NCBI GenBank assembly: GCA_016795145.1
Contig: JAEUII010000123.1
Location: forward strand, 1-64,000
DNA from: Planctomycetaceae bacterium
GTDB lineage: Bacteria > Planctomycetota > Planctomycetia > Planctomycetales > Planctomycetaceae
DNA: 64,000 bases
Direction of reading: 5' to 3'
The position numbers and the translations under genes were made by a program. The notes beneath the pieces were generated by a model. It was not told where the DNA came from. It did not search any database and was given only the letters and a program-made list of their open reading frames with translations. Shown piece by piece: positions 1 to 64,000 of this stretch; positions within the stretch are counted from its first letter, which is position 1, and every line of letters starts with the position of its first letter.

Positions 1-159
1 GAAGCCACCATCCTTCGCATGCGATTTGGTCTCGACGACAGCGAGCCACAGACGCTGAAGGAAATCGGCGAAGCACTCGGACTGACTCGTGAACGAGTTC
101 GTCAGATTGAAAGCGAAGCACTCCGACGGCTGTATCGCAGCCTGAGCGGTGAGTTCTAA
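1..159 (+). CDS. RNA polymerase sigma-70 family factor, C-terminal end (partial)
   Basis: Only the last 52 codons are in the window; the frame is open at base 1 and stops with TAA at 157-159. The translation is a complete sigma region 4: the LRMRFGLDD stretch, a helix-turn-helix with [20 protein letters not shown], then [10 protein letters not shown], the part of a sigma factor that reads the -35 box. This wording is typical of group 1/2 sigma factors (RpoD/SigA-like), but region 4 alone cannot separate the housekeeping factor from a close paralogue, so no symbol is given. A strong terminator follows at once, so this is the end of its transcript. Confidence 0.9.
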
Positions 160-187
160 TTTGATTTATCCAGATTGAATTCTGAAG

Positions 188-216
188 AAGGCTCGAGCAG
201 TTTGCTCGAGCCTTTT
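188..216 (+). terminator. Rho-independent terminator of the sigma factor gene
   Basis: A perfect 11-bp stem (arms 188-198 and 204-214, left arm AAGGCTCGAGC) closes a 5-nt AGTTT loop and runs into TTTT. It lies about 30 nt after the sigma factor stop codon. Confidence 0.85.
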
Positions 217-331
217 CCATTTGCCACCTCAACGGCAGGATGTGCAAGAGTCCCGAGTATGGACTTCGCGGCTCAGGCAGTCCGCGCCATGCAACATTCC
301 TCGCGGCCACAACAAGGGCTCACCGGGCATT

Positions 332-799
332 TCAGTCTTCGAATGGGATTTCATTCAACAGATCAATTAGTGGCGTAGTTTCGTCTTTTCGTTCCCAACA
401 CCCAAGTATCGAGCGAAACGAGGCCGCACATATCAGCAGCTTCGTGGACTCGGCGACCTGCAGAAGGTGTGCAACCATTATGTCCGCATCCCGGCGCTGG
501 CTTGAATCTGCAAAACGCCAGATAGGTGTCCAAACAGGGGAAGCAGGAGGTCCAAGTTCGGCAAGAGATTTCAGAACTTGGTCTAACGTCCCCAATTGAA
601 GAGTCGACACGGTGCATAGGCGCAAGTCCAATCCTTCAGAGTTGTGTTTCTCTTCGACGCACTCAAACCAGAATTCCGCTTCCGGGAAAGAGAGTTTGCA
701 GATGCCAGTCCTCGGGCCATCATACCAGTCGAACGCAACGATCTGACGCACAATCCATTTATTCGCCGGGACAGCGAGGAGTTGTTGTGTGAGTGTCAT
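332..799 (-). CDS. Hypothetical protein, 155 aa
   Basis: I do not recognise this family. The protein is 155 residues, soluble and mildly acidic, rich in Trp, Phe and Leu, with no signal peptide or membrane segment. The N-terminal half (IVAFDWYDGPRTGICKL, then EAEFWFECVEE) looks like alternating beta strands; the second half is more helical and ends in LLNEIPFED. The start is an ATG with only a weak ribosome site upstream. It lies just downstream of a second minus-strand orphan and shares its strand with a third. The size and setting resemble small immunity-type proteins, but nothing in the sequence proves that. Confidence 0.55.
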   Translation of the reverse strand: MTLTQQLLAVPANKWIVRQIVAFDWYDGPRTGICKLSFPEAEFWFECVEEKHNSEGLDLRLCTVSTLQLGTLDQVLKSLAELGPPASPVWTPIWRFADSSQRRDADIMVAHLLQVAESTKLLICAASFRSILGCWERKDETTPLIDLLNEIPFED

Positions 800-840
800 T
801 TGGGACCGCGTTCAAATACTCGATAAACAAATGGGGCACT

Positions 841-1374
841 TCATGGTGACATCGGACGGGCCGTAGCTGAACGGTCTTTGGACTGCTCCAGAAGCCATTC
901 GCCTCGTGGAAACCCAATGACGTTGTACCCGCTTTTGACGGCAGCAGCGTTGATGAGACGGAACACGGGACGCCACTGATCGAGGAAAAAGTCTATCGAG
1001 GTCTCAATGACGTCGAGCGGCTTTGGCAGGTCTCTGGACTTGTCAAGAGGTTCAGAGCGAATCTGTATGCTGGCTCCGTACCATTCAACATCCCACTGAT
1101 AGGGAAAGCCCGATGTTGCAAAGGCGATGCTTCGTTTTCCCCGTTCAATCGAGGTGATCGCGAGTATCAGTTCGAGTAGATCATCAATCATCAGGCTTAT
1201 GTCGTATTTGTAATTCAATGCGAACGAATCATCGCCCCATTTGAGCACAGCATCGGCTGTGTCTAACGGAAAAATTGTCTGGATCATCTCCGACAGATTC
1301 TCATCAGCCGGATCGAATGAGGAAGTGCATGCAGGTTCCGATGCATCCAAGGAAAATCGGCCATCGCGTATCAT
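841..1374 (-). CDS. Hypothetical protein, 177 aa
   Basis: Unrecognised family. The frame stays open upstream to 1458, but that extension (Pro/Arg-rich, no ribosome site) does not look coding. I chose the ATG at 1372-1374, preceded by an AAGG about nine bases away; an internal Met at 1287 is also possible. The convincing part begins near EMIQTIFPLDTADAVLKW and continues through KYDISLMIDDLLELILAI, a strand-rich centre (FPYQWDVEWYGASIQIR) and a helical FFLDQWRPVFRLINAAA segment. No signal peptide or membrane helix is seen. It lies 41 nt upstream of the next minus-strand orphan, so they may be co-transcribed. Confidence 0.5.
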   Translation of the reverse strand: MIRDGRFSLDASEPACTSSFDPADENLSEMIQTIFPLDTADAVLKWGDDSFALNYKYDISLMIDDLLELILAITSIERGKRSIAFATSGFPYQWDVEWYGASIQIRSEPLDKSRDLPKPLDVIETSIDFFLDQWRPVFRLINAAAVKSGYNVIGFPRGEWLLEQSKDRSATARPMSP

Positions 1375-1800
1375 CGTTCTGTGCCTTAGCGTAGTGGATA
1401 TCCATGGCAGGTCAGGACGCCGCGGTGGACACGGCAACCTTGTATTGTGCCACGGCACCCCGATCGCTGACCCATGATACGCATGGCTTCTGTGGACTTC
1501 GAGGTTGAAGAAGGTTTCCCGAGTCGGACGCTGGGTTCTGGCCGTGGAGCTTGAATGGCCGTTGAGCGTTCTAACGATCTCATCAAGCAGTAGGGCTCCG
1601 GCGGGGATCTTGGTTTGGCGGGTTTCGGAGTAGCGCGGTGATTGGCGGTGCCATCAACCGCCGCTCCCGTCCCCTGCAGTCCACACAGCGGACGAATCAC
1701 CGACAGATCCGCAATGCCACCATCCGGCAGAAGCGACGACGCTGCGGCAACCGACAATTAGATTGTCCAGTGATTCACGATCTGGACAAGAACTCAATTG
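1375..1800. other. Intergenic stretch between two orphan genes
   Basis: About 425 bases with no gene I can support. Open frames exist on the minus strand here (one of 123 codons), but their translations are Pro/Arg/Ser-rich, shift frame relative to each other and lack ribosome sites. It could hold decayed coding sequence; I see no terminator or repeat. Confidence 0.4.
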
Positions 1801-2307
1801 TCAAAGAGCTTCGTGACCACATTCAATTCGTCCGTCAATAATTCGGGCGCCCTCAGCGCGTCTGGAGACTTCAATAAACTCTTCCCTTGATTCAGGCGGT
1901 GGGGAATCACACGTCACATATCCGAATTCACCTCTAGCCACTTGCATCACTGTAGACAGTGCATCCGTCGGCGAGATGCTGAAGTTAGCGATGCCTGCGA
2001 TAAGCCCACCATCAGCTGTAAAGAACAACATTACTTGGCCACACAATACGTTGTCGAAACAGTCCCAGTATATTGAATACTCATAATCCGCCTGCTCCAA
2101 CAAATGAACAATCAGCGGTTCCGCTCCTTCAAAAACGCGAGTAGGTGCGTCGGAAAACTGAGGAAATGGAAAATCAAGGTGAACGGACTTTCGTTTCGGT
2201 GCAATCACGTTCAAGAAGGCCGCAACAACCTCGGCACTCCGGTCGGAGCAAAGTACATATGCTTCAAGGCAATTGGATGGGATTTGGCTATTTGACGTAT
2301 TGGCCAT
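1801..2307 (-). CDS. Hypothetical protein, 168 aa
   Basis: Unrecognised. The frame extends to 2367, but the ATG at 2305-2307 gives the more natural N-terminus (MANTSNSQIPSNCLEAYVLC). The protein alternates hydrophobic strands and polar turns: EAYVLCSDRSAEVVAAFLNVIAP could be an alpha/beta unit, and YEYSIYWDCFDNVLCGQVMLFF plus DGGLIAGIANFSI look like a beta sheet. It has no export signal. It is the most upstream of three same-strand orphans. The fold pattern and size would fit a polymorphic-toxin immunity protein, but no toxin gene is present, so this is only a suggestion. Confidence 0.55.
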   Translation of the reverse strand: MANTSNSQIPSNCLEAYVLCSDRSAEVVAAFLNVIAPKRKSVHLDFPFPQFSDAPTRVFEGAEPLIVHLLEQADYEYSIYWDCFDNVLCGQVMLFFTADGGLIAGIANFSISPTDALSTVMQVARGEFGYVTCDSPPPESREEFIEVSRRAEGARIIDGRIECGHEAL

Positions 2308-2416
2308 TGAATAGCTTCTTGGGATGGCCAGAGATTCTCGTGCCGATCTTCCGGATGTGTCCCACAATTTCGCTGAAGTGAATCACGCTCCGGAGCTAGC
2401 CTTCTTACCTCGGCTT

Positions 2417-2507
2417 CAGACGGGGCAAGCCCGTCTGGGAGCCCTAGATTCGCGTTTTTCGCGATCTAGCCTGTGAACCATTCGCTCCCGTCGGGCTAGC
2501 CGACGGG
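2417..2507. repeat. Cluster of three tandem hairpins (REP-like)
   Basis: Three inverted repeats follow one another: CAGACGGG/CCCGTCTG (2417-2424 and 2430-2437), CTAGATTCGCG with CGCGATCTAG (2444-2454 and 2460-2469, one bulged T), and CCCGTCGG/CCGACGGG (2487-2494 and 2500-2507). The block sits downstream of the M14-family gene on the minus strand and may stop or stabilise its transcript. No U-tract follows any stem. Confidence 0.6.
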
Positions 2508-2580
2508 GGGCTTGCCTATCAACAACAGATTACTGCGTGCGTGGGAATGACGACACCCTCTTCGTTGTTCGGACGAAGCA

Positions 2581-3615
2581 CTACGTGTTCGTGACGTCCT
2601 TTGCCACGACGACAATGTGCTGGCCTTTTGGAACCGGGGCGGCCCAGGCTTGGGCGAGCACGACGCCGTCGAGGGCGGCGATGCAGGGATAGGGTTCCAG
2701 GTCGAACTGGTCGAAGTCGTGGAGTAATCCGACGGTCTGTCCCTTCTTCACAGCGGTTCCGCATTCGACAAGTGGTTCATAGTGCCCTGCGAATGGAGCC
2801 GGGATGAAGCAGTCGCGGTCGACCATCTCGAGCTTGCGCTGAGTCCCTGCTTTGTGATACGCAATCGGTTCGATCTGGCCATGCATCAGGCCATTGTTGA
2901 TCAGCGCGGCTTTGACGCCTTGTTTTCCGTAACGAACGCCTTCCGGATTGACGGCTCGCCCCCAGCCCAGTTCAGTACCAACGGTGATCTTGCCCAGTCG
3001 CTCGGCTTCTGATGGAAGAAGTCCCGGCGTCTGGTTCTGATAGATCATCAGCGATGGCGTGCCAAACCACTTTGCCGTCTCTTCAATCTTTGCACTGAGG
3101 ACCGGATCATCGATCGGATGGTAATTCGCACAGATGGAAAACCTCGCAACGTCGCCGCCGGAATGAAGGTCCAACACAATGTGGACTCGAGGCCAGATGT
3201 ACTTTCGAACGAACGCGGCAATCCGATGAGTAATCCCTGACAGCGATGGAGTAACTCCCGCACCGTCAACGAATGCTCGATTCAAATTCACGCCGTCATC
3301 CAGACGGCTTTCCCGAGTGCCCGCAAGAAACGCTGCCGGATTGAGCACCGGAATGAAGATGATTCGACCACGGACATCTTCCAGTTTGATTTCTCGCACC
3401 AGATGCTTCAGAGCCACTGGCCCTTCATACTCATTGCCATGGTTCGAACCGAACGACGCAAGCCCCTGCCCATCTTTCGCTTCTGGCCCGACCCACACCG
3501 TCAGTGGCAGCAGATGATCGCCCCAAATACTGTCATGCTCCAGCGCGACCCAGTAATCTCGACGACCAGGAGAATCCAGATCCAGACGTTCAGGACGAAC
3601 AATAACGCGCGACAT
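2581..3615 (-). CDS. M14/AspA-like succinylglutamate desuccinylase/aspartoacylase family protein
   Basis: A zinc-dependent deacylase or carboxypeptidase-like hydrolase of 344 residues. The zinc site is visible: H59-G-N-E62 in SNHGNEYEG and H151 in VLDLHSGGD, with E215 in TELGWG as the likely catalytic acid. The last 80 residues (GTAVKKGQTVGLL...DGVVLAQ) form a biotinyl/lipoyl-like beta sandwich, usual for this family. The frame is open to 3663, but the Met at 3613-3615 has a GAGG five bases upstream and starts the conserved region; the extension is Pro-rich. It is the last gene of a minus-strand cluster with a sugar kinase and a dehydrogenase. The substrate (an N-acyl amino acid or amide) cannot be read from sequence. 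Confidence 0.85.
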   Translation of the reverse strand: MSRVIVRPERLDLDSPGRRDYWVALEHDSIWGDHLLPLTVWVGPEAKDGQGLASFGSNHGNEYEGPVALKHLVREIKLEDVRGRIIFIPVLNPAAFLAGTRESRLDDGVNLNRAFVDGAGVTPSLSGITHRIAAFVRKYIWPRVHIVLDLHSGGDVARFSICANYHPIDDPVLSAKIEETAKWFGTPSLMIYQNQTPGLLPSEAERLGKITVGTELGWGRAVNPEGVRYGKQGVKAALINNGLMHGQIEPIAYHKAGTQRKLEMVDRDCFIPAPFAGHYEPLVECGTAVKKGQTVGLLHDFDQFDLEPYPCIAALDGVVLAQAWAAPVPKGQHIVVVAKDVTNT

Positions 3616-3697
3616 AGGAGCCTCGGCGGGAAAGTTTGAAGGTGGGCGTGAACCGGGCATCATGACAGACTCGGCCGTTCCATCAAGACAACACCCA

Positions 3698-3808
3698 TTG
3701 TAGAACGGCTGTCCTCAGCCGTTTGCTGTTCTGATTTCGCGTGCGTGTTCTCCGACTCGCTCTTTGGAACGCAGATTTGCTGAGAGCGATTGAGGACAAT
3801 CGCTCTAC
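3698..3808. repeat. Inverted pair of palindromes with a fixed TGTCCTCA core
   Basis: Two hairpins lie in the 195-nt gap between the kinase and deacylase genes. The first has arms AACGGC (3704-3709) and GCCGTT (3718-3723) around TGTCCTCA. The second has arms AGAGCGAT (3783-3790) and ATCGCTCT (3799-3806) around TGAGGACA, the same core on the other strand. Both carry TGTAGA just outside the hairpin. Arm sequences differ, yet each pairs perfectly. Confidence 0.75.
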
Positions 3809-3810
3809 AC

Positions 3811-5127
3811 TCAGCCGTTGGCAACTTCTCGTGCCCAGTAGAGCAGCCCCATCATCGTCTCTTCCTGCTCGGCGACTTCTCGCATCGGCCATGAGAACCG
3901 CTTCTGGAGCTTCTGTCGAAGGGAAGGGAATGCCTGCACGAGTCCACCGGAGATCGCAATTCGAGACCATGTGGGAGAATCACTGAGGCGTCGAGAACAT
4001 GTCAGGTAACTGTCGGCCATGAACTCGAACGCCGCCTGGAACAGGTTACCAACAGTCAGATTCTCCGTTGTGATGTGATCGATTCGCCCACTGTTTCCCA
4101 TCGCACTGGCGAAGAAGCTGAGGTCACAACTGAGACCACCTCCGCTGGCACGTTCCGTTGCTTCGCTGATCAGCTTCCATGAATTTGGCACTGCAATCCC
4201 TGCAGCTCGGGGAAGTTCCGTGAGTAGTGCTTCGATCACCGTCAGTGAACGGCCGGCAGGGATGTGAGTGATCGTGTTGAGATAATCTGTGCCGAACCAA
4301 CAGCGAGTCTGGCAATTCGACGGTTGGAACTGTGACGTGATCTGACTAACTTGTGAACCCGTCGAGACATTGATGGACAGTTCGTCTTTGGTCAGCTGAA
4401 TGCCTTTCAAAGCCGCCTGCTGGTCCCCCATCACGGTGAAGACATCCAGGGTTCGACCATCAATCGTGCACTGCCCTATTGGAATGCCATCATTCGCAAG
4501 CTCTGGCCATTGAAGCTGATCAAGCCCAAGCACAGCGAAGGCTTCCCGATGCCAGTCACTCGTGCGCAGATTCAGCATGCCGATCGTATGAGTTCGGTGC
4601 ATCGTTGGTGTAACACCACACAGGCTTCCGACGACGAAATCACCGATTGATACAGGAATGGTTCCGGCTGGCAACTGATTGTGGCGAGCCAGCCAGTGCA
4701 GCAGAACCGTTGCAGTGCCAGGCTTCAGCTCGCGGCCGAGATCAGCAAACAGATTTGGCGAAAGTCGTTGCTCAATTTCTTCCAGTAATGGTGTCGTGCT
4801 TCCATCAAGAGGCTGCAGAGATCGCTGGTCTCGCCATGACAGGTAGTTCGTGACTGGTCGCGAGGCCGCATCCGTCAGAATGACGCCTCCCATCTGACCG
4901 CAAAAAACGATCTGCCGAACATCGGAAGCATCGGCCAGGAGTTGCCGAATCACGGACACAGTCCGATTCAGAACCAGCGAGGAATCCACTTCATGGAATC
5001 CCGGTGGCAATCCCGGCAATGGATCAGGGAACGTTTCTTTCGAAATGCGTTCCACCTGGCCGCTCTGCAAATTCAGAATGGCCCCTTTGATGGACGAAGA
5101 GCCGATATCAATTCCAAGACAACGCAT
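3811..5127 (-). CDS. FGGY-family carbohydrate kinase
   Basis: ATP-dependent sugar kinase of 438 residues in the actin-like ATPase fold. The N-terminal phosphate loop reads GIDIGSSSIKGAIL (residues 5-18), followed by GQMGGVIL and the substrate-region motif NYLSWRDQRS. The C-terminal nucleotide domain has INVSTGSQVSQIT and the adenosine motif ISGGLVQAFPSLRQ. The length is a little short for xylulokinases (about 480-500). The motifs would also fit sedoheptulokinase-like members, so I do not assign a sugar. It starts with ATG 77 nt after the dehydrogenase gene and is followed by the palindromic repeat pair. Together they suggest catabolism of a sugar or sugar acid: oxidation, then phosphorylation. 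Confidence 0.88.
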   Translation of the reverse strand: MRCLGIDIGSSSIKGAILNLQSGQVERISKETFPDPLPGLPPGFHEVDSSLVLNRTVSVIRQLLADASDVRQIVFCGQMGGVILTDAASRPVTNYLSWRDQRSLQPLDGSTTPLLEEIEQRLSPNLFADLGRELKPGTATVLLHWLARHNQLPAGTIPVSIGDFVVGSLCGVTPTMHRTHTIGMLNLRTSDWHREAFAVLGLDQLQWPELANDGIPIGQCTIDGRTLDVFTVMGDQQAALKGIQLTKDELSINVSTGSQVSQITSQFQPSNCQTRCWFGTDYLNTITHIPAGRSLTVIEALLTELPRAAGIAVPNSWKLISEATERASGGGLSCDLSFFASAMGNSGRIDHITTENLTVGNLFQAAFEFMADSYLTCSRRLSDSPTWSRIAISGGLVQAFPSLRQKLQKRFSWPMREVAEQEETMMGLLYWAREVANG

Positions 5128-5203
5128 GTCAGAACCCGCGGGGATAAGTGGCGACGGAAACTCAGCGACGCTGACGCTTCAAGAAGCAGGCAAAGCAGGC
5201 GTG

Positions 5204-6250
5204 TTAGAGCGACGGAAGTTCGACGCCGCAGATTTCAGCTGCCTCACGGAGCTTTCCACGCACGTCTTCGGGAAGAGCGATTCCCTGCAACTCAGCCTGT
5301 CGTCTAAGCTGAAATTCTCTTTCACCAGGCAACAACACACCGGCACTTCCGTCTGCCGGAGGCGACTGATGGATCTCATCGATCAAACCTTGAATTCGAT
5401 CGTAGAACACAGGGAGTCCGCAGATCGCTTCGATGTCCACCACCATGATGCTGGCATTGTGCCACGAGGGACGTGACGGAGGATCAAAGATCCAGCTTCC
5501 GACCTGCCACGTCAGGTTGCCTCCGGGGATGACAGCGGACAAAACTTCGCACCACAGACCAAGCCCGTATCCTTTGTGTCCGGCCATGGGTGCGAGTGCC
5601 GCGGCTTGAGGATAGAGCGATCCGTCCGTCGTGGGATGACCATCGGGTCCGATCAGCCATGTCGGCGGAATCGTCTCGCCTCGTTGCAAGGCCGCGTACA
5701 CTTTTCCACCGGCGACAGCGGCGGTCGCGATGTCGAGCACAATCGGGTCTGCTGCCGTGGGAATTCCATACGCCAGCGGATTGCTTCCCAGCACGGCTTT
5801 GCGGGAGCCCGGAGCTGCCACACTGGGGATATCGTTTCCCGTAATCATTGCCAAACACCCAGAGCGAGTTGCCTGAAGAGCATACTGGCCAGCAGCTCCA
5901 ATATGCCCCGTGTTTCGGACGGACGCGAACGCAACACCGGTTTGCTTTGCCTTTCGAATGGCGAGGTCCGTTGCAAAGTGACAGCCAATCTGACCGAGCC
6001 CAGCAGCACCATCGACAACCGCCCAGGATGGACCTTCACGTTCAATGAGCGGGACCGAGTCCGCTCGGTACCCGCCGCCTTTTAGCTTCTTCAGGTAACC
6101 TGCGAGCAGCTTTGTTCCATGAGTAAACACACCCATCGTGTCGGTGGTCACAAGGCAATCCGCCGCGATGGCCGCATCGGAATCGCCAACTCCGCAGGCA
6201 TTCAGGGATCGAATGACGAAATTCCGCAAGTCGTGAACACTGACAGCCAC
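5204..6250 (-). CDS. Malate/L-lactate/ureidoglycolate dehydrogenase family oxidoreductase
   Basis: NAD(P)-dependent 2-hydroxyacid dehydrogenase of the Ldh_2 family (348 residues, family usual about 330-360), cytosolic. Seen: the N-terminal helix region, THGTKLL with conserved His44 (the family's SHG site), the RNTGHIGAAGQYA motif around His116, and the C-terminal GHKGYGLGL box that closes the active site. The start is GTG (6248-6250) with a purine-rich GGGGGAAG upstream. It is the first gene of the minus-strand cluster leading to the kinase and M14 hydrolase, so it likely feeds the same pathway. Exact substrate unknown. Confidence 0.88.
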   Translation of the reverse strand: MAVSVHDLRNFVIRSLNACGVGDSDAAIAADCLVTTDTMGVFTHGTKLLAGYLKKLKGGGYRADSVPLIEREGPSWAVVDGAAGLGQIGCHFATDLAIRKAKQTGVAFASVRNTGHIGAAGQYALQATRSGCLAMITGNDIPSVAAPGSRKAVLGSNPLAYGIPTAADPIVLDIATAAVAGGKVYAALQRGETIPPTWLIGPDGHPTTDGSLYPQAAALAPMAGHKGYGLGLWCEVLSAVIPGGNLTWQVGSWIFDPPSRPSWHNASIMVVDIEAICGLPVFYDRIQGLIDEIHQSPPADGSAGVLLPGEREFQLRRQAELQGIALPEDVRGKLREAAEICGVELPSL

Positions 6251-6718
6251 TGCTTCTTCCCCCGCCTACAAATCCCTGCCGAAACCTGAATCAAACTCGG
6301 TGTCAAAAGATGGTCGTGGACATCCGACACAGGGCCATGTTGGCAGGGTTCGATCGTCGTGGCAAATGACCGTTGCAGACTGAGTGCAGTCGCGGGTTTT
6401 GGTAGGTGCCGCTTGCCGAGCGGCACTTTGCGGCCCAGCCGCAACCAGCGACCGAACGACTTGGCTACCAGTGTGCAGGCCAACGTGGGACAGGATCGCA
6501 GAGTTTCAGCGCGAAGACGCGAGACATGCTGTGCAAGCGAGACAGAGGTTCGCCTGGCGGCGAAAGTCCTTTCCGGCAGAAAGGACCTACCATCGCTTTT
6601 TCCGAGGAACGCCATCGGCATTTTCGTTGGCAAGAGAGACCGGTTGATTCAGGCACGGGCTAGCTTTCAGGGTATCCAGGACTCACAACCTCCCTGATGA
6701 ATTTTGGGACCGACGCCG
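6251..6718. other. Divergent intergenic region with a repeat element
   Basis: 468 bases between the divergent dehydrogenase and fused spermidine-synthase-like genes. All open frames here are shadows. It must carry promoters for both sides, none of which I can place with confidence, and it contains the element at 6401-6591. Confidence 0.5.
6401..6591. repeat. 191-bp hairpin-rich element with 7-bp terminal inverted repeats
   Basis: The ends are GGTAGGT (6401-6407) and ACCTACC (6585-6591), exact reverse complements. Inside lie a TGCCGC/GCGGCA hairpin next to the left end (6407-6425) and a GTCCTTTC/GAAAGGAC hairpin next to the right end. It has no coding capacity. The structure fits a REP-derived or MITE-like element. 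Only one copy is visible in this window and I see no clear target-site duplication. Confidence 0.5.
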
Positions 6719-9055
6719 ATGCCCTACACCGTACAGAAGTCTCCTGAATCCAGCAGTTCGTTTGACTCTTCAACCGTGTTGCGGTGCTCCTGGGCCGGAC
6801 TTGTCAGTATCCTCGCGAATGCCGCTCTGCTTGTTGTCCAGCAATGCTGCTTTCGCATGATGTCTCCGCTGATCGGTTCATCGATTGAAACCTGGTCGTG
6901 GATTATCGCTGCGTTTCTTCTGGGGATTGCTGGTGGTAACTGGCTAGCATCCGCACTGTCCGCAAGAGTCCACTATCGCTGGCTGCTTCCGATTTCATTG
7001 CTGCTGTCGGCCGTGAGTGTGAAACTGATGCCGCAGGCGATTGAGTTTCTGGCCAATTCGGTCTGGTTCCAGGATTTGCCGCTGTTCCTGCAGATCGCTG
7101 TTGCCTCGATGTTTGTCTGCTTCGTGCCTGGCATGCTGCTGAGTCTGGTAACCGTGCCGACGATTCAGTCGGTGGCTCACACCTCAGAACCAGGAGCAGT
7201 GGCCGGTCGAATTTTCGCATGGGGAACAGCGGGAAGTCTGGCGGGCAATTATGCGGCAGGCTTCTGGCTGCTCGCCCATTTCGGTACTCACGCAATTCTC
7301 CTGGGAACCACGGCAACGCTCTTCATTCTGTCGTTGCTGTGTCCGCTGGTTGAAGCAGTTGCATCATGGCTCAGCAAGAAAACTTCATACGGACGCGATG
7401 CGAAGAACATCACACCGACTGATGATCTGCAGGCAGCTTCTGTGTCGCAAGAAGCATGCGAAATCATGCCACAGGGCCAGTGGCCGTTGGCCATCCTGAC
7501 TGTGGCGAGCTGCAGTTTCGTGACCGGCGCGCTGGAAGGTGCGGCATTTCGAGTTCTCGCGCCGCTCGTTGGAGTCTCACTGATTTTGTCCGCCGGCGTC
7601 GTCGGTGTTGTTTTGACCGGAATGGCGCTGGGTAATCGATTTGGTGGACGACTCGCTTCGGCCAATGATCCGTTGATGCTGCGAAAGACCCTGATCGCAT
7701 CTGGAGCTTCCGCCCTGATGATTGGGCCACTGTGGAAGATGCTTCTGGCCGCCAATCTCTTTGCAGAACTTCCATTGATACTTCAGACCGTGTGCTGGTC
7801 GTTCTCACTGTTCTTTGCTCCTTCGTTTCTGCTTGGGACCATTTCGCCTCAGGTGATTCAATCGTTCAGCCGGCAGGCTGGAAGTGTGAGTGATGTCGCA
7901 GGGCGATTGTGTGCCTGGTCGACACTTGGCTGCATCGCTGGCATTCTGGCAACGGCCTGGATCGCGATTGAGCAGTTTGGAGCCATTCGAACATGCATTC
8001 TCGCGGGAATCGTTCCGCTGGTGCTGTCCATCGTTGCAACACGGCCATCCAAAACGGAAGCCGCTGAACCCGAAAGCGTGCAGGCGAAAGCACGACAGAA
8101 CAACTTCTTCCCCAAAGCTCTGCTGGTGACCGCCGCTCTGCTCGTTCTTGTGTGTCCATCACCGTACCTGTGTGAGACTCGTTATTTTGCGATCAACGTG
8201 AATGAAGAGAAGATTGGCGATCGCGACGTCCGTGTCATGGTCCTTGATCGACTCGTTCATTCAGCCATCGACCTGAATGACCCATCGTTTCTGCATTATC
8301 CTCATGAGAAGATTCAGGGAGACGTCATTCGATGGGCCTCTGAACTTGCCGATGCCGAGCAACGGCCGGCGAAAGTGCTGATCATCGGAGGCGGTGGCTA
8401 TTCACTTCCTCGCTGGATTGAATCACAGTCAGATCTCCGCAACACAATCATTGACGTCGTCGAGATCGACCCAGGCGTCACTCAGGTGGCTCACGATCAT
8501 CTTGGGCTGTCGACTGCGACGAGAATTCAATCTCATCACATGGATGGCCGGCAGTTTGTCCGCAATGCCGAAGAAACCTCGTACGACGTGATCATTCAGG
8601 ACGCCGTCAATGACTTCTCAGTCCCGTCTCACCTGATGACACTGGAATACAACCAGTTGATTCGTCGGTTGCTGCGAAAGGACGGCGTCTATCTGCTGAC
8701 GGTCATTGACAGTCTGGATTCCGGAATCTTCGTCGCATCAGCGGCAAAGACGATGGATCATGCATTCCCGGAAACACGTCTGATGATTCCGAAAGAAACG
8801 GAAAAGCTGCGTGAAAGAAGTGTCTTCATCATCGCTTCTACGATGCAGAAACAATCGACCGATCTGGCTGCAGTGAACTCGGGTGATGCGATTCTGACGG
8901 CTGTCACTGACTGGTGGAGCCAATGGTCAACGGCGATCGTTGTACCGATCGCTGAGATCCGGCATCGAGTTCGCGCGGATGCATCGAAGGCAGTTCTGCT
9001 GACCGACGACTACGCTCCCGTGGACCAACTGATGATGCGAAATTTTTTGGAGTAA
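6719..9055 (+). CDS. Fused polytopic membrane / spermidine synthase-like protein
   Basis: A 778-residue protein with two parts. Roughly residues 20-500 hold 12 or more hydrophobic helices in two halves, each with a GxxxGNxxA/R-type helix (GIAGGNWLASALS, GMALGNRFGGRLA). From about residue 550 there is a Rossmann methyltransferase-like domain: VLIIGGGGYSLPRWI, the acidic ribose-binding VVEIDPGV, then MDGRQF and YDVIIQDAVNDFSVP, as in spermidine synthases. Such fusions are common in planctomycetes and their substrate is not established; polyamine synthesis is not proven. The frame begins at a TTG at 6704, but the ATG at 6719 is preferred. Confidence 0.85.
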   Translation: MPYTVQKSPESSSSFDSSTVLRCSWAGLVSILANAALLVVQQCCFRMMSPLIGSSIETWSWIIAAFLLGIAGGNWLASALSARVHYRWLLPISLLLSAVSVKLMPQAIEFLANSVWFQDLPLFLQIAVASMFVCFVPGMLLSLVTVPTIQSVAHTSEPGAVAGRIFAWGTAGSLAGNYAAGFWLLAHFGTHAILLGTTATLFILSLLCPLVEAVASWLSKKTSYGRDAKNITPTDDLQAASVSQEACEIMPQGQWPLAILTVASCSFVTGALEGAAFRVLAPLVGVSLILSAGVVGVVLTGMALGNRFGGRLASANDPLMLRKTLIASGASALMIGPLWKMLLAANLFAELPLILQTVCWSFSLFFAPSFLLGTISPQVIQSFSRQAGSVSDVAGRLCAWSTLGCIAGILATAWIAIEQFGAIRTCILAGIVPLVLSIVATRPSKTEAAEPESVQAKARQNNFFPKALLVTAALLVLVCPSPYLCETRYFAINVNEEKIGDRDVRVMVLDRLVHSAIDLNDPSFLHYPHEKIQGDVIRWASELADAEQRPAKVLIIGGGGYSLPRWIESQSDLRNTIIDVVEIDPGVTQVAHDHLGLSTATRIQSHHMDGRQFVRNAEETSYDVIIQDAVNDFSVPSHLMTLEYNQLIRRLLRKDGVYLLTVIDSLDSGIFVASAAKTMDHAFPETRLMIPKETEKLRERSVFIIASTMQKQSTDLAAVNSGDAILTAVTDWWSQWSTAIVVPIAEIRHRVRADASKAVLLTDDYAPVDQLMMRNFLE

Positions 9056-9080
9056 CAACTGAAACTGAAGACGTCGCACA

Positions 9081-9893
9081 TCAGCAGGCTGACATCGCCG
9101 TTTCCCCACTGATCAGTGCCTGCAGTTCGTCTGATGGTGTCAGAAGATCCGCGATTGATTCCACGACGATATCAGGGCGATAAGCAAAGTTTTGCAGATC
9201 TGACCGAGTGGTGACACCTGACAAAACCAGGATCGTACGATATCCCATCTGAACACCACCCAGAATATCGGTGTCCATGGTGTCGCCGATGACGATGGTT
9301 TCCGCCGCTTCAAGACCGATCTCCTTCCTTGCGGCTCGCATCATGATGGGGCTTGGTTTTCCAACGCTGAAAGCCTTCACTCCCGTCGCCTTTTCCAGAA
9401 GGGCTACCACCGCACCGCAGCCTGGACGAGTCCCTGATGCGGTTGGGCAGTTGGGATCAAGATTCGTCGCAATCAGTCGAGCACCATCAAGGATCAGCTG
9501 AACGGCGCGTTCCACCATTTCAAAGGAGAGTGTTCTTCCTTCGCCGACGACGACGTAATCCGGGTGAGTATCCACGATCGAGTATCCGTTCGCGTGCAGT
9601 GCGTTAATCAGTCCGCTTTCGCCGATCACATACGCCGTTCCTCCTGGTCTTTGGCGAGCCAGGAACCTTGCTGTCGCCATCGCACAGGTGAAAACGTGAC
9701 GTTCTTCAATTGGGATACCAAGTCGATTCAGCTTCGTCGCCACATCTCGCCGGCTTCGCTGACTGTTGTTCGTCAAAAACGTGAACGGGATTTCTTCGAC
9801 GAGCAATCGCAGGATTAAGTCGCGAGCACCAGGAATCAGTTCGGTGCCTCGATAAATCACGCCATCCATGTCGATCAGATAACCGGTGTTCAT
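9081..9893 (-). CDS. HAD-superfamily IIA phosphatase, NagD-like
   Basis: Cytosolic sugar-phosphate or nucleotide phosphatase of the NagD type, 270 residues. HAD motif I is IDMDGVIYRG with nucleophile Asp8 and acid/base Asp10; motif II is TNN (41-43) in FLTNNS; motif III Lys179 is in VGKPSP; motif IV is IGDTMDTDI with Asp204 and Asp208. The long insert between motifs II and III is the type IIA cap. The frame is open to 9959, but homologues begin right before motif I, so I use the ATG at 9891-9893; an AAGGA lies immediately before it, closer than usual. It converges on the previous gene with 25 nt between. Confidence 0.9.
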   Translation of the reverse strand: MNTGYLIDMDGVIYRGTELIPGARDLILRLLVEEIPFTFLTNNSQRSRRDVATKLNRLGIPIEERHVFTCAMATARFLARQRPGGTAYVIGESGLINALHANGYSIVDTHPDYVVVGEGRTLSFEMVERAVQLILDGARLIATNLDPNCPTASGTRPGCGAVVALLEKATGVKAFSVGKPSPIMMRAARKEIGLEAAETIVIGDTMDTDILGGVQMGYRTILVLSGVTTRSDLQNFAYRPDIVVESIADLLTPSDELQALISGETAMSAC

Positions 9894-10263
9894 TCCTTTG
9901 TGTCCTTTGTAAATCGCAGCCGTATGCGTTCCTTCGTCCTCGCACTGTCTGAAAACCACCAGCTGCCCTCGTCAGACGAAATGCAACTGATATGCCGTTT
10001 GCACTGTCTTCATGGAATTCCCATCGCTGCGCGTCGCACGTGACTCATTCATGCAGTTTCTCTGCGCGAGTTGGTAACGAACGCTGAATAGATTTGGTGG
10101 ACAGGTTTGAAATGATGAAGCGGCAGTTGTGCAGAAGTGCCGCCATTCAGTGCGATGGCTCAGTGTTTGAGACGTTTGTCCATTCGACAACAAACGGGCG
10201 AGTCTGTTGAGCAAAGCAGCAGATTCGGTCACTCAAGAACGAGCGGGCATCGGCCATCCGGTG
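9894..10263. other. Intergenic region upstream of the NagD-like gene
   Basis: 370 bases between two minus-strand genes. The one long minus frame (about 86 codons, 9972-10232) has no ribosome site and an implausible composition. It presumably carries the promoter of the phosphatase gene and the end of the DUF1501 transcript; no terminator hairpin with a T-run was seen. Confidence 0.4.
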
Positions 10264-11709
10264 TCAGGCAAGGCCCGCAATTGGTTCGCCGTAGTAGACC
10301 TGATGGGGGCGTTCCACTTCGTCATACCAGGCCACCGTGCGTGGTAGTCCGAGGGCTTCGTAGATTGTGGCGGCCAGATTTTCCGGACGCTGTGGATCGG
10401 CAACCGGGTAAGCACCTATGGCGTCCGTTGCTCCGATGATCCGACCGCCCTGAATTCCTCCACCGGCAAGAAAGACGCTCTGAACTGCTCCCCAGTGATC
10501 TCGCCCTGGCAGTTTGTAATGAGCAGGCAGCAGCGTGATCCGAGGCGTTCGACCGAATTCGCCAGCCATTACGATGAGAGTCTGGTCGAGCAAACCGGAT
10601 TCGCTCAGATCATCCAGTAGCGCCGCGAGGGCACGGTCCGTCGGTGGGAACAGATTGTCCTTCAAATGCGGAAATGCATTGCCGTGAGTGTCCCAGGTTT
10701 CGTCGTTGCCAAGATTCACCTGAACCAGGTTGACTCCCGCTTCGACCAGTCGCCGGGCCATCAGGAGTGACCAGCCGAATGAATTGCGTCCATATCGATC
10801 CTGGACGGCATCGGGGGCACGAGTCACGTCCAGAGCTTCACGAACATGGGAGTCCGTCAGCAGTGAAATCGCGCCTTCGCGGTATCGATCGAAGCGCGCG
10901 GCCGTTGCGGCCTGTTCAAGCACGCGAGATTGCCCTTCGAGCTCATTCAGCAGGGAGACTCGGCGCGTTAGCTGAGGATTCGTCATGCCATGAGCCAGCG
11001 TCAGGCTTGGAGCTTCAAAGTGACGCTCGTCCTTGTTGCCTCGATCCTGATGATCAAACTTGTAGGACGGAAACGCTCCGTAGGATGTGGAGTGAAATGG
11101 AGACGCTTCGATAAACCACGGATTGCGATTTACTCCAAGCAGACCCGCGAACTGACCTGGAATAATGCGACCAGAGTAATGAACCAGCTGCTCCGGAAGG
11201 ACAGCGGCAGGTGGAAGATTGTTGCGGGGTGAAGTCACCGCGTTCGCGATCGCAGCGATGCTTGGCCAATCCTGCGGGCGCGGAGTATTTGGGTTGAATC
11301 CTGGTGGCAGCTCCGTTCGCCCCGACAACATAATCTGATGGCCGGCTGAATGATCATTCGACGGATGCCCAAGCGATCGACACACAGACCATAGATGGCT
11401 GCGAATGGCCAGCTGAGGCAGGTGTTCACAAATCTGCAGACCCGGAGTCGATGTCGCAATGGGTTGAAATTCGCCACGAACCTCCGCCGGCGCATGCGGC
11501 TTGGGGTCAAAGCTATCCTGTTGTCCCAAACCACCCGACAGAAAAATGTAGATGCACGCCCGGAACGGCTTGGGCGTCGCGGTCTCCCCGGCCATCGCTT
11601 TCAAGCCATGGATGTGGTTCATTCCCAACCCAAGCAAGCCGATGGCACCTGCCTGAACGGCGGTGCGGCGAGCAATTCCGGGGTGAGAGGGATGGTTTTG
11701 TGGAGGCAT
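10264..11709 (-). CDS. DUF1501 family exported protein
   Basis: A 481-residue planctomycete-type DUF1501 protein, distantly related to alkaline-phosphatase/sulfatase-fold enzymes. It begins MPPQNHPSHPGIARRTAVQAGAIG..., a Tat-like signal with RRTAV. Later come IYIFLSGGLGQQDSFDPK, HSAGHQIMLSG, LVQVNLGNDETWDTHGN, VMAGEFGRTPRI and GRDHWGAVQSVFLAGGGI, the usual metal-site-like motifs of the family. The frame opens at 11748, but the ATG at 11707-11709 has GTGAGG about seven bases upstream. DUF1501 genes usually pair with a DUF1549/DUF1553 cytochrome-like partner; none is adjacent. Function unknown, probably periplasmic. Confidence 0.88.
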   Translation of the reverse strand: MPPQNHPSHPGIARRTAVQAGAIGLLGLGMNHIHGLKAMAGETATPKPFRACIYIFLSGGLGQQDSFDPKPHAPAEVRGEFQPIATSTPGLQICEHLPQLAIRSHLWSVCRSLGHPSNDHSAGHQIMLSGRTELPPGFNPNTPRPQDWPSIAAIANAVTSPRNNLPPAAVLPEQLVHYSGRIIPGQFAGLLGVNRNPWFIEASPFHSTSYGAFPSYKFDHQDRGNKDERHFEAPSLTLAHGMTNPQLTRRVSLLNELEGQSRVLEQAATAARFDRYREGAISLLTDSHVREALDVTRAPDAVQDRYGRNSFGWSLLMARRLVEAGVNLVQVNLGNDETWDTHGNAFPHLKDNLFPPTDRALAALLDDLSESGLLDQTLIVMAGEFGRTPRITLLPAHYKLPGRDHWGAVQSVFLAGGGIQGGRIIGATDAIGAYPVADPQRPENLAATIYEALGLPRTVAWYDEVERPHQVYYGEPIAGLA

Positions 11710-12086
11710 ACGGTACCTCACGGAAGTCGGTAGGAAGGAATCGAGCAACCAAATCTGGTCGCTTGTGCAGGTTGTAACAGGGAGGGTTTTTGTGGAGCAG
11801 AGCTGGAATCGGGTCGCGGTATTGAGAAGATCGGCTGGATGGTAACCATCTGACCAGCGATCTGACAGAGGGCAGGACCGAGTTTTGACTGGAAAGATAC
11901 CGAACCCGGACGCTCGGCACCGTCTTACTTCCCGAGGGTCTCAACCGAAAGATGACCGTTCATCTTGCATATCCGGGTCCGGCGTCTTCGATTCTGTGCG
12001 GTGCGTGCGAAATCGTCTTCAAACCGTTCACAAATCCTGATTTTTGTGCGTAAGATCCTGTGAGAATTCAACTCAGGAGCGATGAA
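11710..12086. other. Divergent promoter region
   Basis: 377 bases between the divergent DUF1501 gene and the cysteine-motif operon. It contains the candidate promoter at 12027-12056 for the plus strand. No gene is supported; the 143-codon minus frame overlapping it is a shadow. Confidence 0.45.
12027..12056 (+). promoter_or_regulatory. Candidate sigma-70 promoter of the 12087-15283 operon
   Basis: TTCACA (12027-12032) and TAAGAT (12051-12056) are 18 nt apart and match the -35 and -10 consensus at five and four of six bases. The predicted start would lie near 12063, just before the AGGAG ribosome site at 12075-12079. Confidence 0.35.
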
Positions 12087-13001
12087 ATGACCGAGCAGAC
12101 GTTGGAACCAGCCACAAAGATTGAGCAGTCCTCAACCGCCGGGTTGAGCGGTTCCGAACCAGCGTCAGCCACCCAGGATTCTGGTTCAGAACAGCGTGTC
12201 GGCTGGAGTTCGGACGAAGGAAATGACTTCGACTACGTCCCAATTTCTCCCTGGGCGCCGCTGGCCCTGTGTTTGGGGCTGCTGTCCCTGACCGGCTTCA
12301 TTGGCCTGTTTGGGCTCTACGTGGCTGCGTTCGGAATCTTCATCGGGCTTGCGGCGTTCTTCCGAGTTCGTGGAGCAGCTGGTGCGGTCAAAGGTGGCGG
12401 AATGTCACTGATCGGCCTCGTGCTGTCTGTTGCCAGTCTGATTCTGGGCTCGGCAAAAATGGCCCATGCCTATTCCACCGAAGTCCCTGACGGGTACATG
12501 CGAATCAATTTTCAGAAGGAAATCGCTGAAAAGCAGTTCTACTACGTCGCGGGAAAAAGGAAACTTGACCCGGAAGTTTCGAAGCTGGTTGGAAAGAAGC
12601 TCTACCTGAAGGGGTTCATGTGGGCCACTCAGGCCACCGACGGACTTCCTCGGTTTATTCTGTTGAAAGACAATGGAGAATGCTGTTTTGGCGGAAAGCC
12701 GAAGTCGCATGACTTCATCACGGTGACTTTGAGCTCATTTCCTGACGGCCAAAGACCACAGTTGTCGTACCGATCTTCAGGCATGTCTGAAGTCGTGTTG
12801 ACGGACGAACAAAAGGAACAACTGGGAGCTGAGTTTTCCAATCAGCTGACGACCAAGTCTTACATTGGAATGGTGGCAGTCGCCGGAGTGCTGAAGGCGG
12901 ATGTTAAGGCTGGTGAAGGCAAGAGCGGCGAAGACTACGAATTCGCTCCGGTGTATTCGATGGACGCTGAACTGGTCGAAGACGCCTGGACCCGATTCTG
13001 A
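12087..13001 (+). CDS. Membrane-anchored DUF3299-like protein
   Basis: A 304-residue protein with an acidic N-terminal tail (about 60 residues), hydrophobic helices at about 65-135 (APLALCLGLLSL..., SLIGLVLSVASLILGS) and an outer domain. The outer domain contains LKGFMWATQATDG, then LLKDNGECCFGGKPKSHDFITVTL. This CCF-containing block is closely matched by the next gene and resembles DUF3299. I choose the ATG at 12087 because AGGAG lies seven bases before it; the frame itself opens at a GTG at 12060. It is first in a three-gene operon. The CC pair may bind metal or form a disulfide; the function is not known to me. Confidence 0.72.
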   Translation: MTEQTLEPATKIEQSSTAGLSGSEPASATQDSGSEQRVGWSSDEGNDFDYVPISPWAPLALCLGLLSLTGFIGLFGLYVAAFGIFIGLAAFFRVRGAAGAVKGGGMSLIGLVLSVASLILGSAKMAHAYSTEVPDGYMRINFQKEIAEKQFYYVAGKRKLDPEVSKLVGKKLYLKGFMWATQATDGLPRFILLKDNGECCFGGKPKSHDFITVTLSSFPDGQRPQLSYRSSGMSEVVLTDEQKEQLGAEFSNQLTTKSYIGMVAVAGVLKADVKAGEGKSGEDYEFAPVYSMDAELVEDAWTRF

Positions 13002-13117
13002 CACTCGCTGACTCCAGTCTTTCGTAGCATGACAAAACGGATGGATCTGCGTACGCTGTGTGAACCACATTCCTGTCGGTGCACCACAGGCAGTGCCGAA
13101 ACGAAGGACTGATTTTC

Positions 13118-14026
13118 ATGAGACATCTGCCACTTGAATCCGCATTTCTCGCTACCCTGGTGATCATGACAGGATGCGGCCAGGGTACTTCGCCCGAGTT
13201 TGTTGACTTCAAGCAGACTGCCCCGTCAGAACTCGACCGCGAGCAGAATCAGAAGACTGACTCAGCCTCCGCCGCGACAACCGAAGTCGCCGCCGTTTCA
13301 AACACGAAAGAAACGACGACGGACAACGCTGGCTCGAAGACGGACGCGACAGGCTCAGCGGTTCCTGCGGCTGTCGCCGCTGAAACGGCGAACGGCGGAA
13401 CCGCGACGACAGTTGCGGGGCAGCAACCGACGGGAGATGCTGGTTCCACAGTGGCCACGAATACGCCGTCGGAAAATGCGACTGCTGCGGGGGACAGTAG
13501 GGGCGAAAAAATGGTGACTTCACGCCAGTCAGGGCTCACCGGTCCCGCAGATGCACCCGGGGTGGACAACGCCGCCGAAGGAGAACACCGCGAGATTCAG
13601 TTGTTGATCCCGGAAAAGCACTTCCGCAAAGAACTCGGGCAGGCATTTCGAGTGACCTACGACGACCTGGATCTGCTGAAAGTCCTGAACATGGAGCCGG
13701 TTCCTGCGGACGCAGTGTCGCATTTCCCCGACTGGCTCTCGGAACTTGACGGGAAGCCCGTACGAATTCGCGGGTTTATGTACCCGACATTCGCGGCCAC
13801 CGATTTGACGGAATTTGTCCTTGCACGCGACAATGGCATTTGCTGCTTCGTGCGAAAGCCTAAAGTTTACGATATCATCGGCGTCACTCTGGCAGACGGA
13901 GAAAAGACGGATTACATCGAAGGACGTCCGTTCGATGTTCAGGGAATTCTTCGAATTGACCCGGCTGCCGACGACAACAACTTATCCCGCCTCTACCGGA
14001 TTGAGCAGGCCAAAGTCATTCACTAG
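13118..14026 (+). CDS. DUF3299-like lipoprotein with Ala/Thr-rich linker
   Basis: 302 residues. A lipoprotein signal ends in IMTGC (Cys20), followed by a low-complexity Ala/Thr/Gly linker to about residue 140, a spacer that would hold the domain away from the membrane. The C-terminal domain reads [19 protein letters not shown] then [20 protein letters not shown], aligned almost position for position with the preceding protein (GFM-x-T-x-AT-D, DNG-x-CCF-xx-KPK-xx-D). They are paralogues from a duplication. The ATG at 13118 has AAGGA ten bases upstream; an earlier in-frame Met at 13079 would spoil the signal. DUF3299 proteins occur beside metal-uptake ABC genes in some vibrios (from memory), hence a tentative link to metals. 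Confidence 0.75.
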
Positions 14027-14059
14027 GCAGGCTCATTCCTTTCTTTGAAAGGGAGCCTC

Positions 14060-15283
14060 ATGCGAATCTTGCTCGCACTTGCCGCTCTTGCATTGACTGC
14101 CACCACTGCCGCTGCGGCTTCAACAACGACCTGTTCGGCCATGTGTCCTTTCTGTGACGCACCGACGCTGGTCCTTGCCGAACAGATCCAGATGTGCGAT
14201 CACCTGCTGCTTGGCAGGTACCTCGGTGGCACTAAGGCCACGGACATCACCGGAGGATCAACCCGATTTGAAATTGTGGACGTCGGGTTCACGCTGGGAG
14301 ATCGGTACAAGAAAGGTCAGGTCGTTGAGTTTCCTGTGTACTACGGCGGGAACAAGGACAGTAAGTACACGCTGATGGGACCAAATGACCGACTGGAAGA
14401 CTGGCATGCACCGTCGGAAGTGACTGACGCCGGCTGGGCCTACCAGGCAAAGATGCCGAAACTCGCGACTGACCCCAAAGTGCAGACTGAGCGGCTGCTG
14501 TACTTCCTTCCTTACTTCGAACACCCAGACCAAATGGTCGCCAACGACGCGTTCGCTGAGTTTGCCGCGGCACCTTACAGCGTCATCGTTCCACTGAAAG
14601 ATCAGCTTCCGCGTGAGAAAGTTCTTCAGTGGCTGGTTGACGAAAAGACCCCTGTCACGCGAATCGGCTTCTATGGTTTGATGGCAGGGCTTTGCGGCAA
14701 GCCGGAAGATGCACCGATCCTGGAGAAGAAGATCCTGGTGCTCGACGCGGACTTCCGGCTCGGCATCGAAGGTGTCATGGCCGGCTACATTCTCTTGAAG
14801 GGTGAAGAAGGCCTGAAAGTCCTTGAAGACGCAAAGATGCGAAGCAAAGTTGCAGTGGACAAGAATGGCAAAGAAATCAACCTGCCGTTCAGTGAAACGT
14901 ACGCGGTCATGCAGGCTCTGCGATTCATGTGGACCTACGAACCCGATCGAATCTCGAAGGACCGCCTGAAGCAGTCCATGCACATTCTTCTGGACCGACA
15001 GGAACTGGCGGACCTGGTGATTACCGACCTGTCACGATGGAAGGACTGGAGCGTGCAGGATCGTCTGGTCGCTATGTACGACAATCAGGATTTCGCGATC
15101 CCGGCTATTCGCCGTGCAATCATTCGCTACCTGATCACCTGCAGCCAGGACAAGGGCCCAAAGCAAGCCGATGGAACTCAGGAAACACCTGACTACGCAC
15201 TGAAGGCCGCCGAGCAACTGAAGGTGATCGAACAGAAGGATCCCAAGACTTTTGCGGATGCAAAGCGATTTCTGGTTCGATAA
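14060..15283 (+). CDS. Exported protein with N-terminal CX3CX2C motif
   Basis: 407 residues. A classic Sec signal (MRILLALAALALTATTAAAA) is followed directly by CSAMCPFC: Cys25, Cys29 and Cys32 in CX3CX2C spacing, then Cys46. Next comes a beta-rich region (FEIVDVGFTLGDRYKKGQVVEFPVYYGG, YTLMGPNDRLEDW), and the last 250 residues are helical and regular, possibly HEAT-like. I know no family. CX3CX2C is the radical-SAM spacing, but this protein is exported and has no barrel, so a structural metal or disulfide site is more likely. Start: ATG at 14060 after GGGAG; the TTG at 14045 is less likely. Third gene of the operon, 33 nt after the lipoprotein. Confidence 0.75.
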   Translation: MRILLALAALALTATTAAAASTTTCSAMCPFCDAPTLVLAEQIQMCDHLLLGRYLGGTKATDITGGSTRFEIVDVGFTLGDRYKKGQVVEFPVYYGGNKDSKYTLMGPNDRLEDWHAPSEVTDAGWAYQAKMPKLATDPKVQTERLLYFLPYFEHPDQMVANDAFAEFAAAPYSVIVPLKDQLPREKVLQWLVDEKTPVTRIGFYGLMAGLCGKPEDAPILEKKILVLDADFRLGIEGVMAGYILLKGEEGLKVLEDAKMRSKVAVDKNGKEINLPFSETYAVMQALRFMWTYEPDRISKDRLKQSMHILLDRQELADLVITDLSRWKDWSVQDRLVAMYDNQDFAIPAIRRAIIRYLITCSQDKGPKQADGTQETPDYALKAAEQLKVIEQKDPKTFADAKRFLVR

Positions 15284-15311
15284 GAGCACAAACTTCAGGC
15301 CACAAATGACG

Positions 15312-15345
15312 AGGGAACGATCCTGCTGGATCGTTCCCTTTTTTC
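15312..15345 (+). terminator. Rho-independent terminator of the cysteine-motif operon
   Basis: A 12-bp perfect stem (15312-15323 with 15328-15339, left arm AGGGAACGATCC) with a TGCT loop is followed by a run of six or seven T. It lies 28 nt after the stop codon. Confidence 0.92.
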
Positions 15346-15408
15346 GTGCTCATTCGCATCGCTGATCAACAGTGCGTGCGACAGGTGGGGCAAGCCACCA
15401 GTGTCTGC

Positions 15409-16275
15409 TCAGATCTTCAGAGCATCCAGGATTCTCTGACACGCGTCTGACTTATTCAGAGCGTAGAAATGCAGTCCAGGAACTCCTTCGCGGCGAAGTT
15501 CTTCGCATTGCCGAATCGCATGCTCAACGCCAATCTCAAACTGAGCGTCCGGGTCGTTCTGCACGGCTTCAAGCTTCGCAGCCAGATCATCCGGGAACAC
15601 CGTGCCGCACATCGAAGTGATGCGTTTGATGCGGGCAAAGTCGGTGATTGGCATGATGCCCGGAACGATTGGAATTCGGATCCCCAGCTTTTCACACTTC
15701 GTCCGGAAATCGAAGAAGTTCTGATTCACAAAGAACAGCTGTGTGAAGATCGCGTCAGCGCCGGCATCCACCTTGCGTTTCAGGTTGCGAAGATCGTCCT
15801 CCAGAGAGCTGGCTTCGATGTGCTTCTCCGGGTATCCCGCAACACCAATTCCCATTTGAGGCTGGTGTGAGCGAATCAGTTCCACCAGCTGATTCGCATT
15901 TCCAAGGCCACCTTCGACCGCTCGAAACGCTTCCTGACCAGCGGGCGGATCTCCTCGCAGTGCCATGATGTTGTGAATACCGGCTTCCGCAGCGCTGGCA
16001 AGCCATTGCACCAGTTCCTCCCGCGTCGATCCGACGCAGGTGAAATGAGCCATCGCCGTCTTTCCGAACGTTTCCTGGATCTCACGACACCAGGCCATCG
16101 TCCGATCTCGAGTCGATCCGCCGGCCCCATAGGTACAGGACACGAACGACGGATTGTACTGAACCAGCGTTTGAAGATTGCGACGCAACGCCGCGTCTCC
16201 CTCCGCTGTCTTCGGAGGGAAGATCTCGATCGACAAAACAGGCTTTGACCCGGCAAACAGTTCCGAAAGACGCAT
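15409..16275 (-). CDS. metF: Methylenetetrahydrofolate reductase
   Basis: FAD-dependent reductase that turns 5,10-methylene-THF into 5-methyl-THF for methionine synthesis; cytosolic. Length 288 matches bacterial MetF (about 290-300). Seen: SIEIFPPKT near the N-terminus with the catalytic Glu, [47 protein letters not shown], and [13 protein letters not shown], all family signatures. ATG start at 16273-16275. It lies 58 nt downstream of purU on the same strand, so one-carbon metabolism genes are paired here. It converges on the operon terminator at 15312. Confidence 0.95.
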
Positions 16276-16333
16276 ATCGCTGCTCGTGACCAGTATTCAA
16301 AATTCGAAGTCAGAAAACTCAACCAGCTTCGTG

Positions 16334-17188
16334 TCAGACAGATCGCCGAACGACACGGTGAAAATGTAATTCCACTTCCCGGTCGATCACTCGCCGCATT
16401 CCTTCCAGAAGGCATCGTGGTTCGTGGTCAGTTTCACCGAGTCGCTTCACTTCTGCCAGAGTGGTTCCCGGCGGAACGCTGAATGCCCCCTGGTAGATAA
16501 TCTGATTTCCGGCATCCAGCTCCGGCACAATGAAGTGCACTGTGGCACCGAAGCAGAGCATCCGATGCTGATAAGCGTCTTCGTAGGGTCGGAAACCGGG
16601 AAAGGACGGAAGGATACCATGGTGGAGATTGATGATTCGTCCACCGGCAAACTTCCAGCACAGATCCGCAGGAAGAACTCTCATGTAACGTGCCAGCACG
16701 ACATAATCGATCTGCTGCTCGTCAATGACACGTTCCAGCACTGAATAGTCAGGATTGCCCTGGGCGTCTCCCATGTTCATCCAGGGAACCTCAAACTGTT
16801 CCGCGACACTGCGACAGGCATTCCGATTGCCGATCATGACCGCGACTTCCGCCTTCAACTGGCGATCTCGAATGGCTCTCAGCAGTGCCAAAGGCGGTTC
16901 AGAACGGTACGTCGTACAGATCGCCAGCCGCGGAGGACGCGAATGCTCGTCACGTGACCACACGCGTACCTGCAATCCACGATGGTTACCGATTTCCTGA
17001 AGGTGTTTCCGAAGCGTCGAGATATCTCCGGACCATTCGATCCGCATCAGCATCGCAAACAAGCGCTCTGAATCGCGGTCATACATCTGAATTTCGTGGA
17101 TGTTGGCACCGGCCCCCGTGACGTAATGCACGATGGGATCGGCCAGGCCTGAATTGTCAGGGCCGACAGCTGTGATAGTAACCTGCAT
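16334..17188 (-). CDS. purU: Formyltetrahydrofolate deformylase
   Basis: Hydrolyses 10-formyl-THF to THF and formate, balancing the one-carbon pool. Residues 1-80 are an ACT regulatory domain (VTITAVGPDNSGLADPIV, ANIHEIQMYDRD). Residues 85-284 are the formyltransferase-fold hydrolase: LARYMRVLP, IINLHHGILPSFPGFRPY with catalytic Asn and His, GATVHFIVPELDAG with catalytic Asp, and DHEPRCLLEGMRRVIDREVE. 284 residues is usual. The active-site loop reads LHHGILPSFPGFRPY where many homologues have a Ser after the HH and an Ala-Lys later; a planctomycete variant with catalytic residues intact. ATG start at 17186-17188. Confidence 0.9.
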   Translation of the reverse strand: MQVTITAVGPDNSGLADPIVHYVTGAGANIHEIQMYDRDSERLFAMLMRIEWSGDISTLRKHLQEIGNHRGLQVRVWSRDEHSRPPRLAICTTYRSEPPLALLRAIRDRQLKAEVAVMIGNRNACRSVAEQFEVPWMNMGDAQGNPDYSVLERVIDEQQIDYVVLARYMRVLPADLCWKFAGGRIINLHHGILPSFPGFRPYEDAYQHRMLCFGATVHFIVPELDAGNQIIYQGAFSVPPGTTLAEVKRLGETDHEPRCLLEGMRRVIDREVELHFHRVVRRSV

Positions 17189-17274
17189 GGGACAAAGTAC
17201 TTCTGATCAGGGTCAACGCGCGTCACACTTTCAGATCGGCTGACGCTTCCGTCCGCGAATTGAACTTCATTGGA

Positions 17275-17309
17275 CCAAAAAAGAAAAGCGGGGCTCGATC
17301 GAGCCCCGC
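17275..17309 (-). terminator. Rho-independent terminator of the giant surface-protein gene
   Basis: A GCGGGGCTC/GAGCCCCGC stem (17288-17296 and 17301-17309) around GATC; on the minus strand it is followed by CTTTTCTTTTTT. It lies about 50 nt after the end of the 16-kb gene. Confidence 0.88.
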
Positions 17310-17357
17310 AGTTCTTTTCGTTTTAGCCGCAGAAGGAAATTATGTCGAGGACTCTTC

Positions 17358-20300
17358 CTAATTCCTTCGACGACGTAGCAGCGCGCTGAGTGCCAGGATT
17401 GCTCCCAGCAGGCCAATTGCGGCAGACTTCGTTTCTTCCTTCGCTGGAGCAGGTTCAGCCACCGGTGCTGTGACAACAACTTGCTCAACTGATTCAGTCA
17501 CTTCAGCGTCAGGAGCATCCCACCATGCTTCGCTGTCCCATCCGCCAAGGACGGCATCGGTGTGCTGAGTTGAGACAGATTCAACCGGAATGACCGGCTG
17601 TTCGACGGACTCAACCGCGACTGGCACATCCAAGATCATTGCATCAACAGCACCCGCCATTCGTGAAGGCAGCATACTGATGGTGGTATCCGTGGAACCA
17701 TCTTCAAAGACCGGGGCCAGTGCCGTCAGCATCCAGGTGTCAGGAGATGCCGGTCGAACCGCCTCGTCCTTTGACGTGATCGTGAAGTCCACTGCGTTAC
17801 TCCAGAGACTTGCAGCCCCTGTCGATGCATTGAATGCACGAACCCAAACGCGGAACGTTCCTTTGCCCAGTGCGGTCGCCGGAGTGAAGTTCGTCGCTCC
17901 GATGTTGCTCTGGCGAACCAGAGTCACCGTTGGTGCCAGAACATTGACGATGTAGATCTCATACCCCGACGTGCCGTCAACCGCCTGCCACGTGATGCGT
18001 GGAGTCTGGTTGCTTGACGTTGGCACGGCATTCACGTTCGGTCGTCCGCCAACGAAGAACGCCAGAGCAAAGCTAAAGTCACCCTGAGTATCAGCCGAGC
18101 GTGCTCGGACGTACGCACGGTAGTTACCGATTGGCAACAAGTCGGTGTCTGGCAGCGTGTAAGACGGAGATGTCAGGCCGGCGACAAACCGGAAGTTTGT
18201 CGTGACCGTTGTCGACAGAACCTGATCAATTCTGAATTCGTAGCTCGTCGCTCCCGCTGGCAGTCCGTTCAATGTCGCGGCCATATTTGTCCACGCAAAC
18301 GATGGCGTCGTATCGAACGTTGATGACGCCGGACCTGTCAGCGTCGGGCCCGTCACAATCTGGAAGTCCAAAGGAGCGCTCCAGTTGCTGAGGTCACCGA
18401 ATGCGCTGCGAGCCTGTACCCAGTAACGGTACCGTCCGATTGGCAGGTCCGAAGGAATCGTGAAGTTCAGTGCATTGATGTTGGATACGTCATACGCCGT
18501 GGTTCCAACAGAGTTGCTGGAAACGAAGACGCGATACGACTGAGCACCCGGCACGCCGGCCCAGGTCAGAGTCGGCGTTGCATCGCCAATTCGGCCGGTA
18601 GGTCCGATCAAAGTTGGAGGCGTCGTGACACGGAACGTGCGAGCAAGACTCCAGTCTGAAACGGTTGCCGGATCGACTGAGGAATTGGTTCGTACCCAAA
18701 CCTGATAGGTTCCCAGCACGAGGTCGGTGGAAATCTGCCATGATGTTCCTGCAATGCCCGCCTGGCTCAGAACCTTATTGGAAACGCCGTTTTCGACCTT
18801 GTTCAACCAAACTTCGCTGACTGGGTTCGCACCGGCACCAAGTGGATTTGTCCACTCAACTGTTGGGCGAGCGAGGAAGGTTGTTGGCAGTGGAGCGGTG
18901 ACCGTCGGTCGTTCCGTGACGGTGAAGTCATAGGTCGAACTGATGGTCGACAACGCCGATCCACTCACGGATCCGGCCGCAGGAAGGTTCACCGCCCGGA
19001 TTGTGAACTGATATCGTCCAAGCGGCAGATCTGTCGGCTGTGTAAACGACGTTGATGTAATGTTCAGCTCGCTGACGACCTGCAGGTGGCCGCCAAAGTT
19101 CTGAGTCACAATCAGCTCATAACGATCCGCGGCACCCACTGCGTTCCAGCTGAACGTCGGTGTGGCATCCGGAATTCGGCCGACTGGAGCAACAGCGACT
19201 GGCACTGGTGCCACTCGGAAGATCTGATCCGGACTCCAGTTCGAATCTTCGTTGACGACGTTGAAGGCTCTTACGCGAACTCGGTAGTCCGCCAGAGTGA
19301 GATTACTTGACGGAGTCCAGTTGGTCAGGGTGACCCCGGTTACTCGAGCCACCTGAACGTTGTCGGTCAGGTTGAACAAGTCCACTTCGTAGGTCACCGC
19401 ACCGGCAACTGGAGTCCATGCAATCGTTGGACGAATCGACGTCGTTGGACCCGCTGGCGATGTCACAATCGGAGCGGTCTTCACTACGAAGGAGACAAAC
19501 GGACTCCAGTCGCCCAGCTGATCCGCGGCATCAGTCGCTCGAACGCGAACCTGATAGCGACCGATCGGCAGATCAGTCGGAGGAGTAAACTGGTTCGGAA
19601 TCGTCAGTCCGGTTGTACTGAACGTGGTCAGCAGGAATGTGTTTCCAGCTGTCAGAGACTCAATATTGACCGTGTACTTGGAAGAGCCTTCAATTGCATT
19701 CCACTGAATCAGCGGACGAGGAACAGTGACCGTTCCGGACGGTGCCGAAACGACCAGCGGAACAACTTCAAATGTCCAGGTCGCTGGTGCGGCGGTCGTT
19801 CCAAGTTTGTTCGAAGCCACGACCGTCGCGGTATAGATACCCGCTGGCAACGTCGTTGTGACTTCCTGGAAGCTGAAGGTTGTCGTTCCGCTGTAAACCA
19901 GCGTGTTCGACGCATTTCGCACTTCGAGGCTGTAAGAATAGTTTTCCTGATGCGACGTCCAGACGACCACCGGAGTCAGATCACTGGTCTGAGGAATGCG
20001 CCCGTCAGCCGGGTTGAAGTCCACCGGTCGGTTAATCACCGGAGTCACCGGCGCTGACAGAGTTCTGATCTTCACCGGATAGTCTTCGACTTCTCCATCA
20101 GCGGCTCGCCCTGTTGCGGCGAGTCCACCCACAGAGCTAATTCGGAACCGCATGAAGGTATCACCGGTCGGTGCATTCGCTGGAATGTCGAAGAACAGAC
20201 GGTTCGAACCTGCGACTACGGCCATGCCACCCGCTGGTGTCAGTCGTTCGCCCGCATCGAACACACCGTTCTGATCCAGATCCAGCCATGCATCCACAAA

Positions 20301-23300
20301 GCCGGCCTTTGAGGCCATCATGTCCACAAACGCCGGCAGCGGCTGGCTGCTGGTTGTTTCGAAACGAGTTGGGAAGCTGACGCCGTCCTCATCAGCACCG
20401 TCGCCGGAAGCATCGGAACTTGGGATGCCCGTCGTTTCCTTATCAACAGTGGAACCAAGGAACAAACCGCCGGCGATTGTGTGAGCAGCACCGGTCGAAG
20501 TCTTCAGCGTACCGAAGGTATCCGGAGCGTCACCATAATCAACGATCAGCGTGTTGAGCGTGGTCGTTGTTGTCCCCACGTTGTTCGCCGCGCCGCTTGA
20601 GTCAGTCACCTGCAGTCGAATCGTTCGCGTCTGAGGAGCGGTGATTCCGAGCGACTGCAGCCATGCCCAGGTCACGGTAGAAACGGCATTGGCACCTGTC
20701 GACGTTTCAAATGAACCGTTGTTATCAAGGTCCCACGCATAAGTCAGCGTCTGACCAAAGAATGCATCCACGTCGAAGCTTGCAGATGCATCCAGCGTCA
20801 GGTCATACGATTCGTCAACCGTATGAGGCGATGCAACAGCCACAGGAGCATCGTTTACCTGGTTGACAGTGATCTGAATCTGCAGAACTGGAGTGATGTT
20901 GTCATTCAATCCACCCGTTGCACCATTGTCCGCAAGTGTCATATCCACTGTGATCACACCGGCAGTGTCCTGATGCGACTTGAACGTCAGGTTGCCGTTT
21001 GCGTCAATGGTCAGCGTGTCCATCAACACGTTACCGGAGACAAGCTGCACGTTAGACAGCGAGAATGTCAGTGTCTGCGTGCCAAGTTCGTCCAGTGCCG
21101 TCGCGATAGCGGCAGCAAACGTGTTGATGAGGTCAATGTTCTGAGTACCAGCATCTTCCGCCACCGAAATCGGCAGAACCGGATTCAGCGTATACACAGG
21201 CTCGTCATTGATCGGATTCACCGTGACGGTGAAGTTACGAGTCACACTGGTCAGGCCGAGACTGTCAGTCAGTACGACACTGATCGTCGCACTGCCGTTC
21301 ACGTTCGGAGCAACCGTGTAAGTCAGATCGCCCGTCGTCGTGTCGATGGCCGGCGCGGTGCTGAAGAACGTCGATGTGGTCCATGAACCAGTTACTGACG
21401 TGACAGTCAGTGTTGCCGAAATCGTCTGTGGAGGCGTTTCATTGGCTGGTCCGGCAGCCTGGCCCGTCATAAATCCGGCCACTGTCTGAGCACCGGCATC
21501 TTCATCAATTGCTGCCGGGTCCGCGAGCGGATTAAACACAGGCCTGTCGTTGACCGGCGTCACATTGATCGGAATGACATCCATGTCTTCCTGAGGTGCC
21601 GCTGGTGGTGTTGGCGGTCCGGTGAAGCCGCCAAGGTCGTTGGTCGTAATCGTGATCTGAGCCGAACCGAAGTAATCCGGTGTCGGGATGAACGACATCC
21701 CAGCCAGTGCTGCGTTGATGAAGTCAACGGTGCCGGTAAATGTCATCGCCGCGTCTGCCGTGCCGTCACCCGTTGTGAACGTGAGTCCGGTCGTTCGCGA
21801 AAGTGACATCACTCCGTTTGTTGACGCCAGCGTGACTCGCAGGATGTTGGTCCCAAGCCAGACGTCTGCATCAGAAACGGAAATCAGATTCCCGTTTGCC
21901 TGGCTGAAGACCAGCGTCGTGTCTTCCGGTGTTGACTGAGCCAGAGGCACTGAGTTCACTGGCGGGTCGTTCACGCCATCGGTCAACAACAGCGTGAACT
22001 GCGTCGTCCCATCGACACGATTCGGTGCCAGGTAGTTTCCTGCCAGGTCACGAATGCCGTCGACGCCGTCGGTTGTCGCGTCCGTGTTGTCCACAGTGAT
22101 GCGGTACTTGCGCTCATCCGGGAAGGCCGTTGTTGAGCGGAAGATCACTTCATTCGTCGTTGAGTTGTAGACAAACACATAGTCGACACCATTCTGCAGC
22201 AGTCCCTCTGTGATCACCGTACCGTTTGGAAGGTCCGGCAGGTCAGTTGACTGCTTCACACCATCGTCCATGTACAACTTGAACTGAGAGCCGTTCAGGA
22301 GTACTCGAGCATCGTCAACGCCGATTCCGATGTCGGTCAGCGAGATAATCAGTTCGCGAACTGTAATCGGAGAATTGAGCCATACAGCGTCGAGAGTTGA
22401 ATCGAGGTCGCTCGTCGACTGGTCAAGCGGTGTCGAGAAGTAGGCCGTTGGGCGGAAGAAGTCGACTCGGTCGATCGCGCCACGGTCCTTAAACACATTC
22501 GCGCCCTGAGCAGCCGGTGTGGAAACGGCAGGGTCGTCCCCACGGAGCTGGCCGTAAGCGTCGACGGTCGGCGTCGTGATCGGAGAAACACCAATTCCGA
22601 GCGGATCACGAACTGTGATGAAACCAGTTCGATCCGACAGAGTGTCGATGGAGCTGTCAATCGCCTGTGACAGCGGAGCCGGGTAGTAGTTGCGTCGAGC
22701 CTGGTCCACAAAGAGAGGATCAGAGTTCGTCAGAACGATCGGGAAGGTTCCCAGACCGATTGCACCCGTCGATGCGTTCGTTCCGTTATTGCGGTACAGC
22801 GTTCCACCGACAACCGTTCCCAACGCCTGTGAGCTGGCATCGACAGAGACGCCAGTCACCAGGTCAGCAACGATGTTGTTCAACAGCGTTGGACTTGCGT
22901 TCTGATCAACCTGAATACCAACACCCACACGATTCGTCGGGTTGCCGACGATCGTGTTGTTGATGATTCGGCCAACCGGAACAGGGCCAACCGTCGTGGT
23001 GGCTCCCGGTGGTACTTCACCACTAAACAGAATGCCGCCCTGACCGGACTGCACGATGACATTGTTGGAAATCACAATGCCCGGCAGCCAGTTGTTGGTA
23101 TTTGGTTCACGCAGATTTCGTGGCGGGCCAGCGTGAGTCAGCGCACCAGCACCTGCTGGATTCGGGCTGCCCGTTCGAGTACCCGCATCAGACAGAATAC
23201 CCCAGTTCAGCGAGTCTGAGATGAAGTTTGATCGGATCAGAAGCTGTCCCTGATCACGGTACTGATTGCTGTCGCCATAACCTTCGTGAGAAATCACGGT

Positions 23301-26300
23301 GGTTGGGTCGGTGACTGGACGAAGGACGCCCATCTGGTCCGTTGTTGCGCTTTGGACAAACTTGGATGCAACAGCACGTCCGCTGCTGTAGCTGACGTCG
23401 ACTGTCGCCCCGAGGTTCCATACTGGTTCAGCGAAGAAGTCGATGTCCAGACCGAAGATCAGCACATCATTCTTTTCGAAACCAGGACCGCGCTGTGTCG
23501 CATCGACGATCTGAGAAAAGTCGATCGTCATCACGTCAAATTCAGAGCTGAACGAGAACTTAGGAATCCGCGGATTGTTGTTGTCCAGCGACGTAAATGT
23601 CGGTGAGTCGAAATCAGACGCAGCATTGACAGTCGGACCGGTACCGTTGCCTCCAAGAAGCGAAATCGGATCGAACTTCTGACCGGCAGGAAGCTGGACT
23701 CGAATGCTGTGAATCTGCTCCGGGTAACCCGTATTCGGGTCAATGTATGGAGTAGTATTTCGGAATGTGAACAACGTTGTTGAGCCGATCGTGTTTCCGA
23801 GCCCAGCCATTGTGCCGTAGAAACCATCCGGCATGCCATCAGCACCCGGAGTCTGCAGACCGTCGTTCAGCGTCACCAGAGCCGTGCCATACAGATTGAT
23901 CACGCTGCTTGTGCTGCCAAACGCAGAATCTTCAGCTCCATCTGACAGGGAAGCCCGAATCTTCAGGATGCCCTGCACAGCGGTGGAGTTGATCGCGTCG
24001 AGGATTCGGCCCGCGATTGTGGCGGACGATTCACCCGTGCGATAGCTGTCCATTTCGTAGCGACCATCCAGCGTTGCGGACTTCGCCGGATTGAATGGGA
24101 TTGCAAAGTGTCCCTGAGCAACGCCATTCGACAGCAGTTCATCTTCGTATTCGAACGTGACGGAATTTACGCCGTCACTGATGGTAAATGTCTGCCCGTC
24201 ACGAAGCGATGAAGCGCTCGGAACCCGGATCGACTGTGCGTCCGTCAGGCGGTCATTGGTGTCACGAGAATCAAACTGAGGATTCGGGACTGAAGACGGA
24301 GTACTCGCATAGTCTGAAGCGCGTCGAATTTCGACATCGTACGCACCTTCCAGAATATCCTGGTATGGGTTCGTGTTGTTGCGGTTGACGATCTGTGGAT
24401 TGTCGATGAATGTCGAGTTATTCGGTGCATTGGTGACCATCTCACCACGTTCAGCAAACCCGATGATAATGTCGTCGATGTACATCCCTTCGAACGCGTT
24501 GTTCATACCGCGCTGAGCGGTCGTGGCTGTATCGAAGTACCCGCCGAACCCATCGCCTGGCAATCCGGTTGTGTGTCCCATCGGACCTGCGTTTGTGACG
24601 TAGTGACCAATGATTCGCACCAGGTCGCCGCTCGACTTGATGTTGAACGGATTCACGACCAGAGGATCCGCCGGGCCGTTGGCATTAACGGCATGCCCTT
24701 CAACCGACAGGTGCAGTGTGTATCGCTGACCTGGCAGCGCGTCGTTGGCGAATGGCGGGACACCGATCTGAACGTAGTATTCTCCAGGTGCGAGATTGGT
24801 ATCCAGGTAGGACGTAATGTGGTTACTGCCAATATCCAGCGTCGTTCCCACAAGGTTCTCAATGACGGTCGCTCCGTTCGTATCCACAATTCGAATCATG
24901 GAATTGAACGTCGTGTTCGTGCCATCAAGGTCAACGATGACTCTCCGAGTCAATGCACCAGCAGGTACATCAAATCGGTAGAAGTCGGTGAAAATACCGG
25001 ACGAAGAGCCAATGATCGAGATGTGCGGCAATGGCGCAGCGTTGTTCTCCTGAACCGTATTGTTTGCGACATCGGTCCACGACAGCGCCTCCAGGTCAGT
25101 GGCGATGAGAGGATCCGCGGCATTGTTTCCTTCGACTTCGTAGTACGCCCCTGCAGGAAGCAGGTGACCGGCAAGCGCGTTTTTCATGGCGGTTGCCACT
25201 TCATTTCGACTCATGCCGGAATGGATAACAACCGGAGTTGTTCCAGGTGTCACACCTGGAGCACCGTCAACAAACAGGCCGGCACCGCCACTCTGAGTCA
25301 GTGTTGTTCCAATCGTTGTGATTGGAGCATTGTCCGGCTGACGGGCAATGTTGACGCGGTTGCCGTCGGTATGAGGCTTGATCTCCTTCAGTGGAGATCC
25401 ATTCGGAGTCGCAGCGATCGCGGTTCGAAGTGCCAGGTCAATGGCTCGAGCAATCTCATTGGCACTCATTGTCCGTGCAATACGGATCGCATTGTTGCCG
25501 GCGAGCACACCGTCATAGCTTCCATTGACCTGCTGCAGATCAAACTCGAACTTCAGTGTTTCCGTGTCGACGTCCAGCGTGAACGTTTCACCTTCCACAA
25601 GACCACTGAATGAAGGAGCAACCAGCGTGTAACCCATATCCAGTTCGAACTGGTTCACACCTTCCAGAATGTAGCTCTGACCATCTCGCAGCGTGCGACC
25701 TTCACGAGCATACATTTCTTCGCCAACGGTCGAAATGTCGCCGACATTCACCGCTCCGCTCGTGTCAAATTCGAATCGAAGTCGAAGATCTGAGCGGCCT
25801 GCGAAATTGCTGAGGTCGACTCGAGCCTGACGCCACTGCGGAGTCGCCGCTTCGTCATATAGCTCCACAACATCCGGGAACAGCTGGCCGTTCGGGAACG
25901 AAGTCACTCCGTTTGGCCCCAGATCCTGCTCGTCATCACCCGTCAGCGGGCCGCGGTAGGAATCGTTTGTGGCCGCCAGTACCCAGTTTGTACCGTCACC
26001 CACATAGACTCGCATCGCATCCGACTGCGAACGAACGCCTGGCAGATAGTCATTGCTGTCCGTCTGCAGAAGGTAATTGAAGTACAGAACCGGTTTGTCA
26101 GCCGAATTGTAACCTTCAAGGCTGAACGGATTGCTCATGTACGTGCCATGAGCACCGCCCGGGAAGTTGTAGTTATTGAGCGTACCAAGGTTGCCGAGGT
26201 CGTTCTTGTTGCCGGCTGTTGGCCCGCCCGCGAGATTTCCGAAATACAGGCTGGCACCGCCTGGGGCGGCATTTCGAGTACCATCGACAGCTGTCGTCAG

Positions 26301-29300
26301 CCCGTGGCCCGCCTCAAGACCACGATTTCCAGTTTGTTGCCACAGATTGTATTGCAGCGTACCGAACGTGATGCCGGCCGCTGGCACTCCGGTCGCCAGT
26401 ACGGACTGGCCGTTTACGAAGAACGGAACCGGATCTCCCCAAACGGCGTTCGGGTCGATCACATTACCGCCGGTCGCAATCGCGTAGATATTTCCCTGAT
26501 CATCAGATGCAAACAGCGTCGTCGCGTAGGCACCACCTTCAACACTGTCCGGACCAAGAGTCAGACCAGTCAGGTTGACCGGGTTGTTATTTGCGTCTCT
26601 GATCGTTTTCTGGTTCGCAATCGTGAACGTTGCAAGATCCAGCTCAACCAGCAAGCCAGTGCTCGTCACGCCATACAGCGACGTCCCGGCCATCGCCACG
26701 CCCTGAACCGTTCCAGTCACAGACGTCGGGAATGCGCCAACTTCGACAACGTCGGTACCGGAAGGATTGAAGAGCGACGGAACGTTGTTGTTCGTCGCGC
26801 GAGCGTTCGCAGCACGGTTTGGTCCCTGACCGATCGCCGCTCCGGTGCGAGTATTGAACTGGTAGATCAGATTGGCTCGATATCGTCCGTCGCCGCGTGT
26901 ACCAACCAGTACGCCACCGGTTGTTGTCGGAGCGAAGTAAGTGAATGCAGTGACATCCATTCCGGCATTCGACGTCGCCTCGGAGAAGGTTCCGGTTGGG
27001 TCAGAGTCGTGGTAGGTCGTAATGCCTTCGTCACCGATATTGGTCCGAGCCCCGTTGCCGGTGTTGATCTGGAAATACGTGCTATCACCGTTGTCGACGC
27101 CCGTAACGAAACTCCATCCGTACAGTTCACCGTCCGGGCGCATCATGATTTCGTCATGCACGACTCCGGTATTCCCGACAATGTTGACAGCCGTGCCGGT
27201 ATACGGATTCACGATGTAAACAAACTGCCCGTCGCTGACGAACAGAGGCACGTCACCCAAATGATACTGGACAGTGTTCTGTCCCTGTTCATCGTCGCCG
27301 AACTGGTAAACCGGAGCTGTTGAAGTCCCCTGACCGCCAAAATGCTCGTCGAAAATTCGACGAACAAACGGAACGGGCTCCAGGCGAATCTGAGTACTGA
27401 TCGGGTTCGCCAGCATCGTCTGTCCCAGCGCGGCTGGTACCTGACCGTGAGGTGCAACAACCAGGTAGTAGTTACCTTCCGGCAACTCGAATGGCCCGAT
27501 GTAAGGATCCAGCGAACCAGCGCTGCCACGAGACAGGTCGTCCATGTCCGCACCTTCCAGCGGACCACTGCGGTCTTCTGAAACGTTGGAATCACTGGCC
27601 GTCAGAACCAGCTGATTCGTCTCGGCATTGAAGACGTATGCATCGAGATTCGCGCGAGACATTCCGTCTGCGTAATCCACGTCAAAGATGACCGAAGCAA
27701 ACCGATTTGGATTCGTAAAGCCAGGGATCTGTTGAATGTCATCGTAGGTGACATTGAACCGGTAGAAGTCCACGTCGGATGGTGCAGAAATGCGTCCGGC
27801 AATCGCAACAGAGGCTCTGTCTGTATTCAGCAGATTGCCGACGTCCTGGTTACCGCTCGCCAGAGCCGTATCATTGGGGAACGTGCTCTCAGCATATTCG
27901 CCGGCTAGCTGGGAGTGTACCGGCTGTCCGTAGACTTCGATGCCATTCGTTGCGAATCGAATGTCGGAGTAGCGGACCGTTGTGCCTGGAACTTCATCCG
28001 TTTCCTGCATGCGAATCTGAAGCTGGTAACTGCCGGCCGTCAGACCGCTGAACACCTTACTTGAATCAGAAAGGTCAGCGCGGTTTGCAGCAGTATTCAA
28101 TGAATCAATATTGCTGGAACGCACTCGTACCTGGTATGTCCCCGTCGTCCCAACGTTGCCCGGCAGGATGATCCGGAAGCCCGCATCCTTTGGATTGGTT
28201 GTGTACATGTCATCGCTGTTGTACAGCGACTTATTCAGGTTGTTGGCCTTCACCAGCGAACTCTGGCGATAGATCAGGCTGGAATTCGTGCTCTCATCCA
28301 GCGAGTTATCAGACAGGGCCAGAATCGTACCGGTCGAGCTGATCAGTTCGACCACTGTGTCCAGCGAATACGAAGTGCGGTCGATGTCAATCCAGACTTC
28401 ACTTCCAGCGGTACCAGTAAAGCTGTAGACGTCGACGTCGTTCGGTGCATTGATGGCACCATGCACTTCGAATCCAAGTCGCAGATTGTCGTCGCCGCTG
28501 TTCTGCGTGGTCGTCGTACCGTCTGAATTCTGAACGATAAAGTTCTGCTTGCCGAGTGCTCCCAGGAACTCCGCCAGTCGCGCTGTCGCGTTCGTTCCTG
28601 GTGCCGTTGCAGAAATCGTCTCCCGTTCGTTGTAGACCTCGACGTTTCGATCATGTGCATACTGCGAGATCAACAGGCTTCGCCAGGCACCGGCTGTTCC
28701 TGTGCTGGGGCCATTTGCATTCGTATCCTTCAGCGGCAGGCCATCAAGTCCGAAGCCTGAACCCACTGAGTCATCTGCGAATGAAGTCAGAATGACCGGG
28801 AAGTAAGGCTGTCCCACAACCTGAAGAACGCCACCGATGCGATCATCGATGTCCAGAGGCTTGCCACCAGCCGTAAATCCGGCATTGGCGCCTGACAGTT
28901 TCACGACAAGGCTGGCATCAGGAGCACTATTGAGCCGCAATCCGCCATAGGTATGGAAGTTCGGAATGGTGATTTCGTTCTGCACCACATGAACAATGTC
29001 GGTGTCGTCCCAAACGGACTGAGTCGTCAGTGTCTCTCCTCGGACAACGATGCCGTTCACCGCATTTCGCCCGAGCAGGTTTCGAACGATCAGTGGTCCC
29101 TGATTGCTTTCATAACCGGTAAACGCACCGATCAGACCAGTCGAACGTCCGTAGTCGCCCTGATAGGTCGCCACCATCGCGTTTGCGTTGATGGTCAGAA
29201 CGGGGCCGGAGTTATCCCGGAAGACGTTGTTGACCAGAACCGGCTGAGCCCCGCGAGCGAAGATTGTTCCGGCGGCATTTGCAGTTCGACCATATCGCGA

Positions 29301-32300
29301 AGCTGGTGCGGTGCCGCCACTGCCGTCACGGTTCTCTTCGAACACACTGTTGGCGACTCGCAGGTCTGCCTGATGAGCCTCAATGACGTTGAAGCCGGCA
29401 AAGTTGCCATCGGTCGGAATCACATTTCCACCGAAGGTCACCAGAGCATGATCGATGCTCGCCGACGCTCCCGGAGCAAGGTACAGCCCGCCCCACAGTC
29501 CGTTGCCTGTTGTACGGCTTGGGCTGACTTCGCTGCTGCCGCGTGAGTCGTCGTTGTTGGTATCAAAGGTACCGCCCGCACCGTATCGGTCATCCAGGCG
29601 CGAAGTGACAATGATCTCACGTCCACCGACCGCTTCTGCAATCAGCTGTGCCCCCATACCCACTTCAATGCGTGATCCTTCCATCTTCAGGATCATGTCC
29701 GGATCGATTACCAGACTTGCATCAAGCCGAGCACGGTTTCGTCCTGTCAGAGTGAGGTCCAGGATCCCTGTCAGCGTCGTTCCGTTATCCACAAACGTCG
29801 TGGACGAACCGTTCAGATTCGCGATCAGAGTGTAATTGCCGCCGCCGGTGTCATCAGAACGGTACAGTCGTCGTGATGTGTATGGCGCTACTGCTGGCGG
29901 CAGATTGGCAAGTGAAACGGATCCCGTGGCTGACAGCGTTACAGAACGAGTTGGCAATGATGCCGGGCTCTGGTTACCGGAAGCGTCAACGTAGACAATC
30001 CGGTAATTGTAAGTTCCCGCTGGCAGTGTTCCGCTGGCCGTTGATGCAGCCAGTGTGACGAGGACGACAGGAGGTGCGTTCACTTCAAGGAACGGTCCGC
30101 CTGGTGTTCCAGCAAGGGTCAGGTTTTCGGAGATGATGTGAACGATGTCACGGTCATCAAATCGACCGGCGACCGTCATCTGCTTCGTCGGGGAACCTGC
30201 GGCTGTCTGAATTCGAATGAAGAGACCGTTGTTCGAATTGTTCACAAGCCGGTTGCCGTAGATGTCCGGCCCGACGCGGCTGTAATCTGGAGTGAACGGA
30301 ACAGTCTGGAAAGCAGGCGCACTGAATGTCGTCTCTTCAAAGCTGTCCGGATCCGCAGACATCGCGGAGTCTTCACTGAGTGTGATCAGGTTGTTGTAGA
30401 CGCCTGGTCGCGACTCAATCATCGTGATCGGATTCACGATTTGCTGAACAGAATCCACATCAAGCTTGCCGCCACCGTAGCTGAGTGAGGCAAACGCAAC
30501 GTAGTCCATGAAGATCCCGGATCGCTCATAGTTGATGCGACCTTCGTCGTTATCGACATCGCGACGGAAGACGAGGCCACCCCAGTTGCCAGGGCTTGGC
30601 GTCGTTGGTGTTGGTGTTGTATCACGTCCAATCGACTCATCCCGCCACGATGTCATCGTGACGTCCTGAACCGGCGTTCCAAGGACCTGCAGTGTTGCAC
30701 CGCCGCGGTCAACAGTGACCGATGAGCTTCCTGCGCCGATGAATGAATCCTGGAACTTCAGAACTGCACCGGCGTCAATCATGACGACGACATCCTTCGG
30801 GATGTCCATTGACGACCCGTCAGCCAGATCAAAGCCGGAGTCATCCAGTCCGATTTGATAGGAGATGTTGTCCGCCTTCGTCGCAATGTCACCATCGGTG
30901 CCACCGTTTCCAACGATTCGAACGATGTCGCCTGGCTGAGCTGCCGCAAGGGCCGCGCTGATTTGCGTGTAGAGATTCGGCAGGTTGCCGCCCGGTGTTG
31001 CAAGTTTGTCGACAACACGAACCCGGCTTGTGTCAACGGCACGGAACCAGAAGTTGTAAACACCGCCTTCGACGCCGTCATGGTCACCATCCAGCCGCAG
31101 GGATGGCTGATTCAAGGCAGAGTCACGAATCGTCGTGTCAGTGTTTGGACGGAATGTCATACGCAGGTCGTACTTGCCCTGCGTCGTCCCGTTCATTCCA
31201 TTGTCCTGAATGGTCGGATCATACTGATCGTTGCCACTCGCGCTGACACCGATGAAGTAGGTTCCGGCTTCCAGCTCCAGCGTCAGCATGGAATCTTCGC
31301 TGAAGTAATCGTCGTTCTGAGAAATCAGAGTTCGCTTGCCGGAGGAATCTTCTTTGTACAAACGCACAACAGTGTCCAGCAGGCTGGAATCGTTCATGCG
31401 TTCAGCAACCGTCTCTGCGGTGAACTGTCCCTTCTTGGGAAGCACAAAACGATAGAGGTCAATGTCCCGACTTTCCGGACGATACAACGCCTGTCCGTGG
31501 ATGATGTCTGCATCACCTGGGAAGTCTGGCTCCGCGGTTGTGGTCTGGACCGTCGGCCCTTCAAACCCGGCCATGACTGTCAGCGCTGGCAGATCGTAGG
31601 CATCTCCCAGTCCCAGCAGGTGTCCGATCTCGTGCATCGCCGTAGAGAACCACGATCCGGCAAATGAGTCGTCCCAGGTTTCCGCATTGTCCATAATGGC
31701 AAGGCTGAGCGGACGGCTGGCATACCCAATCACACCACCAGCACCCGTGATAATGTTCGGATCGATGGCACGCAAGTCGCCCGTAACAATCGTGAACCCC
31801 TGGTTTGCGGTTTCAACAAACTGCACACCCATGTTCCTGGAATACAGCTCGAACGCTTCGCGAGCACGCTGCTTCTGGTTCTCCGTGATCAGGTTAAGCA
31901 GCGCTGTTCCCTGAGGAGTAAAGCCGTAGTTGCGCTGGAAGTTGTAGTAGTAGGTCGTGATCTGTGGATTCTGGTCGAGCGGATCCTGCAGATGGTCTTC
32001 GCCGGGAACGTCGATGTCGCGATGTCCCGGTTCGTCACCGTTGCCTGGGAAGTCAAATGGATAGGCTCGCGACAGAATCTGACCGCTGATCACCTGACTC
32101 TGGCTGGAAAGCGTTCCAAGATTGACGGAGTTCCCAAAGCTCGAACCTGGATCAACAAACGAAAAATTGATGTTCGAAGACGTCAGAGTCAGATTCGTAT
32201 TCTGATTACCGAAGATCGTTGTTTTCACGAGCTTGCTGACCTGAGTATTCAGGTTCATTGCCCAGGCAAGCTGCGCTGGTGTCGTGCCACCTGTGGAATC

Positions 32301-33356
32301 AAGAACGACATTGATGGCACGGTTCGTCACCGTAATCGCTGGCATTCCATTGGTATTCAATGCCGACTTCGTGAACGAAAGCGTGATCGGATTACCGTCG
32401 ATCGAAACGATCGGCTCAATCAAAACCGAAGCCAGTGCATTGCCAGTTGTGCCGAAACTGCTGGTGAAGACCTCAGAGTAAGTCGTTGTCGTTGGTGCCA
32501 GTGGAACGGTTTCGTCGGTTCCGATGCGCAGACGATATGTCCCGGCCCCGGAAAGCTGATCAATTGGCGAAGCAAATGTCAGTGTCGCTGTGTTGGCCGA
32601 CGCGCTGTAGACAACCGACGTTGGCAGATGGACAACGTCATCCGTGTTCTCAACCGTGCCCTTCGTCGCAAGCAGGCGATAGAAATTGGCATTCTGAGCA
32701 GTCGTGGCGTCCAGAGTATCTTCGTTGAAGTACACAACGATCTGATCGCGTTGCTGCGTCAGAGTGCCATTGGAATTGCGGGTGACCGGCTGAGGAACTA
32801 CAGCACGCACCTGAGCCCCAAGATTCAACCGGAAGTAGAAGTACCCGTCCGGATCAGACGTACCACTCTTGAACTTCTCCCCCGCAGTATTCTGCAGCGG
32901 ATTTGTGCCACTGCCCTTGATCGTAATTCGATAGTAGTCATCCGGCAGGTTCTCCGCAAAACGGAGCACCACATCTTCGCTCGTCGCGCCAAGACCGACA
33001 TAGCCCAGTGTGACTGGAACTTCGTTGCCGTCGGCAAACGTCCCGTCGCGACCAGACCGAGTCACGATGATCGGCGAATTGTTGAACAGTCGATTCCCCG
33101 AAGAATCAATCTGCTGCCCAGGATTGAACTGCAGCGTCAGCTCTTTTGGAGCCACGTTACGAGTGTCACCCGACGTCAGGAATTCGCCAACATTGGGGCG
33201 AACCGCGACCAGTGACGGAGCCGCAAGCAGAGCACGAGTTTCGAGCGAATCTTCCAGACAGGCCGACGTCTTCTTGACCAATCCCCTTCGCTTCACCGAA
33301 CTTCGATTGTGAGTGAAACGGTTACGGACAGCAGTCAACCATGTCGAAATCAGCAT
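17358..33356 (-). CDS. Giant modular surface protein with metzincin protease site, 5,332 aa
   Basis: A single unbroken frame of 16 kb. The N-terminus is basic and carries LETRALLAA (38-46), the LExRxLL(S/A)A form I associate with planctomycete extracellular proteins. Order: SbsA/Big-like Ig (about 50-300); metalloprotease (about 465-600) with HEIGHLLGLGD, His575, Glu576, His579, Asp585 and a likely Met-turn VMAG near 595; PPC domain (about 610-705); three beta-helix-like units (about 855-930, 1208-1260, 1480-1540) with further PPC-like domains near 1630, 1860 and 2780; beta-helix near 3470; cadherin-like repeats (3796-4160); PKD (about 4170); GEVED (about 4273-4400); eight FN3-like repeats (4435-5190). 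It ends in AAIGLLGAILALSALLRRRRN, a membrane helix plus Arg tail for anchoring or sorting. ATG with AGGG eight bases upstream. Likely cell-surface adhesin/protease; target unknown. Confidence 0.93.
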   Translation of the reverse strand: MLISTWLTAVRNRFTHNRSSVKRRGLVKKTSACLEDSLETRALLAAPSLVAVRPNVGEFLTSGDTRNVAPKELTLQFNPGQQIDSSGNRLFNNSPIIVTRSGRDGTFADGNEVPVTLGYVGLGATSEDVVLRFAENLPDDYYRITIKGSGTNPLQNTAGEKFKSGTSDPDGYFYFRLNLGAQVRAVVPQPVTRNSNGTLTQQRDQIVVYFNEDTLDATTAQNANFYRLLATKGTVENTDDVVHLPTSVVYSASANTATLTFASPIDQLSGAGTYRLRIGTDETVPLAPTTTTYSEVFTSSFGTTGNALASVLIEPIVSIDGNPITLSFTKSALNTNGMPAITVTNRAINVVLDSTGGTTPAQLAWAMNLNTQVSKLVKTTIFGNQNTNLTLTSSNINFSFVDPGSSFGNSVNLGTLSSQSQVISGQILSRAYPFDFPGNGDEPGHRDIDVPGEDHLQDPLDQNPQITTYYYNFQRNYGFTPQGTALLNLITENQKQRAREAFELYSRNMGVQFVETANQGFTIVTGDLRAIDPNIITGAGGVIGYASRPLSLAIMDNAETWDDSFAGSWFSTAMHEIGHLLGLGDAYDLPALTVMAGFEGPTVQTTTAEPDFPGDADIIHGQALYRPESRDIDLYRFVLPKKGQFTAETVAERMNDSSLLDTVVRLYKEDSSGKRTLISQNDDYFSEDSMLTLELEAGTYFIGVSASGNDQYDPTIQDNGMNGTTQGKYDLRMTFRPNTDTTIRDSALNQPSLRLDGDHDGVEGGVYNFWFRAVDTSRVRVVDKLATPGGNLPNLYTQISAALAAAQPGDIVRIVGNGGTDGDIATKADNISYQIGLDDSGFDLADGSSMDIPKDVVVMIDAGAVLKFQDSFIGAGSSSVTVDRGGATLQVLGTPVQDVTMTSWRDESIGRDTTPTPTTPSPGNWGGLVFRRDVDNDEGRINYERSGIFMDYVAFASLSYGGGKLDVDSVQQIVNPITMIESRPGVYNNLITLSEDSAMSADPDSFEETTFSAPAFQTVPFTPDYSRVGPDIYGNRLVNNSNNGLFIRIQTAAGSPTKQMTVAGRFDDRDIVHIISENLTLAGTPGGPFLEVNAPPVVLVTLAASTASGTLPAGTYNYRIVYVDASGNQSPASLPTRSVTLSATGSVSLANLPPAVAPYTSRRLYRSDDTGGGNYTLIANLNGSSTTFVDNGTTLTGILDLTLTGRNRARLDASLVIDPDMILKMEGSRIEVGMGAQLIAEAVGGREIIVTSRLDDRYGAGGTFDTNNDDSRGSSEVSPSRTTGNGLWGGLYLAPGASASIDHALVTFGGNVIPTDGNFAGFNVIEAHQADLRVANSVFEENRDGSGGTAPASRYGRTANAAGTIFARGAQPVLVNNVFRDNSGPVLTINANAMVATYQGDYGRSTGLIGAFTGYESNQGPLIVRNLLGRNAVNGIVVRGETLTTQSVWDDTDIVHVVQNEITIPNFHTYGGLRLNSAPDASLVVKLSGANAGFTAGGKPLDIDDRIGGVLQVVGQPYFPVILTSFADDSVGSGFGLDGLPLKDTNANGPSTGTAGAWRSLLISQYAHDRNVEVYNERETISATAPGTNATARLAEFLGALGKQNFIVQNSDGTTTTQNSGDDNLRLGFEVHGAINAPNDVDVYSFTGTAGSEVWIDIDRTSYSLDTVVELISSTGTILALSDNSLDESTNSSLIYRQSSLVKANNLNKSLYNSDDMYTTNPKDAGFRIILPGNVGTTGTYQVRVRSSNIDSLNTAANRADLSDSSKVFSGLTAGSYQLQIRMQETDEVPGTTVRYSDIRFATNGIEVYGQPVHSQLAGEYAESTFPNDTALASGNQDVGNLLNTDRASVAIAGRISAPSDVDFYRFNVTYDDIQQIPGFTNPNRFASVIFDVDYADGMSRANLDAYVFNAETNQLVLTASDSNVSEDRSGPLEGADMDDLSRGSAGSLDPYIGPFELPEGNYYLVVAPHGQVPAALGQTMLANPISTQIRLEPVPFVRRIFDEHFGGQGTSTAPVYQFGDDEQGQNTVQYHLGDVPLFVSDGQFVYIVNPYTGTAVNIVGNTGVVHDEIMMRPDGELYGWSFVTGVDNGDSTYFQINTGNGARTNIGDEGITTYHDSDPTGTFSEATSNAGMDVTAFTYFAPTTTGGVLVGTRGDGRYRANLIYQFNTRTGAAIGQGPNRAANARATNNNVPSLFNPSGTDVVEVGAFPTSVTGTVQGVAMAGTSLYGVTSTGLLVELDLATFTIANQKTIRDANNNPVNLTGLTLGPDSVEGGAYATTLFASDDQGNIYAIATGGNVIDPNAVWGDPVPFFVNGQSVLATGVPAAGITFGTLQYNLWQQTGNRGLEAGHGLTTAVDGTRNAAPGGASLYFGNLAGGPTAGNKNDLGNLGTLNNYNFPGGAHGTYMSNPFSLEGYNSADKPVLYFNYLLQTDSNDYLPGVRSQSDAMRVYVGDGTNWVLAATNDSYRGPLTGDDEQDLGPNGVTSFPNGQLFPDVVELYDEAATPQWRQARVDLSNFAGRSDLRLRFEFDTSGAVNVGDISTVGEEMYAREGRTLRDGQSYILEGVNQFELDMGYTLVAPSFSGLVEGETFTLDVDTETLKFEFDLQQVNGSYDGVLAGNNAIRIARTMSANEIARAIDLALRTAIAATPNGSPLKEIKPHTDGNRVNIARQPDNAPITTIGTTLTQSGGAGLFVDGAPGVTPGTTPVVIHSGMSRNEVATAMKNALAGHLLPAGAYYEVEGNNAADPLIATDLEALSWTDVANNTVQENNAAPLPHISIIGSSSGIFTDFYRFDVPAGALTRRVIVDLDGTNTTFNSMIRIVDTNGATVIENLVGTTLDIGSNHITSYLDTNLAPGEYYVQIGVPPFANDALPGQRYTLHLSVEGHAVNANGPADPLVVNPFNIKSSGDLVRIIGHYVTNAGPMGHTTGLPGDGFGGYFDTATTAQRGMNNAFEGMYIDDIIIGFAERGEMVTNAPNNSTFIDNPQIVNRNNTNPYQDILEGAYDVEIRRASDYASTPSSVPNPQFDSRDTNDRLTDAQSIRVPSASSLRDGQTFTISDGVNSVTFEYEDELLSNGVAQGHFAIPFNPAKSATLDGRYEMDSYRTGESSATIAGRILDAINSTAVQGILKIRASLSDGAEDSAFGSTSSVINLYGTALVTLNDGLQTPGADGMPDGFYGTMAGLGNTIGSTTLFTFRNTTPYIDPNTGYPEQIHSIRVQLPAGQKFDPISLLGGNGTGPTVNAASDFDSPTFTSLDNNNPRIPKFSFSSEFDVMTIDFSQIVDATQRGPGFEKNDVLIFGLDIDFFAEPVWNLGATVDVSYSSGRAVASKFVQSATTDQMGVLRPVTDPTTVISHEGYGDSNQYRDQGQLLIRSNFISDSLNWGILSDAGTRTGSPNPAGAGALTHAGPPRNLREPNTNNWLPGIVISNNVIVQSGQGGILFSGEVPPGATTTVGPVPVGRIINNTIVGNPTNRVGVGIQVDQNASPTLLNNIVADLVTGVSVDASSQALGTVVGGTLYRNNGTNASTGAIGLGTFPIVLTNSDPLFVDQARRNYYPAPLSQAIDSSIDTLSDRTGFITVRDPLGIGVSPITTPTVDAYGQLRGDDPAVSTPAAQGANVFKDRGAIDRVDFFRPTAYFSTPLDQSTSDLDSTLDAVWLNSPITVRELIISLTDIGIGVDDARVLLNGSQFKLYMDDGVKQSTDLPDLPNGTVITEGLLQNGVDYVFVYNSTTNEVIFRSTTAFPDERKYRITVDNTDATTDGVDGIRDLAGNYLAPNRVDGTTQFTLLLTDGVNDPPVNSVPLAQSTPEDTTLVFSQANGNLISVSDADVWLGTNILRVTLASTNGVMSLSRTTGLTFTTGDGTADAAMTFTGTVDFINAALAGMSFIPTPDYFGSAQITITTNDLGGFTGPPTPPAAPQEDMDVIPINVTPVNDRPVFNPLADPAAIDEDAGAQTVAGFMTGQAAGPANETPPQTISATLTVTSVTGSWTTSTFFSTAPAIDTTTGDLTYTVAPNVNGSATISVVLTDSLGLTSVTRNFTVTVNPINDEPVYTLNPVLPISVAEDAGTQNIDLINTFAAAIATALDELGTQTLTFSLSNVQLVSGNVLMDTLTIDANGNLTFKSHQDTAGVITVDMTLADNGATGGLNDNITPVLQIQITVNQVNDAPVAVASPHTVDESYDLTLDASASFDVDAFFGQTLTYAWDLDNNGSFETSTGANAVSTVTWAWLQSLGITAPQTRTIRLQVTDSSGAANNVGTTTTTLNTLIVDYGDAPDTFGTLKTSTGAAHTIAGGLFLGSTVDKETTGIPSSDASGDGADEDGVSFPTRFETTSSQPLPAFVDMMASKAGFVDAWLDLDQNGVFDAGERLTPAGGMAVVAGSNRLFFDIPANAPTGDTFMRFRISSVGGLAATGRAADGEVEDYPVKIRTLSAPVTPVINRPVDFNPADGRIPQTSDLTPVVVWTSHQENYSYSLEVRNASNTLVYSGTTTFSFQEVTTTLPAGIYTATVVASNKLGTTAAPATWTFEVVPLVVSAPSGTVTVPRPLIQWNAIEGSSKYTVNIESLTAGNTFLLTTFSTTGLTIPNQFTPPTDLPIGRYQVRVRATDAADQLGDWSPFVSFVVKTAPIVTSPAGPTTSIRPTIAWTPVAGAVTYEVDLFNLTDNVQVARVTGVTLTNWTPSSNLTLADYRVRVRAFNVVNEDSNWSPDQIFRVAPVPVAVAPVGRIPDATPTFSWNAVGAADRYELIVTQNFGGHLQVVSELNITSTSFTQPTDLPLGRYQFTIRAVNLPAAGSVSGSALSTISSTYDFTVTERPTVTAPLPTTFLARPTVEWTNPLGAGANPVSEVWLNKVENGVSNKVLSQAGIAGTSWQISTDLVLGTYQVWVRTNSSVDPATVSDWSLARTFRVTTPPTLIGPTGRIGDATPTLTWAGVPGAQSYRVFVSSNSVGTTAYDVSNINALNFTIPSDLPIGRYRYWVQARSAFGDLSNWSAPLDFQIVTGPTLTGPASSTFDTTPSFAWTNMAATLNGLPAGATSYEFRIDQVLSTTVTTNFRFVAGLTSPSYTLPDTDLLPIGNYRAYVRARSADTQGDFSFALAFFVGGRPNVNAVPTSSNQTPRITWQAVDGTSGYEIYIVNVLAPTVTLVRQSNIGATNFTPATALGKGTFRVWVRAFNASTGAASLWSNAVDFTITSKDEAVRPASPDTWMLTALAPVFEDGSTDTTISMLPSRMAGAVDAMILDVPVAVESVEQPVIPVESVSTQHTDAVLGGWDSEAWWDAPDAEVTESVEQVVVTAPVAEPAPAKEETKSAAIGLLGAILALSALLRRRRN

Positions 33357-33847
33357 TTCGTCAACCCTGATAAGTGCGAATTGAAAGATCGAAGTTGCTT
33401 AGAGCACCTGAACTAATGGTCAGTTTTTCGCCAAGCTGATTGTAGGGAATCCCCGCATTCTGTGCGCGCAATTTCCTGCAATTTGAAAGACGGCGATTTT
33501 CACTTCAACAAACACCTGGTTGTCCAGCAAAAAGATAAAAAATTCGATGCTTTCGACGGAAGAAACCTGCCAGATGTACCTTAGGAGTATGGGCAAAAAC
33601 CCCTAGATTGCTACTTCGGCAGTTTTTTCCGACCGTCTCCAGGATTCGCAGGAATCTGACGGTTGTAACGTCCCCAACGGGTACTCAGCCGTTCGTTTAG
33701 CCCTTTGCCAGCACAAGACCAGAGCCACTTCTGGAAGGAACTCCGGTCTTCAGAAGCGAACGACTTGTGTTTGGATCCTGGGGCTGAAACAATCACAAAA
33801 GAGCATCCATGCTCTTCCTCCCCCGTCTTCAAAATGTGAGACCCGCC
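33357..33847. other. Divergent intergenic region upstream of the giant gene
   Basis: 491 bases between the giant gene (minus) and a DUF1501 gene (plus), AT-richer than its surroundings near 33520-33560. It should hold both promoters; I found no convincing -35/-10 pair. A 73-codon minus frame (33611-33832) is not supported. Confidence 0.4.
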
Positions 33848-35293
33848 ATGTCGCTCACACCTTCAATACTTGATGCCACACGACGCCATTTTCTTTCCGG
33901 AGCTGGTGTTGGACTGGGAGCCATCGCACTTGGCTCTCTGCAGCACGCGCGGGGCGATATCCCGATTTCGGCATCAAAACCGCTCGAACAGCGTCAGCCC
34001 CATTTCACGGGGCGGGCCAAGCGAGTGATCTACCTTCATCTGACCGGATCACCACCGAACCTGGACATCTACGACTACAAGCCAGCACTCGTCGACCGGA
34101 CCGGGCAGGATTGTCCGGATGAGTTTCTGAAGGGTCGAACTTTCGCATTCACCTCCGGTGTGCCCAAGCTCCTGGGAACTCCCCGGAAGTTCGTTCAGTG
34201 TGGCGAATCCGGAACCTGGTTGTCCGATGCCGTTCCAAACCTTCAGCGAGTTGCTGATGACATCTGCTTCATTCATTCGATGAAGACGGATCAGTTCAAT
34301 CATGCTCCGGCAGAATTGCTTCTTTACACGGGTTCACCACGTTCCGGACGACCGTCGATGGGGTCGTGGGTCACGTACGGCCTGGGGACAGAGAACCAGG
34401 ACCTCCCCGGGTTTGTGGTGCTGATCAGCAGCGGAGTCCAGCCGAACGGCGGCTCAAATTCATGGGGCAGCGGGTTCCTGCCTTCCGTGTTCCAGGGTGT
34501 CCAGTGCCGGTCCAAAGGCGATCCGGTGCTTTACGTTTCCGATCCAGCGGGAATGAACCGCCAGATGCGGCGTCGATCGCTCGACACCCTCCGTGCACTG
34601 AACGAAAGTCAGGCGCAGGAACTCGGACACCCTGAAACAACGACTCGAATTGCTCAGTATGAGCTCGCTTACCGTATGCAGGCGTCCGTGCCGGACGTGA
34701 TGAGTATCGCGGGCGAATCAAAGGACACGCTTGAGAAATATGGCGCAGTCCCCGGGGAATCGAGCTTTGCGAACAACTGCCTGCTGGCCCGACGGCTGGT
34801 CGAGCAGGGTGTTCGATTCGTGCAGTTGTTTGACTGGGGTTGGGACTTCCATGGGACCGGTCCCGGTGAAGGTCTGACCGACGGGCTCACCAACAAATGG
34901 GCGAAGACTGATCGTCCGATTGCAGCTCTCATTGAAGACCTCAAACAGCGAGGATTGTTTGAAGACACTCTGATCATCTGCGGCGGCGAATTCGGACGAA
35001 CACCGTTCCGCGAAGGACGAACCGCGGGCAGCGCGGTGCTGGGACGCGATCATTATCCAGACTGCTTCACGATGTGGATGGCTGGCGGCGGCGCAAAGGG
35101 CGGCTGCAACTACGGCGAAACCGATGAACTCGGATTCCAGGTAGTGGAGAATGTCGTGACTCCGCATGATCTTCAAGCCACGATCATGCACCTGCTGGGC
35201 TTCAACCATGAACAACTGACATTCCGTTTCCAGGGGCGAGACTATCGCCTGACGGACGTCCATGGGAAAGTGATCAGTGAAGTTCTTGCCTGA
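33848..35293 (+). CDS. DUF1501 family exported protein
   Basis: 481 residues, the second DUF1501 protein of the window. The N-terminus MSLTPSILDATRRHFLSGAGVGLGAIALG is a clear Tat signal (RRHFL). Family motifs: VIYLHLTGSPPNLDIYDYKP, FNHAPAELLLYTGSPRSGRPSMGSWVTYGLG, RFVQLFDWGWDFHG, IICGGEFGRTPF, GRDHYPDCFTMWMAGGGAKGG. The frame starts at 33809, but the Met at 33848 begins the Tat signal. As with the protein at 10264, the usual cytochrome-like DUF1549/1553 partner is absent next door. Probably exported; enzymatic role unknown. Confidence 0.88.
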   Translation: MSLTPSILDATRRHFLSGAGVGLGAIALGSLQHARGDIPISASKPLEQRQPHFTGRAKRVIYLHLTGSPPNLDIYDYKPALVDRTGQDCPDEFLKGRTFAFTSGVPKLLGTPRKFVQCGESGTWLSDAVPNLQRVADDICFIHSMKTDQFNHAPAELLLYTGSPRSGRPSMGSWVTYGLGTENQDLPGFVVLISSGVQPNGGSNSWGSGFLPSVFQGVQCRSKGDPVLYVSDPAGMNRQMRRRSLDTLRALNESQAQELGHPETTTRIAQYELAYRMQASVPDVMSIAGESKDTLEKYGAVPGESSFANNCLLARRLVEQGVRFVQLFDWGWDFHGTGPGEGLTDGLTNKWAKTDRPIAALIEDLKQRGLFEDTLIICGGEFGRTPFREGRTAGSAVLGRDHYPDCFTMWMAGGGAKGGCNYGETDELGFQVVENVVTPHDLQATIMHLLGFNHEQLTFRFQGRDYRLTDVHGKVISEVLA

Positions 35294-35396
35294 GTGGAAT
35301 TGAACAGCCTTCAAACCAAAGACTGAATCGACTGCCCAACCACGCAACCCATCTGGCACCTGATGAAGCATCATCAGGCACCACCTTGCTCAGCAA

Positions 35397-35651
35397 TTAG
35401 AACCAGCCCAGGAAGCCGGCCGCTGTCATCAGTACTCCCAGAGAAAAGAGTACGGCGACTGCGATCGTTCGGTACCACTGACGCTGCCGGTCCCGAATTG
35501 CGAGAACGGTTTCCACCATCGCAACGCGTGTGTAACGAGCCACCGAGTTGTCCAGTTCTGACCGGTGCCGACTGGGAGCACGAGCCACAACACGAGAAGT
35601 CTGATTACTGATTGACGCAGTGTTCACGATTGCACCTGACTGAGAGAACAA
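35397..35651 (-). CDS. Small C-tail-anchored membrane protein
   Basis: 84 residues if started at the TTG at 35649-35651; an internal ATG would give 40 residues. No family recognised. The first 60 residues are polar and basic; the C-terminus (TIAVAVLFSLGVLMTAAGFLGWF) is one membrane helix ending at the stop, the layout of a tail-anchored or small regulatory membrane protein. The RQRQWYRT stretch before the helix would sit on the cytoplasmic side. It converges on the DUF1501 gene. Composition and the clean helix favour a real gene, but the weak start keeps confidence moderate. Confidence 0.45.
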   Translation of the reverse strand: MFSQSGAIVNTASISNQTSRVVARAPSRHRSELDNSVARYTRVAMVETVLAIRDRQRQWYRTIAVAVLFSLGVLMTAAGFLGWF

Positions 35652-36043
35652 GTCAACTGAGAGGATGTTTGAGAGGACGCTGAAGTCACATCATGTTCGT
35701 CAGCGTCTGCCAATAATTAGATCACCTGCAAAATCGTCAACTGGAATCCTGCCGAGTGGGATCACGCTTTCCTGCAGAATCCTCCGCATTCTTCCGAACA
35801 CTCCATTTCCGCTGAGGTAGTTGCCAATTTCGCCTCTTTGCCAAGAATCTTTCGTTCAGAAAATGCAATCGGGCTCCCCCACGGAGCCGAACAATCGTTC
35901 ATAAGTGCCACGGTGTTCTCTGTTCAGATGTGACCGCTGTTCAACGGGCAGGAATCGTTCCGCTGCTCGCAGACTGGGGAATTCACCTGCCTGCCGCGAC
36001 CACGTGTTCCGCAGTGGAACTCAAGAAAGAAAGTGTGAGCTGA
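35652..36043. other. Intergenic region before the TspO-like gene
   Basis: 392 bases. A long plus frame (35905-36597) passes through here but overlaps the TspO gene in another phase and is a shadow. I see no repeat or hairpin with a T-run. Confidence 0.4.
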
Positions 36044-36439
36044 ATGGACTGGATGACCTGGTACAACTCACTGCAGAAACCGAGCTGGACTCCAGCGCCG
36101 GCAACGATTGGAACGATTTGGTCGATCCTGTATCCAGTGATCATCATCACCTTCGTTTTTGTCTACGTGCAGGTGGCTCGGAAAAAGATACCACCAGTGG
36201 TCGCTTTTCCATTCACGCTGAACCTTGTTTCGAACCTCGTGTTCACGCCGATTCAGTTCACTCTGCGCAGCCTGACTCTGGCAAGCATCGATATTCTGAT
36301 TGTCTGGCTCAGTCTGATTTGGGCCATCGCTGCGATTCGCAAGTACCACTTGTGGATTGCAGTCGCACAGGTCCCCTATCTGATCTGGGTCACGATTGCG
36401 ACCGTACTGCAGCTGTCGATCACTCTGATGAATCGATGA
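36044..36439 (+). CDS. TspO/MBR family protein, short form
   Basis: Membrane protein of the tryptophan-rich sensory protein/peripheral benzodiazepine receptor family, which binds porphyrins and related ligands. The signature is at the very N-terminus: WYNSLQKPSWTPAP, followed by IWSILYPVIIITFVFVYV; later helices include FTLNLVSNLVFTPIQF, LASIDILIVWLSLIWAIAAI and VPYLIWVTIATVLQLSI. At 131 residues it is shorter than usual (about 155-165) because the first membrane helix before the WY motif is missing, leaving four helices. ATG at 36044 with a GTGAGC upstream. Other planctomycete members may share this form; I cannot check. Confidence 0.85.
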   Translation: MDWMTWYNSLQKPSWTPAPATIGTIWSILYPVIIITFVFVYVQVARKKIPPVVAFPFTLNLVSNLVFTPIQFTLRSLTLASIDILIVWLSLIWAIAAIRKYHLWIAVAQVPYLIWVTIATVLQLSITLMNR

Positions 36440-36502
36440 TGGCCGGCACTCTCAGATCAGAGTCATCAGCAACGATGTCAGGCGCGGGAATCACCGCCTG
36501 CG

Positions 36503-37147
36503 TCAATGTCGTTCTGCGTTTGGTGGTTTCAGGTTTGATGTGCCCGTCGACGCGATCAGCAGAATTGCAAGGACTGCGGCATAGAGCCCAAACATGACCA
36601 GCACATGAACGGCTGCTGACATGACTCCTCGGACTGCTGGATCTACGAATGGATATGGATAGTAGCCAGTCAGACCACCTCGCAAAAAAATCCACGCTGC
36701 GTACGTCATCGGGTAACCAGCACCTGCAACCCACGGAACGGTTCGAGTTTCTGAATCTCGACAGAGCCACCAAAGCAGCGAAAACAGAGGAGGACTTCCA
36801 TAGTGCAACAGGATATCAGCGTATCTGGCAAGTCCCCGCAGATCGCCCGGTGACTTCAGAACAAATGCTGCAACAAGGAAGACGGTTATGATCGCGGCAC
36901 AGGGGACCGCCATCAGTCTCCCGTTCGGCATAGAAGCCTTCGCAAAGACCCTGATGCAATAACCAAGACAGAAGAGATTCGTAACGACTGTGAACCACGC
37001 CAGAAACTGAAACGACTTGGCGAGGAACCCAGTCCCCTGCGACTCCAGTAGCAGCCCAACAGATCGCCATTGCAGAATCAGCCCCACAACGATGACCAGT
37101 GCACAAATTCCGGACAGCAACCGGATTCTCGCTGACGCAATCCTCAC
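36503..37147 (-). CDS. Pr6Pr family membrane protein
   Basis: 214 residues with about six membrane helices. Recognised from the family pattern: a first helix ALVIVVGLILQW, then FLAWFTVVTNLFCLGYCI, the DILLHYGSPPLFSLLWWL helix with its conserved His, and VPWVAGAGYPMTYAAWIFLRGGLTGYYPYPFVD. Function of the family is unknown; it is distantly related to the AIG1/FAR-17a (androgen-inducible hydrolase) membrane family. The start is GTG at 37145-37147, only 3 nt after the PPK2 stop codon, with AGGA nine bases upstream, so it is probably translationally coupled to ppk2. Confidence 0.8.
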   Translation of the reverse strand: MRIASARIRLLSGICALVIVVGLILQWRSVGLLLESQGTGFLAKSFQFLAWFTVVTNLFCLGYCIRVFAKASMPNGRLMAVPCAAIITVFLVAAFVLKSPGDLRGLARYADILLHYGSPPLFSLLWWLCRDSETRTVPWVAGAGYPMTYAAWIFLRGGLTGYYPYPFVDPAVRGVMSAAVHVLVMFGLYAAVLAILLIASTGTSNLKPPNAERH

Positions 37148-37150
37148 AAA

Positions 37151-38332
37151 TCAGGTTCCTGTCTGAATACTCTGCTCACCCTGTTCGAAGACAACCTGCG
37201 CACGTCCAACCAGCAGTGGATCAACAGGACCAATCTTCTCCAGGTCCCGGTCTTCGTACGGAATCCGATGCAGCACATAGCGCATCGCATTCAGACGAGC
37301 ACGCTTCTTGCAGTCCGATTTGACGACAGTCCATGGAGCATCGGCAGTGTCCGTGTAAAAGAACATGGCTTCCTTGGCTCGCGTGTACTCGTCCCACTTA
37401 TCAAGTGACGCCGTATCAATTGGCGACAGCTTCCACTGCTTCAGCGGATGACGCTCTCGTTCTCCAAATCGACGCAGCTGTTCTTCGCGACTGACAGAAA
37501 ACCAGAACTTGACGAGGTGAATTCCGCTGCGACAGAGGTTCCGTTCAAACTCAGGAGCCTGCCGCATGAATTCGTTGTATTCATCGCGCGAACAGAACCC
37601 CATCACTTTTTCGACGCCAGCGCGGTTGTACCAGGATCGGTCGAACATCACGATCTCGCCACGCGTCGGCAGATGCTGCACATAGCGCTGGAAGTACCAC
37701 TGTCCTTTTTCGACTTCGGTAGGCTTCTCCAGCGCGACAACTCGAGCACCTCGTGGATTCAGGTGCTCCATGAAACGCTTAATCGCGCCACCCTTTCCGG
37801 CAGCATCCCGGCCTTCAAAGAGGAGGACGACTCTTTGTCCCGTCTTTCGAACCCAGGCCTGCAGCTTCAGGAGCTCCACCTGCAGTCGGTACTTTTGCTT
37901 CTCATACGACTTTCTGGACAGCAGGAACTTGTAGGGATATCGCCCCGCGCGCCAGTCAGGGGAGAGAATCAAATCCGTCTCCATCCCCTCAGTCGTGTCG
38001 TCAGCGGGACTGTCCTGGATCAGCGACTTGCGCAGGCGAGCCGCATCGTCAGGCGACGTTCCTTCAAAGATGGCCTTCAGCAGGCGAGCACGAGTTTCCG
38101 TGTCCTGTGAAGGAACGGCCTTCAGGATATCAAGCGCTGCATTGATCTGGCTTTCCTGAGCCGCCTCGGTGGACTGCTCGACAGTATGGGCCTGAATTCC
38201 CTCCTCAGTCAGCGCTGGGGAAATGTCGCCCTGCTTGGCGGCTCTTGGGCGTGCCTTCGCGGCACTCGCTGCCACTTTGCGACGACGGCGAGTTTTCCTG
38301 GTACGACGAGTTCGAGCGGTCGGTTCTGCCAT
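37151..38332 (-). CDS. ppk2: Polyphosphate kinase 2
   Basis: Moves phosphate between polyphosphate and nucleotides, cytosolic. The kinase core spans about residues 115-390: Walker A EGRDAAGKGGAIKRF (174-182), the lid/phosphate motif PTEVEKGQWYFQRYVQHLP, Walker B MFDRSWYNRAGVE (230-241), then ERERHPLKQWKLSPID. The first 110 residues are extra: a very basic stretch (TARTRRTRKTRRRRK) followed by an acidic helical linker, a disordered histone-like tail that could bind polyphosphate, DNA or membrane. I use the ATG at 38330-38332; a GTG at 38351 would add seven residues. Its stop is 3 nt before the Pr6Pr gene. Confidence 0.92.
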   Translation of the reverse strand: MAEPTARTRRTRKTRRRRKVAASAAKARPRAAKQGDISPALTEEGIQAHTVEQSTEAAQESQINAALDILKAVPSQDTETRARLLKAIFEGTSPDDAARLRKSLIQDSPADDTTEGMETDLILSPDWRAGRYPYKFLLSRKSYEKQKYRLQVELLKLQAWVRKTGQRVVLLFEGRDAAGKGGAIKRFMEHLNPRGARVVALEKPTEVEKGQWYFQRYVQHLPTRGEIVMFDRSWYNRAGVEKVMGFCSRDEYNEFMRQAPEFERNLCRSGIHLVKFWFSVSREEQLRRFGERERHPLKQWKLSPIDTASLDKWDEYTRAKEAMFFYTDTADAPWTVVKSDCKKRARLNAMRYVLHRIPYEDRDLEKIGPVDPLLVGRAQVVFEQGEQSIQTGT

Positions 38333-38810
38333 TGTGGTCTGTTTCTCATTCACTTCGCCAGCATCCTGCTCCCGTTACCCGTCTTTCGTGCCTCAGGAGC
38401 AGTTCTTCAGTGACTGCTCAGGAAAGACTCATCCCTGTCTATTTCGCCAGCATAATCGCGGCTCGCTACCGCTGTCCAACAGCCATGCACTGATTCACAG
38501 GATTCACGGCGTGGATTCGCTCAGGAGGCAGCGCGCTACCGCCGCACACCAACACGCAGGCGGGCAACTCCTCATTCGAATCGATCATCCGATCGGCACT
38601 TTCTGCCACTGATCCAAAGAAGCGATGACGCATCCAGGGCACTTGTCGGGCCGGTACATCAGGAACAGCTTTCCAATCTTTCCTGACCAGCACTTCGTCA
38701 GTTTTTTTCAGATGTGCACTTATCCTGCACAGTGAAATGCACAGGAATCACAGGACGAATTTGTTGCCAGGGATTGGCAAATTAGTTTCTGCAATCAGGA
38801 GAACTCAGGG
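38333..38810. other. Divergent intergenic region before the Cys-rich barrel gene
   Basis: 478 bases between ppk2 (minus) and the barrel protein (plus). It carries the TGCACA sites at 38713-38743 and a small TTGCCA/TGGCAA inverted repeat (38764-38780). A 75-codon minus frame at 38466-38693 has no homologue I recognise and no ribosome site. Confidence 0.45.
38713..38743 (+). promoter_or_regulatory. Candidate operator: three TGCACA-type half-sites
   Basis: TGTGCA (38713-38718) and TGCACA (38726-38731) form an inverted repeat with a 7-nt spacer; a third TGCACA (38738-38743) follows with 6 nt between. They end 67 nt before the barrel gene start, a sensible place for a regulator. No promoter boxes could be fixed. 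Confidence 0.3.
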
Positions 38811-39854
38811 ATGTTGAAACGGAGTCTGGGATTTTTCGCACTGCTCATGCTTGCCTCCGCGCAGGCTCAGGCGGGGCTCAACCTTTTTGGCAGCATCCCC
38901 TGTCAGACTGAAGGCTGCGGTGAAGCGTGCGGCGATGCATGCAGCACCGACTCGGCCTGTACTCCTGAAGGTTGTGCCGATGACGGATGTGGCGAGACAG
39001 GATGTTATGAAGGCCTGTTCGGTGGCAGCGGAGCAAGCTGCCTGGGCGGCCTCACAAGTCTGCTGCACAAGAGCGATCATTGTTTTGATGACTTCATCAG
39101 CCCAATGACCAACCCCGTGTTCTTCGAAGATCCTCGAACACTGACCGAAGCGCGCTTGATCTTCGTCAACCACCAGCTTCCAAAACAGCTTGGTGGACAG
39201 AATCTTCAGGTCTACGCGATGCAGTTGCGATTTGCGATCAATGAAGACGTGTCGATTATTGCGACGAAAGACGGGTTCATTGTCTCCGATAATCCGCTGA
39301 TTGATGATGGCTGGGCAGACATTGCCGCGGGTTTGAAAGTGAACGTCTACAAAGACTACGCGAGCGGAACATTGCTGAGCGTCGGTACAACCTACGAAGC
39401 TCCATTCGGAACTCCTCGAGCTCTTCAGGGCAACGGCGACGGCGAATTCCACATCTTTACGTCAGGCGGTACTCGATTTCTCGACGACTATCATTTGTTG
39501 AGTGGTCTGGGTGTGCGACTGCCCGTTGATCAGGGCGCCGAAAGCACTTCGATGTACTGGTCGAACCACATCGACCGCAAGCTGGGTGATTCCAAGTTCT
39601 ATCTGCTCGGCGAATGCAACTGGTACCACTGGCTTGTGGACGGAAACGCGTTTCCTGTCCCGGTCGAAGGTCTGGACTTCTTCAACCTTGGTTCCACCGG
39701 CGTTGATGGAAATGACATTGTCACCGCGGCAATCGGCGTGAAGTACAAGCCAAGCGGCAACACAGAAATCGGTGTCGCGTGGGAAGCACCATTCACCGAT
39801 CGACGCGACGTACTCGACGACCGAATTACGGTCGACTGGATTATTCGCTACTAA
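38811..39854 (+). CDS. Cysteine-rich outer-membrane beta-barrel-like protein
   Basis: 347 residues. A Sec signal (MLKRSLGFFALLMLASAQAQA) is followed by a cysteine-rich stretch: Cys31, 36, 40, 44, 50, 55, 60, 65 and 77. The rest alternates hydrophobic and polar residues in strand-sized blocks (LQVYAMQLRFAINEDVSII, GLKVNVYKDYASGTLLSVGTTYEAPFG, KFYLLGECNWYHWL, IVTAAIGVKYKPSGNTEIGVAWEAPF) and ends in DWIIRY, an aromatic C-terminus as in Bam-inserted barrels. No family name is certain. AGGAG lies nine bases before the ATG. Its own terminator follows. Confidence 0.75.
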   Translation: MLKRSLGFFALLMLASAQAQAGLNLFGSIPCQTEGCGEACGDACSTDSACTPEGCADDGCGETGCYEGLFGGSGASCLGGLTSLLHKSDHCFDDFISPMTNPVFFEDPRTLTEARLIFVNHQLPKQLGGQNLQVYAMQLRFAINEDVSIIATKDGFIVSDNPLIDDGWADIAAGLKVNVYKDYASGTLLSVGTTYEAPFGTPRALQGNGDGEFHIFTSGGTRFLDDYHLLSGLGVRLPVDQGAESTSMYWSNHIDRKLGDSKFYLLGECNWYHWLVDGNAFPVPVEGLDFFNLGSTGVDGNDIVTAAIGVKYKPSGNTEIGVAWEAPFTDRRDVLDDRITVDWIIRY

Positions 39855-39909
39855 TTCGCAAGACGAGTCAGAGCGAACTCGGGCAATCCCGAGCCAATTT
39901 CCTCACAAA

Positions 39910-39949
39910 GAGCCTGATGAACTGCGGCCATCAGGCTCTTTTGTTTTTT
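39910..39949 (+). terminator. Rho-independent terminator of the barrel-protein gene
   Basis: A 10-bp stem (39910-39919 and 39929-39938, left arm GAGCCTGATG) with a 9-nt loop is followed by TTTTGTTTTTT. It ends six bases before the convergent GlmU-like gene. Confidence 0.88.
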
Positions 39950-39954
39950 GTCGC

Positions 39955-40905
39955 TCACACCTTCGTCAACTGCGTTCCACTCGCGATTTCGGTTCCGGCA
40001 GTGAGATGCACGAGTGGGCCGATGACACAGTTGTCGCCAATCCGGCAATTGCGATCGATGACGGTCATTGGGCGGATAACCGTATCACGGCCAATCTCGA
40101 CTCCGAACTCGATGCTCGTCTGAGCCGGGTCTTCAATCGTCACGCCAGCCAGCATCAATTGTGTCTGAATGCGTTTCTGAACAGTCGCTCGTACTTCCGC
40201 AAGCTGCGTTCGAGTGTTGACGCCCAGTGCTTCTTCGATCGTGATACTGCACCGAGCCGCGACACGGTGCCCTTCATCCATCAGGATTCGCGGCCCATCG
40301 GTCAGATAGTACTCTCCCTGGCTGTTGTTCGGGCGTACTTTCTGAAGAGAAGAAAACAACAGCGGGCCGCTGAAGGCGTAACAACCTGTGTTGATCTCAG
40401 TGATGGTACGCTGTTCAGCGCTGGCATCTTTTTGCTCGACAATGCACTGAAAGTTCCCGTCTTTGTCACGGACAATTCTGCCAAGCCCTTCGTTGTTGGC
40501 TGTGTCCGCCGTTCCAATGACACATGCGGCCTTCTGAGCTTCCCGCTCTTCCAGCAATGCCTTCAATGACGATCCCTGCAGCAGCGGTGTGTCTCCGGCA
40601 AGAATCAGCACCGGTCCCTGATGACTGCGAAGCAATGGCTCGCACATCATCACAGCATGCCCCGTCCCCTTCTGCTCCGTTTGTTCGGCAAACTGAACGT
40701 CGGCGTGATGCTCCAGGGCTGCTCGGACCAGATCGGATCGATGTCCGACGATCACGACGATCTTTGACGCGCCCGCTTCCCTCGCAGAATCCAGAACATA
40801 CTCAATCATCGGCCGGCCACAGACCGGATGAAGCACCTTCGGTACTTCGGACTTCATGCGAGTACTTTTGCCAGCTGCCAGAATAATGGCCACAGTGTCA
40901 GTCAT
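39955..40905 (-). CDS. GlmU-like UDP-GlcNAc pyrophosphorylase, uridylyltransferase part only
   Basis: Nucleotidyltransferase that should make UDP-N-acetylglucosamine from UTP and GlcNAc-1-phosphate. The N-terminus has LAAGKSTRMKSEVPKVLHPV; then FAEQTEQKGTGHAV, ILAGDTPLL, LGRIVRDKDG, ITEINTGCYAF and EYYLTDGP, all GlmU signatures. Full GlmU is about 450-460 residues; here only about 60 residues of left-handed beta-helix follow the transferase, and the acetyltransferase half is absent. So it may be UDP-GlcNAc pyrophosphorylase only, with acetylation done elsewhere. ATG at 40903-40905 chosen; the upstream Met at 40932 is possible. Not given the symbol glmU because the second activity is missing. 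Confidence 0.85.
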   Translation of the reverse strand: MTDTVAIILAAGKSTRMKSEVPKVLHPVCGRPMIEYVLDSAREAGASKIVVIVGHRSDLVRAALEHHADVQFAEQTEQKGTGHAVMMCEPLLRSHQGPVLILAGDTPLLQGSSLKALLEEREAQKAACVIGTADTANNEGLGRIVRDKDGNFQCIVEQKDASAEQRTITEINTGCYAFSGPLLFSSLQKVRPNNSQGEYYLTDGPRILMDEGHRVAARCSITIEEALGVNTRTQLAEVRATVQKRIQTQLMLAGVTIEDPAQTSIEFGVEIGRDTVIRPMTVIDRNCRIGDNCVIGPLVHLTAGTEIASGTQLTKV

Positions 40906-41011
40906 CGTGTCACTCACTTCGTTGCCTGCCAAAAGAAACTGCCAGGCACGGGCCTGGCAGTTTGCTAAATTAAGATGAAATGCCTCTGTGGGTCAGTCGC
41001 TCACAGGACCA

Positions 41012-42274
41012 CTAGTATCGCAGTCCAATCTGGCCAATGAATCCGGAATCCAGATCGAACCCCGGCACGGCACTCGCGAACTCCACCTGTCGATCCATGA
41101 CATATCCGCCTTCAAAGAACCAGCTGTAGAGACCGGCGTCCATCTTTAAGCCAAGCAGAATTCGGTAGTCAGCAATTTCGACCTGGTCATCGGCCTGCAC
41201 ACCAGCATAGGTCCGATTGACGCCGTACGCTTCCACGTGGTACTCCGCCCGAACGTAGATCCACTTTGACCAATAGGCTTCGTTGCCCAGAAACAGGCTG
41301 ACTTTCGCTTCCGGATACATCAGCTGCCATTCCCAGTAGTCGTCGCGATAGATCAAACCGGCCCAGGGAAGAATTCGGTCGTCGACTCGATCCCAGTACT
41401 GAGCACCAAGCCCGAGGGTCCAGAACTGATCCAGCTGCATCAGGAAAATACCACGACCATCCAGCTGAAATCCGTCTCCCCAAATGTCGCCGTCAAAATC
41501 CGTGTTGATCGACGGCGTAATCCCGAAGCTCAGGCTAAAGGGACCGGACGCCGGGGTTTCAAGTTCGAAATCTGCCCCAAAACGGAACAGGTCGCTCGGA
41601 AGCTGAAGAGTCCCATCAGGACCTCCCCAGTTGCGATATGAGAATTGATTCGTCCAGTTCATGACCCAGCCAGCCCACCATGGAGATGCATAGGCCAGCT
41701 CGTAATCGAGCCCGAAGATGTCCATATCACCGGTGACTCCCGCTGGAGCCCCACTGACACTACCTCCTGGAAGCCAGGACACATCGATCTGGTTGGTCCA
41801 GCCAAACCGGTAAGGCTCCGGACCATTAGCGCCGTACATGCTCAGTCCCTGCGGTGGGATTCCTGGCTGATACGGATTGTACGGAGCATAAGGATCGACT
41901 GCATTCGGTGTCAGGAACGGATCCTGTGTCACGGGCGGCGAGAAGGCATTCCAGGTTGTTCCCTGGTCATACATCGGAATCGTCAGCTCGGAACCAGGCA
42001 GTGGCGTACTGCCAGTGATCGGAGCGGGTGTTCCGGCGTCAAAGGGAGTCACTGCCGCAGGAGCCGAAGATCCACCAGCCGCGGGAGCCGCTCCTGAATC
42101 TGCAGGAATCGGAACGCCGCCGTCCTGAAAATAGGGACTGGAGGTCAGGATTGGCTGGTAAAGCCCCATCGGCGACCGGTTCTGCGTCCACGGAGCTCCA
42201 TATTGAGCACTCGCTTGCGATGCGGTGGCACACAAAACAATTGTCGCGAGCGTCAGGGTTGAGAATATTCTCAC
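41012..42274 (-). CDS. Outer-membrane beta-barrel-like protein with Pro/Ala-rich N-terminus
   Basis: 420 residues. Sec signal MRIFSTLTLATIVLCATASQASA, then a low-complexity Pro/Ala/Gly/Tyr region to about residue 150 (PYAPYNPYQPGIPPQG), then a Trp/Tyr-rich beta region of repeated strand pairs (GLDYELAYASPWWAGWVMNWTNQFSYRNW, FRFGADFELETPASGPFSLSFGI, WTLGLGAQYWDRV, KWIYVRAEYHVEAYGV, YRILLGLKMDAGLYSWFFEGGY). It ends in FIGQIGLRY, an aromatic barrel terminus. It may belong to the DUF6268 type of barrels; I am not sure. GTG start with AGGTG six bases upstream. A separate transcript is likely. Confidence 0.75.
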   Translation of the reverse strand: MRIFSTLTLATIVLCATASQASAQYGAPWTQNRSPMGLYQPILTSSPYFQDGGVPIPADSGAAPAAGGSSAPAAVTPFDAGTPAPITGSTPLPGSELTIPMYDQGTTWNAFSPPVTQDPFLTPNAVDPYAPYNPYQPGIPPQGLSMYGANGPEPYRFGWTNQIDVSWLPGGSVSGAPAGVTGDMDIFGLDYELAYASPWWAGWVMNWTNQFSYRNWGGPDGTLQLPSDLFRFGADFELETPASGPFSLSFGITPSINTDFDGDIWGDGFQLDGRGIFLMQLDQFWTLGLGAQYWDRVDDRILPWAGLIYRDDYWEWQLMYPEAKVSLFLGNEAYWSKWIYVRAEYHVEAYGVNRTYAGVQADDQVEIADYRILLGLKMDAGLYSWFFEGGYVMDRQVEFASAVPGFDLDSGFIGQIGLRY

Positions 42275-42482
42275 AACAACACCTGCTGAGAAAGGAAGGA
42301 TTCAGGTGGGATTTCGTCGCGATCCCCTTGGAGAGAGGAGAGAACAGGGTTTCGCGACTTGAGAGGAGTTTGCCGGATTCTGTGGATTCACCCGATTAGG
42401 TCAACATCACTTCCACGTTCGCAGGCAATTCTGACCGGTCGAACGCGATCTTCTTGCCTCATTCGGCGAAACTTGCCGATCA

Positions 42483-42522
42483 CCCCGCCAAACCAATCAC
42501 CCCCAAATCCCCCGGACGCCCC
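42483..42522 (-). promoter_or_regulatory. Potential G-quadruplex on the minus strand
   Basis: Four C-runs on the plus strand (42483-42486, 42500-42504, 42509-42513 and 42519-42522; lengths 4, 5, 5 and 4) give a G4-G5-G5-G4 motif on the minus strand with loops of 5, 4 and 13. It lies just 3' of the sulfatase stop codon and about 210 nt before the barrel gene start. Confidence 0.4.
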
Positions 42523-42552
42523 ACGCATCCATTCCAATCCATTCGCAGCAGC

Positions 42553-44181
42553 CTATTTTTCCCCTGGAAGGGGGTCGCTCTTCACGAGCTCTGTGAACTC
42601 AGCCGTGATTTTTTCCCACTCAGCAGCCATTTCCCTGAGCCTCTCCGGCTGGCTTTCCGCGAGATTCTTTTCCTCCGACCGATCGGTGGAGAGATCATAC
42701 AGTTCCCATGGAGCGTCTTTTGTTGCGACGATCTTGAAATCCCCCGACCGTAGCGCACGGTTGCCTTCGTGAAGCCACCAAAGAGGCGGGCGAGGTTCGG
42801 TCGATGCTGCTGCGGCGAAGGTTGGCACAAGACTTCGTCCAGGGGACGGAGGGACCGGTTTTCCGCTGATCTCCTTCGGGCTCTTCAGCCCGGCAAGCTC
42901 CAGAAGGGTTGGCACAACATCAATGACATGGCCCGGCGCCGTTCTTAGTTCGCCCTTTGCTGAGATCCCCGCTGGCCAATGAACAATCAGCGGCGTTGAG
43001 ATCCCGCCTTCATGGACCCATGTCTTGTGCCGCCGGAAAGGAGTGTTGCTGACCGTCGACCAGCCTGGCCCGAGACACAGGTGAGTCGCCGCAGATCCCA
43101 TCGGTGCGGCCGGATCATGACCGTCATCGCGAACCATCATCTCGGCTGAGGCTCCATTGTCTGACAGAAACAGGATGACCGTATTCTCGAGTGCCTTCAT
43201 TTCTCTAAGCTGCACAAGCAGTCGCCCGATCTCCTGATCCATCCGATCCACCATGGCGGCGTGAATGGCCATCTTTGCTGCCTGAAACGTCTGCTGCTCC
43301 GGTGTCTGTTCTGTCCAGAGTTTTGGAACCGTGATTTCCCCGGGACCGTACTGCTTAACCTGGTCCGGAAATGGATATGGCGGGCCCAATGTTCTTTCAG
43401 GAGAACTCAAACCTGCACTGGGAAACTTCATCGACTGCTGCTTCTTCCATCTCTCAGCTCGCGCTTTCTCCCAGCCTTCTGCGTATCGACGTTCGTACTT
43501 CGCAATGTCTTCCGGAAGCGCCTGAAGCGGAAAATGAGGTGCCGTGAAGGCGACGTACTGGAAAAACGGAGCATCCGCATTCGACTGCTGATGATCTTTC
43601 AGACAACGAATCGCGTGATCGGCAATGGCAATGGTCGAGTAATACGTGTCTCCATCTTTCACTGCTGGCAGTTGCTTTCCGTCTTCAGCATGACGAGACG
43701 GGCGAAAGAACCGCCCCTGATCCTGCAGTTCGTAGCTTCTGTGGAATCCTCCATCTTTCGGCGAACCGTCGATATGCCACTTGCCGGAGTAATAGCAACG
43801 ATAACCCGCAGGCCCAAGAAGCTGAGGCAGGAGCGGAGCCCATGCCGGTCGGCGGAACTTTGGCGCACCGCCGCCAGGGATTCCCGGCAGCGCATCGCGA
43901 TGAATTTGCTGAGGGTAGTAGCCAGTCAACAGAGACGCTCGCGTTGGCCAGCAGCGTGCTGTGTTATAGAAGGACGTGTAGCGAAGACCGGAGCTTGCCA
44001 GCTGATCAAGATTCGGCGTTTCAATCTCACTGCCGTAACAGCCAGGATCGGAGTATCCGAGGTCATCCGCAAGAATGACTAACAGGTTGGGCCGGCCTTC
44101 TTTTTGCCGTTCACCACCAACAGTCAACGATGGCACAAGGAAAACCAAACCACACGCCAGAACCATCAGACAGCGTCGCAT
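42553..44181 (-). CDS. Sulfatase (arylsulfatase type), exported
   Basis: Type I sulfatase, 542 residues, with Sec signal MRRCLMVLACGLVFLVPSL. Metal ligands Asp39-Asp40 in LADDLGYSD; the formylglycine site is Cys77 in CWPTRASLLTG (C-x-P-x-R, needs FGE-type maturation); then SGKWHIDG, VAFTAPHFPLQALP, and FLSDNGASAE with the C-terminal Asp-Asn. PAPMGSAATH and TPLIVHWPAG are typical of the arylsulfatase-A-like group. The frame opens at a TTG (44202), but the ATG at 44179-44181 has GGAG ten bases upstream and fits the signal. Planctomycetes use many sulfatases on sulfated algal polysaccharides; no glycosidase neighbour shows its substrate. Confidence 0.93.
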   Translation of the reverse strand: MRRCLMVLACGLVFLVPSLTVGGERQKEGRPNLLVILADDLGYSDPGCYGSEIETPNLDQLASSGLRYTSFYNTARCWPTRASLLTGYYPQQIHRDALPGIPGGGAPKFRRPAWAPLLPQLLGPAGYRCYYSGKWHIDGSPKDGGFHRSYELQDQGRFFRPSRHAEDGKQLPAVKDGDTYYSTIAIADHAIRCLKDHQQSNADAPFFQYVAFTAPHFPLQALPEDIAKYERRYAEGWEKARAERWKKQQSMKFPSAGLSSPERTLGPPYPFPDQVKQYGPGEITVPKLWTEQTPEQQTFQAAKMAIHAAMVDRMDQEIGRLLVQLREMKALENTVILFLSDNGASAEMMVRDDGHDPAAPMGSAATHLCLGPGWSTVSNTPFRRHKTWVHEGGISTPLIVHWPAGISAKGELRTAPGHVIDVVPTLLELAGLKSPKEISGKPVPPSPGRSLVPTFAAAASTEPRPPLWWLHEGNRALRSGDFKIVATKDAPWELYDLSTDRSEEKNLAESQPERLREMAAEWEKITAEFTELVKSDPLPGEK

Positions 44182-44334
44182 GGACTCAATACTCCGATTC
44201 AACTCAGCTCAATCGAATTCGTCTGGTGTTAGCACAACAACTTCATCATGCGCGGACCGGAACGAAAGGGCGAACTTGTTGTGTCACCCTCGTAAGACAC
44301 TCGTTGCGACCAGGAACCTGACTGCAACAACGAA

Positions 44335-45666
44335 CTATGTCAGTTCCCATCCCTTGCGGTAGGCTCGCCGGATCAGTCGATCGGCCTCCGGAGCGTTTGT
44401 CGCCTTCATTGCCGCAGCATCCCATTCCAGCTTCTTGCCAACTCGGTACGCCACATTTCCCAGGTGATTCGCTTCGGTCAGCCAGCCAGCATACTGGAAG
44501 TTGCAGGTCGTCGGCTCTCCTGTCTTACAGGCACGAATCCATTCTTCATGATGTCCAATCGATGCGGGAATGAATGGATCCGGTCGTTTGAAGTCCTTGA
44601 ACTTGTCTTCTGGCAGCAGCACGTGCTTACCGTAGTCTGAGAGCAGCATGCCCTTTTCACCAACAAACAGTACTCCGCTGTCCCACGCTGGAATGCTGCC
44701 ATTGGTGAGCAGCTCCGGCTTGTGAGTTCCCTGGTACCAGGTGAGTGCGACTTTGGGCTGGTCGCCATCAGCCTCGTACTCGTAACGCACATGCATCGAC
44801 GCCGGAGCAATCTCTGCGTGTGCTGGCGGCCCAAAGGCTTCAATCGTTTTGGGAGCACGCAGTTTCAGTGCCCAGAATGGCAGGTCGACCCAGTGGCTTC
44901 CGAGGTCTGACATCGTGCCATTGCCAAAGTCCCACCAGCGGTACCACTTCGGTCCGGGGAAGTACACGTTGTTGTAAGGACGCTCGGGAGCCGGTCCAAG
45001 CCACAGATCCCAGTCGAGGTCTGCAGGGATAGGATCGGCAGTTGCAGGCCGATCCGTCACGTACACAATGTCACCGAACTTCTTCGCGTCTTCTTCCGAC
45101 TGCAATCCCCAGGATCGACCGACCCAGACGTGACATTCAGAAACCGCACCGATCGCACCTGACTGAATCAGTTCAACGACTCGTCGGTAATTGTCTCCCG
45201 CGTGAATCTGTGTTCCCATCTGAGTGGCAACACCCGCCACGGCCGCGGCTTCACGAATGATGCGAGCTTCCCAGATGCTGTGAGTCAGAGGCTTCTCGCA
45301 GTAAACGTGCTTTCCCAACTGGAGTGCCGGGAGAGTTGCGAATGCATGAGTATGTTCGCACGTGCTGACGACAACCGCATCAAACTCATTCGGCTTGTCG
45401 AAGATTCGACGAAAGTCCTTGTCCTTTCGAGCCTCCGTGTAGTTCGCTGCTGCTCGGTTCAGGTTGCCCTGGTTGACATCACACAGCGCGGTGATGTGCT
45501 CTGACGATACAGACTGCAGATTGCCGCCTCCGCGGCCTCCACAGCCGATCACAGCAATCCTCAATTTGTCGTAATACGAAGTGGCCTGAGAAGCCGGCGT
45601 GATGAACAGCCCGGCTGACAGAGCGGCGGCAGACTGCAGGAAGGTACGACGCTGAAACTGGGACAT
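44335..45666 (-). CDS. Gfo/Idh/MocA family oxidoreductase with Tat signal
   Basis: 443 residues. [19 protein letters not shown] is a Tat signal, so the NAD(P)-binding enzyme is exported, a planctomycete habit. The Rossmann fold gives [13 protein letters not shown] (37-49), then [14 protein letters not shown] and the catalytic-region EKP (124-126) in [11 protein letters not shown]. The C-terminal domain includes [18 protein letters not shown] and [20 protein letters not shown], as in other planctomycete members. The start is ATG; an AGGAG lies about ten bases upstream, and a hexanucleotide repeat lies in the same 5' region. Substrate not identifiable. Confidence 0.9.
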
Positions 45667-45710
45667 GGAGGGAGGCTCCTGAGGGAAGCGGTGTGTGTGA
45701 GTGGGGAGGG

Positions 45711-45733
45711 ATTAAGATTAAGATTAAGATTAG
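45711..45733. repeat. ATTAAG hexanucleotide tandem repeat
   Basis: Nearly four ATTAAG units in a row (23 bases). They lie 45 nt upstream of the Gfo/Idh/MocA start on the minus strand, where a change in unit number would move promoter and start apart in 6-bp steps. Confidence 0.7.
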
Positions 45734-45827
45734 GAATAGGGCGGAGGTAGTGGATCTTGCTAAAGATCCCCGATCCACAGCACGCCTCACAGGGTCCGCG
45801 AACCAATCCTCAATGCCGGCCGAAGCA

Positions 45828-47096
45828 CTAGCCGCCGATCAGGTAGAGGTGAGTATCGGTACGGAGCAGAATCTTTCCGTCAACGAACACTGGAGTCGCT
45901 GTCGTGTGCTCATCAGCGATCGTGTTTTCCGCCAGCACCTTGAAACTGTCCGCCTGCGCATCGACGACGAAGACTGTTCCATCCTGACGAGTCAGGTAGA
46001 CGCGTCCATCGGCGACGACGGGAGACGAGCGGAAGGTGTGACGATTTTTCTTCAGCTGTCCGGACCAGATGGACTTGCCGGTCTGAAGATCCAGGCAGTC
46101 GACCATTCCGCGGTTCTCACCACCATCGCGACACACATAGATTCTTCCGTTGCAAATCGCGGGTGTCGGAACGTCGGCTGAAGTGCCCTCGTTGGACCAG
46201 ATCACGTGCGACTTTGAAATGTCACCCTGACCACCCATTCGAATCGCCGTCAGTGTGCCACCTCGAGAATACGGTGCGACGACAATTCCATCCGCAACGG
46301 CGGCCGAAGCGATTGATCGGAAATACTTGTCGTTGTTCGGATTCATTCCGCTCAGACGCCAAAGCTCATGTCCATCATCTGCAGCATGTGCCGTCACATG
46401 ATCGGCCCCCAGAACAACAATCGTCTGCTTGCCACCTTCGGTCACGGCAACAGGAGTCGCGTAACTCTGAGCCGCCTCTTCAGGAGCACCAAGGTTGCGA
46501 TCCTGCTTCCACTTGAGTTCTCCTGAATCCTTGGCAAAAGCCGCAAGGTATGACGGGCCGGAATGCATGCAGGCGATGATGACGGCATCCGACGTCAGGA
46601 CAGGAGAAGTGCCCAGGTCCCACCAAAGAGTATCTTCGCCATACAGCTTTTGAAGATTGTGATGCCACTTCTGCTCGCCATCGATGGTGAAGCAGCCAAA
46701 GTCCCCGCTCTTGAAATAGGCAAAGACAAACTTACCATCGGTCGCTGCCGAAGGATTGGCTCCTGTGCCGTCTTTTCCCGGCTTGCCATCGACGGAGCTG
46801 CCAAGCGTCTTTGACCAGAGCTGCTTGCCATCGCGACCAACACACAGCACAACGTTCTGCCCGTTCTCAGTGCCGGTCAGAAAGATCCGGTCGCCCGACA
46901 CAGCCGGAGTCGACGCGCCACGAATCGCCAGCGGAAACTTCCAGACGATATTCTTCGTCGCAGACCATTCCAGAGGATAGCCATTTCCGTCCGCCACACC
47001 GTTCCCATGAGGCCCTCGCCAGGTCGGCCAATCCCCGGCAAGTGCGACAGATAAAGAACACATCAACAGCGCGGAAAAGACTGGCATCAGTTTCAT
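45828..47096 (-). CDS. PQQ-like beta-propeller repeat protein
   Basis: 422 residues with Sec signal MKLMPVFSALLMCSLSVALA and a propeller of WD/PQQ-type blades: GDWPTWRGPHGNGVADGNG, then repeats of DGKxLW and SPVVADGRVYL form (GRDGKQLWSKTL, VLTSDAVIIACMHS, SGELKWKQDRN, DGHELWRLSG, TGKSIWSGQLKK, DGRVYLTRQDGTVFVVD). Common in planctomycetes as a secreted or outer-membrane beta propeller; it is not shown to bind PQQ. ATG start with AGGGTGA upstream. Its minus-strand neighbours are a His-rich membrane protein upstream and an oxidoreductase downstream. Confidence 0.88.
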   Translation of the reverse strand: MKLMPVFSALLMCSLSVALAGDWPTWRGPHGNGVADGNGYPLEWSATKNIVWKFPLAIRGASTPAVSGDRIFLTGTENGQNVVLCVGRDGKQLWSKTLGSSVDGKPGKDGTGANPSAATDGKFVFAYFKSGDFGCFTIDGEQKWHHNLQKLYGEDTLWWDLGTSPVLTSDAVIIACMHSGPSYLAAFAKDSGELKWKQDRNLGAPEEAAQSYATPVAVTEGGKQTIVVLGADHVTAHAADDGHELWRLSGMNPNNDKYFRSIASAAVADGIVVAPYSRGGTLTAIRMGGQGDISKSHVIWSNEGTSADVPTPAICNGRIYVCRDGGENRGMVDCLDLQTGKSIWSGQLKKNRHTFRSSPVVADGRVYLTRQDGTVFVVDAQADSFKVLAENTIADEHTTATPVFVDGKILLRTDTHLYLIGG

Positions 47097-47187
47097 AAAT
47101 CACCCTGAAGAAAAATGGCGGGCAGGGTTGAGGACGTTCGACGGAAGGATATCGGTCTGCCAATGAGGCGACACCAAAGGCACCATA

Positions 47188-47218
47188 AACAAAAAGCGAC
47201 GGAGAAACACTCCGTCGC
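47188..47218 (-). terminator. Rho-independent terminator after the His-rich protein gene
   Basis: A perfect 9-bp GC-rich stem (47196-47204 and 47210-47218, left arm GCGACGGAG), 5-nt loop. On the minus strand TTTTTGTTT follows. It ends the transcript that begins upstream of 47879. Confidence 0.8.
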
Positions 47219-47342
47219 AAGAAGTTTTTTGTATTGTTAGTGCGTGGCCGTGGCCCCGACAGCACTACGTGGCCCTCACAGGAGTCTGCCGGAATTCGCT
47301 CGCCCCCAACTTCGTTTGAGTGGGGGAGTTCATCTTGGTGAA

Positions 47343-47879
47343 TCAGTGAGCATGAGCGGCGTGATGGTCGTGACCGTGACCGCCATGTGCATCATGCCCA
47401 TGATCACCGTGAGAATGACCATCGTCATGCCCGTGTCCATGCCCATGACCGTGATCATCGTGGCCATGTCCATGATCATCTTCCGCGGGCTCTTCCGGGA
47501 ATTCGCCGAATCGTCCAAAGGCACCGGAGAGCTGAGCGGAACCGCAGAGCAGCGCGATGCAGGTGAGCATTGTGACGTAGATGAACTTACCTGCGAAGTT
47601 GGACACAGCAAGCCCAACCATATAGTGCTTTCCACCTTCCGGCGGAGCAACCGCGCCCCAAACCAGCACGGCGGCCAGCATGAGCAGAAGGACGCCAATC
47701 ATTCCGCCTCGACGAAGAATTGGAAACGCCTTGGTCCAGTTCACACAGAAGGCCCAATAACCGATCCACGCCAGAAGCGGCAGCCAGGGCAGGACCACTC
47801 GAACCAGATTCACAACGACGTTCAGCAATGCTGAGAGAACGTCAATCAGACTGCTAAAGAGATCAAACAATGCATCCAT
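47343..47879 (-). CDS. Membrane protein with histidine-rich C-terminal tail
   Basis: 178 residues with about four hydrophobic segments (about 5-30, 32-50, 58-80, 88-115) and a tail of about 46 residues containing 19 His mixed with Asp and Gly (HGHGHDDHGHGHGHGHDD, then HSHGDHGHDAHGGHGHDHH). The tail would bind Zn, Ni, Cu or Co as a chelator or sensor. The membrane part is not a recognisable transporter. The 3-nt gap to a possible small upstream frame and the terminator after it show it is the end of a minus-strand transcript. Function: metal storage or trafficking is the plainest reading, but unproven. Confidence 0.75.
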   Translation of the reverse strand: MDALFDLFSSLIDVLSALLNVVVNLVRVVLPWLPLLAWIGYWAFCVNWTKAFPILRRGGMIGVLLLMLAAVLVWGAVAPPEGGKHYMVGLAVSNFAGKFIYVTMLTCIALLCGSAQLSGAFGRFGEFPEEPAEDDHGHGHDDHGHGHGHGHDDGHSHGDHGHDAHGGHGHDHHAAHAH

Positions 47880-47882
47880 GTG

Positions 47883-48167
47883 TCACCAACGCGGCGAAAT
47901 GAGCAATTTGCTGGAAAAGTCAGCATCGGCTGACTGTGACCCGTTCGTCGACAACAGTCTAGGCAAATGTGCCAGCGTTCCGCCACTCTGTACGGTTCGC
48001 GAGAATTCCGGTTCACCCACTTTCAGTGCGGTGACGATTGCGAGTGGCATCAGCACTGCCTTACCATCCTGATCGCTCGTGAATGGTACCGTTTTTGGCT
48101 CGAAAATGAGCTTTAAGATCCAGGTGAATCTTGCCCTCTTTGACTTCACTTTCGACTGAGACACCAC
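47883..48167 (-). CDS. Possible small hypothetical protein, 94 aa
   Basis: A frame of 94 codons whose TGA is 3 nt before the His-rich gene start. The protein is basic at first (MVSQSKVKSKRARFTWILKL), then KTVPFTSDQDGKAVLMPLAI and a polar C-terminus; an internal ATG at codon 40 would give 55 residues. No family recognised, no signal. Its first 37 bases overlap the start of the divergent ABC ATPase gene, which makes it doubtful. If real it is co-transcribed with the His-rich protein. Confidence 0.35.
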   Translation of the reverse strand: MVSQSKVKSKRARFTWILKLIFEPKTVPFTSDQDGKAVLMPLAIVTALKVGEPEFSRTVQSGGTLAHLPRLLSTNGSQSADADFSSKLLISPRW

Positions 48168-49117
48168 TGCTGACTCTGTCTGACGTAGTGCTTGAGGGAG
48201 GGCAGCAAAGACGTCTGGATCACATTTCCCTGCAGATCGGCACTGGTCGGACGGCGATTGTTGGGCTTTCAGGAGCCGGCAAAACTTCGCTGCTCAATGT
48301 TCTTGCCGGATTTGAAGCCCCTACAGACGGAAGATTGACGCTCGGCGGACAGCCGTCAAACCACCGTCTATTCCGTTACTGGGTGCCGCAAAACGGCGGA
48401 TTATGGCCGCACATCTGTCTGATCGACCATCTGACGTTCGTCATTGAGCAGGCCGCCGATTCAGAAATCCGCAAAAAGTCAGACGAAATCCTTGGGGCAT
48501 TTGATCTGAGGCACCGTGCGAATGCCTTCCCTGACGAACTTTCGCAGGGAGAACGTTCTCGCCTGGCTTTGGCCCGAGCCTTAATGGCGAATCCTCAAGT
48601 GCTGTTGGCAGATGAGCCATTGGCCCATGTGGACATCGTGCGGAAGCCGGAGTTCTGGAAGGCCGTTGATGATTGGATCGATCGTTCAGCAAGTTCACTC
48701 ATCTTTTCCAGCCATGAACCGGAAGTTGTGCGTCGGCATGCCGATCGGGTCATTGTGATGGAACAGGGGAGCGTGATTTTTGACGGTTCAGTCACAGAGC
48801 TCTACGACAACCCTCCGGATGAACGATCTGCCGTGTTTCTTGGTCCAATCAATTGGCTAACCGCCGAACGACTGTCGGACCTTGGAATCCAGCAACAAGG
48901 CGGGGATTGTGGAATTCGCCCCGAGCGAATCACACTTTCCGAAAGTCACTCGGGCCAGTGTGTGGTCGTTCAGAACAGTCCGTCCGGATACTTTCAGGAA
49001 ACACGGTTGCAGCATGTCACAAATGGTTTCGAGCTGACCGTGATTCATCGGGGACTCCGGGTTCTGAGTCCCAGAACGCGAGTTTCAATCACCATCGACC
49101 GAATTTCTGACGCGTAA
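48131..49117 (+). CDS. ABC transporter ATP-binding protein (importer/TOBE type)
   Basis: 328 residues. Nucleotide domain: Walker A GLSGAGKT (45-52), Q-loop Gln87, signature LSQGE (137-141), Walker B VLLADEP (157-163), H-loop in SSHEPEV. The final 90 residues (CGIRPERITLSE... VIHRGLRVLSP) look like a TOBE-type ligand domain of importers. The start is TTG at 48131, close behind an AGGTGA; no in-frame ATG is available. It lies 19 nt before the NHL gene. No permease or binding protein is next to it, so its membrane partner is not in this window, or it works with the operon that follows. The divergent His-rich protein raises a metal possibility. Confidence 0.85.
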   Translation: MPSLTSLSTETPLLTLSDVVLEGGQQRRLDHISLQIGTGRTAIVGLSGAGKTSLLNVLAGFEAPTDGRLTLGGQPSNHRLFRYWVPQNGGLWPHICLIDHLTFVIEQAADSEIRKKSDEILGAFDLRHRANAFPDELSQGERSRLALARALMANPQVLLADEPLAHVDIVRKPEFWKAVDDWIDRSASSLIFSSHEPEVVRRHADRVIVMEQGSVIFDGSVTELYDNPPDERSAVFLGPINWLTAERLSDLGIQQQGGDCGIRPERITLSESHSGQCVVVQNSPSGYFQETRLQHVTNGFELTVIHRGLRVLSPRTRVSITIDRISDA

Positions 49118-49136
49118 CTGCGAATCGCCTTTCTGT

Positions 49137-50165
49137 ATGTCACCAACAGCCCGTCAACCTCAGGCCGACAGAACACGTCGAGACGTTCGAATGCGTTTCC
49201 AGGCTGGCGATTCCCGCACGTGTGAACGGAGCGCGATCAACCGTTCGGTACCTCGTTTTCGCATGGCGATTCTGTGCTTTGCCAGTCTGGTGCTGTTCGC
49301 AGGATGTGCTGAAACCGCATCAGATCCAGAACTGTTCGTTGAGGAAATTCAAAGCTGGGAAGTGCCCGCTTCCGGTCGTTTCCTGCCAGCTCCCCGCGGT
49401 CTGTATTCTGACGAAAACGACAACGTTTACATGCTTGATGATGCCGGGCGAGTTCTTGTCTACGACTCGAGCGGAAAAATCCTTCGGCAGTGGTACATGC
49501 CAGAATACGAAATCGGCAAGCCGGAAGGTGTCTGGAAATTGAGGGATGGTCGAGTCGCCGTCGCGGATACTCATTACCATCGCGTCGTCGTCTTCAAACC
49601 TGACGGTGTTGTCGACTTCATGTTCGGCACAAAAGGACGTGAACCGGGGCAGTTCAATTTTCCCGTGGCCATTGCTCAGGACAAAGACGGTTTTCTATTT
49701 GTTGGCGAATACGGGGATCATCAGCGCATCCAGAAGTTCACAGAATCTGGTCAGTTTGTGCTTCAGTTTGGACAACATGGAACGGCCGACGGGGAGTTTC
49801 AGCGTCCGAGCGGACTGGCTCTTCGGGATGGTGAGATCTTTGTGGTGGACGCGTTCAACAACCGAGTCCAGGTCTTTGATGATGCTGGCAAATTCCTTCG
49901 AGTTTTGAAATTGCCGGACAATTCCGATCCGCTGGCGTATCCGTACGACATCCGAGTGACGTCGGAAAATTTGGTTTACATCATCGAAAACAAGGCGGCG
50001 CGGCTGACGGTGATGCGAACAGACGGCACAATGGTGGGCCGTTATGGTCACCCTGGTCGAGGAATGAACGAGTTTTATCAGCCATGGGATCTGACTGTGT
50101 TGAGTGATGGACGCGTGCTGATTGCGGACACAGGAAACCACAGGCTTGTGGAGTTGAAACTATGA
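49137..50165 (+). CDS. NHL-repeat beta-propeller lipoprotein
   Basis: 342 residues from the first ATG. A lipoprotein signal MAILCFASLVLFAGC begins at Met43, with the lipid-modified Cys57, so the true start could be 49191 or 49263 instead. From residue 75 there are six or so NHL blades: PRGLYSDENDNVYMLDD, GKPEGVWKLRDGRVAVADT, GQFNFPVAIAQDKDGFLFVGEYGDHQRIQKF, GEFQRPSGLALRDGEIFVVDAFNNRVQVF, then YQPWDLTVLSDGRVLIADTGNHRLVEL. A propeller outside the inner membrane, for binding partners or a cell-envelope ligand. The stop overlaps the next start by 4 nt (ATGA), so it belongs with the VWA gene. Confidence 0.85.
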   Translation: MSPTARQPQADRTRRDVRMRFQAGDSRTCERSAINRSVPRFRMAILCFASLVLFAGCAETASDPELFVEEIQSWEVPASGRFLPAPRGLYSDENDNVYMLDDAGRVLVYDSSGKILRQWYMPEYEIGKPEGVWKLRDGRVAVADTHYHRVVVFKPDGVVDFMFGTKGREPGQFNFPVAIAQDKDGFLFVGEYGDHQRIQKFTESGQFVLQFGQHGTADGEFQRPSGLALRDGEIFVVDAFNNRVQVFDDAGKFLRVLKLPDNSDPLAYPYDIRVTSENLVYIIENKAARLTVMRTDGTMVGRYGHPGRGMNEFYQPWDLTVLSDGRVLIADTGNHRLVELKL

Positions 50166-53100
50166 AGGGAATCGTCGCATTCTTTCGACGCCTCGTGCCG
50201 CGTCCTCATCGTCCTGTTGGCTGGCAGGCGACGATTCCGCTCGTGGTCTTCCTGACCGTATTCGCATTGATTGTTCTCTCGATCCTGCCGACGTTTATCG
50301 TGACTGCCGGCAATCCGTCATTGTGGAGCCACAGTAAGCACCTGATTCGCTTTCCATTCCTCACCAATTGGGGTGTTGGATTCCCTCAGTTCGAACTGGT
50401 GCGCGAGCTTGAGTTTGCTCGGCCGTGGATGTTCCTGCTGCTCCTGTTGACTCCATGGATCTGGTGGATGCAGGCGGCGGGTCACGCTGGCTTGCCGTTC
50501 CGTCGAGGAATGATGGCGGCCTTTATCCGGCTGTGTCTCTGCGGGTTGCTGATTGTCGTACTGGCCGAACCACGAGCGGTGCGCACGAGTGATGTGGTAT
50601 CGGTCGTTTACAACGTGGACGTCTCAGACTCTGTGAATCAGTATCGTGGGAAGATGCTGGAGTTTGTTGCAGACACCGCGGCGAAGAAACCGGGTTCCGA
50701 TCAGGCGGGACTGGTGGTGTTCGGGCGAACCGCGGCGGTCGAGTATCCACCGAAGGAAACGTTCCCGTTCGAGAAGTTCATTAACTCCCAGGTCAGCCAG
50801 GATGCAACAAATCTGGAGCAATCGCTGGCTCTCAGTGCCGCCATGCTTCCGGAAGAAAACCTGGGCCGCATTGTCCTGCTAAGCGATGGCACCGAAACGG
50901 TCGGGCAGTTGAAAGATGTGATTGATGACCTGCAGGCTCGCGGAGTTCAGGTGAATGTCGCCGCGGCAGACTACACATACGACAAAGAAGTGCTGCTGGA
51001 ACGACTCGATCTTCCCCGTTTTGTACGGCTGGGTGAAACCTACGAAGCCTCGGTTGTGCTTCAGTCTCTGGATGCTGGCAAAGGCACTCTGGTGCTGATG
51101 GACGGCGACAAGAAAATCGCCGAACGGGAAGTCAGTTTCGAGGCAGGCAAGAGCCGTCATACGTTCCCGATCAAAGTGGATCAGCCTGGTTACTACGAGT
51201 ATTCCGCGCGGATCGAAGTGAATCCGGCCGAAGACAAGCGAGTCGAAAACAATGTCGTTCGCAACTATCTCTATCTCGAAGGGCCAGGACGCATTTTGAT
51301 CGTCACTGACCCGGAAAGCTCCGGCGAGGAAGTTCGATTTCTTCAGATCGCGCTTCAGCAGGGAGAGCGACAGGTTGAGGTGTTGAATGCGCGTGAGTTT
51401 CCTTACGACCCCATGAACCTGATGCCGTACGACGCCGTGATTTTTGCCGACGTTGCAGAAGACAGCCTGCTGCAGACTCAAATCCAGGCCATGCATGATG
51501 CAATCAAAAACCTGGGCATTGGCTTCATGATGGTCGGAGGACCAAACAGCTTTGGTCCTGGCGGATGGCAGGGGTCAGTGATCGAAGATGCTCTTCCGAT
51601 TTCCATGGAGATCACCAACAAGAAAATTCTGCCCAAAGGTGCGCTGGCGATCATCCTGCATACGTGTGAGTTTCCCTCCGGAAACACATGGGCCAAGCGA
51701 ATCACCAAGCGAGCCATTCAGGTGCTGAACTCGGAAGATCTCGTCGGTGTGATGGCTCAGACGATGAATGGAGATGAATGGATCTTTGAACTGACGCCCG
51801 CCTCGAAGTACTCCGAACTGGCCACAAAGATCAACAATGCCCAAATCGGGGACATGGGGACGTTCGGTACGACGATGCAAATGGGCTATGACGCGCTGCT
51901 GAAATCGGACGCGGCAACTCGCCACATGATCATCATCTCTGACGGAGACGCCCAGGCCCCGGTTCCTTCGTTAATCCAAAAGTTCCAGGAAGCACAGATT
52001 TCTGTTTCCACGGTTGCAGTATTTCCGCACAACGGTGACGCAACAACTCTCAAGGAAATCGCCGCACTGACAAAGGGACGATTTCACTTTCCGAGTGACC
52101 CAAATCAGCTTCCATCGATCTTCGTCAAGGAAGCGAAGACGCTGCGGCGAAGTCAGCTGCAGAATCGCAAGTTTGTTCCGGACCTGATGGCACCGGACCC
52201 AATGCTGCGGGAAATCAACAGCACTCCCGATCTTTATGGTTACGTACTGACATCTCCCAAAGAAGATCCGCGTGCGACAATCGTTCTCGCGGCTCCTCCA
52301 ACGGAAAGCGAAGCCGCGGCCGGCGACGGAGAACGTGACCCGATTCTGGCCGTCTGGCGTTATGGGCTGGGAGTTACTGCGGCGTACACCGCGGACTTCA
52401 CCAATCGCTGGGGCAAGGACTGGGTTCGATGGGACCAGTTCCAGCAGTTAATCAACCAGATGGTGACCCGAATCAGCCGGACTCGTCGTGAACAGTTTCT
52501 GCGAGTCTACACGTATGTGAACGGCAACGAAGGAGTTGTCGTCGTGGAAGATTTCCATCCTGAAGAGACTCTGCTGGACATCAACGTTTCGGTCACAGGC
52601 CCGAACGAATTCGAACAGACTCAACCGGTCCGCCAAATCGCCCCGCGTCGATACCAGACTTCCATGCCGCTGAAGGGTGAAGGTCGCTACCAGGTGATGA
52701 TCGGTGCGACGGACGGTAAGCGAACTGAGACCGCGTATGCCGGGTTCATTGTGTCGTATTCTCCGGAGTACCTGCGATTCCGCTCTGATCCAATTGTGCT
52801 GAAGGGGATTGCCGATGCTACTGGCGGTGTGCAGATCGATCTCAATCAGGAGCCGGAAGAAATCGCCGAACAGTTGTTTGGCAACCGCAAGCCTCGACGA
52901 AGCAGTCGCGCGATCTTCGAATGGTTCCTGATGCTGTTTGCTTTGCTGCTTCCAATCGATGTGGCAGTGCGACGCGTTCAAATGGATGTCGGCTGGTTCC
53001 TGCGACTGTTCCGTCGGGAGAAGAAAGAATCAACCGCGACAATTGGCGCATTGCTGCAGCGTGCCGAAGCCGTGCGTTCCAATATGAACACGCAGAAAGA

Positions 53101-53317
53101 AGGAACCGACGGTCGGCGAGAACCAGAACGGGAAGGACGTCCAATGCCTGTCCGTACTCAGAATCGCCCACCAGTTCCGCCAACATCACCAAGCCAGAGC
53201 GCACAGACTCAGCCCAGTTCTTCGAGCACGACTCCACCACCTTCAGGCGATGCCGACGCGACAACGTCACGTCTGCTGGCGCTGAAGAAAAAGCGTGAAG
53301 AAGGCAAGTCGCAGTAA
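50162..53317 (+). CDS. Large membrane VWA protein with glutamine-amidotransferase-like domain
   Basis: 1,051 residues. Membrane helices at about 22-50, 88-108 and 118-135; then a VWA domain with the MIDAS DVSDS (153-157) and LSDGTETV. A Ig-like region (about 280-370) precedes a GATase1-like domain: ILIVTDPESSGEEVRFLQIAL, VIFADVAEDSL, MMVGGPNSFGPGGWQGS. A second VWA-like unit has IISDGDAQAPVPS. A helix near 920-945 (FEWFLMLFALLLPIDVAV) is followed by a Pro/Ser-rich cytoplasmic tail ending in KKKREEGKSQ. The layout matches planctomycete VWA/GATase membrane proteins of unknown role that sit near MoxR. ATGA overlap with the NHL gene; 80 nt before moxR. Confidence 0.85.
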   Translation: MKGIVAFFRRLVPRPHRPVGWQATIPLVVFLTVFALIVLSILPTFIVTAGNPSLWSHSKHLIRFPFLTNWGVGFPQFELVRELEFARPWMFLLLLLTPWIWWMQAAGHAGLPFRRGMMAAFIRLCLCGLLIVVLAEPRAVRTSDVVSVVYNVDVSDSVNQYRGKMLEFVADTAAKKPGSDQAGLVVFGRTAAVEYPPKETFPFEKFINSQVSQDATNLEQSLALSAAMLPEENLGRIVLLSDGTETVGQLKDVIDDLQARGVQVNVAAADYTYDKEVLLERLDLPRFVRLGETYEASVVLQSLDAGKGTLVLMDGDKKIAEREVSFEAGKSRHTFPIKVDQPGYYEYSARIEVNPAEDKRVENNVVRNYLYLEGPGRILIVTDPESSGEEVRFLQIALQQGERQVEVLNAREFPYDPMNLMPYDAVIFADVAEDSLLQTQIQAMHDAIKNLGIGFMMVGGPNSFGPGGWQGSVIEDALPISMEITNKKILPKGALAIILHTCEFPSGNTWAKRITKRAIQVLNSEDLVGVMAQTMNGDEWIFELTPASKYSELATKINNAQIGDMGTFGTTMQMGYDALLKSDAATRHMIIISDGDAQAPVPSLIQKFQEAQISVSTVAVFPHNGDATTLKEIAALTKGRFHFPSDPNQLPSIFVKEAKTLRRSQLQNRKFVPDLMAPDPMLREINSTPDLYGYVLTSPKEDPRATIVLAAPPTESEAAAGDGERDPILAVWRYGLGVTAAYTADFTNRWGKDWVRWDQFQQLINQMVTRISRTRREQFLRVYTYVNGNEGVVVVEDFHPEETLLDINVSVTGPNEFEQTQPVRQIAPRRYQTSMPLKGEGRYQVMIGATDGKRTETAYAGFIVSYSPEYLRFRSDPIVLKGIADATGGVQIDLNQEPEEIAEQLFGNRKPRRSSRAIFEWFLMLFALLLPIDVAVRRVQMDVGWFLRLFRREKKESTATIGALLQRAEAVRSNMNTQKEGTDGRREPEREGRPMPVRTQNRPPVPPTSPSQSAQTQPSSSSTTPPPSGDADATTSRLLALKKKREEGKSQ

Positions 53318-53397
53318 GACAAACATCGGCGAGGACAAGCTTCCTCGTCACACAAACGAAACACGGTTCCTTTCACTTAACGCCAGATAACAGAACT

Positions 53398-54405
53398 ATG
53401 AATACACCGACCACACCCGAGCAACTGCAGGCCGAAGCGGATCAGTTTCGGAAGGAATTTGAAGGAGTCCGCGATGCCGTTGGACAAGTGATTGTCGGCC
53501 AGCAGCGAGTGGTCGAAGCAACGCTGACGGCCCTTCTTTGCGGTGGCAACGTTCTGCTGGAAGGCGTGCCTGGTCTCGGTAAGACGGAACTGGTGAAAGC
53601 ACTGTCACAGGTGCTGAAGCTGCACTTCCGACGTATTCAGTTCACGCCCGACCTGATGCCAGCCGACGTGATCGGTACCAACATCATGACGACGGATGAT
53701 GCGGGCAAGTACCGCTTTGAATTTCGCGAGGGCCCGATCTTCACTCAGCTTCTGCTGGCCGACGAAATCAACCGCGCCACGCCGAAGACTCAATCCGCGC
53801 TGCTGGAAACCATGCAGGAAGGCACGGTGACAACCGGCGGCACAACCTACAAGCTGGAGCAGCCGTTCTTCGTCCTGGCGACTCAGAACCCCATTGAACA
53901 GGAAGGTACGTTTCCGCTGCCGGAAGCCCAGCTGGACCGATTCATGTTCAAGGTCGTCGTTCCGTTCCTGAACCGCGCTGAACTGAACGAAGTGGTGAAT
54001 CGAACGATTCTGAAGAAGCGTTACGAGGCGACTGCGATCCTGGATGGTCCTCGTATTCTTCATCTTCGTACAGTTCTGGATCGCGTGGTTGTCAGCGATC
54101 CGATGAGAGACTATGCGTGCCGGCTGGTTCTGGCGACGCATCCGGATTCAGAATTTGCAACGGAGCGCATTCGCAAGTTTCTGCGATGGGGTGCCAGCCC
54201 TCGAGCTGCTCAGGCTCTGATTCGTTCAGCACGAGTCCGAGCGTTAAGCCAGGGACGTGCTCACGTGTCATTTCAGGACATTCGCTACTTTGCCCCGGAA
54301 GTTCTTCAGCATCGAGCTTTGTTGAACTACGACGGACAGGCAGAAAATGTTTCGATCCGCGATGTGATTGAAGAGTGTATTAACAAGCTGCCGACGGAGG
54401 CGTAA
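53398..54405 (+). CDS. MoxR-type AAA+ ATPase
   Basis: 335 residues, cytosolic hexameric chaperone-like ATPase. Walker A GVPGLGKT (56-63), Walker B LLLADEIN (118-125), sensor 1 FFVLATQNPIEQEGTFPLPEAQLDRF, and the helical lid RGASP-like WGASPRAAQAL. RIQFTPDLMPADVIG is the MoxR signature before the hairpin. MoxR proteins are known to work with VWA-containing partners to mature or load metal/cofactor proteins. Here the VWA partners are the large protein upstream and the BatA-like protein downstream. ATG start; 5 nt to the DUF58 gene. Confidence 0.95.
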   Translation: MNTPTTPEQLQAEADQFRKEFEGVRDAVGQVIVGQQRVVEATLTALLCGGNVLLEGVPGLGKTELVKALSQVLKLHFRRIQFTPDLMPADVIGTNIMTTDDAGKYRFEFREGPIFTQLLLADEINRATPKTQSALLETMQEGTVTTGGTTYKLEQPFFVLATQNPIEQEGTFPLPEAQLDRFMFKVVVPFLNRAELNEVVNRTILKKRYEATAILDGPRILHLRTVLDRVVVSDPMRDYACRLVLATHPDSEFATERIRKFLRWGASPRAAQALIRSARVRALSQGRAHVSFQDIRYFAPEVLQHRALLNYDGQAENVSIRDVIEECINKLPTEA

Positions 54406-54410
54406 CGGTT

Positions 54411-55313
54411 GTGACTGAAACCGCGACCCGCTTCACGAGTTTGTTTGATAACAGCACGCTTAGCCAGATCGAGCGGATGCGTCTGAGGCCGCTTCGTCGT
54501 CTGACGAATCGGGCTCGGGGCGAACATTTGTCTGGCAAAGGCGGCAGCAGCACAGACTTTGCTGACTTCCGTGACTACGCAGTCGGAGATGACCTGCGTT
54601 ACGTCGACTGGAACATCTTTGCCCGTCTGCGCCGTCCGTATATCAAACAGTTTCAGCACGAAGAAGAAATGCACGTCGTGCTGATGGTGGACGCCTCCAC
54701 GTCGATGATGTTTGACAACAAACTGCTGCTCGCAAAGCAGGCTGCCGCTGCCATGGGAATCATGGGGCTGCACAATGTCGAACGCGTCAGTGCCTACGCG
54801 ATGCACAGCCAGGACGGAAAGCCCTGGATGCTTCCGCCCGGCACCGGACGTACTCGAATTCGCCAGTTGCTTCAGTTCCTTGAGCAACTGGAAGGCGGGG
54901 GAAATATTCCTGTCGAACGTGCTATTGAGACCATGCTGCGATTTCATCGAGGGCGCGGCGTGGCAATTCTGATCAGCGACTTTCTGTCATTCGGTGACCT
55001 CGCACGCCCTTTCAATCTGCTGTTCAGTTCCGGGCTTGAAGTCTGGGGACTGCAGATTCTGAGTGATGCGGAGATTAATCCGAACGTTCAGGGAGACCTC
55101 CGATTCATCGACAGTGAGACACAGGAAACGCTGGACATCACAAACGCCTCAGAACTTCTGTCGGTGTATCACGATCAGAGGTTGTGGCTACAGCAGAATC
55201 TGGATTCGATGTGCCGAAGCCGTCAGGGAAGATTCCTGTCGGTGAGTTCTTCCATGTCGATTCAAACGGTTCTGTTTGAACATCTTTGTCGACAGGGGTG
55301 GGTGCAGCGATGA
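54411..55313 (+). CDS. DUF58 domain protein
   Basis: 300 residues, cytosolic. The DUF58 signature is GDDLRYVDWNIFARLRRPYIKQFQHEEEM, followed by a VWA-like unit (LMVDASTSMMFDNK, then RVSAYAMHSQDGK and GVAILISDFLSFGD). DUF58 genes almost always follow moxR, and this one does, after 5 nt. The start is GTG at 54411, with GGAGG ten bases upstream; the stop overlaps the next ATG by 4 nt. It presumably binds the MoxR ATPase and/or the VWA proteins, as suggested for the BAT/aerotolerance-type operons. Confidence 0.93.
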   Translation: MTETATRFTSLFDNSTLSQIERMRLRPLRRLTNRARGEHLSGKGGSSTDFADFRDYAVGDDLRYVDWNIFARLRRPYIKQFQHEEEMHVVLMVDASTSMMFDNKLLLAKQAAAAMGIMGLHNVERVSAYAMHSQDGKPWMLPPGTGRTRIRQLLQFLEQLEGGGNIPVERAIETMLRFHRGRGVAILISDFLSFGDLARPFNLLFSSGLEVWGLQILSDAEINPNVQGDLRFIDSETQETLDITNASELLSVYHDQRLWLQQNLDSMCRSRQGRFLSVSSSMSIQTVLFEHLCRQGWVQR

Positions 55314-57190
55314 ACCTGCTCAAGTTTGTCAATCTCTACGGAGCCTGGTTCTTTCTGGCTCTGATCCCGCTGATCATTCTGTACTTCCTGAAGCTGCGTC
55401 GCCCAAAGATGGAAGTGCCGTCACTTGTGCTGTGGCAAAGTGTCGTGAACGACCAGCGAGTGAATTCACCGTTCCAGAAATTCCGTCGCAACCTCTTGCT
55501 GCTGTTGCAGATCATCCTGTTGTGCCTGGTCATTCTGGCGCTGATGCAGCCGTTTCTGAAGTCGGAGGCTGCAGTCTCCGAGTATGTGCCGATCCTGATT
55601 GACTGCTCGGCAAGCATGTCATCGGTCGATGAAGCGACAGGAAAATCCCGACTGGATTTGATTCGGGATCAGGTGCGGGAGCAAATCGAGAACCTGACCG
55701 GGAACCAGCAAATCTCACTGTTCTCGTTCGCCGCGACTGGCAGACGCCTGACCGAATTCACGAACGATCGTCGAGCACTCCTGAAGGCCCTGGAAAAGGT
55801 CCAGCCAACGGACCTGCCAGCTCAGCTGGACGACGTGCTGAGGATGGCCGCGGCCTACACGCGATCCTTTCCGATCCAGAAGGTGACAGTGCTGACGGAC
55901 GGCAATCTCCCGGAACGAGCAAGCTTTGAGCTTCCGTTTGAACTTGAGATCAAGCGAGTCGACGCGGGCGGGCCAAATGTTGGCATCACCGAAATGACGG
56001 CGCGTCGAAGCGGACCAACGGAATGGGAGATCTTCCTTCGAGCACTGGGATCCACGGACGACCTGCGCGGGGCGGAACTCGAGATCTGGGAGAACGGTGA
56101 GAAGACTCATTCTGAGACGATCGAAGTGTCTCTGGAAGAAGCCGAACGAATGGTCATTCCGGTCGCGGCGGATAAGGCCAGGTTCGTAGAGGCACGCCTC
56201 GTCCCTGCCGGTTTTGATTCGATGAAGACGGACAACAGTGTGTGGCTGTCTCTGCCAGCGGCTCGACCACTTTCTGTCTGGATCGCGCCGAAACTCGGGA
56301 CATGGAAACGAGCAGCCTCTGTGCTTGAAAACGTCACTCTCGAAGAAGGAGACGCGGAGAAACCGAAAGGCTCCGATTACGATCTCATCGTGGCTGATAA
56401 CGCTGAACTGGAGAGCGTGAATGCGGCGGTGAAGGTCTTTGTCGGAGTGGTTCCTCCAGACCTTGCAGGTGTTATTGAGGTTCGCGACGACATTGCTTCC
56501 GTGGTTGACTGGAATCGAACTGCCCCGTTACTTCGCCATGTCCAGATGGCGGATGTTCAAATGGGGGTTCAGCCAGCGTACCTGACAGGCTTTGGAGTCA
56601 AGGACATTGAAGATCGCGGTTACGAAGTCCTTGCCGATGGAAACGCCGGGCCATTGCTGCTTCAAAAACGGGAAGGACTGCAGGTTTCCTGGTGGTTCCT
56701 GTTTCATACGGACAAATCCACGCTGCCATTTCGCGTGGGATTCCCAATCATCATGGCCAACGCGGTGGATGCGTCACTCCGTCAGGCTTCGTTGTCAGAA
56801 ATTGCGGCCGCTCCGACAGGCGTCCTGCCAGGAGTCGCACTTCAGGCCGATCGTGATTACGTGGTGAAGACTCCTGATGGTGAGCAAATCGCGACTCGTT
56901 CAAATGCGGCTGGAACACTTCTGGGAATCCCGGCCGCCAAAGTCGGCAAGTACGAAATCATGGAAGGCACCGCCGTCGTCAGTGCGATCGGAACCGGGCT
57001 GCTGAATGGGAATGAGACCACTTTGAAGGTCGTCGAAGATTTGAAGGTTGCTGAAGCGGATGTCAAATCCGAAGAACTGGACGAGCTTGAGAGCGACCAG
57101 CCGATCTGGTGGCCTCTGGCAGCCGCAGCCTTTGCAGTCATGCTGTTCGAATGGTGGTACTTCCAGCGTGCCCGTGGATCGGTGGTGTAG
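55310..57190 (+). CDS. BatA-like membrane VWA protein
   Basis: 626 residues. Opening helix MNLLKFVNLYGAWFFLALIPLIILYFLKLRRPK is the BatA-N leader, then a helix at about 60-82 and a VWA domain with LIDCSASMS (MIDAS Asp98, Ser100, Ser102). LRMAAAYTRSFPIQKVTVLTDG gives the later VWA strands. A long extracytoplasmic middle follows and the C-terminal helix PLAAAAFAVMLFEWWYFQR. At 626 residues it is nearly twice the length of classical BatA (about 330), so the large middle is a planctomycete addition. Start at the ATG overlapping the DUF58 stop; the in-frame TTG at 55286 is unlikely. Confidence 0.88.
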   Translation: MNLLKFVNLYGAWFFLALIPLIILYFLKLRRPKMEVPSLVLWQSVVNDQRVNSPFQKFRRNLLLLLQIILLCLVILALMQPFLKSEAAVSEYVPILIDCSASMSSVDEATGKSRLDLIRDQVREQIENLTGNQQISLFSFAATGRRLTEFTNDRRALLKALEKVQPTDLPAQLDDVLRMAAAYTRSFPIQKVTVLTDGNLPERASFELPFELEIKRVDAGGPNVGITEMTARRSGPTEWEIFLRALGSTDDLRGAELEIWENGEKTHSETIEVSLEEAERMVIPVAADKARFVEARLVPAGFDSMKTDNSVWLSLPAARPLSVWIAPKLGTWKRAASVLENVTLEEGDAEKPKGSDYDLIVADNAELESVNAAVKVFVGVVPPDLAGVIEVRDDIASVVDWNRTAPLLRHVQMADVQMGVQPAYLTGFGVKDIEDRGYEVLADGNAGPLLLQKREGLQVSWWFLFHTDKSTLPFRVGFPIIMANAVDASLRQASLSEIAAAPTGVLPGVALQADRDYVVKTPDGEQIATRSNAAGTLLGIPAAKVGKYEIMEGTAVVSAIGTGLLNGNETTLKVVEDLKVAEADVKSEELDELESDQPIWWPLAAAAFAVMLFEWWYFQRARGSVV

Positions 57191-57192
57191 AG

Positions 57193-59505
57193 ATGCAGAC
57201 ACGTTGCAGAACATTACTTCGGATCGTCCTGTCCCTGTTGGTGGCCGCATGTCTGGGAGAAACTGCAGACGCCCAGCCAAAGATCCGGATGAAAATGGAG
57301 CTGGTTTCCATCCGTAACCGATCCGCCGGGCCCGTGCCGATCCGAGTGCGTCTGGAATACAACGAACCACAGTTTCTGGAAGGAAGCCTGGAACTTCATG
57401 TCCACGATGAAATTGGTTTCGGAGACAATTCAACAAAGATCCTGACTCTCCGCCGCGACAACATTGTCCTCGCAGGGCAGGACTACGAGTTCATCCTGAT
57501 GATGCCTCCGATGAATCCACCGGAGACTCGCAACTGGTCTATCAACGCGTGGTTCGTGACGGAAGATGGACGAATTCCTCTGTCGTTTCGGCCACAACGA
57601 ATGACCCCCCCGGAGCCGTTCGAGCTTCTGGTGACAAGTTTCATGGAACGCGGGATGGTGATGTGCAGTGCATCGGCCGATCCGGCAAATCAGCCCGCAT
57701 CACCAAATCGACGTTTCCTCGAATCAGCGCTGTCGCTCGACAACTACAACCCGAATTTCACCAAACCAGTGACAGCTGAAGAAGCTGTCAAGACAACCGA
57801 AGATCGGCGCGACCAAAAGCAGACCGGAAAGTCGATCGTCTTTTTTGCATCACAATGGGAAGCAAAATCTCTGCCCGATGATCCACTCGCGTATTGCGCG
57901 TTTGACGGGGTCCTGTTGTCCGATGAAGGCCTCGCCCAGCTCAATAGTATTCAGCTTGAAGGTCTCAAAACATGGATCCGGGCTGGTGGCAGTCTTTGCG
58001 TGATTCCCGATGGTCGACTTCAGCCACTTCACCTGGAATTTCTGCGCACGACGTGCAAACAGGCTCTGGGTGCCGAAAGCGATCTAACCCTGGACAGCGA
58101 AGGAAAACTGCTGCTCATTCACGACTCGGAGGCTCCGGTTCTAAAGGCCCATTTCGGACTGGGGCGAGTAGTGCTGTTGCCTCTTGTGGATGACCTGTCA
58201 GCGAGATTGAGTGAACCAGCAGCGCTGGGCCAGGTCGTTGCATTCCTTTGGAAGGTGCGATCGACCAGCCCAATCTGGGATGGCAAGAATTGGTCGACCG
58301 TTTCAGGGCTCGATATTCTTCGCCAGCAGTTTCCAAACCTTCAGGAAGATGAATCGGGCGTCTACATATCCTACGCCGACTACATCCAGAGATCTCAGGC
58401 AATGGGCAGTGTCCAGGGGCCCAGCACGATCAAAGGCGACCGTATCTACTTCGACAAGTCGACGGTCGAGACCGCTGGCACACAGGATGACCTGTACCCT
58501 GCGGCAGACAATGGAATGGCGCAGCTGGAATCAACGCTGCTCCCTGTTGACGTGGAAATGGTACCAACGTCTGTCATCGCTCTGATTCTGGTGGGTTACG
58601 TGCTGGCAATTGGTCCCGTAGATTACTTTGTGCTTGGCTGGCTGAAGATGCGAAAGTACACGTGGGTTGCATTCCCGCTTGTCACGCTGGTCTTCACACT
58701 TCTGACAATTGGCATCGCCAATCTGTACATGGGCAGCGAAGACTCCGGAGGCTACCTGCAGATTACGGACATCGACGAAACCAACACGCCAGTGCGCCAG
58801 AGCCGTTTTGAAACGGTCTTCGCCGGAAAGTCCGCCGAACAAACAAAGGCACATCGACTGGGTTTTTATGTTCAGGCAACCGACCAGACACCGCCGGATG
58901 ATTTCATGTATGGAAATCGCTCCGGCCAGGCGAGTGTTGATGCTCCGCTGGAGATCTCCGGGACCTTCCCTCAGAACTATCAATCGATGCAGACACTCGC
59001 ACAGTGGTCCCCGGTGACGTTTCGCAGTTTCACGCTGACTCCCGAAGCCGTGGAACTGCCGGCCATTGACTGGAACGATGCCGGCCTGGTCTCGACACCC
59101 GAAGGTCGCATTCGTCTTGGAAATGCTCTGCGTGAACTTTCGGCGCAGTCGCAGGTCACGTACGCCGCCTGTGTGCTTCATGGGGGCGCCGGAGTGATTG
59201 ACAATATCACGGGATCGTACTTTCAAGCGCCCACCGGGCAGTTTGATCGAGTGTTCTACTACAGCTACATGGATCGAGAATCGCTGCTGCATCGGTCACT
59301 CAGCCAGGTGGCCTGTGTCGGGCGAAACGGTCGGGGAATCTTCTCACTGGTCAGTCAGATCGCTCCGGAAGGTGCTCCACTGCTGGAGGATCTGTCGGTT
59401 GCTGACGCCTCCGACCCCACGCAGAAAGTGCTTGTCATTGCCAGAATTGACGGCAATCGAATTGAGATGTTCCGTAAACGGTACTTTTTCGAGCGACCAC
59501 TATGA
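57193..59505 (+). CDS. Exported protein with membrane-anchored C-terminus
   Basis: 770 residues, unknown. Signal MQTRCRTLLRIVLSLLVAACLGETADAQ, then beta-rich extracellular domains (VRLEYNEPQFLEGSLELHVH), a GATase/DUF4350-like unit (VLLSDEGLAQLNSIQLEGLKTWIRAGGSLCVIPD near 235-270), and membrane helices from about 460 (VIALILVGYVLAIGPVDYFVLGW, then YTWVAFPLVTLVFTLLTIGIANLY), followed by a further outer domain. The GPVDYFVLGWLKMRKYTWVAF pattern also occurs in other planctomycete ABC-linked proteins. The start is 2 nt after the BatA-like stop; frames upstream of it are shadows. Its stop overlaps the ABC ATPase start by 4 nt. Confidence 0.78.
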   Translation: MQTRCRTLLRIVLSLLVAACLGETADAQPKIRMKMELVSIRNRSAGPVPIRVRLEYNEPQFLEGSLELHVHDEIGFGDNSTKILTLRRDNIVLAGQDYEFILMMPPMNPPETRNWSINAWFVTEDGRIPLSFRPQRMTPPEPFELLVTSFMERGMVMCSASADPANQPASPNRRFLESALSLDNYNPNFTKPVTAEEAVKTTEDRRDQKQTGKSIVFFASQWEAKSLPDDPLAYCAFDGVLLSDEGLAQLNSIQLEGLKTWIRAGGSLCVIPDGRLQPLHLEFLRTTCKQALGAESDLTLDSEGKLLLIHDSEAPVLKAHFGLGRVVLLPLVDDLSARLSEPAALGQVVAFLWKVRSTSPIWDGKNWSTVSGLDILRQQFPNLQEDESGVYISYADYIQRSQAMGSVQGPSTIKGDRIYFDKSTVETAGTQDDLYPAADNGMAQLESTLLPVDVEMVPTSVIALILVGYVLAIGPVDYFVLGWLKMRKYTWVAFPLVTLVFTLLTIGIANLYMGSEDSGGYLQITDIDETNTPVRQSRFETVFAGKSAEQTKAHRLGFYVQATDQTPPDDFMYGNRSGQASVDAPLEISGTFPQNYQSMQTLAQWSPVTFRSFTLTPEAVELPAIDWNDAGLVSTPEGRIRLGNALRELSAQSQVTYAACVLHGGAGVIDNITGSYFQAPTGQFDRVFYYSYMDRESLLHRSLSQVACVGRNGRGIFSLVSQIAPEGAPLLEDLSVADASDPTQKVLVIARIDGNRIEMFRKRYFFERPL

Positions 59506-60494
59506 ATATTTCATCGACGACAGCAGCAGCATTAAAGAAGCACCAGGATCCGTCAGCAAAACCGCTCGCCATCTGCGTGCGTGACCTGCGCGTCAGCTAC
59601 GGAAAGTTCGATGCCGTGAAAGGCATCAACCTGGATATTCCGGAAGGTGAAGTCTTCGGCTTCATCGGCCCCAACGGTGCCGGGAAATCATCGACGTTCC
59701 GAGTCCTTGCGACGCTGCAGCCAAAGTTCCGCGGAATGGCTCTGGTGTGTGGTCTGGATGTCCTGAGCCAGGCACAGCAGGTGCGCGATGTGATGGGATT
59801 TGTACCCGACTTTTTTGGAGTCTACGAAGACCTGACTTCTCTGGAGTACCTGCACTTTTTTGCTGCCGCGTACAAACTGCCGGTGTCGCGCAGAAAAGCG
59901 ACCATCGACGACGTGCTGACGCTGACCGACATGACCCACAAAGCCAATTCCCCTGTGGACGGGCTTTCTCGCGGAATGAAGCAGCGACTGGCACTCGCTC
60001 GCGTGTTGCTGCACGATCCGAAGGTCCTGCTTCTGGACGAACCATCCAGCGGCCTTGACCCGAGAGCTCGAATTGAAATGCGAGAGCTGTTGAAGGCTCT
60101 TCGGGAAATGGGCAAGACAATTTTGATCAGCAGCCACATCCTGTCTGAACTCAGCCAGTTGTGTACTCGGATCGGGATTATCGAACTCGGCCAAATGGTG
60201 GCTCAGGGGTCATTGAATGACATCTACCGGCAGTTGCAGCTGATGCGAGTTGTTCACATCCGCGTCGAGAATCCTTCTGACGAACTGTACGCGCGAGTGT
60301 GCAGCATTCCCGGGGTCGGCGAGGTCGAGCAGCAGATTGACCGCTGGGCGATCCGGCTGCACGAAGAAGAGACCTCCATCGCCGACCTTCACCAGAGTCT
60401 GGTCGATGCGAAAGCCAGACTCACCATGTTCCAGCCGGAAGCCATGGATATGGAAACTGCCTTTATGAAACTGACCGAGGGAAAGACTGCATGA
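59502..60494 (+). CDS. ABC transporter ATP-binding protein (GldA/CcmA/NatA type)
   Basis: 330 residues. Walker A GPNGAGKS (56-63), Q-loop area FVPDFFGVYEDLTSLEYL, signature LSRGM (155-159), Walker B VLLLDEPSSGLD (175-186), H-loop SSHILSEL. The C-terminal tail (about 235-330) is the exporter-type extension; LSRG rather than LSGG is a known variant in this group. It belongs to the ABC-2 exporter class (NatA/GldA-like). ATGA overlaps join it to the preceding exported protein and to the permease, so its partner is clear. It probably exports or extrudes something, or uses ATP to work an envelope machine. Confidence 0.95.
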   Translation: MNISSTTAAALKKHQDPSAKPLAICVRDLRVSYGKFDAVKGINLDIPEGEVFGFIGPNGAGKSSTFRVLATLQPKFRGMALVCGLDVLSQAQQVRDVMGFVPDFFGVYEDLTSLEYLHFFAAAYKLPVSRRKATIDDVLTLTDMTHKANSPVDGLSRGMKQRLALARVLLHDPKVLLLDEPSSGLDPRARIEMRELLKALREMGKTILISSHILSELSQLCTRIGIIELGQMVAQGSLNDIYRQLQLMRVVHIRVENPSDELYARVCSIPGVGEVEQQIDRWAIRLHEEETSIADLHQSLVDAKARLTMFQPEAMDMETAFMKLTEGKTA

Positions 60495-62455
60495 GCCTTC
60501 TGCGGTTCATCCCCGAACTCCCTTTGCTGCGGCGCGAGCTGACGGAACTTTCGGCGCGAAAACGAACGTACGTCATTCGATTCTTCGGCGCGATCCTGCT
60601 GCTTGGCTGGGTGGTGTCGGTGATGCACAACATCATTCAGTCCACCGTAGGAGGTATTGCCGGATTTCCTGCGGCCCAGCGAGCACAGGCGATGCTGGGG
60701 ATGGGGGGACAGGTCATTCAAAGCATTGTGCCCTCTTTGTTTCATTGCGTGCAGATACTGATGCCTGCAATCGTCTGTGGCTCAATCGCCATGGAGAAAG
60801 AAAGAAATACGCTTGGCACTTTGTTCGTAACGCGACTGTCTCCGTTGACCATCGTGCTGGAGAAATTCGGCAGTCGTCTGATTCCAATGTTCACGTTCCT
60901 GCTGCTGACCTTTCCTCTGCTGGCATTCACCTACTCGCTCGGCGGCGTTGATAAACAGTTCGTCTTCACCGCGGCGTGGCTTCTGATCCTTGAATGCATG
61001 TGCTACGCAGCTGTCGGACTTCTGTGCAGTGCCTGGTTTGGAACCACCGTCAGTGCATTTATCGGCTCCTATGTTGCGTGTGGCGTCTTTGTCATCATCA
61101 CACAGGTCATCAGGTTTCGGTTCTTTTCACCATTCTGCATTTGGGAACTAGTCTTCAGTCGCTTTCAGGAAGTCCACGGCCCAATGGTCGCCTGGAAAGA
61201 CACAGTTGCAGACTACGCGGCTCTTGATCCGGAATGGGGATTGTTGACCGGATGTCTGTGGCTGTCGGTGCCGTCCCTTCTTTTTGTAGCTGGCTGTCTC
61301 GGGCTCACTCGTGTTCTGTTGTTTCGAAGAGCATTTGTCGGGCAGTCGTCGTTTATTCTGCGTCTCTTTCGACGCATTGACAAATTCTTTAACGATCTGA
61401 ATAACCGTACGACCGGAGGAGTCGTCCTGCTGCAGGACAAAGAATCTCTGCCGGCGTTTGACCCGGTTGCGTGGCGTGAACGAACGAAGAAGTCCCTGGG
61501 CAAAGCACGGTACCTGATTCGCATACTCGTGCTGCTGGAAGGACCGGTGCTGTTCCTGTGTCTTCTGTCCATCACGATGACTGCCGATTCCAATACCGAT
61601 GGACTGCGTGTCCTGCTGGGAGTTGTCTGGGGGCTGGCACTGCTGGTGATCATGGTCAAAGCATCCACCGTGGTCTCAGCAGAACGATCCCGAGAGACAC
61701 TTGATGCACTGTTATCCACGCCGATCTCTTCATCGCAGCTGCTGCGGGAGAAAGTGCAGGGCATGCGACGAATGATGGTCATTCTCGCAACTCCCATTCT
61801 GACAGTTCATCTCACTCTGGTGGTCATGTACGCCTCGGTAGGCGGAGGATTCCTGGGTGGCGCACAGTCACTGAACCTGATCCTGTACTTTATCAGCGCG
61901 ACTCTTGCCACAGCGACGCTGATGCACACCGTAGCATGGCTCTCTGTTCTTGCAGGACTTCGATCAACAACTCAGGCCAAGTCAGTTGCATTCGCTGTGA
62001 TGCTGATTGGCACATGGGTTTTTGTCTCCTACGTCTTTCTGGGACCTCCGTATGCCAGTCCGTATGCAAGGTCGTCAGAATACGCGAGTGCTGCCATGAG
62101 AGACTCCGCGATCTTTCGGTGCGTGTTTCGGCACGACGGATGGATTTGCGCGAATGAAGGATTGCTTTCTTCATTTGCCGGTGGCCATCGTTATGGGTAC
62201 TCGATGATCTGGCACTATTTCGATGAGGATTCCGGAAGTGCTGCGTTTGTGGTGTTCGTTGTTGCTCTGCTCCATATCGGCTGGCTGTTTGGCATACGCT
62301 ATCTGGTGCTGAAGCTGGCTCCCTGGCTGCTGAATCGACGTGACGAGAGCGGCTCTCCGGAGATGTACGGGCGAAGGCTGCCTCATCTTGCAGACGGGAC
62401 TCCCGTTCTGCCATACACAGAATTTACGGCCGACATTCAACGGTATCGCGGATGA
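60491..62455 (+). CDS. ABC-2 type transporter permease
   Basis: 654 residues with about twelve helices in two halves (first from about residue 35, YVIRFFGAILLLGWVVSVMHN; second from about 345, YLIRILVLLEGPVLFLCLLSI). ABC-2 coupling motifs AMEKERNTLGTLFVTRLSPLTIVLEKF and SAERSRETLDALLSTPISSSQLLREKVQGM are both present, one per half, so it is a tandem fusion of two half-permeases (GldF-like). This makes it full-length as a single chain. It starts 4 nt before the end of the ATPase gene; its stop overlaps the next ATG by 4 nt. Confidence 0.93.
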   Translation: MSLLRFIPELPLLRRELTELSARKRTYVIRFFGAILLLGWVVSVMHNIIQSTVGGIAGFPAAQRAQAMLGMGGQVIQSIVPSLFHCVQILMPAIVCGSIAMEKERNTLGTLFVTRLSPLTIVLEKFGSRLIPMFTFLLLTFPLLAFTYSLGGVDKQFVFTAAWLLILECMCYAAVGLLCSAWFGTTVSAFIGSYVACGVFVIITQVIRFRFFSPFCIWELVFSRFQEVHGPMVAWKDTVADYAALDPEWGLLTGCLWLSVPSLLFVAGCLGLTRVLLFRRAFVGQSSFILRLFRRIDKFFNDLNNRTTGGVVLLQDKESLPAFDPVAWRERTKKSLGKARYLIRILVLLEGPVLFLCLLSITMTADSNTDGLRVLLGVVWGLALLVIMVKASTVVSAERSRETLDALLSTPISSSQLLREKVQGMRRMMVILATPILTVHLTLVVMYASVGGGFLGGAQSLNLILYFISATLATATLMHTVAWLSVLAGLRSTTQAKSVAFAVMLIGTWVFVSYVFLGPPYASPYARSSEYASAAMRDSAIFRCVFRHDGWICANEGLLSSFAGGHRYGYSMIWHYFDEDSGSAAFVVFVVALLHIGWLFGIRYLVLKLAPWLLNRRDESGSPEMYGRRLPHLADGTPVLPYTEFTADIQRYRG

Positions 62456-64000
62456 GTGCAATCGTGTTATCACCAATCCATCAGTTGATACCCACAGACG
62501 CTGACAAGTCAGACGCATTCCGGTTCCGTTGTGCGGCTTTCGGACCCGTAGCGCGAACCACTTTGATCCTGGCAGCAATGCTGGCACTGCCTCAGATCGG
62601 GTTTGCTCAGATCGCGGAAAAAGTCCGGGTCGTTGAAACCATCTGGGGGTTCGACGGGCGCACGATGCAGGGGGAGTTTCAGCCTCTTTCCATCCTACTG
62701 GACAACCTGTCGGATCAGACGATCGATGGCACGGTTGAACTTCGCAGCAACTCCGGACTTGTTCGTCGTGTCGGTGGAGTCATGCAGCAGCCGGTGTTCC
62801 TTGGACCGAATTCGCGACGATGGGTGCAGTTCTATCCTTACATCTTCGGGCAAATGGTATCCTGGGACCTGGAACTGAAAACGGATTCTGAAACAGTCAA
62901 ATTCGATGCGATCGACCAGTCTCGTCTGATTGCCGACAGTCAAAGTGAAGAAGAGAAAGAGTACACGTATCGGGCAACCGTCATTCTGGATCCACCTGGG
63001 ATGCTGCAAAGATCGCCGACGACGATCAAGCACCTTCCTTCCGAGATTTTTCCTCCGTACAGCACAGCAACACACGGCCTGCACGCCGTTTTCCTTGATC
63101 ATGTTCCAGACTGGGACGAACCTCGTCAGGCCGCACTGCTCGGCTGGCTGCAGTCCGGCGGGCAGTTGCATCTGCTGCAGGATCAGAATCGCCAAACGCT
63201 GCGATTCTCGGGTATCCTCGCGCCCCTTAACGAACCATTCCCGGAATTCTCAGTCGAAGCTGGTACAGTCGTACGGCATGAATACCAGCGAGCTGATCTG
63301 ACGAAGGAGACCGTCAATTCCATTTCGCGAATTCGCAAGAAGCCAGCAGTCGCCGACGAAGAGAGCAAGAAGGCCTTTTCCGGAGGAGGCTCCGGGCTAT
63401 CGTGGGATGAGGTCATTCTGAATGATGACGACCTCTTTTACAGCCTTCGAAAGCTGACAGAACCGGAACACGCATGGGCTTTGATCCTGCTGCTCTCACT
63501 GCTGTACGTCGGACTTCTCTTTCCAGGCGCGTGGGTGTTTTCACAAAAGAAACGTCACAACTATCTGATTCCCTATGCGGCCATTCTGGGAGCTGTTGCG
63601 GTCTTTAGCCTGCTCTTCCTGTTTGTGGGCCAGCGCGGCTACAACGAAGAGGCCAGCGTCAGAACACTGGCGATTGCGGTTGGCCAGGACAAGACTCACT
63701 GGAGCTGCCTGGAGTTCACTCACCTGTTTGTCACTCAGGGCGGCGATTACCATGTGAACTCAAAGAACCAGCAGGCGTTGCTGGCGTCCGGTTCCAGTGA
63801 TGAAGCAACAGACTCGACTTCGACGCATGGGGACACCGCAACTTTCGACAGTCTGATGCCGCCATTCAGCAGTCAGCCAGTCATCAGTCGGCGAAGATTG
63901 GAAACACCCGACTGGGAGATTAAAGTCAAATCCTTCTCGGCCACGGCGTCCGACCTGACAGCCTTGCAGTTAACCTGCAATGAGAAATTTCCAAGTGATG
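62452..64000 (+). CDS. Exported membrane-anchored protein, C-terminus cut by the window end
   Basis: At least 516 residues; the frame is open at 64000. After a 35-residue leader, a signal-like helix TTLILAAMLALPQIGFAQ is followed by an extracellular beta-rich part (MQGEFQPLSILLDNL). The unit HAVFLDHVP...WLQSGGQLHLLQD (about 205-245) resembles the GATase-like piece of the protein at 57193. Membrane helices follow at about 340-360 (ALILLLSLLYVGLLFPGAWVF) and about 372-392 (PYAAILGAVAVFSLLFLF). Order and spacing match the 57193 protein, so they are likely paralogues flanking the ABC pair. ATG at 62452 overlaps the permease stop. Confidence 0.75.
   Translation, partial: MSAIVLSPIHQLIPTDADKSDAFRFRCAAFGPVARTTLILAAMLALPQIGFAQIAEKVRVVETIWGFDGRTMQGEFQPLSILLDNLSDQTIDGTVELRSNSGLVRRVGGVMQQPVFLGPNSRRWVQFYPYIFGQMVSWDLELKTDSETVKFDAIDQSRLIADSQSEEEKEYTYRATVILDPPGMLQRSPTTIKHLPSEIFPPYSTATHGLHAVFLDHVPDWDEPRQAALLGWLQSGGQLHLLQDQNRQTLRFSGILAPLNEPFPEFSVEAGTVVRHEYQRADLTKETVNSISRIRKKPAVADEESKKAFSGGGSGLSWDEVILNDDDLFYSLRKLTEPEHAWALILLLSLLYVGLLFPGAWVFSQKKRHNYLIPYAAILGAVAVFSLLFLFVGQRGYNEEASVRTLAIAVGQDKTHWSCLEFTHLFVTQGGDYHVNSKNQQALLASGSSDEATDSTSTHGDTATFDSLMPPFSSQPVISRRRLETPDWEIKVKSFSATASDLTALQLTCNEKFPSD

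Follow-up and report, generated by a model that had tools for sequence, protein, structure and literature searches.

Planctomycetes characteristically carry giant genes, whose products are for the most part interpreted as surface or adhesion proteins (PMC5177795, PMC11573180); a tested function for any of these genes was not met in the literature excerpts consulted. The 64,000-nucleotide window analyzed here, the whole stretch from the start of a contig of a Planctomycetaceae bacterium, contains one such gene, in which an earlier note had picked out a metzincin-type motif in front of a series of adhesive modules. Matrixins use histidine as the third zinc ligand, and the window protein has an aspartate, Asp585, in its place. 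The question raised by this locus is whether the head is a working protease.

A giant gene in a single open frame

The minus strand of positions 17358-33356 is one frame with an ATG start that encodes 5,332 aa and has a single terminal stop; the plus strand of the interval is stop-rich. The intact 16-kb frame described in the earlier note was confirmed by closed orthologues in G003 (5,354 aa, same MLIS start) and G010 (5,346 aa), both collinear with the window protein over its entire length. These orthologues, together with homologous giant frames in single-contig genomes, rule out the frameshift that the note had named as its refutation. They also make a chimeric or over-extended frame exceedingly improbable, despite the draft state of the source genome (473 contigs), and an assembly artefact was therefore rejected. 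Residues 401-600 are 87%, 84% and 88% identical to the same-genus orthologues in G003, G010 and G006 (the last cut by a contig end), and the bin holding the head is the best or nearly the best conserved of the whole protein in these comparisons. Past residue 4000 the 200-residue bins are less alike, at 39-67% identity.

A formyltransferase with an ACT domain, which we read as PurU, and MTHFR lie downstream on the same strand, and the upstream neighbor is a divergent DUF1501 gene. A conserved operon was considered and rejected because only PurU recurs beside the gene (four loci, L034, L035, L040 and L041, of which two are truncated by the stretch); a DUF1501 match was seen in two loci besides the window's own. 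The giant gene is the sole copy of this head found in its genome. Two other, much smaller matrixin-type proteins were seen there (L032, G000:C454:4427-4798, and L033, G000:C315:320-481; open frames of 553 and 346 aa), each with HExxHxxGxxH and a nearby Met. Elsewhere in the window, a same-strand run at 48131-62455 encodes an ABC transporter ATPase, NHL repeats, a VWA protein, a MoxR ATPase, a BatA-like protein and an ABC-2 permease, an arrangement that we take to resemble MoxR-VWA-beta-propeller systems.

Table 1. Features of the giant gene, in window positions
Feature	Residues	Position	Strand	Basis or remark
Giant ORF, 5,332 aa, probably secreted or surface protein		17358..33356	-	Frame and collinear orthologues
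N-terminal 46 residues: MLIS[AT]WLTAVRNR start, basic stretch, LE.LE.R.LLAAP motif	N-terminal 46	33219..33356	-	Conserved in orthologues
SWM repeat-like	201-267	32556..32756	-	Pfam, below cut-off
Head with predicted matrixin fold	453-630 (range aligned to MMPs in the model)	31467..32000	-	Pfam PF00413, model, VIA
Putative zinc-binding motif HEIGHLLGLGD	575-585	31602..31634	-	Sole HExxH in the protein
Asp585 codon GAT	585	31602..31604	-	CAT or CAC (His) in L061, L058 and L060
Met595, candidate Met-turn methionine, 10 residues past the motif	595	31572..31574	-	Position, alignment
PPC-like/DVUA0089-family domain behind the head	630-732	31161..31469	-	NCBIfam NF038127, 31 bits, cut-off 29
PPC-like	1640-1695	28272..28439	-	Pfam, below cut-off
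PPC-like	2790-2864	24765..24989	-	Pfam, below cut-off
Tandem-95-like repeat	4001-4055	21192..21356	-	Below cut-off
Bacterial cadherin-like domain, best of three stretches	4160-4216	20709..20879	-	Pfam PF17803, 34.9, cut-off 25.1
GEVED domain	4354-4428	20073..20297	-	Pfam PF20009, 50.2, cut-off 24.4
fn3 and Big_13 in the C-terminal Ig/FN3-like region	4644-4800	18957..19427	-	PF00041, 38.4 over 25; PF19077, 40 over 27
C-terminal tail: hydrophobic stretch then RRRRN, sorting/anchor-like	5303-5332	17361..17450	-	MYXO-CTERM, 18.5 bits

With a 16-kb gene and Cadherin_4, GEVED, fn3 and Big_13 units, the protein fits the giant, putatively surface or adhesion proteins of planctomycetes in having a gene >15 kb and extracellular repeat domains (Table 1). 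The domain list of the earlier note held in part: its cadherin-like, GEVED and FN3-like units score above cut-off, but beta-helix and PKD appear only below it. The PPC assignment divided in the same way, with Pfam PPC below cut-off in three places (17.9 against 25.9 at residues 630-732) and the NCBIfam DVUA0089/FDP_fam profile passing its cut-off immediately after the head. In the C-terminal region Ig_J, Y_Y_Y and MalQ_N exceed their Pfam or NCBIfam cut-offs as well, and we take them to be cross-matches of the Ig/FN3-like repeats. The LE.LE.R.LLAAP-type motif is presumably typical of planctomycete N-termini. The N-terminal 46 residues gave no match in the NCBIfam search, and the proposal that they are a tag common to many proteins of the genome was rejected, the matches besides the protein itself being weak (E 0.03-0.7). 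The C-terminal tail scores just under the sorting-domain cut-offs (20 bits for MYXO-CTERM), and a similar tail is present in orthologues whose C-terminus was read (G003, G010, G001, G004 and G015). A role as an adhesin is plausible from these domain types.

The matrixin-related head and its aspartate

The Peptidase_M10 profile (PF00413) matched residues 489-588 with 36.0 bits, above its curated cut-off of 24, and a comparison of the family profile with solved structures ranked the catalytic domains of MMP-12 and MMP-1 first (E 3e-5). The head was modeled over residues 402-738 from an alignment of the window with 68 of the 71 named-contig rows, giving a pLDDT of 86 and a pTM of 0.82. Foldseek with this model returned MMP-12 as the top match (E 2.4e-7), and VIA aligned it with MMP-9 and MMP-13 at Z 14.3 (2.6 A; 141 and 143 residues) and with karilysin at Z 13.9. 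The profile matches and the predicted fold identify the head (residues ~453-630) as a matrixin-related domain, and a chance motif was rejected on the same evidence. The head is under strong constraint, as seen in the comparison of the window with L058 (pN 0.058, pS 0.709).

The HExxHxxGxxD motif at residues 575-585 stands where the earlier note had placed it, as HEIGHLLGLGD, and profile, fold and orthologues all bear out its picture of a metzincin head carried by a long stalk of modules. The ligand set typical of matrixins did not hold: Asp585 departs from the three-histidine site HExxHxxGxxH, and the domain is therefore classed as a matrixin-related head and not as a proven M10 peptidase. Met595 fits the Met-turn methionine by position; this column is Met in 51 of the 75 HEHH heads among the matches listed and is thus not universal in relatives. 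The head shares with M10 matrixins (MMPs, karilysin) the PF00413 match, the predicted fold, HExxHxxGxx and a Met near the site. It differs from them in its third ligand, in its setting within a 5,332-residue protein and in having no cysteine-switch propeptide, the single Cys of the protein being residue 33, distant from the head. The M12B profile Reprolysin_3 (PF13582) scored 13.8 bits against a cut-off of 22.4.

Asp is a known ligand in the HEXXHXXGXXD sites of Asp-zincins and snapalysin, and snapalysins have a conserved Met ~10 residues beyond the third ligand, according to the relevant part of one report (PMC3890501). The window head shares the motif and a Met at similar spacing but differs from snapalysin in its M7 profile scores, which are far below cut-off (PF02031, 13.7 against 25; NF033628, 18.1 against 300), and in that the orthologues of the window protein carry His. 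The Asp therefore looks convergent with snapalysin.

Heads are written here by their four site residues, HEHD being the form with Asp as the third ligand. In a same-genus alignment of 14 rows Asp is present in the window alone and His in 13 of the 13 others. In a tree computed without the motif columns, the window groups with three other rows in a supported set, and all three have His. Judged from these rows and from the codon (GAT against CAT or CAC), Asp585 is a recent, derived change. HEHD was found in 2 of the 60 own-family heads read. The second comes from another genus, in the single-contig genome G453, so the Asp is not merely a slip of a draft assembly; that genome has an HEHH copy as well, and G453 thus does not demonstrate that HEHD is sufficient. 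Because Asp is also present, though rare, in another genus, the window head probably has a working, snapalysin-like Asp-variant site and is likely to be catalytically active. Decay of the site, of which the change from His to Asp could be the first step, appears rather doubtful.

A PG..DEPGHRD segment precedes the head at residues 437-455 (window 31992-32048). Its Gly, Gly and Arg are invariant and its His near-invariant across intact and lost heads, and it is possibly a latency or structural segment. An aspartate-switch role was considered for its EPGHRD part, and one literature search on this idea gave no paper with all three terms sought.

Intact and lost heads across the class

A whole-genome profile search located the head in 53 of 134 own-family genomes (at least 90% complete). 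There are 61 places, one cut before the site, and the 60 sites read comprise 56 HEHH, 2 HEHD, 1 HEFQ and 1 EGQS. The HEFQ head is in G443; L067 has the same motif string and is perhaps from the same genome. Six of the eight multi-copy genomes have two HEHH copies, and the other two pair HEHH with HEHD (G453) or with EGQS (G518). A head of the same family was also seen inside an 18,985-aa open frame (G464:C21:75877-76749).

When 392 genomes drawn from the phylum were compared with the first profile, 24 matched; the match included the head in 20 of these and was confined to the PPC part in 4, all of genus g53. Heads among the matches listed gave 105 distinct rows (75 HEHH, 1 HEHD and 29 lost), taken from 147 rows of at least 230 profile positions after removal of near-copies. 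This set came mostly from a pattern scan that had HEIGH as one of its three patterns and from which the best 80 of 378 confirmed stretches were taken; 29/105 was therefore rejected as a family rate and replaced by whole-genome profile searches, which are free of this bias. An even draw of 297 class genomes, each at least 90% complete, was searched at E 1e-30, and 89 matched. Outside the own family, 53 genomes held 96 places (one two-piece match merged), and 44 of the 95 sites read were HEHH and 51 were not. Exactly one HEHH head with one to three lost copies was found in 18 of the 21 multi-copy genomes of this group, the three without HEHH being G537, G551 and G565, and 26 of the 32 single-copy genomes were HEHH. 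Retention of one intact head per genome was rejected as a general rule, as 9 of these 53 genomes, including 6 of the 32 single-copy ones, had none at E 1e-30.

Copies were also read in f5, another family of the class with 22 matching single-contig genomes. Sixteen were chosen and searched at E 1e-15, of which G551, G594 and G639 were already in the class sample. Fifteen carry three or four copies, with exactly one HEHH in 14 of the 15, these genomes not being independent trials because the copies are orthologous between them. The exceptions at this threshold were G551 (none of three HEHH) and G527 (none of one); a search of the 13 kb beside the head pair of G551, the site of the intact copy in G594 and G638, gave no further head. 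Among the other six genomes, one of four copies is HEHH in G638 and one of three in G665, and G389, G428, G546 and G547 each have a single HEHH copy. In G638, three of the giants (HEHH, TLSS and AGLQ) follow one another directly on the same strand and the fourth (GMDD) is elsewhere; in G623, G633, G641 and G668 a distance of ~1 Mb or more separates the intact copy from two lost copies that are close together. The lost heads include Pirellulaceae records (L104, L113), from which f5 may be Pirellulaceae.

Pooling gave 203 distinct heads from 247 rows: 130 HEHH, 2 HEHD (counted as intact) and 71 lost, where 71/203 mixes scan and profile-search sources and is not a rate. Loss of metal ligands in homologues, which the earlier note would have taken as a refutation, is thus found in the wider family and hardly in the own family (HEHH or HEHD at 58 of the 60 sites read). 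A tree of the 203 heads (quick search, LG+G4) requires at least 19 state changes, at least 9 of them forced by starred (supported) branches, and for a smaller set, analyzed under a mixture model, the minimum is 13 changes, of which at least 6 are forced. These counts give no direction, and the changes are read as losses since regain of four residues is implausible.

Site residues changed together in most lost rows: all four in 55 of the 71, three in 7, two in 7 and one in 2, the residue being retained in 7-14% of lost rows at the four columns. The rest of the head is kept. Twenty-six other columns, at least 85% conserved in intact rows, average 87% in lost and 93% in intact rows; some columns near the site drift along with it (587 from 80 to 6%, 569 from 83 to 39%, 596 from 83 to 42%). 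Nine pairs of lost heads gave pN/pS values of 0.066-0.259 and five pairs of intact heads 0.045-0.240, the head region being approximated by the first 62% of columns and pS being high in most pairs; the lost pair L110/L130 gave pN 0.080 and pS 0.598. Lost heads are therefore under purifying selection similar to that on intact ones. The model of the lost head L110, from an alignment that included intact heads, had a pLDDT of 89 and VIA scores of Z 13.8 to MMP-3 and 13.7 to karilysin. The conserved remainder, the selection and the predicted common fold bear the marks of pseudoproteases kept for a role other than cutting.

Several single records were also noted. L116 and L124 match the head profile a second time within one giant frame, ~1,350 residues C-terminal to the first match, with the site HEIGHALGF and ligands HEHS, and are possibly two-headed proteins. 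L267 (G535:C501:11090-11896) has one in-frame TAG inside the head match and an HEHH site. Two records titled Candidatus Kuenenia stuttgartiensis (L062, L136) carry the head; the title of L062 is probably a mislabeled bin, since the tree places it within the window's supported set.

Proposed function and its alternatives

On balance, we favor an exported, probably anchored giant whose head binds zinc through the Asp variant and cuts near the surface. The C-terminal tail would anchor the protein, and the PPC-like, cadherin-like, GEVED and Ig/FN3-like modules that follow the head would form a stalk that positions it. Zinc would be bound by His575, His579 and Asp585, the Asp replacing the usual His as in snapalysin, with Glu576 as the general base, and the substrates would be proteins at or near the cell surface.

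It is unlikely that the window head is already a pseudoprotease, in which the change from His to Asp marks early decay and the head contributes binding or structure to an adhesin. Site loss is frequent in the wider family, as the 71 lost heads of the pool and the 55 with all four residues changed attest, and it comes close to the window in L067, an HEFQ head within the supported ten-row set that holds the window, and likewise in G443. Against this reading, Glu576, both histidines of HExxH and Met595 are intact in the window; its end branch (0.072) resembles the branches leading to L061 (0.064) and L060 (0.07); Asp is a known alternative zinc ligand; and the own family is predominantly HEHH (56 of 60), with the window's head the sole copy found in its genome. 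That last point also bears on a processing role, in which the head clips its own giant or a neighboring surface protein as it is exported or matures, leaving the stalk as the product, a matrix or fiber component. The position of the head near the N-terminus of a huge repeat protein would suit such a role, as would the one intact-head giant alongside two or three lost-head giants in f5, but the window genome shows no sibling carrying this head, and we consider this role quite improbable. Surface proteolysis by an Asp-variant head remains the preferred reading.

A giant planctomycete "Matrixin" is already in print, Pla52n_17500 of Stieleria varia (6,858 aa, gene >15 kb), whose domains are read there as cadherin-like adhesion, calcium-binding and glycosyl hydrolase; its likeness to the window protein is one of annotation (PMC7717043). 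The giants 17480 and 17490 are the preceding locus tags, and the three perhaps form the same cluster as the back-to-back giants described above. What appears new is what the homologues indicate, a protease/pseudoprotease split across the family. No paper on an intact/lost head split in planctomycetes was found in the open-access literature, a weak negative. The closest parallel in working, not in membership, is with animal ADAMs, which have a metzincin head on an adhesive ectodomain and include, besides active heads, pseudoprotease ones, QSLAQNLGIQWE among them, that function in protein binding (PMC11266112). ADAMs differ in belonging to family M12, in being much smaller and in having transmembrane and cytosolic parts.

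The single HEHH head in 14 of 15 multi-copy f5 single-contig genomes leads us to propose, tentatively, that giant surface proteins of planctomycetes work as a set in the manner of ADAMs. One working matrixin head would process its siblings or shared partners, and dead-head siblings would be kept by selection as docking, decoy or regulatory modules; the pseudoprotease state would have arisen repeatedly out of active heads, and the window would represent a single-copy Asp form. The head, at ~180 residues, is conserved, foldable and assayable, which makes one class of giants a testable enzyme. The pattern of one intact head with several lost ones would give bacteria an equivalent of the protease/pseudoprotease split of ADAMs, with clear knock-out predictions.
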